A DNA stretch of 18,667 nt from positions 1 to 18,667 of the forward strand of contig CANPVY010000211.1 of the NCBI GenBank assembly GCA_947581845.1. Direction: 5' to 3'. Every line of letters begins with the position of its first letter. Position 1 is the stretch's first letter. Origin of the DNA: an uncultured bacterium. GTDB taxonomy: Bacteria > Gemmatimonadota > Gemmatimonadetes > Palauibacterales > KS3-K002. The position numbers were made by a program, and so were the translations under genes. Positions 1 to 18,667 of the stretch are shown piece after piece. Below the pieces are notes generated by a model. That model did no database searches and was not told the origin of the DNA. It saw nothing but the letters and a program-made list of their open reading frames with translations.

Positions 1-60
1 GACGTTACCGGTCTGTATGTCCCCCGCTACCGTCTTGGCGCTGTAAATGAAGATGGGCAT
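1..60 (-). CDS. pilC: Type IV pilus inner-membrane platform protein PilC, 5' end only (partial)
   Basis: Only the first 20 codons lie in the window; the gene runs off the left edge. The reverse strand from position 60 reads MPIFIYSAKTVAGDIQTGNV. This matches the typical PilC/GspF N-terminus (Met-Pro-x-Phe-x-Tyr-x-Ala, then a Gly and a short strand), which opens the cytoplasmic domain of the polytopic platform protein. The ATG has a good ribosome binding site, GGGGAG at 72-67 with a 6-nt spacer. It follows pilT by 77 bp on the same strand, giving the common order pilB-pilT-pilC. PilC sits in the inner membrane and couples the PilB and PilT motors to pilin assembly and disassembly. The identification rests on a short N-terminus plus context. 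Confidence 0.8.
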   Translation of the reverse strand, partial: MPIFIYSAKTVAGDIQTGNV

Positions 61-137
61 CTCTTGCTCCCCGCCTCGTTACTGTTGCCGGGCGCCACCG
101 GGCGACCGCGGCTCTGTCAAGAATAATTACGCCTAAA

Positions 138-1217
138 CTACGCCGGGACGGGCTCTCCTGCCAAGCGTAGGAGCTCGTTCGGGTCGGCTGAGCGCTTCAA
201 AGCCTCCTCGAGCTTGATCTCACCCGTAAGATACAACTGATACAAGGCATCGTTGAGCGTCTGCATCCCGTGTTTCTTGCCGGCCTGCATAAGCCCATAG
301 ATCTGCTGCACTTTGTTGTCACGAATCACGGAGCGAATCGCCGGCGTCGCGATCATGATCTCGCACGCCACAACACGACCGCGCCCCCTCGTCTTCGGCA
401 GCAGGGTCTGTGTGATGACCCCCTCGAGCACGAACGACAGCTGCGCGCGCACCTGTGACTGCTGGTGCGAGGGAAAGACGTCGATGATACGGTTGATGCT
501 CTCGGCCGCCGAGTTCGTGTGCAACGTCGCCAGACACAGGTGGCCGGTCTCGGCCGCGGTAAGGGTCATCGCGACAGTCTCGAGATCCCGCATCTCGCCG
601 ATCAACAGCACGTCGGGATCCTGCCGCAGCGCGTACTTCAGAGCGTTGGCGAAGCTTTGTGTATCGCTACCGACCTCCCGCTGATTGATCATGCAGCCCT
701 GGTGCCGGTGGATGAACTCGATCGGCTCCTCGATCGTGATGATGTGACCTCTGCGCGTCTTGTTGATGTGGTCCACCATCGCGGCGAGCGTCGTCGACTT
801 CCCCGAGCCCGTCGGCCCCGTAACCAGCACCAGGCCACGCGGGCGCTCCGACAGCCTCTTGAGGATTGGAGGCAGCCCAAGCTCCTCGAACCCCATGATG
901 TTGAACGGGATCAGCCGAATCGCCAGCGCCACGCAACCTCGCTGCCGATAGGCGTTACCCCGGAACCGCGCCAGGTTTTGTATCCCGAAGGAGAAGTCGA
1001 GCTCGTCCTCCTGCTCGAACCGTTTCTTCTGGCTCTCGGTCAAGATCGAGTACGTCAGCTGCAGCGTATCTTTGGGCATGAGCACCTGGTCGATGTTCGA
1101 ACTGGCCAGCTCCCCGTCGACCCGCAGCTTCGGGCGCTCGCCTGCCGTCAGGTGCAGGTCGGACGCCTGCCGCTCGATCATCTCCTCGAGCAGCGCTCGT
1201 ACGCTCAATGTGACCAT
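138..1217 (-). CDS. pilT: Type IV pilus retraction ATPase PilT
   Basis: This is a hexameric cytoplasmic ATPase that powers pilus depolymerisation (twitching, DNA uptake). The 359 residues match the usual PilT length of about 345-370. Visible motifs, in order: N-terminal PAS-like segment with the family phrase ASDLHLTAG (residues 18-26); Walker A GPTGSGKS at 134-141 (Lys140); acidic Asp-box IEEP around 162-165; Walker B region GEMRD at 207-211; His-box HLCLATLHT at 226-234; and the PilT-specific C-terminal AIRSVIRD at 293-300, the counterpart of the AIRNLIRE motif needed for retraction. That last motif and the lack of an MshEN domain or tetracysteine separate it from PilB. The start is ATG at 1217; the ribosome site is weak. 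It lies 205 bp downstream of pilB and just upstream of pilC. Confidence 0.96.
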   Translation of the reverse strand: MVTLSVRALLEEMIERQASDLHLTAGERPKLRVDGELASSNIDQVLMPKDTLQLTYSILTESQKKRFEQEDELDFSFGIQNLARFRGNAYRQRGCVALAIRLIPFNIMGFEELGLPPILKRLSERPRGLVLVTGPTGSGKSTTLAAMVDHINKTRRGHIITIEEPIEFIHRHQGCMINQREVGSDTQSFANALKYALRQDPDVLLIGEMRDLETVAMTLTAAETGHLCLATLHTNSAAESINRIIDVFPSHQQSQVRAQLSFVLEGVITQTLLPKTRGRGRVVACEIMIATPAIRSVIRDNKVQQIYGLMQAGKKHGMQTLNDALYQLYLTGEIKLEEALKRSADPNELLRLAGEPVPA

Positions 1218-1374
1218 TGCACTCGTACCCGCTACGATTGCCTCCCGCAGAGGCTCTCCCGGTTCTTGCCTACTTCGACGCTTCGCACTACCCAGCCAGC
1301 CAAAGTCCTACACGCTGGCGGCCGGCTCGTGTCCAGAGGCTATGATACTCACGGCAGGGGAAAATGTGCCGGAA

Positions 1375-1407
1375 CGGCGGGAGGCCCGGGTTTGCCGATA
1401 CCCGCCG
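1375..1407 (-). terminator. Possible weak hairpin downstream of pilB
   Basis: In the 205-bp gap between pilB and pilT, CGGCGGG (1375-1381) can pair with CCCGCCG (1401-1407). An alternative inner pairing is CGGGT (1387-1391) with ACCCG (1400-1404). It begins 16 nt after the pilB stop on the minus strand. There is no clean T-tract directly after the stem, so it could be an attenuating or mRNA-stabilising hairpin, or chance in GC-rich DNA. I see nothing else recognisable in 1218-1422. Confidence 0.25.
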
Positions 1408-1422
1408 AGTTGTCCGTGAAGC

Positions 1423-3150
1423 TCAGGCCGCTGTCTCCTTCAGCACCTCTTCGAGCGTCGTGACGCCGCGATTCACTTTGACCAGGCCGTCGTCGCGCAG
1501 GGTCAGCATGCCGTCCGCAATCGCCTGCTCCTTCATGGTGTCGGCGCTCTCGCCCTGCACGATCATCCGGCGGATCGTAGCGGTTATGGGCATCACCTCG
1601 TAGAGGCCCTGCCGCCCCCGGTACCCTGTCCCATCACAGTGCTCGCAACCCTCGCCCTTGTAGAACTTGAGCTCCGCGGCCTTCTCGCGCGGGATCATGG
1701 CCGCGTCCAGCACATCCGGATCGTAGCTGGTCTCGACCCTACAGTTGGTGCAGATCCTGCGCACCAGCCGCTGCGCTGTCACCAGGTTGACTGCCGACGC
1801 CACGTTGAACGGCTCCACCCCGATATCCATCAGTCGGGTGATCGTAGATGCGGCGTCGTTCGTGTGCAGGGTCGAGAGCACGAGGTGCCCGGTCAGCGCC
1901 GCCTTGATGGCGATACCGGCCGTTTCCAGGTCACGGATCTCACCGACCAGAATGATGTTCGGGTCCTGGCGCAGGAAGGCTCTCAGCGCCGCAGCGAACG
2001 TCAGGCCGATCTCCGGCCGCACCTGCGTCTGGTTGATGCCGCGGAGGTTGTACTCTACCGGATCCTCCGCGGTCATGATGTTCACATCCTCTGTGTTGAT
2101 CTTCAGCAGTGCCGCGTACAGCGTGGTCGTTTTACCCGAACCCGTGGGCCCGGTGACCAGCACCATCCCGTACGGGTTGCGGATCGCGCCCACGAACGCC
2201 TCCTCCGCCTGGGACTCCATGCCGAACTTCTCCAGGTCGAGCTGGAGATTCGACTTGTCCAGGATACGGAGGACGATCTTCTCACCGAACAGGCCTGGCA
2301 GCGTCGACACACGGAAGTCGATCACCCGCTTGCCCATCCGCATCTTGATGCGGCCGTCCTGCGGTATGCGGCGCTCCGCAATGTTGAGGTCGGCGAGGAT
2401 CTTCACGCGGCTGGTGAGCGCGGCCTTCATCCTCAGCGGTGGCCGCATGATCTCGCGCAGCGCACCGTCGACGCGGAAGCGGATCCGAACCTCCCTCTCG
2501 TAGGGCTCGATGTGGATATCGCTGGCGCCCTTCTGCACGGCGCTGGTCAGTATCCCGTTGATCAGCTTGACGACGGGCGCCTCTTCGACCTGAGCCTGCA
2601 GGGCGGTCACGGACATCTCGTCTTCGATGTCGCTGCCCTCCACGACCTCGATGTCCTCGTCATCGAATTGCTTGAGGATGTCCTGCAGCCCATCCTCGGT
2701 GCCCATCTCGTAGTGCTTCTCCACAGCCTTGCGCAGCGAATATTCGCCGGCAACCACTGGCTCGATGTCATAGCCCGTGGAGAACCGCAGCTCGTCGATC
2801 GCATCGAGGTTGGTGGGGTTCGCCATCGCCACGGTCAGCGTCCGGCCCACCCGGCGCAGCGGCAGCACTAGGTGCCGCACGGCGATCTCCGGCTTCACCA
2901 TCTTGATGACGCGACCATCGATGTGGTCGATCCGTGACAGATCCACTGCCTTCACCCGGTACTTGCGGGCGAGCACTCGCGTCAGATCAGTCTCGGACAC
3001 CACACCCATCGCCACCAGCGTGTAGCCGAGACGATGGCCGTTGGCCCGCTGCTCGTTGAGCGCCGCCTTCAGCTGATCCTCGGTGATCAGACCTTCGCGG
3101 ACGAGCAGGTCGCCAATCAGATCGCTGGATTTCGTTCGGGCTGTCGCCAT
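1423..3150 (-). CDS. pilB: Type IV pilus assembly ATPase PilB (GspE/PilB family) with tandem MshEN motifs
   Basis: Hexameric motor for pilus extension, 575 residues from the chosen ATG at 3150. The N-terminus is an MshEN (T2SSE_N) domain. Two 24-residue motifs, about 11-34 and 40-63, flank a 5-residue spacer RANGH, the arrangement known to bind c-di-GMP. The ATPase core has Walker A GPTGSGKT at 334-341, Asp-box AEDP at 361-364, Walker B GEIRD at 403-407 and His-box GHLVLSTLHT at 421-430. Four cysteines (467, 470, 502, 505; two CxxC pairs) form the usual zinc site. The frame is open upstream to a TTG at 3240 that overlaps the preceding stop as TTGA. Those 30 extra residues do not look like family sequence, so ATG 3150 is preferred, but neither start has a convincing Shine-Dalgarno. 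An ancestral type II secretion GspE is the alternative; linkage to pilT and pilC favours PilB. Confidence 0.94.
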   Translation of the reverse strand: MATARTKSSDLIGDLLVREGLITEDQLKAALNEQRANGHRLGYTLVAMGVVSETDLTRVLARKYRVKAVDLSRIDHIDGRVIKMVKPEIAVRHLVLPLRRVGRTLTVAMANPTNLDAIDELRFSTGYDIEPVVAGEYSLRKAVEKHYEMGTEDGLQDILKQFDDEDIEVVEGSDIEDEMSVTALQAQVEEAPVVKLINGILTSAVQKGASDIHIEPYEREVRIRFRVDGALREIMRPPLRMKAALTSRVKILADLNIAERRIPQDGRIKMRMGKRVIDFRVSTLPGLFGEKIVLRILDKSNLQLDLEKFGMESQAEEAFVGAIRNPYGMVLVTGPTGSGKTTTLYAALLKINTEDVNIMTAEDPVEYNLRGINQTQVRPEIGLTFAAALRAFLRQDPNIILVGEIRDLETAGIAIKAALTGHLVLSTLHTNDAASTITRLMDIGVEPFNVASAVNLVTAQRLVRRICTNCRVETSYDPDVLDAAMIPREKAAELKFYKGEGCEHCDGTGYRGRQGLYEVMPITATIRRMIVQGESADTMKEQAIADGMLTLRDDGLVKVNRGVTTLEEVLKETAA

Positions 3151-3236
3151 GCCGACCGGAGTAAGGTTGCCAAGCTGAAACCCGCTGGCGGGGGGAGTAC
3201 AGCAAGTTCTAAAGCTGTTGGACTTTACGGGAAGTG

Positions 3237-3932
3237 TCAAGGTCCAACGACGACCAGGGGTCTCAGCTGCTCCAGCGTCGCCGGCCCGATCCCCGGCACC
3301 TCCAACAGATCCTCCACGACCTCGAAGGCGCCGTGCTCACGTCGCCAGCGGGCGATCGCCCGCGCACGTGCCGGGCCGATCCCCGGCAGAGCCTCCAGCT
3401 CCTCGAGGCTGGCACGGTTCAGGTTCAGCCGCCCCGGCCCCCGCGGGCCAAGACCGCTCTCCTCGCCGTACCCAGAGCCTGGCATCCCTCTGGCCGCCGC
3501 CACCGGCAGGGCCAGGTAGGGCGCCAGGCGCCTGATTCTATTACTCCCCAGACCCGGCACCCGTTCCAGATCCCCCAGGTTCCGGAACGCTCCCCCCTCC
3601 CGACGGCTGTCCACAATCGCTCGCGCCAGGGCAGGCCCGACTCCCGGCAGCCGATCCAGCTCCGCCTCGTTGGCTGTGTTCGGGTCGATTCGCTCGCCGC
3701 GGGCCGGCGGTGCTGCGCGGCGCCGCTGCACCGTGTACGCCGACTCCGCCACCGCCAGCGCCGAATCCACATCCCCCGCCTCGCCCAGCCCGGAGGCGTG
3801 CACCTCCGCCGCCGGCGGCTGCAAGAGAACGCGGCTCAGCGCGGCCAGCAGTACGAGCAGCGAGCTGGCCAACAGGGCTCGCGTTTCACCTTCCGTCAAC
3901 CTCAAGGGAGCCCGCGCAACCTCCTCCCCCAC
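3237..3932 (-). CDS. Membrane-anchored protein with two ComEA-type helix-hairpin-helix modules
   Basis: 231 residues: a short cytoplasmic N-terminus, one hydrophobic segment (about 18-37), an Ala/Arg-rich linker, then two copies of the ComEA HhH module. Copy 1 covers about 80-140, with hairpins LPGVGPALA (95-103) and VPGLGSNRI (125-133). Copy 2 covers about 168-228, with LPGIGPARA (182-190) and VPGIGPATL (212-220). Each begins with the ComEA-type phrase of an Asn a few residues before the first helix (DPNTANEAEL; NLNRASLEEL). ComEA proteins bind incoming double-stranded DNA in the periplasm during transformation; most carry one such module. The GTG start is fixed by GGAGG (3944-3940) with a 7-nt spacer. 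The stop overlaps a possible TTG start of pilB, and the pilus neighbours fit a DNA-uptake role. That role is inferred; non-competence HhH proteins also exist. Confidence 0.9.
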   Translation of the reverse strand: MGEEVARAPLRLTEGETRALLASSLLVLLAALSRVLLQPPAAEVHASGLGEAGDVDSALAVAESAYTVQRRRAAPPARGERIDPNTANEAELDRLPGVGPALARAIVDSRREGGAFRNLGDLERVPGLGSNRIRRLAPYLALPVAAARGMPGSGYGEESGLGPRGPGRLNLNRASLEELEALPGIGPARARAIARWRREHGAFEVVEDLLEVPGIGPATLEQLRPLVVVGP

Positions 3933-3939
3933 GCCACGA

Positions 3940-3944
3940 CCTCC
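3940..3944 (-). promoter_or_regulatory. Shine-Dalgarno GGAGG deciding a GTG start
   Basis: On the minus strand GGAGG ends 7 nt before the GTG at 3932. It supports that non-ATG codon as the start of the double-HhH protein. Confidence 0.75.
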
Positions 3945-4002
3945 GCAGCGCGCTTCCCAACATCAGGGCAGCGCTCAACAGATCGTCAAGCCGCCCGCCG
4001 CT

Positions 4003-4971
4003 TCAGCGGCCGCGATAGACGAGCCGGGTCACGACGGCGCCGACGACGCCCAGGCTGGAGGCCGAGACCTTGTCGGGTGTGTCCTCCGGCGTGTGCCAGT
4101 AGGGGAAGTCGAAGTCGATCACGTTGATGGTGGGAATGCCGGCCTCGTTCAGCGGTATGTGGTCATCGTTGATGGTGTGGCCCACCCGCCGGTGGAAGAT
4201 ATCGGAGAACCCGAGCCGTTGGGCCACGCTCCAGACGCGATCCACGACCTCCGGGGCCAGCTCGTTGGAGTTCCCCTCTACGTAGACGTCGAGGTCGCGA
4301 TCGCCCACCATATCCAGCAGCACGCCATACTCGGGAGCGTAGCCCTCCGGCAGGTGGCTGGCGAAATAGCGGGAACCCATGAACACGTCGTGGCCGACGG
4401 CGAAGTCGCCGTAGTCCTCACCGTCCACCAGCAACACATCCACGCCGCGCGGCGGCGGTACCTGCCGCAGCATATCAGCCAGCTCTAATAGGATGGCCGT
4501 GCCCGATGCGCCATCGTTCGCGCCGGGAACCGGCTTCTCACGGTCCTCCGGCCGCGCTGCCTGGTCCGAGATCGGCCTGGTGTCCCAGTGCGCGAGCAGC
4601 AGCAGCGGCGGCGGCGCCGAGGGTCGAAAGCGCGCCAGGAAGTTCACAAGCGGCAGCGTGTCCCCGGCGAGCGTCACGTGGCTGAAGCGTTGGAGGATCA
4701 GCGTATCGGCTCGCTCCGACAGGTACTCCTCCATCCAGCTCGCCATGGCCCGGTGACCACGTGTCCCGGGGACACGTGGTCCGAAGGCGACCTGACGCAC
4801 CACCAGCTCGTACGCCGCCGCGCCGTCGAAGCGCGGCTGCGTGGTCGCCGCAGATGCAGCCGGGCCCCGCTCGACCTCACGGTCAGCGCCGCCACAGGCA
4901 GCGCTCGCGATGGCCGTGGCCAGGGTCACGACCCACCCTGCCCGACCCCAAGAAACCGCTCTCTCGCTCAA
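4003..4971 (-). CDS. Glutaminyl-peptide cyclotransferase-like M28 zinc enzyme, exported (probable lipoprotein)
   Basis: 322 residues. A hydrophobic N-terminus (about 12-25) ends at Cys26 in an imperfect lipobox (SAAC), suggesting a secreted or membrane-tethered protein. The remainder is the M28 fold. Zinc ligands by family comparison are Asp153 (PGANDG), Asp186 (DGEDYG) and His293 (YWHTPED); His128-Trp-Asp130 is the HWD loop. The stretch NDDHIP (268-273) followed by the FPYWHT segment resembles EDDHIP...VWHT of mammalian-type (type II) glutaminyl cyclases. The catalytic trio would be Glu185, Asp220 and Asp269. Predicted reaction: cyclisation of N-terminal Gln to pyroglutamate with loss of ammonia, on exported proteins. 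An aminopeptidase is the alternative, since both activities share this fold. The TTG start overlaps the sprA stop (TTGA) and has a strong ribosome site, implying translational coupling. Confidence 0.88.
   Translation of the reverse strand: MSERAVSWGRAGWVVTLATAIASAACGGADREVERGPAASAATTQPRFDGAAAYELVVRQVAFGPRVPGTRGHRAMASWMEEYLSERADTLILQRFSHVTLAGDTLPLVNFLARFRPSAPPPLLLLAHWDTRPISDQAARPEDREKPVPGANDGASGTAILLELADMLRQVPPPRGVDVLLVDGEDYGDFAVGHDVFMGSRYFASHLPEGYAPEYGVLLDMVGDRDLDVYVEGNSNELAPEVVDRVWSVAQRLGFSDIFHRRVGHTINDDHIPLNEAGIPTINVIDFDFPYWHTPEDTPDKVSASSLGVVGAVVTRLVYRGR
4755..4781. repeat. Perfect 27-bp palindrome inside the QC-like gene
   Basis: GACCACGTGTCCC (4755-4767) and its exact reverse complement (4769-4781) flank one central base at 4768, so both 13-base arms match without error. 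It contains two CACGTG hexamers. It codes for about residues 64-73 (GPRVPGTRGH), a stretch resembling a conserved family motif. It could form an mRNA hairpin, bind a dimeric protein or be a by-product of codon choice. Confidence 0.9.
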
Positions 4972-7900
4972 CGTATCTCCCCCGTCTCTAGCAGGAACTG
5001 GCCGAACACGGAGATCTCGAGCTGCGTCGAGCCGGGTCGCTGTCCGAGCTCGCTCTGCGTGTCACGCCAGAATCCCTGCAACCCGAGGATGAACGGCCGC
5101 ATATCAGCCCCAATCGTAACATCGACTCGCCGAATCCGCAGATCGGTGAACGGCTCGCACTCGGACCCGAGGCCCGCTGGCTCAGGCGGCTCTAGCGCGC
5201 CACCCAGCTGCCGACATTCCTCGCGGCTGTCCTGAGAGAATCGCACCACAGTCCGCAACGGGTTAGCGAACATTCCGCTCTCGGCCAGCGCCGGGATACG
5301 ACCCGACACCTGGATCGAGTGGTTCGCCTGATCGCTCAACGTGGTACCGGTCGGATCGCGTCTCTCCCCGTCGGTCATCGTGAGGTTGAAGTTGAGCGAC
5401 CAATCCGTCGTCAGCGCCAGATCCACGCTCAAGGGAATCGACCTGGTCTCGCTCTCCCGGGCCTGGTCGGCGCCCAGTACCTCGCTCCGTGTCGTGCGCA
5501 AAGTGTAGCCGGTGCGCAACCCCAGGCTCCGGACCCAGCGATCCAGGAAACTCGGCAGCGGCAGCCGCGCCCAGTTGATCGTCAGGCGGGGCCACGACGT
5601 GTTGCGGTTCCTCGATCGGCTGATCGGCGTCCAGCTGAGGATCTTGCTCTGCGAAAAGTCCACGTTGAGATTGGCACCCAGCGGCAACCTCAACCCCGAG
5701 GAGAGCGAGGTCCCAACGTTGTCGATCAAGCGGCTGGTGGTGTCACCGTCCTGCACCCTGAAACCGTTCCAGCTTGCCAGCCCCAGATGATATGCCAGGT
5801 CCGGGCTGGCCGTGCGACGCTGATAAGAGGAGCCCAGCGAGTTGGTGTAGGTCCCGCTGATCAGATCCAGACTGCCCAGCAGCCCGGACAGCACGCCAAC
5901 CAGGCCCGACGGGTTCGCGCCGAACGCATCCTGTAACAGGGCCAGCGGGTTCAGGCTCGCCGAGAGGCGAAGGCTGCGTGAGCCGTCGAAATCCCGCGTC
6001 AACACCGTGTCAGCCTCCTGCTCGGCGACGAAGGAGGGCCCCCGGTCGAACCGGAACCGCGTGTCGAACGATGCCTGCGGTGTCAGCCAGGCCGCCAGGT
6101 CCGGCCGGTACGTCCAGTTCACGTTCAGCACACGCGCCGTCTCCCAGCCCAGGTCCAGTCCCGCCAGCTTGGAGCGCTCCGCCTCGATCACGCGCCGCGC
6201 GGCCTGACCCTGCACCAACTCCGCGGTGGGCACCAGTTCCCGGGTCTGGTTGAAGGTCACCCGCCCGGTCAGCGAGGTCAGAGGCTCCAGGTTCACCGTG
6301 GCGTTCGTCTGCAGCTGCTGATCCAACATGCGAATCGGCACGGCCGCCGTGTCCGAAGGCAGCTCGATGATCTGCTCGAACCGTCGAGTCTCAGTCTCGG
6401 CGTCCACATAGCTGGCGTTCAGCTGCACGGACTGCGGCGTCAGGCGGAGTCGTGACTCTCGCACTGCAGCCGGCAGGAAGAAGAACAGCTTGGCCAGCGG
6501 GCCCGGGAAGAGCGGCAGCGATACGTCCACCACGTCATGCCGGAACGAGTAGCCCGCTCGGATCACATCGGACTCGCTGCTCGACCTGGAATTCTGATTC
6601 GTGCGCCGGTCATAGGAGAAGCGCAAGGCCGAATTGTCGATGAACCAGCCCACCAACGGTATCGCCACCGGCGACTGCCTGTCGATTCCGAAACCCAAGC
6701 TCAGGCCGCGGTTGCTGGGCCTGCGCAGGCCGCGAAGCTGCTCCGCCGGTACGTCGGTGCGCGGTAACAGGAGAGGCTCCGAAGACGAGCTGGAGTAGCT
6801 CAGGGTGAGGGGCAGATTCATCCCCCACGAACCCGGTAGCATCCGCCCCAGCCGCAGCTGGCCGCCGATGCTGTACTGCTTGGCGGAGCGGAAACTCGGG
6901 CTCTGCGCCAGCTGACGGAAATACGGGTTCTCGCCCGAGTAGGAGAAGTTCAAACTCAGGAAGTCCGCCGCCCGTATGTCCACGTTGAGCCGGCTGACCA
7001 CGCCCGTGTTGTCCACGGGAGCAGTAAGCCGGAAATCATCCACCCACAGTTCGCCCGAGATGGGGATGTCCGCTCCCGAGTTATAGGCGCCGAGCGAGAT
7101 CTGGCGGACGGCCGCCAAGTTGGGTGCGCGCGAGCGCTGGCTGATGACGATCGCGTAGCTGCTGTCACCATCCTCAAAGACGTCAAAGTCCCAGAGCTCC
7201 AACACGCTGTCTGGCGGCAGTCCGCCCTGGCGCAGCATGAGCTCCTCAGCCGCGGCACGCAGCCTGATGAAGCGGTCGAAGTCGATCTCGATCTCGGGCA
7301 ACCAGGCCTGCCGCAACTCCTCGCCCTGCGCATCGGGCGGCACCGCTTGGAGCGGAGCCTGGAACATGTAAAAGTTGCGCGCATCCTCGCCCAGCTTGAC
7401 CAGGAGGCGAAGCGGCTCACCTGCCGTGCCCCAGGGGCCGTCGACGCCCAGGGCCCAGAGCCTCAGGCTGCGGTAGCCGAGAAGATCACGCGGCGTCTGC
7501 GGGTACTGCAGGAACACCTCCGCCCGCTCGCCCGCACCCACCTCGCTGAAGCGGATGCTCAATGACTGCTCGTTGATCGTCGTGCCGCCGATGCTGAACT
7601 GCTCCGCCTGGTTCGCCACCTGGTCGGTGATCCCCGGCGGCGGGATGTAGCGCGCGTCCAGCGTGCTGATCGGGCCGACCTCCACCAGCGCTTCGGGCAG
7701 CAGCGCGGACGTGGTATCGGCCAGACCCGTGACCACGCCGGCGCGACCACGCTTCAGCCAGCGCGAGCCGAGGAAGCGGACCCGTGCCAGGATGAGCCTG
7801 TTGTTCGATTCCGTGACCAGCGTGAAGCGCAGGTGCCGGATATTCTGGAACTCCGCATCGCTGACACGCTCGCGATGGTCAGGCCGCCGCAGCGGGATAC

Positions 7901-10900
7901 GGAAGAGGCGGAAGCGAGCAGGCCCGAAATCATTAGCATCGCGCACGAAGTACGGGCTCGACGGATCGCCGATGCGCACCGTGTAGCGGAAGAACCGTTC
8001 GTCCGCATCGAGCACGCTGTTCTGATTCAGGTCCTCGGTGTCCTCGAGCCCGTTGTTCCGGGTGCAGTTCGCGGCCACGTCACCGACAGAGTACGCCCGC
8101 ACGCGCGGCTCTGCCTCGCAGCCGCTGTCCCAGAGCCCCACGTCATCGGCGTTGCTCCAGATGTTGGGAGGGTCAACCTCCCGATCCAGGCGACCGATCC
8201 CTGAGGCCTGCCCCAGTGAGTCGATGCCGAACCCGTCCTCGCTGACGGTCCCCATGTCGATGATCAGGCTGGTGGAATCGCGCAGCTCTTCCGGTACGGC
8301 CACGTAGAACTCCAGGTACTCGATGGTCGTGAAGTCCTGGCCGGTCGGTGAGATCACGGTCGTCATCGACCGCCAGGCGGGACCGGCCGGCGGGTTCGGG
8401 TTCGGCGCGATCGAGCGGTTCTCCGGTAGCAGAGCACTGATCGTGAGGACCGGTTCCGGCCGTACTTGGCCCTGAATACGGAGTTCCTCATCGATGTCCT
8501 GCGGCAGCAAGCCGCCCACGGTCACCTGGCCCTCGGACGTCTGCACCACGTACTGGTCCTGCCAGACCAGCTCGGCCGCGTTCCCTTCCGTGAACAGGCT
8601 CGGCGCCACGGCCTCGGCCCCCGCCGCGGTGGGAGGCGCGGAGCCGAGGCGCCAGGCCCTCGAGGTCAGGAACAGCGAGAAGCCCGAGCCGCCCTCGAAA
8701 TCCTCGACGTAGGTCACCCCCTGCGTGTTGCTGTTCGGCACCGACACCGCAAGCTCGCCGTCCAGCGAGATCGTGGACGGGGCCTCCGTCTCCAGGCCGG
8801 GCAAGCCGCTCACCAGCTGCGTGAGCCAGTTCGGACGAAAGTCGAGCCGGCCGGAGATGCCACCCAGCTGCACAGCACTGGGCTCCAACCCCAGCTCCGG
8901 CCGCGTTTGCAGTGTCTTCTCACGCTGCGAGAGGCCGACGAAGTTCAGTTCGCCGCGCTCGCCCAGACCGTAGCGGGCCTGGAACCCGAACACGCTGGTC
9001 GGCGCCAGCTGGAACAGCGGTTTCTGCTCGAAGGCGACGTGGACCCGCGCGTTGGGGTTGTTCTGGAACCAACGCTCCGGCTCGCGAAGCTCGATCTGGC
9101 CGATGTCGTAATCGATGGTGTAGTCCTCGCCGCGGACCAACTCGACATCGTCGATCACCAGCTTCTCACTCGCCTCGCGAACCCCACCCGCACCCAGCGA
9201 GATCGTGGAGAGGAAGCCCTCGAAGCGCTGGCGGTAGCTAATCGTCAGCAGATAGAGGTTCGCGCCGCGCCGGACCTGATCGTTGGGCTCGTCGTAGATC
9301 ACCGGGTTCTGGTCGCCCGGATCCAGGGGGAACGGCTGTCCCGAGAACCCGGGCACGTCCCGCAGCGGCGGCGGCCTGCGGAACGGCTCCAGCGTTGGCG
9401 GGATCAGGTACGTGCCACTCAACCCTGCCGTCGTGCCCGCACCCACCTCGGGCGGCTCGTAGATCCGCGACGCATCGATCCGATTGTCGGTGGGATCGTC
9501 GTCGAACCCGAAGATCTTCAGCATCTCCAGCTGCTGGCCCTCCGGTAAGGCGCGGAATGTGTTCCCGAGCTCGGGATCCCCCTGCGAGATGATCACCTCG
9601 AGGCTGCTGGTCACCACGCCGGGGCTCGCCGAGACACGGTACACGTGGTGCATCTCACGCCGCCACGTGGCCGTGCCCGGTCGATGGTTCACGCCCTTGA
9701 TCAACTCCAGGACTGGCGGGTCCACGTTCTCGGGATCCGCGATGTGTGCGTCGGAAACCTCCTCGGCGTTGAACGTCCCGATCTGCGTACCATCCGCAGC
9801 CACATAGGTGATCGCTAGCCCCTCGCGATCGGCCAGCGTGTTGCGCAGCTGAAGCCACAGCCCGCTCTGGTGGAGGATGTAATCCTCCCCATCGACCAGC
9901 GGCCGGAACAGCCCGGTCAGCGTATCGGTGACCACGGTATCCGCACCGGCCGACGTCCGCACCGTGTCAAAGGCGACCGCGATCGCCTTGATAAAGCCCT
10001 CCGGAACCTGCCCACCGGCGCCGTACCCGAGCGTCTCGTAGCGGTACACCTTGACCACCGAGGCCGGTCGCACATCGACAGGTGCGTCCGAGGCAACGAG
10101 CCGCTGGATATCGATGTCCGGATAGCGGCTCAGTCGGCGCGGCGTGAACAGGAACAGGAATCGACCACGCTCGTAGTCGGCATCGTCGAGGATCGTGGTC
10201 GCGCTCTGCTCGAAACCCTGACCGCCGCCGCCGACCTGCAGCTCGCGCGTACCGATATCACCTTTCTGCTGGGCCCACACGGCCTGGAAATCGATGGGGC
10301 CGACCTGGCCCGTGGTACGGAAACCGAAGTTGCCTGCCGGGATCCCCTGCGTCAGGTAGCGGCTCTGCGGCAGCGACAGACTGACGTCACCGACCTCGAT
10401 ACGCTGGAGGATCTCATCCTCGAGACCCTGATAGAAGACGTTGATGTTGTTGGCCGCGTCGAACTCGCGCCGATTGTCGTAGTCGACGCTCACGTGGATG
10501 CGATCAGAGATCGTGCCGCCCACGCGTGCCCCGAACTGGATATCCGGCTTCAGCGTCGGGATCAGGCTCGGATTGCAGTTGAACTGGACCGTTACATCGC
10601 AAGGCCGGAAACGGTTCCAGCCACCGCCCACCTCGACTCTACCCTGAACGGCGATGCCGAGATCGGCGTACTCGCCGAACACATCCGGCAGAAGCTCCGA
10701 CTCGCTCTCGGCCGCTGGCGCCGGCTCGACCGGAGCGAGTTCCGCCACCGCGCTGTCCACACCGATCTCACCTACCGCCAGCTCCTCCGCCTCCGGCTCG
10801 GCGACCGCACGGCGCGCCGCCCGAATCGCCACCGGTCTGCTGTCCCGCCAGACCGCTGCCTGCCACTCGGCAAGCTGCGCGGTCACCCGCGCCTCCCAGA

Positions 10901-11321
10901 TCTCGCCCCAGCTGCGGACGCGCGAGCGCAGCTCGGGCAGCTGGCTGGCCGGATCGACCAGACGCGAGAGGAGATCGACCGGGAAGGGCAGAGGAAGCGT
11001 CTTCAGCCCCAACCGCACACGACCCGGACCTGGGCCCAACCCCGTCGTGTCGGCGGCCACGCTCGTATCGCTGCCGGCAGCTACCGCGGTGACGGTGTCT
11101 TGCGGGACCGAGCGGATGCCCGGCGGCGTGGTGTCCTGGGGGGGCGGACGGGCTCCCTGCCGTGCGGTGTCTTGCGCAGCGGGACTCGAGCGCCCCTCCT
11201 CACGACATAGCCCTGCCACCGGGGCAACGGCGCCCCCTGCGTGCTGGGAGGTCCAGCTCAAAGCCAGAATGACGGCAGCGCCGCCGAAGAATCTGAGCCT
11301 CAGGCGCACCTTTGGCCGCAA
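4968..11321 (-). CDS. sprA: SprA-family giant outer-membrane protein (type IX secretion translocon homologue)
   Basis: 2,117 residues, close to the roughly 2,400 of Bacteroidota SprA, a 36-strand barrel forming the T9SS outer-membrane channel. It starts with basic residues and a hydrophobic stretch (about 11-22), a signal peptide. A Pro/Asp/Thr-rich linker follows, with QDT at 50, 62 and 74. The first SprA-type domain begins near residue 225 (GRVEVGGGWNRF), with the phrase DYDNRREFDAANNINVFYQG further on. The family hallmark YVEDFEGG (about 871-878), followed by a Trp in SRAWRLGS, matches the DDFEG...W phrase of SprA. Around 1490-1510, GSWGMNLPLTLSYSSSSSEP matches another conserved barrel segment. 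The C-terminal half is dominated by alternating strands. The start is uncertain: TTG at 11321 has no clear ribosome site, and GTG at 11309 is possible. It is divergent from lptF and overlaps the QC-like gene by 4 nt. No other T9SS component lies in the window. Confidence 0.9.
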   Translation of the reverse strand: MRPKVRLRLRFFGGAAVILALSWTSQHAGGAVAPVAGLCREEGRSSPAAQDTARQGARPPPQDTTPPGIRSVPQDTVTAVAAGSDTSVAADTTGLGPGPGRVRLGLKTLPLPFPVDLLSRLVDPASQLPELRSRVRSWGEIWEARVTAQLAEWQAAVWRDSRPVAIRAARRAVAEPEAEELAVGEIGVDSAVAELAPVEPAPAAESESELLPDVFGEYADLGIAVQGRVEVGGGWNRFRPCDVTVQFNCNPSLIPTLKPDIQFGARVGGTISDRIHVSVDYDNRREFDAANNINVFYQGLEDEILQRIEVGDVSLSLPQSRYLTQGIPAGNFGFRTTGQVGPIDFQAVWAQQKGDIGTRELQVGGGGQGFEQSATTILDDADYERGRFLFLFTPRRLSRYPDIDIQRLVASDAPVDVRPASVVKVYRYETLGYGAGGQVPEGFIKAIAVAFDTVRTSAGADTVVTDTLTGLFRPLVDGEDYILHQSGLWLQLRNTLADREGLAITYVAADGTQIGTFNAEEVSDAHIADPENVDPPVLELIKGVNHRPGTATWRREMHHVYRVSASPGVVTSSLEVIISQGDPELGNTFRALPEGQQLEMLKIFGFDDDPTDNRIDASRIYEPPEVGAGTTAGLSGTYLIPPTLEPFRRPPPLRDVPGFSGQPFPLDPGDQNPVIYDEPNDQVRRGANLYLLTISYRQRFEGFLSTISLGAGGVREASEKLVIDDVELVRGEDYTIDYDIGQIELREPERWFQNNPNARVHVAFEQKPLFQLAPTSVFGFQARYGLGERGELNFVGLSQREKTLQTRPELGLEPSAVQLGGISGRLDFRPNWLTQLVSGLPGLETEAPSTISLDGELAVSVPNSNTQGVTYVEDFEGGSGFSLFLTSRAWRLGSAPPTAAGAEAVAPSLFTEGNAAELVWQDQYVVQTSEGQVTVGGLLPQDIDEELRIQGQVRPEPVLTISALLPENRSIAPNPNPPAGPAWRSMTTVISPTGQDFTTIEYLEFYVAVPEELRDSTSLIIDMGTVSEDGFGIDSLGQASGIGRLDREVDPPNIWSNADDVGLWDSGCEAEPRVRAYSVGDVAANCTRNNGLEDTEDLNQNSVLDADERFFRYTVRIGDPSSPYFVRDANDFGPARFRLFRIPLRRPDHRERVSDAEFQNIRHLRFTLVTESNNRLILARVRFLGSRWLKRGRAGVVTGLADTTSALLPEALVEVGPISTLDARYIPPPGITDQVANQAEQFSIGGTTINEQSLSIRFSEVGAGERAEVFLQYPQTPRDLLGYRSLRLWALGVDGPWGTAGEPLRLLVKLGEDARNFYMFQAPLQAVPPDAQGEELRQAWLPEIEIDFDRFIRLRAAAEELMLRQGGLPPDSVLELWDFDVFEDGDSSYAIVISQRSRAPNLAAVRQISLGAYNSGADIPISGELWVDDFRLTAPVDNTGVVSRLNVDIRAADFLSLNFSYSGENPYFRQLAQSPSFRSAKQYSIGGQLRLGRMLPGSWGMNLPLTLSYSSSSSEPLLLPRTDVPAEQLRGLRRPSNRGLSLGFGIDRQSPVAIPLVGWFIDNSALRFSYDRRTNQNSRSSSESDVIRAGYSFRHDVVDVSLPLFPGPLAKLFFFLPAAVRESRLRLTPQSVQLNASYVDAETETRRFEQIIELPSDTAAVPIRMLDQQLQTNATVNLEPLTSLTGRVTFNQTRELVPTAELVQGQAARRVIEAERSKLAGLDLGWETARVLNVNWTYRPDLAAWLTPQASFDTRFRFDRGPSFVAEQEADTVLTRDFDGSRSLRLSASLNPLALLQDAFGANPSGLVGVLSGLLGSLDLISGTYTNSLGSSYQRRTASPDLAYHLGLASWNGFRVQDGDTTSRLIDNVGTSLSSGLRLPLGANLNVDFSQSKILSWTPISRSRNRNTSWPRLTINWARLPLPSFLDRWVRSLGLRTGYTLRTTRSEVLGADQARESETRSIPLSVDLALTTDWSLNFNLTMTDGERRDPTGTTLSDQANHSIQVSGRIPALAESGMFANPLRTVVRFSQDSREECRQLGGALEPPEPAGLGSECEPFTDLRIRRVDVTIGADMRPFILGLQGFWRDTQSELGQRPGSTQLEISVFGQFLLETGEIR
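4977..4983 (-). promoter_or_regulatory. Shine-Dalgarno GGGGGAG inside the sprA 3' end
   Basis: On the minus strand GGGGGAG is followed by 5 nt and then the TTG at 4971. It supports TTG as the QC-like start. It lies within the last codons of sprA, so re-initiation by ribosomes finishing sprA is likely. Confidence 0.75.
11076..11183 (-). repeat. Three imperfect 12-residue repeats in the SprA N-terminal linker
   Basis: Residues 47-82 read as three consecutive 12-residue units, PAAQDTARQGAR, PPPQDTTPPGIR and SVPQDTVTAVAA, with QDT at the same place in each. The underlying 36-bp units are diverged. This is probably an unstructured spacer between the signal peptide and the first domain. Confidence 0.55.
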
Positions 11322-11327
11322 TGGGGG

Positions 11328-11367
11328 TAACTATCTTGCAGCGAACCTGGTAAGTTACAGATAGTTA
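11328..11367. promoter_or_regulatory. Divergent sprA/lptF control region with a 9-bp inverted repeat
   Basis: The 45 bp between the two divergent starts (11322-11366) holds TAACTATCT (11328-11336) and its exact reverse complement AGATAGTTA (11359-11367), separated by 22 bp. Each half-site sits directly before one start codon: 6 bp from the sprA TTG, and overlapping the A of the lptF ATG. The region is AT-richer than its surroundings. A TTGCAG (11337-11342) sits 18 bp from GATAGT (11360-11365), a weak -35/-10-like pair, but that would place a transcript start inside lptF. An operator, or paired -10-like elements, are both possible. Confidence 0.5.
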
Positions 11368-12971
11368 TGAAAATACTCCAACGCTACATACTCCGCGAGC
11401 ATATCGGCCCCTTCCTCGCCGCGCTCGGCGTCCTCACCGGCCTCATGCTGCTCAATCAGCTCGCCAAGCGCTTCGGCGACCTGGTCGGTAAGGGGCTGCC
11501 CTGGTATGTCATCGCCGAGGTCTTCGGCCTGTCGGTCCCGTTCATCGTGGCCATGACCATGCCGATGGCCGTGCTCGTCGCGGTTCTCTATGCGTTCAGC
11601 CAGCTCAGCAGCGACAATGAGATCACCGCCATCAAGGCCGGAGGCGTCAGCCTACTGCGCTTCCTCTTCCCCGTCTTGATTTTCGCAGCCGCGATCGCTA
11701 CGGGCATGGTATGGTTCAATGACGCTATCCTGCCCGAATCGAATCACGCGCTGCGCCAGCTGCTCACGGACATCGGACGCAAGCAGCCGACCTTCGAACT
11801 GCGCGAGCGCGTGGTCAACGAGGTCGTGCAAGGGAAGCTCTTCCTGCAGGGCGCGCGTATCGACCGGGCGCGCAGTGTGCTCCAGGATATGGTCATCTTC
11901 GACCTCGGCCGCAACGACGTGCAGCGGACCATCTATGCGGACTCCGGCCATATGGCCTTCAACGAGACCCAGACGGACCTCTACCTCACGCTCTACGACG
12001 GCTCGATGCACGAGCTGGATCTCAGCAACCCGCGGATGGACCAGCGGTCCTACTACGCCAAGCAGGTCATCCGAGTCCCGGGAGTCAGCAACGAGTTGCA
12101 GCGCGGTGGTTCCGCTAGTTGGCGCGACGATCGCTCGATGAACATCAGCATGATGCAGGAGGAGGTCGTCAGGCGACGCGTCCGCCTGCTCGAGCTCCAG
12201 GACAGCGTCGCCAGGATCATGGCCTTGCTGTCACCGATCCGTGCACAGCACACGCCTCCCAGTCTGCGCGGGCACGACACGCCAGACGAGATCAACCACG
12301 TCAGAGGGGCAGCCTCCGCTGACCATGAGCGTCCACCCCAAGACGAGCGCGTGCAGGCGCGGCGACGGCCTGAGGCCCTACGTGCGCCAGATCGCTCGCC
12401 GGGCGAGCAGTCCAGCGCACGCGCACGAGCGGCAGCCGAGGGGCGAGCGCGCAGCCTTGCACAACTGCGGTCGACATCGCGACGGGAACAGTGGCCGCCC
12501 GGCAGGCCCGCTGCTGGGTTCGCCACCTTCGTGCGCAGCGAACTTCAGCGTGCCGCGTCGCGCACGAACCTCCAGCGGCGCGAGATCAACCGCTACTCGG
12601 TGGAGATCCACAAGAAGTTCGCGATCCCGATCGCCGCCATCGTGTTCGTCATCATCGGCGCCCCCATCGGCGTCCGCTTCCCACGCGGTGGGATCGGCAT
12701 GGTGATCGGCGTCAGCCTGACGGTCTTCTGCGTGTACTACGTGTGCCTGATCGGTGGCGAGGACATCGCGGATCGAGGCTACATATCGCCCTTCTGGTCG
12801 ATGTGGGCGCCCAACGTGATCTTCACGGCCATCGGCGTCATCATCCTCTATTGGGTCGGGCGCGGCGGCACGCGCCGTAGCTACCGCCGGCTCCGCAAGT
12901 TGGCTCGGCTGCTGGGGCTTTCCGGGCGGGCCAACGAGACTGCGCCGCGCGTGCGAGGGAGCACGGCATGA
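11367..12971 (+). CDS. lptF: LPS export ABC transporter permease LptF, with an unusual linker
   Basis: With LptG this forms the inner-membrane part of the LptB2FG transporter, which extracts lipopolysaccharide and passes it to LptC/LptA. The N-terminus carries the family phrase RYILRE (6-11), then membrane segments near 13-33, 50-75 and 97-118, with NEITAIKAGGVS in the cytoplasmic loop. A periplasmic jellyroll covers about 120-250. After a linker, the phrase INRYSVEIHKKFAIP leads into three more membrane segments and GVRFPRGG. At 534 residues it is much longer than the roughly 366 of E. coli. The excess lies mainly at about 292-390, an Arg/Ala/Pro/Glu-rich stretch with lower third-position GC than the rest of the gene, so frameshifts there are possible. 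The ATG is fixed by homology; its ribosome site is poor. It overlaps lptG as ATGA. Confidence 0.93.
   Translation: MKILQRYILREHIGPFLAALGVLTGLMLLNQLAKRFGDLVGKGLPWYVIAEVFGLSVPFIVAMTMPMAVLVAVLYAFSQLSSDNEITAIKAGGVSLLRFLFPVLIFAAAIATGMVWFNDAILPESNHALRQLLTDIGRKQPTFELRERVVNEVVQGKLFLQGARIDRARSVLQDMVIFDLGRNDVQRTIYADSGHMAFNETQTDLYLTLYDGSMHELDLSNPRMDQRSYYAKQVIRVPGVSNELQRGGSASWRDDRSMNISMMQEEVVRRRVRLLELQDSVARIMALLSPIRAQHTPPSLRGHDTPDEINHVRGAASADHERPPQDERVQARRRPEALRAPDRSPGEQSSARARAAAEGRARSLAQLRSTSRREQWPPGRPAAGFATFVRSELQRAASRTNLQRREINRYSVEIHKKFAIPIAAIVFVIIGAPIGVRFPRGGIGMVIGVSLTVFCVYYVCLIGGEDIADRGYISPFWSMWAPNVIFTAIGVIILYWVGRGGTRRSYRRLRKLARLLGLSGRANETAPRVRGSTA
12955..12961 (+). promoter_or_regulatory. Shine-Dalgarno GAGGGAG for lptG
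   Basis: GAGGGAG lies 6 nt before the lptG ATG, inside the final codons of lptF. It fits coupled translation and balanced production of the two subunits. Confidence 0.7.
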
Positions 12972-14038
12972 GGACACTCGACCGCTACGTGGCCGGCCTC
13001 TACCTCAAGGTCTGGCTCATCTGCGTGTTCGGCGCTCCCATCTTGTTCATCGTCATCAAACTGACCGACGACCTGGACAGGTACTTGAGCCGCGGAGTCA
13101 GCGTGCAGCAGTTGCTGCTCGCCTACCTCTACGACTTCCCCTACCAGATGGCCCTCTCCCTCCCCGTGGCCAGCCTGTTCGGAGCCGTCTTCACGGTCGC
13201 GCTGATGAGCCGCCATTTCGAGATCACCGCCGCCAAGGCCAGTGGGGTGAGCTTCTACCGGATCATCGCCCCGATGCTGCTGCTGGGCGGCCTGCTCACG
13301 ATCGGCGGACTCGCGCTCGGCGAACTGGTGCCGGTGACCAACCGTCTGCGAGCCGAGGCCCTGGGTGAGCGCCTCAGCGCACGCCGCAGCATGCGCACTC
13401 AGTTCGTCTACGGCGCCGATGGCGGACGCGCGTACACGATCAAGCGACTCGCGGCGGCTACCGGCCGCATCGATGGCATCCTGATCGACCGCGAGGGAAC
13501 CGGGCCTGACTATCCGACCTATCGGATCTACGCACCGCAGGCAGAGTGGACGGGCGCGCGCTGGCTGATGCAGAACGGCTACCTCAGCTACTTCCCCAGC
13601 CAGGACCGCGCCGTGACCTTCGCCTTCGACACACTGCTCCAGATCGACTTCTCCGAGACGCCCCAAGACCTGCTGGCGGAACCCAAGGATCCCGAAGAGA
13701 TGAACTACCGCGAGCTGGGCCGCTTCATCGAGTCGATCGAGAGGTCGGGCGGCGACGCGCGCAAGCTCGAGGTCGAGCGGGCACTGAAGATCTCCTTCCC
13801 CACAGCCTGCCTCATCGTCGTCCTCTTCGGCTCCGCCCTGGGGATGGCGACGGGCAGCAGGGGGCCGGCGATGGGCGTGGGAATCGCCCTGGCCACCGTG
13901 ATGATCTACCTGCTGAGCGTGCGGATCGCACAGGGGATGGGTGCCGGCGGCATCTTGCCACCGATGTTGGCCGCCTGGCTCCCGAACCTGCTCTTCCTGG
14001 GGGTTGGATTGGTCTTGCTGGCTCGCACGAGGACGTAG
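12968..14038 (+). CDS. lptG: LPS export ABC transporter permease LptG
   Basis: 356 residues, the normal LptG length. The N-terminal helix begins with the family phrase LDRYVAGLYLK. Membrane segments lie near 15-32, 55-80 and 98-120, and the cytoplasmic coupling loop HFEITAAKASGVSFYRI resembles the matching loop in the LptF neighbour. The periplasmic jellyroll covers about 125-260. The conserved re-entry phrase KLEVERALKISFPTACLIVVLFG starts the last three membrane helices, which run almost to the C-terminus. The ATG overlaps the lptF stop as ATGA and has a good ribosome site, so the pair is co-translated. LptB, LptC, LptA and LptD are not in the window. The paralogues are assigned by order and by the long LptF; the F and G names could only be swapped by a family-level comparison. 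Confidence 0.93.
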   Translation: MRTLDRYVAGLYLKVWLICVFGAPILFIVIKLTDDLDRYLSRGVSVQQLLLAYLYDFPYQMALSLPVASLFGAVFTVALMSRHFEITAAKASGVSFYRIIAPMLLLGGLLTIGGLALGELVPVTNRLRAEALGERLSARRSMRTQFVYGADGGRAYTIKRLAAATGRIDGILIDREGTGPDYPTYRIYAPQAEWTGARWLMQNGYLSYFPSQDRAVTFAFDTLLQIDFSETPQDLLAEPKDPEEMNYRELGRFIESIERSGGDARKLEVERALKISFPTACLIVVLFGSALGMATGSRGPAMGVGIALATVMIYLLSVRIAQGMGAGGILPPMLAAWLPNLLFLGVGLVLLARTRT

Positions 14039-14063
14039 GCGCAGCCGCCTCGACTCGCCTGCT

Positions 14064-14840
14064 TCAGCCCGGAACGACCAGCTCTGCCAGCAGCGAGTAG
14101 CCCCCGGCACGCTCGTCCGCGCGCCGCAACAGCGCACCGGGCTCCGCCCCGTCCTTGGGATGGCTGGCCACACCGACTCTCAGCCGCTCAGGGCTGCACT
14201 TCCCCGCGACATCCCGAGCCGAGAGGAACGACGAGAGCACTCGCTGCACCGCGACCTGCGCTCCCTCCGGCCCCGTGTCAGGCAACAACATCCCAACGCC
14301 GCGACCGTCGAACGTCCCCAACACATCGAGCAGCCGACAGCTGTCGCGGCCCTGCTTCGCCACCTCCCGTATCAGTTGCTCATCGGGCGGCTCCAGCTTG
14401 AAGACGGCCAGCGATAGCGGCAGCCGCCGGCGTCGTGCCCGCTCCAGTTCACACTCGAGCAACAGAGCGAATCCCAGTTTGTTGTAGCAACTCGGAACAT
14501 CGCTCTTCAGTTTCTGGATCTCGAGCGGCTCGTCCTCATTGAACCACTCCAGTTGACTCTCACGACGCAACCTGAGCGGGCCCTCACTGCTGGCCACCGC
14601 CTGAGTCAACGACTCGAGGTAGTACAACTCCACCGCCCGCCGCGCCGAGGCCGCAAGCTGTTCAGCTAGCTCGCGAGCCGCATCTTTACCTTGCCCCGGC
14701 TCGAAATTCTCCATCCGTAGCGAGGCCAATCTCAAGCTCAGCGCAAGATCGCGTGCCGTGTTCGCCGCTATCGCGCGAACATCCTGGGCGGCCGCCTTAT
14801 CGACTTTCATCCTGTTGGGCTCCCTGTTGCGCTCAACCAC
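14064..14840 (-). CDS. Protein with a degenerate (catalytically dead) GGDEF-like domain
   Basis: 258 residues. The N-terminal 110 residues are helical and charged with no recognised domain. From about 116 the sequence follows the GGDEF fold: CYNKLGFALLLECELERARRR with the usual Asn, Phe and Glu/Arg spacing; PLSLAVFKLE for the first core strand; RLLDVLGTF before the signature; MLLPDTG after it; and RVGVASHP...LLRRADE at the end. The signature itself reads FDGRGVG (177-183) instead of GGDEF, and the metal-binding Asp of the first strand is replaced (VFKLE). Cyclase activity is therefore unlikely; a sensory or protein-binding role is possible. GTG at 14840 follows GGGAGG by 10 nt and overlaps the upstream gene by 8 nt. 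ATG at 14810, also with a GGGAG upstream, would drop ten residues. It converges on lptG with a 25-bp gap and no obvious terminator. Confidence 0.75.
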   Translation of the reverse strand: MVERNREPNRMKVDKAAAQDVRAIAANTARDLALSLRLASLRMENFEPGQGKDAARELAEQLAASARRAVELYYLESLTQAVASSEGPLRLRRESQLEWFNEDEPLEIQKLKSDVPSCYNKLGFALLLECELERARRRRLPLSLAVFKLEPPDEQLIREVAKQGRDSCRLLDVLGTFDGRGVGMLLPDTGPEGAQVAVQRVLSSFLSARDVAGKCSPERLRVGVASHPKDGAEPGALLRRADERAGGYSLLAELVVPG

Positions 14841-15375
14841 TGGATTCTGGCCTCCCTTCGCTCGCCCGCTCCTGCGCTTCCTCGGGCGGTGACCATATCA
14901 CGCCACACCACGCACAATAGTGACCCTCTCCGATATCGACCGGCTTGCCCCACCCGTCATCCTCCGTGAGCACGCCGTATTGCATCGGCGCCCCGCAGCG
15001 CGGACAGATCAAACCCTCGCCCCGGCGAAGACTCGTCGTCAGCTGCTCCACCTCGTCCCCCGTGTAGGGATCCATCGAGATGACGAAGTCGTGATCCTCA
15101 GGCTCCCGGGTGCAGCGCAACACGATCCGTACACGCGTGCCGCCCGGCCGGCTGACCTCACGCCGGCCCGGCAGCAGCAGCCCGACACACCCGGGTCGAG
15201 GGCAGTCGATGACGACCGGCCGCCTCAAGAACTCCCGCTTGATCGCGGCGGCGACCGACTGTCCGCCTTCCTGGTCAGACCCGCGCGCGGGCTGCTGCCG
15301 GGCCGAGCGACCCGGATCGCTCTCGCGGCTCGCCCAGCGCTGCCTCATCCACACCACATTCTTCCCGCTCGCCAT
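14833..15375 (-). CDS. Zinc-ribbon protein of unknown function
   Basis: 180 residues. I do not recognise the family. The first 45 residues are polar and probably disordered. Two cysteine clusters follow. The first is incomplete: Cys58, Cys63 and Cys88, with His95 as a possible fourth ligand. The second is a canonical ribbon: CPRC at 124-127 and CAWC at 154-157, 26 residues apart. Between them lies the acidic segment SMDPYTGDEVEQL. There is no signal peptide or membrane segment, so it is probably cytoplasmic; nucleic-acid or protein binding is the usual role of such ribbons. The start is ATG at 15375, with GGAG and AGGAG upstream. It overlaps the degenerate-GGDEF gene by 8 nt, so the two are likely co-expressed and may act together. 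It could be a small regulator; nothing in the sequence settles this. Confidence 0.78.
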   Translation of the reverse strand: MASGKNVVWMRQRWASRESDPGRSARQQPARGSDQEGGQSVAAAIKREFLRRPVVIDCPRPGCVGLLLPGRREVSRPGGTRVRIVLRCTREPEDHDFVISMDPYTGDEVEQLTTSLRRGEGLICPRCGAPMQYGVLTEDDGWGKPVDIGEGHYCAWCGVIWSPPEEAQERASEGRPESSG

Positions 15376-15733
15376 GATCTCCGGCTCCTGCTCGCTCCCT
15401 CGACCCTCAGCCCCTCGCAGCGGGCACGGTCGCTCGACGGCGCCCGAGCGCAGGAAATCTGCCAGGCGCAGCGCGGCGTGTCAAACACTCTAACTCTCAC
15501 CAAGGCAGATAGTTAAGAGGTCTGGAAGCCTGCGCTACATTCCGGCGCCCGGACAGAACGGCCGTGCCTAGACGCCCTCACCGGTAGATGTGACCGAAGC
15601 GGCTCGCTCCTGGGCCGCTGAGCACCCCGCCACACCTATCCAGTATGTCACTAGCGGCGTTATTCTGAAACATCTGCTGACTGGCACGTCGCTCAGAACG
15701 TGTGTGGGTGGGCAAACCAGGAGGTTCCCTAAC
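15376..15733. other. 358-bp non-coding region between the zinc-ribbon gene and wecB
   Basis: This region separates divergent genes, so it should hold promoters for both directions. The 10-mer CAGATAGTTA at 15506-15515 is identical to the one at 11358-11367 before lptF. A TAACT at 15491-15495 faces it in inverted orientation. On the minus strand TTGACA (15484-15479) is a candidate -35 for the zinc-ribbon gene, with only a weak -10-like AGATTT 18 bp on. CACGT (15685-15689) can pair with ACGTG (15698-15702) just before the wecB ribosome site. The wecB frame is open back to 15590 but shows no family sequence before about 15734. I see no RNA gene. Confidence 0.5.
15719..15724 (+). promoter_or_regulatory. 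Strong Shine-Dalgarno AGGAGG fixing the wecB GTG start
   Basis: AGGAGG lies 9 nt before the GTG at 15734. The reading frame is open further upstream, but this site and the family N-terminus agree on the internal GTG. Confidence 0.85.
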
Positions 15734-16903
15734 GTGGGATCGGCGCAGCGCGACCGGCCGCCCGTGGTCATTATCCTCTTCGGCACGCGTCCGGAAGCGA
15801 TCAAGCTCGCGCCCGTGATTCGGGCGCTGGAGGCGCGACCCGAGCCCTTGCACGTCCAGGTCGTCTCGACCGGCCAGCACAACCAGCTCTTGGACGCGGC
15901 CATCTCCAGCCTGGACCTGAGAGTGGACGAGAACTTCGCGATCATGCGCGAGGATCAGGACCTCTATGATGTCGGCGCCCGCTGTCTCGATCTACTCCGC
16001 ACGACACTGCGTGCACGGAGACCCGAGCTCGTCGTGGTGCAGGGAGACACGGCGACCGTCTTCTTCGCAGCGCTAGCTGCCTTCTTCGAGCGCATCCCAG
16101 TCGCCCACGTCGAGGCCGGGCTGCGCTCCGACGACAAGTGGCAGCCGTTTCCCGAAGAGATGTTCCGCCGGCTCACCGATGTCGTGACGGATCGGCATTT
16201 CGCTCCAACGCCGCAAGCGCGTGCGAATCTATTGCGCGAAGGGGTGCCGGCAGCACACGTCAACGTCACGGGCAACACCGTAGTGGACGCGCTGCGCATC
16301 CTGGCAAGCGCGAGGCGCGAGGTGCAGAACCCGGAGCTGAGCGAAGCGCTGAGCTCCGGTCGCCGTCTCATCCTGATCACAGCCCATCGGCGCGAGTCTT
16401 TCGGAGCGCCAATTCGAGAAGCATTCGAGGCTCTTCGCGACTTGGCCCTGACCCACCCGGACGATCTCTTCATCTATCCGGTACACCTCAACCCCAATAT
16501 CCAGGCGCCGGCCCGCGAGATCTTCGCCAAGCTGCCGAACTTCCGGCTACTGCAGCCGCTCTCCTACGCCGATCTGGTCCAGGCGCTCTCTCGGGCCTGG
16601 ATCGTCTTCACGGACTCGGGCGGGATCCAGGAGGAGGCCCCATCCTTCGGGGTCCCAGTCCTCGTCATGCGCGATGTCACCGAACGACCAGAAGGCGTGG
16701 AGGCGGGTGTGGCAGCCCTGGTGGGTACGTCGCATGGCCGCTTACTGGAGCTCGGCCGTCGACTTCTGGACGACGCCGACGAGCGTGAGCGGATGTCCCG
16801 TGCCCAAAACCCGTACGGCGATGGCCGCGCCGGCGAGCGGATTGCCGATATCCTCATCCACCAGCTGACAGGTGTCCCGCGACAGACCCAGGACTGGGCC
16901 TGA
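15734..16903 (+). CDS. wecB: UDP-N-acetylglucosamine 2-epimerase (non-hydrolysing) WecB
   Basis: This cytoplasmic enzyme interconverts UDP-GlcNAc and UDP-ManNAc, a precursor for surface polysaccharides. From the GTG at 15734 it has 389 residues, near the usual 370-390. Visible family motifs are GTRPEAIKLAP (17-27), TGQH (46-49), QGDT (103-106, Asp105), HVEAGLR (125-131, Glu127), PEE (140-142), TGNTVVDAL (179-187), AHRRES (217-222, His218; usually THRREN), PVHLNP (249-254), DSGGIQEE (294-301) and TERPEG (316-321). The Asp, both Glu sites and the His known as catalytic in E. coli are present. The longer frame from 15590 adds 48 residues unlike any epimerase and ignores the AGGAGG site. It stands alone on the plus strand, so which glycan it feeds cannot be told from the context. 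Confidence 0.95.
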   Translation: MGSAQRDRPPVVIILFGTRPEAIKLAPVIRALEARPEPLHVQVVSTGQHNQLLDAAISSLDLRVDENFAIMREDQDLYDVGARCLDLLRTTLRARRPELVVVQGDTATVFFAALAAFFERIPVAHVEAGLRSDDKWQPFPEEMFRRLTDVVTDRHFAPTPQARANLLREGVPAAHVNVTGNTVVDALRILASARREVQNPELSEALSSGRRLILITAHRRESFGAPIREAFEALRDLALTHPDDLFIYPVHLNPNIQAPAREIFAKLPNFRLLQPLSYADLVQALSRAWIVFTDSGGIQEEAPSFGVPVLVMRDVTERPEGVEAGVAALVGTSHGRLLELGRRLLDDADERERMSRAQNPYGDGRAGERIADILIHQLTGVPRQTQDWA

Positions 16904-16904
16904 G

Positions 16905-16927
16905 GGCGCGCTCGAACCTAGCGCGCC
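16905..16927. terminator. GC-rich hairpin between convergent wecB and plsC-like genes
   Basis: GGCGCGCT (16905-16912) pairs perfectly with AGCGCGCC (16920-16927) around a 7-nt loop. It starts 2 nt after the wecB stop and overlaps the TAG stop of the opposing gene. Being symmetrical, it could serve both transcripts. No T-tract follows on either strand, so its action as an intrinsic terminator is uncertain. Confidence 0.5.
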
Positions 16928-18291
16928 AGCGCCTGCCGACGCACCTCTCGCTCCTCCTGCCAGCGTCTGCCCACCGCTTCAAACTCAGCCACGAGCGCCC
17001 GGCGCCGACTCACCAGCTCCTCGCGCAGCGCCCGCTTGCGGATGGCGCGCCAGAAGACTCGCGCGTCCTCGCGCACGATCCGCCAGCGATCACGCCAGCG
17101 CAGCGCGACAATCCCGGCGACCGGCAGGGCCACCGCCACGGCCACCAGCCCGATGGGCCCAGCCAGCCACCAGGCGGCGGTCAGCCAGAGCGCATAGGTG
17201 ACGGGAAAGGCGAGCAGCGACGTGGCCAGCTTGATTGTCGCCACGGCTTCGTAAGCTGGCCGGTAGAGTCTCAGGCTCAGTCGCGGCGCGATATAGGGGA
17301 GATACCAGGCCACGCTGCCGATGGCTGCCAGCGGCAGTCCCACCAACAGAACGAGGCTCTGTACCAAAGCGTAGCGTAGCACGCTGCTCGGCGGGAACCG
17401 CTTGGGCAACTCGGCCTCCCTCACCCCGAGTAGCGCCAGGTCCTGCCGGTAAGTACGGACGGCCTCCGACAACCGCAGGTAGTGATCGTGATCCGCGACA
17501 TAGAGCCAGGCCAGCGCCCGGGCGAAGCGCTGCAACCGCGGCAGACGGGGCGCCAGCCCTTCCCGGGTCCGCGGTGCGGCGAGTCGCCTTTCCGCCGCGT
17601 AGAGCGACTCCGCCGCTTCGATCAGCTCACGATCCTCGTGTTTCGGCAGGTTCAGCGTGACTTCCTCCAGCGCCTCCCGCATGGCCGTACTCAGCGACTC
17701 GACGGCGCCCCATTCATCGCGCTGACGCTTCTCGCGCCAGCCGGCGACCTCGAAAGGCCGACCGACGGCGGCGGCGACGCGACCCCGGAACGCGTGCTTG
17801 CGGTGGTAGGTCAGCCCGACCGGCACCACGCGTAGCCCCAGCTTCCAGTCCGCCGCCTCTTCCGCCTCGAACGCGATCCGCGCAGCGCCCGTCTTGATGC
17901 GCGCGATCCGAGCCTCGGAATGGCTGAGGCCCTCCGGAAAGATGAGCACCGCCTCATGACTCAGCAGCGCCTGCACCGCTGTCTCGAAGGTGCTCTCGTT
18001 GCGCCACGTCTCGCCGGGATGGTCCTGCGGCCGGAAGACGGGCAGAGCCGCCAGCCCTCGCAGCACGTGCCCGAGCAGCGGTTGCCCGAATAGCGGCGCT
18101 CGCGCCAGCGGTCGCACGCGCCGACCGGCGATCTTCAGGACCACCAGCCCATCCATCAGGCTGTTGGGATGATTCGCGATGACGAGCAGCGGCCCTTCCG
18201 GCAGGGGTCGGCCCACCCGGCCCAGCTCGTAGAAGTGGTCCAGGGCCCAGCCGGCGGCTTTCAGCACGAGGCGTGAGAACGCGGCGATCAC
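16918..18291 (-). CDS. PlsC/GPAT-type glycerolipid acyltransferase with C-terminal membrane segments
   Basis: 457 residues. The N-terminal half is an acyltransferase domain: acyl-acceptor motif NHPNSLMD (40-47, His41 and Asp47, the variant with five residues between), motif GLAALPVFRP (79-88) with the usual Arg, motif IFPEGLSH (117-124) containing the conserved FPEG, and then KTGAARIA (133-140). It would transfer an acyl chain to glycerol-3-phosphate, lysophosphatidate or a related acceptor at the inner membrane. The C-terminal half has a helical linker, then hydrophobic segments near 305-336 and 350-398, ending in a very basic, Arg-rich tail. The length and C-terminal membrane part distinguish it from the roughly 245-residue PlsC and place it nearer long bacterial GPAT-like proteins; the acceptor cannot be told from sequence. 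The GTG start lies 17 nt after the upstream gene, with no clear ribosome site. Confidence 0.88.
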   Translation of the reverse strand: MIAAFSRLVLKAAGWALDHFYELGRVGRPLPEGPLLVIANHPNSLMDGLVVLKIAGRRVRPLARAPLFGQPLLGHVLRGLAALPVFRPQDHPGETWRNESTFETAVQALLSHEAVLIFPEGLSHSEARIARIKTGAARIAFEAEEAADWKLGLRVVPVGLTYHRKHAFRGRVAAAVGRPFEVAGWREKRQRDEWGAVESLSTAMREALEEVTLNLPKHEDRELIEAAESLYAAERRLAAPRTREGLAPRLPRLQRFARALAWLYVADHDHYLRLSEAVRTYRQDLALLGVREAELPKRFPPSSVLRYALVQSLVLLVGLPLAAIGSVAWYLPYIAPRLSLRLYRPAYEAVATIKLATSLLAFPVTYALWLTAAWWLAGPIGLVAVAVALPVAGIVALRWRDRWRIVREDARVFWRAIRKRALREELVSRRRALVAEFEAVGRRWQEEREVRRQALAR

Positions 18292-18308
18292 GGTGGTCTC
18301 ATCCGCTC

Positions 18309-18667
18309 TCAGAACACGCGATAGCTCAGCAGCTGTCGATCACCCGGAGTCACGTCGACTTCACCCAGCGATACCTCGTCCCGACCGTCGAACAGAAGTC
18401 GCACCTCGCGCCGTCCGGCGGGCACCCTCAGCCGCGCCATCCAGATCCGGTGCGGCACGCCGAGCCAGGCTCGCGTGTCGGCTCGCTCGGTCACCACGTT
18501 GACCAGGTTCGCCAGGATACCGACGACATCTCCGGCCGTCTCACCGCCCTCCTCCTCAGCCTCCTCCCTCAGCTTGGCGGCAGCCGCGTACTTGACGAGC
18601 GCCCGGGCGATCGTCTTCGCGTAAATCCCCAGCAGGCGATCTTGGAACGCCTGCTGCTGCAGCGCGC
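18309..18667 (-). CDS. 3' end of a COG3014-like protein of unknown function (partial)
   Basis: An open reading frame enters from the right edge without a stop and ends in TGA at 18309, leaving the last 118 residues. It begins with Gln-rich and Ala/Lys-rich helical sequence (IYAKTIARALVKYAAAAKL), then an acidic stretch, then NVVTERADTRAWLGVPHRIW and MARLRVPAGRREVRL, a short strand pattern, and the end LLSYRVF. The phrase pattern of E-x-A-D-x-R-x-W, a Pro-led strand, then ARL-x-(V/L)-P-x-G resembles the C-terminus of COG3014 proteins, an uncharacterised family found near lipoproteins in other bacteria. I rely on memory of that family, so the assignment is tentative. It is followed 17 nt later by the acyltransferase gene on the same strand and is probably co-transcribed. 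A GTG inside (18497) is not the real start because the frame continues upstream. Confidence 0.6.
   Translation of the reverse strand, partial: ALQQQAFQDRLLGIYAKTIARALVKYAAAAKLREEAEEEGGETAGDVVGILANLVNVVTERADTRAWLGVPHRIWMARLRVPAGRREVRLLFDGRDEVSLGEVDVTPGDRQLLSYRVF

Follow-up and report, generated by a model that had tools for sequence, protein, structure and literature searches.

The nearest known counterparts of the enzyme discussed here are the type II glutaminyl cyclases (QCs) of Bacteroidetes, among them PgQC (PG_2157), TfQC, BtQC and PdQC, which have the same fold (PMC5837995, PMC10653852, PMC7948796). PgQC is reported to share an operon with PG_2158 and hemG (PMC10653852). The occurrence of Gln directly after signal peptidase I cleavage in most substrates, the Q-rule, has been described as characteristic of Bacteroidetes, although high values are also scattered elsewhere (a few Chlorobi-labelled genomes, Ignavibacterium and some cyanobacteria), and its authors conclude that T9 secretion in Bacteroidetes is not controlled by pyroglutamate (both PMC5837995). 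Unlike PgQC, the QC gene described here lies in an operon-like overlap with sprA, in a member of the Gemmatimonadota. The second system to which the locus can be compared is the canonical type IX secretion system (T9SS), which it resembles in a SprA match far over the cut-off, and PorV-family genes and a few CTD-like proteins encoded in the same genomes.

The locus was analyzed in a stretch of 18,667 nucleotides (contig CANPVY010000211.1, assembly GCA_947581845.1), referred to below as the window. A sequence-only reading had tentatively attributed it to Gemmatimonadota, and this is correct, as the best named record among the matches listed is CP070823.1, with a QC that is 84% identical. The same reading had suggested that capping of cargo with pyroglutamate belongs to SprA-dependent export as a built-in step, and had known of no description of the gene pair as a system; we found none in print either, among open-licence papers.

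138..1217, minus strand: pilT-type ATPase gene
1423..3240, minus strand: pilB/gspE-type ATPase gene, a recurrent downstream neighbour
3237..3932, minus strand: comEA-like helix-hairpin-helix gene, next downstream of QC and a recurrent neighbour
4003..4971, minus strand: bacteroidal-type (type II, M28 fold) QC gene, 322 aa, TTG start, predicted lipoprotein (Cys26)
4968..4971, minus strand: TTGA, overlap of the QC start codon and the sprA stop, read directly and the same in G184, G166 and G158
4977..4983, minus strand: GGGGGAG, Shine-Dalgarno-like, within the sprA 3' end, read directly (GGGGGAG or GGAGAG in relatives)
4968..11321, minus strand: sprA/sov-like outer-membrane translocon gene, 2117 aa, TTG start, uninterrupted ORF (Pfam SprA_N, 72.6 bits)
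11367..12971, plus strand: lptF, divergent from sprA, recurrent, left border of the conserved block
12968..14038, plus strand: lptG

Results

The identity of SprA is clear from the TIGR04189 match of 525.5 bits, with a curated cut-off of 200. Direct reading bore out the junction as first described: the sprA stop TGA (4970-4968) overlaps the QC TTG (4971-4969), and GGGGGAG (4983-4977) lies inside sprA, 5 nt upstream of the QC start. TTGA and a preceding purine-rich stretch are present in all four f1 genomes inspected (G000, G184, G166 and G158), and the overlap suggests that translation of QC may be coupled to that of sprA. On the other side, 45 bp separate the starts of sprA and lptF. The odd middle part of lptF had raised the suspicion of a frameshift, which was rejected when the insert proved collinear in a relative (L197).

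On sequence, active-site residues and modelled fold, the downstream enzyme belongs to the bacteroidal type II QC family, as a predicted lipoprotein, and is not an aminopeptidase. Its matches in the PDB include 6qql and 7cje (3e-53), the structure model has a pLDDT of 88.4 with bacterial QCs as the best structures among the matches listed, and M28 aminopeptidases are more distant than bacterial QCs in both sequence and fold. The phrases NDDHIP (268-273) and YWHT (291-294) and the catalytic Glu/Asp/Asp set noted earlier are indeed there, as Glu185, Asp220 and Asp269-270, and E185, D220, D269, D270 and H293 are invariant in 32/32 aligned sequences, the window's included. E185 and D220 correspond by alignment to the catalytic HsGlu201 and HsAsp248. 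D153, D186 and H293, mapped to the metal site by alignment and with PMC7948796, are equally invariant (32/32). The Asp/Asp/His metal site, including the bacteroidal-specific Asp, and the catalytic Glu/Asp are common to these enzymes and the Bacteroidetes QCs; Asp186 stands where human QC has Glu202. The predicted N-terminal lipid anchor is a further likeness, with an aligned Cys26 in 31/32 QCs, although the lipobox of the window's QC (SAAC) is atypical. The enzymes differ from the Bacteroidetes QCs in the pocket: PgTrp193, an active-site-lining residue that is reported as conserved in bacteroidal QCs and is accessory rather than catalytic, is Phe197 here, and the 32 QCs have Leu (21), Phe (9) or Tyr (2) at this position. 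As this Trp is not conserved, the sequences form a divergent Gemmatimonadota QC subgroup.

The gene pair is not confined to this genome. In a survey of 200 genomes of the phylum, with sprA called at E <= 1e-3 and type II QC at 100 bits or more, 96 genomes have both genes, and in 69 of these sprA is followed by QC, an adjacency that is more than chance. Of 52 loci measured at the ORF level, at least 3 of them second copies of one genome, 17 have a gap of -4 nt, 5 one of -1 and 1 one of 0; these overlap counts are too low because the choice of start skipped TTG in L002, L003, L004, L033 and L197. The pair also occurs in loci of KSB1, Marinimicrobia, Calditrichota and Zixibacteria: among the best 80 loci, 13 of the 51 from outside Gemmatimonadota have adjacent sprA and QC, a count that leaves out L230, with a gap of 3.8 kb at the ORF level. 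In 12 of these 13 loci comEA and pilB were not found in the examined stretch, while the three KSB1 loci retain lptF. Given the recurrence of the operon in several phyla, co-regulation of sprA and QC is likely.

The two genes are nevertheless separable. Both are present in 96 of the 200 genomes, sprA only in 49, QC only in 39 and neither in 16, so that their presence is statistically independent (p = 0.61, kinship ignored). A locus of the form lptF, QC, comEA, pilB, with QC at the same place and no sprA, was found in 7/7 QC-only genomes inspected (of 39) and in 7 named records; the reverse form, lptF, sprA, comEA, pilB, also occurs, and in family f6 sprA and QC are apart in 16/16 genomes. Because the genes are independent, and each occurs at the locus without the other, capping looks general rather than tied to SprA.

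Many genomes without the type II enzyme have a type I (plant/bacterial, beta-propeller) QC, PF05096. This enzyme has an unrelated fold and is encoded elsewhere in the genome; its predicted reaction is identical, and like type II it is a predicted lipoprotein, in 5/6 sequences read, all from family f4. Across the 200 genomes, 21 have both types, 114 type II only, 46 type I only and 19 neither (odds ratio 0.076). The two types thus largely exclude each other and are complementary in distribution, type I filling in for type II in 46 of the 65 genomes that lack it and in 35 of the 49 that have sprA but no type II QC. As most genomes without type II have type I, the Q-rule seems to outlast enzyme replacement in Gemmatimonadota. 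Such frequent replacement is another difference from the Bacteroidetes QCs.

Whether exported proteins carry Gln at +1 was examined by counting the residue that follows [AVSTILG]xA in signal-peptide c-regions, with no choice of site and with Gln in the same region as the baseline; signal-peptide finding was home-made, and the counts ignore kinship. In 7 of 9 Gemmatimonadota samples, the residue with the strongest enrichment behind the motif is Gln. It makes up 28/166 in the f1 pool, with a baseline of 6.1% (p = 1e-6), and per genome 17/63 (G129), 10/39 (G199), 17/86 (G069), 16/58 (G017), 12/55 (G019) and 12/58 (G125). There is no enrichment in E. coli (3/29, p = 0.42), and it is not significant in G070, which has a type I QC (7/61, p = 0.08), or in G161, where no QC was found (4/36, p = 0.29). 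Bias and enzyme are imperfectly matched, as G125 has neither QC and yet is enriched (p = 1e-4). Of 97 Plug matches in the window's family, 20 were fetched regardless of signal peptide, and 16 of the 17 that have one read A|Q; E. coli TonB receptors also lean to Gln (2/6). The signal is shared by TonB receptors and signal-peptide proteins in general, and it is also seen in genomes in which QC is of type I or is not next to sprA. Enrichment of Gln at +1 is supported, and the Q-rule, so far described mainly from Bacteroidetes, seems to extend to Gemmatimonadota.

Other procedures gave a less even picture. In a first crude pass, 5-24% of the candidates had Gln at +1 in samples of at least 20, against 1/22 in the window's own genome, which is hardly sampled in these statistics. 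A fixed-site rule gave 0-48% (f1 pool 15/89, G161 0/12, E. coli 1/21). A leave-one-out motif model that included +1 gave 140/236 (2/6 in the window's own genome) and was rejected since it favours Gln by itself (E. coli 4/13; shuffles 19-37% on average). A model blind to +1 was rejected since it drifted into the hydrophobic core. Filtering for outer-membrane proteins by their C-terminal pattern left only 6 proteins (5 with Gln) and was dropped. Because these models are biased or weak, we rely on the triplet counts and the receptor N termini. In tiny samples taken with a looser motif near QC genes of other phyla, Gln is enriched in Marinimicrobia (10/40), Zixibacteria/Calditrichota (6/23), Armatimonadota (6/35) and Bacteroidetes/Bacteroidota-labelled sequences (7/28 and 4/23); it is not enriched in KSB1 (1/22) or Ignavibacteria/Kryptonia (0/15), and not significantly so in Poribacteria (3/33).

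A canonical T9SS in the window's class is doubtful. None of 55 class genomes has the PorU sortase over the cut-off (the window's genome is 65% complete), and in 10 of them the profile gives weak matches that are confined to its C-terminal end; in f10, another class of the phylum, PorU is over the cut-off in 6/6 genomes. CTD matches are few and weak: TIGR04183 gives 1-2 weak matches in 15/55 class genomes and none in the window's genome, while f10 genomes have 11-33 each. Inspection by eye of a 20 kb stretch (L277) beyond the relative's locus showed no T9SS-CTD gene. PorV/PorQ-family proteins are over the cut-off in 33/55 class genomes, the window's included, and the one fragment scanned against PorV proper (L280) scored 63 bits, with a cut-off of 250. 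The search for GldM/PorM gave no match in any genome, controls and f10 included. The window's genome has two proteins with CTD-like tails, based on weak matches (the end of the PorU profile; FlgD_ig below cut-off), and both have Gln at the likely mature start, AVA|QTV in L278 and ASG|QQP in L279.

Discussion

The data are best explained, and we think probably so, by a general Q-rule in Gemmatimonadota, served by the type II QC, in which the overlap with sprA reflects an old co-expression operon and SprA is one user. Signal peptidase I would expose an N-terminal Gln on many Sec-exported proteins, and the QC, lipid anchored in the periplasm, would convert it to pyroglutamate, its predicted activity, which may shield the exported proteins from aminopeptidases. 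The overlap would be an ancient, conserved arrangement by which genes for envelope export are expressed together, and SprA would draw on the capped proteome without being the reason for capping. Either gene may have been lost independently, and type I, a non-homologous cyclase, may take the place of the type II QC.

A related scenario, which we regard as possible but rather unlikely, is that the ancient sprA-QC operon, retained in several phyla around Bacteroidota, forms a functional export module whose lipid-anchored cyclase acts in concert with SprA in capping proteins, and that Gemmatimonadota later made capping general and independent of SprA, as a Q-rule that persisted while an unrelated enzyme repeatedly replaced the original one.

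The proposal that QC is a dedicated partner of SprA, capping its cargo before or during passage through the channel, is unlikely. That the genes are closely paired and often overlap, in Gemmatimonadota and in loci of KSB1, Marinimicrobia, Calditrichota and Zixibacteria, would also be expected of a specific partnership, and the PorV-family genes and the Gln of the two proteins with CTD-like tails also fit. Against it stand the independent presence of the two genes, the 39 genomes that have QC without sprA, with QC kept at the same place in those inspected, the separation of the pair in f6, the generality of Gln at +1 and the lack of PorU over the cut-off in the class. Capping as a built-in step of SprA-dependent export is therefore unsupported, the more so as most sprA genomes without a type II QC have type I.

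It is more improbable still that the adjacency is a frozen neighbourhood without functional meaning and the Gln bias an effect of composition. Both genes do lie within a conserved block with the unrelated comEA/pilB and lptF, and either may be missing. However, nearly all adjacent loci of other groups show no comEA/pilB in the examined stretch, although the KSB1 loci keep lptF, and Gln is enriched exactly behind the cleavage motif relative to the same region. Most improbable is that the cyclase label is wrong and that sprA has as its neighbour a dizinc M28 aminopeptidase, with a role in trimming exported proteins or peptides, as the third metal ligand of such enzymes (VpAP, SgAP) is Glu, which is absent here (Asp186 in 32/32 aligned sequences).

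The occurrence of sprA in genomes without a detected T9SS sortase is a separate question. If the general Q-rule holds in Gemmatimonadota, with its enzyme encoded in an old operon with sprA and often exchanged for an unrelated cyclase, N-terminal capping of exported proteins would be ancient and under selection in a wider group of diderm bacteria, and the purpose of the Q-rule could then be tested by comparing genomes that naturally have a type II cyclase, a type I cyclase or none.

Results

Two genes were found as the sequence-only reading had described them, a sprA gene and a glutaminyl cyclase (QC)-like gene whose start overlaps the sprA stop.

4968-11321, minus strand: sprA, an open frame (TIGR04189, 525.5 bits; cut-off, 200)
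4003-4971, minus strand: type II QC gene (M28 fold), with a TTG start inside the sprA stop (TTGA)
5 nt upstream of the QC TTG start, minus strand: GGGGGAG, from reading of the sequence

The TTGA and a purine-rich stretch ahead of it are common to four genomes of f1, the family of the window. The window's genome is 65% complete, in 400 contigs, and the best named relative among the matches listed is the Gemmatimonadota chromosome CP070823.1 (QC identity, 84%). A low-complexity insert some 120 residues long lies in the window's lptF (11367-12971); as the insert is collinear in the relative L197, a frameshift was rejected. Positions 14064-15375 hold an overlapping gene pair, one member encoding a weak GGDEF-type protein and the other a small protein that is rich in Cys and has no NCBIfam match, and similar frames were seen in the relative L277.

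We searched 200 Gemmatimonadota genomes (the window's, and others at least 80% complete) with QC, SprA, and PF05096, counting sprA at an E value of ≤1e-3 and type II QC at ≥100 bits. sprA was present in 145 genomes (139 above the family cut-off), type II QC in 135, and both in 96. QC lies downstream of sprA on the same strand in 69 of these 96, within 6.5 kb of the SprA aligned end, a wide limit chosen because several genomes had only the N-terminal half of SprA listed. The genes are on a different contig or strand in 24 (16 in f6, 4 in f3, 1 in f4, and 3 in f10, a family of another class), with a gene at a contig end in part of the f3 and f4 genomes, and the SprA position was absent from the listing in 3. 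At the open reading frame level, 52 loci, including at least three second copies from one genome, showed gaps of -4 nt (17 loci), -1 nt (5 loci), and 0 nt (1 locus). The matches to sprA in one genome, G158, are split: the first 1729 residues lie beside lptF, 340 kb off, and the final 400 next to QC, a pattern resembling a gene broken by rearrangement or an assembly join.

G158:C1:3279770-3284959: sprA match beside lptF
G158:C1:2939167-2940390: sprA match beside QC

A scan of GTDB genomes gave at least 590 relatives. Among the best 80, 51 loci had no Gemmatimonadota label, and sprA was directly upstream of QC in 13 of these, with gaps of -1 to 204 nt (Marinimicrobia, 4; KSB1, 3; Calditrichota, 2; Zixibacteria, 1; Bacteroidetes labelled, 1; Actinomycetota labelled, 1; unassigned, 1). 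The adjacency thus reaches beyond the window's genome, and the pair is therefore old or shared among these groups. The contig L254 (JAACEJ010000559.1), from an Actinomycetota-labelled assembly, carries sprA and QC and is probably wrongly binned.

The type I QC, an unrelated beta-propeller (PF05096), scored above its cut-off in 70 of the 200 genomes and above 100 bits in 67. At the latter threshold type II alone was present in 114 genomes, type I alone in 46, both in 21, and neither in 19, so that the two largely exclude each other (odds ratio, 0.076; P = 2e-14). Genomes G125, G120, and G176 (f2, genus g6) are among those without any QC over 100 bits. The type I-only genomes are spread over six families (f2 to f7), and this spread, rather than a tree, suggests that type I replaced type II several times. 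A lipoprotein Cys near the start codon is clear in five of six type I proteins, all from f4 (L181 to L184 and L186; L185 was unreadable), and therefore both types are probably located in the envelope. Some QC of either type is present in 131 of the 145 sprA genomes and 50 of the 55 sprA-less ones.

Genes and signal peptides were called with our own scripts on genome stretches totalling about 2.2 Mb, and residues that directly follow an [AVSTILG]xA triplet in the c-region were all counted, without choice of site. Gln, for which the sequence-only reading had proposed a test at +1, was the most enriched residue in seven of nine samples: the f1 pool (28/166 versus 6.1% expected; P = 1e-6), G129 (17/63), G199 (10/39), G069 (17/86), G017 (16/58), G019 (12/55), and G125 (12/58). 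Enrichment was not significant in G070 (7/61), G161 (4/36), or Escherichia coli (3/29). Cruder estimates came out lower or biased, and the window's own genome alone was hardly sampled. G017 and G019 carry type I QC only. Neither type was found in G125, whose strong enrichment may reflect a third enzyme, missing sequence, or a relic. A cleaner set consisted of 20 of the 97 TonB receptors from the window's family, picked by the Plug domain. Signal peptides were detected in all but three of the 20 (L282, L284, and L294), and 16 of these 17, one from the window's own genome, have an A/Q cleavage junction when read by eye; receptor L281 lacks a clear site. The contrast with E. coli TonB receptors (P = 0.008) is smaller than it appears, since Gln in two of six of the latter indicates that receptors lean to Gln anyway.

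Discussion

The sequence-only reading was right about the gene pair, about the enzyme as a predicted glutaminyl cyclase, and about the Gln enrichment. The weak part of its claim is that pyroglutamate capping is a built-in step of SprA-dependent export. The presence of sprA and that of type II QC are independent (96 genomes with both, 49 with sprA only, 39 with QC only, and 16 with neither; P = 0.61, relatedness not being modelled). The locus is a block of divergent lptF, sprA, QC, comEA, and pilB, from which either sprA or QC can be absent. lptF, QC, and pilB occur without sprA in the 7 genomes examined of the 39 with QC only (G126, G018, G108, G157, G189, G123, and G129), with comEA in six of them. 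The same order without sprA was found in seven named records (L198, L201, L204, L206, L227, L239, and L245), with comEA in all except L206; lptF, comEA, and pilB were not found in the sprA-less stretches of records L205, L210, and L215. Conversely, lptF, sprA, comEA, and pilB occur without QC at that place in G006 (L036), G019 (L195), and many f6 genomes, and sprA, comEA, and pilB were seen in G150 (L037), in a stretch where lptF was not found.

The PorU sortase was above its cut-off only in the six f10 genomes. None of the 55 genomes from the window's class reached it, and 10 of them matched the profile weakly, at its end. CTD matches number 11 to 33 per genome in f10 and 0 to 2, all weak, in the window's class, with none in the window's own (65% complete) genome. 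PorV-family proteins are above cut-off in 33 of the 55 class genomes, and in several of these genomes the gene directly adjoins one whose long product ends in a CTD-like tail.

L278, 1352-5626; L279, 490-3534; L280: long proteins with CTD-like tails beside PorV-family genes
G030:C32, G012:C8, G044:C2, G036:C226, G050:C64, G043:C202: further such loci, about 13 to 22 kb from sprA

Two proteins with CTD-like tails (weak matches only) in the window's genome start with Gln after a likely signal peptide. With PorV-family genes and such tails but no detected PorU, a reduced or divergent SprA/PorV (type IX) route may thus exist in the window's class.

One paper concludes for Bacteroidetes that T9 secretion is not under the control of pyroglutamate (PMC5837995), and another detected the T9SS only in Bacteroidetes (PMC4793230). 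Among open-licence papers, we found none linking Gemmatimonadota with glutaminyl cyclase or with SprA and the T9SS, and none joining SprA, glutaminyl cyclase, and type IX secretion; a search on SprA and the Q-rule (Gln directly after signal peptidase I cleavage) surfaced only papers on food peptides. The best reading, in which activity, modification, and coupling are all predicted, is that the QC would be a general enzyme that caps the substrates of Sec and signal peptidase I, its co-transcription with sprA reflecting an old gene arrangement.
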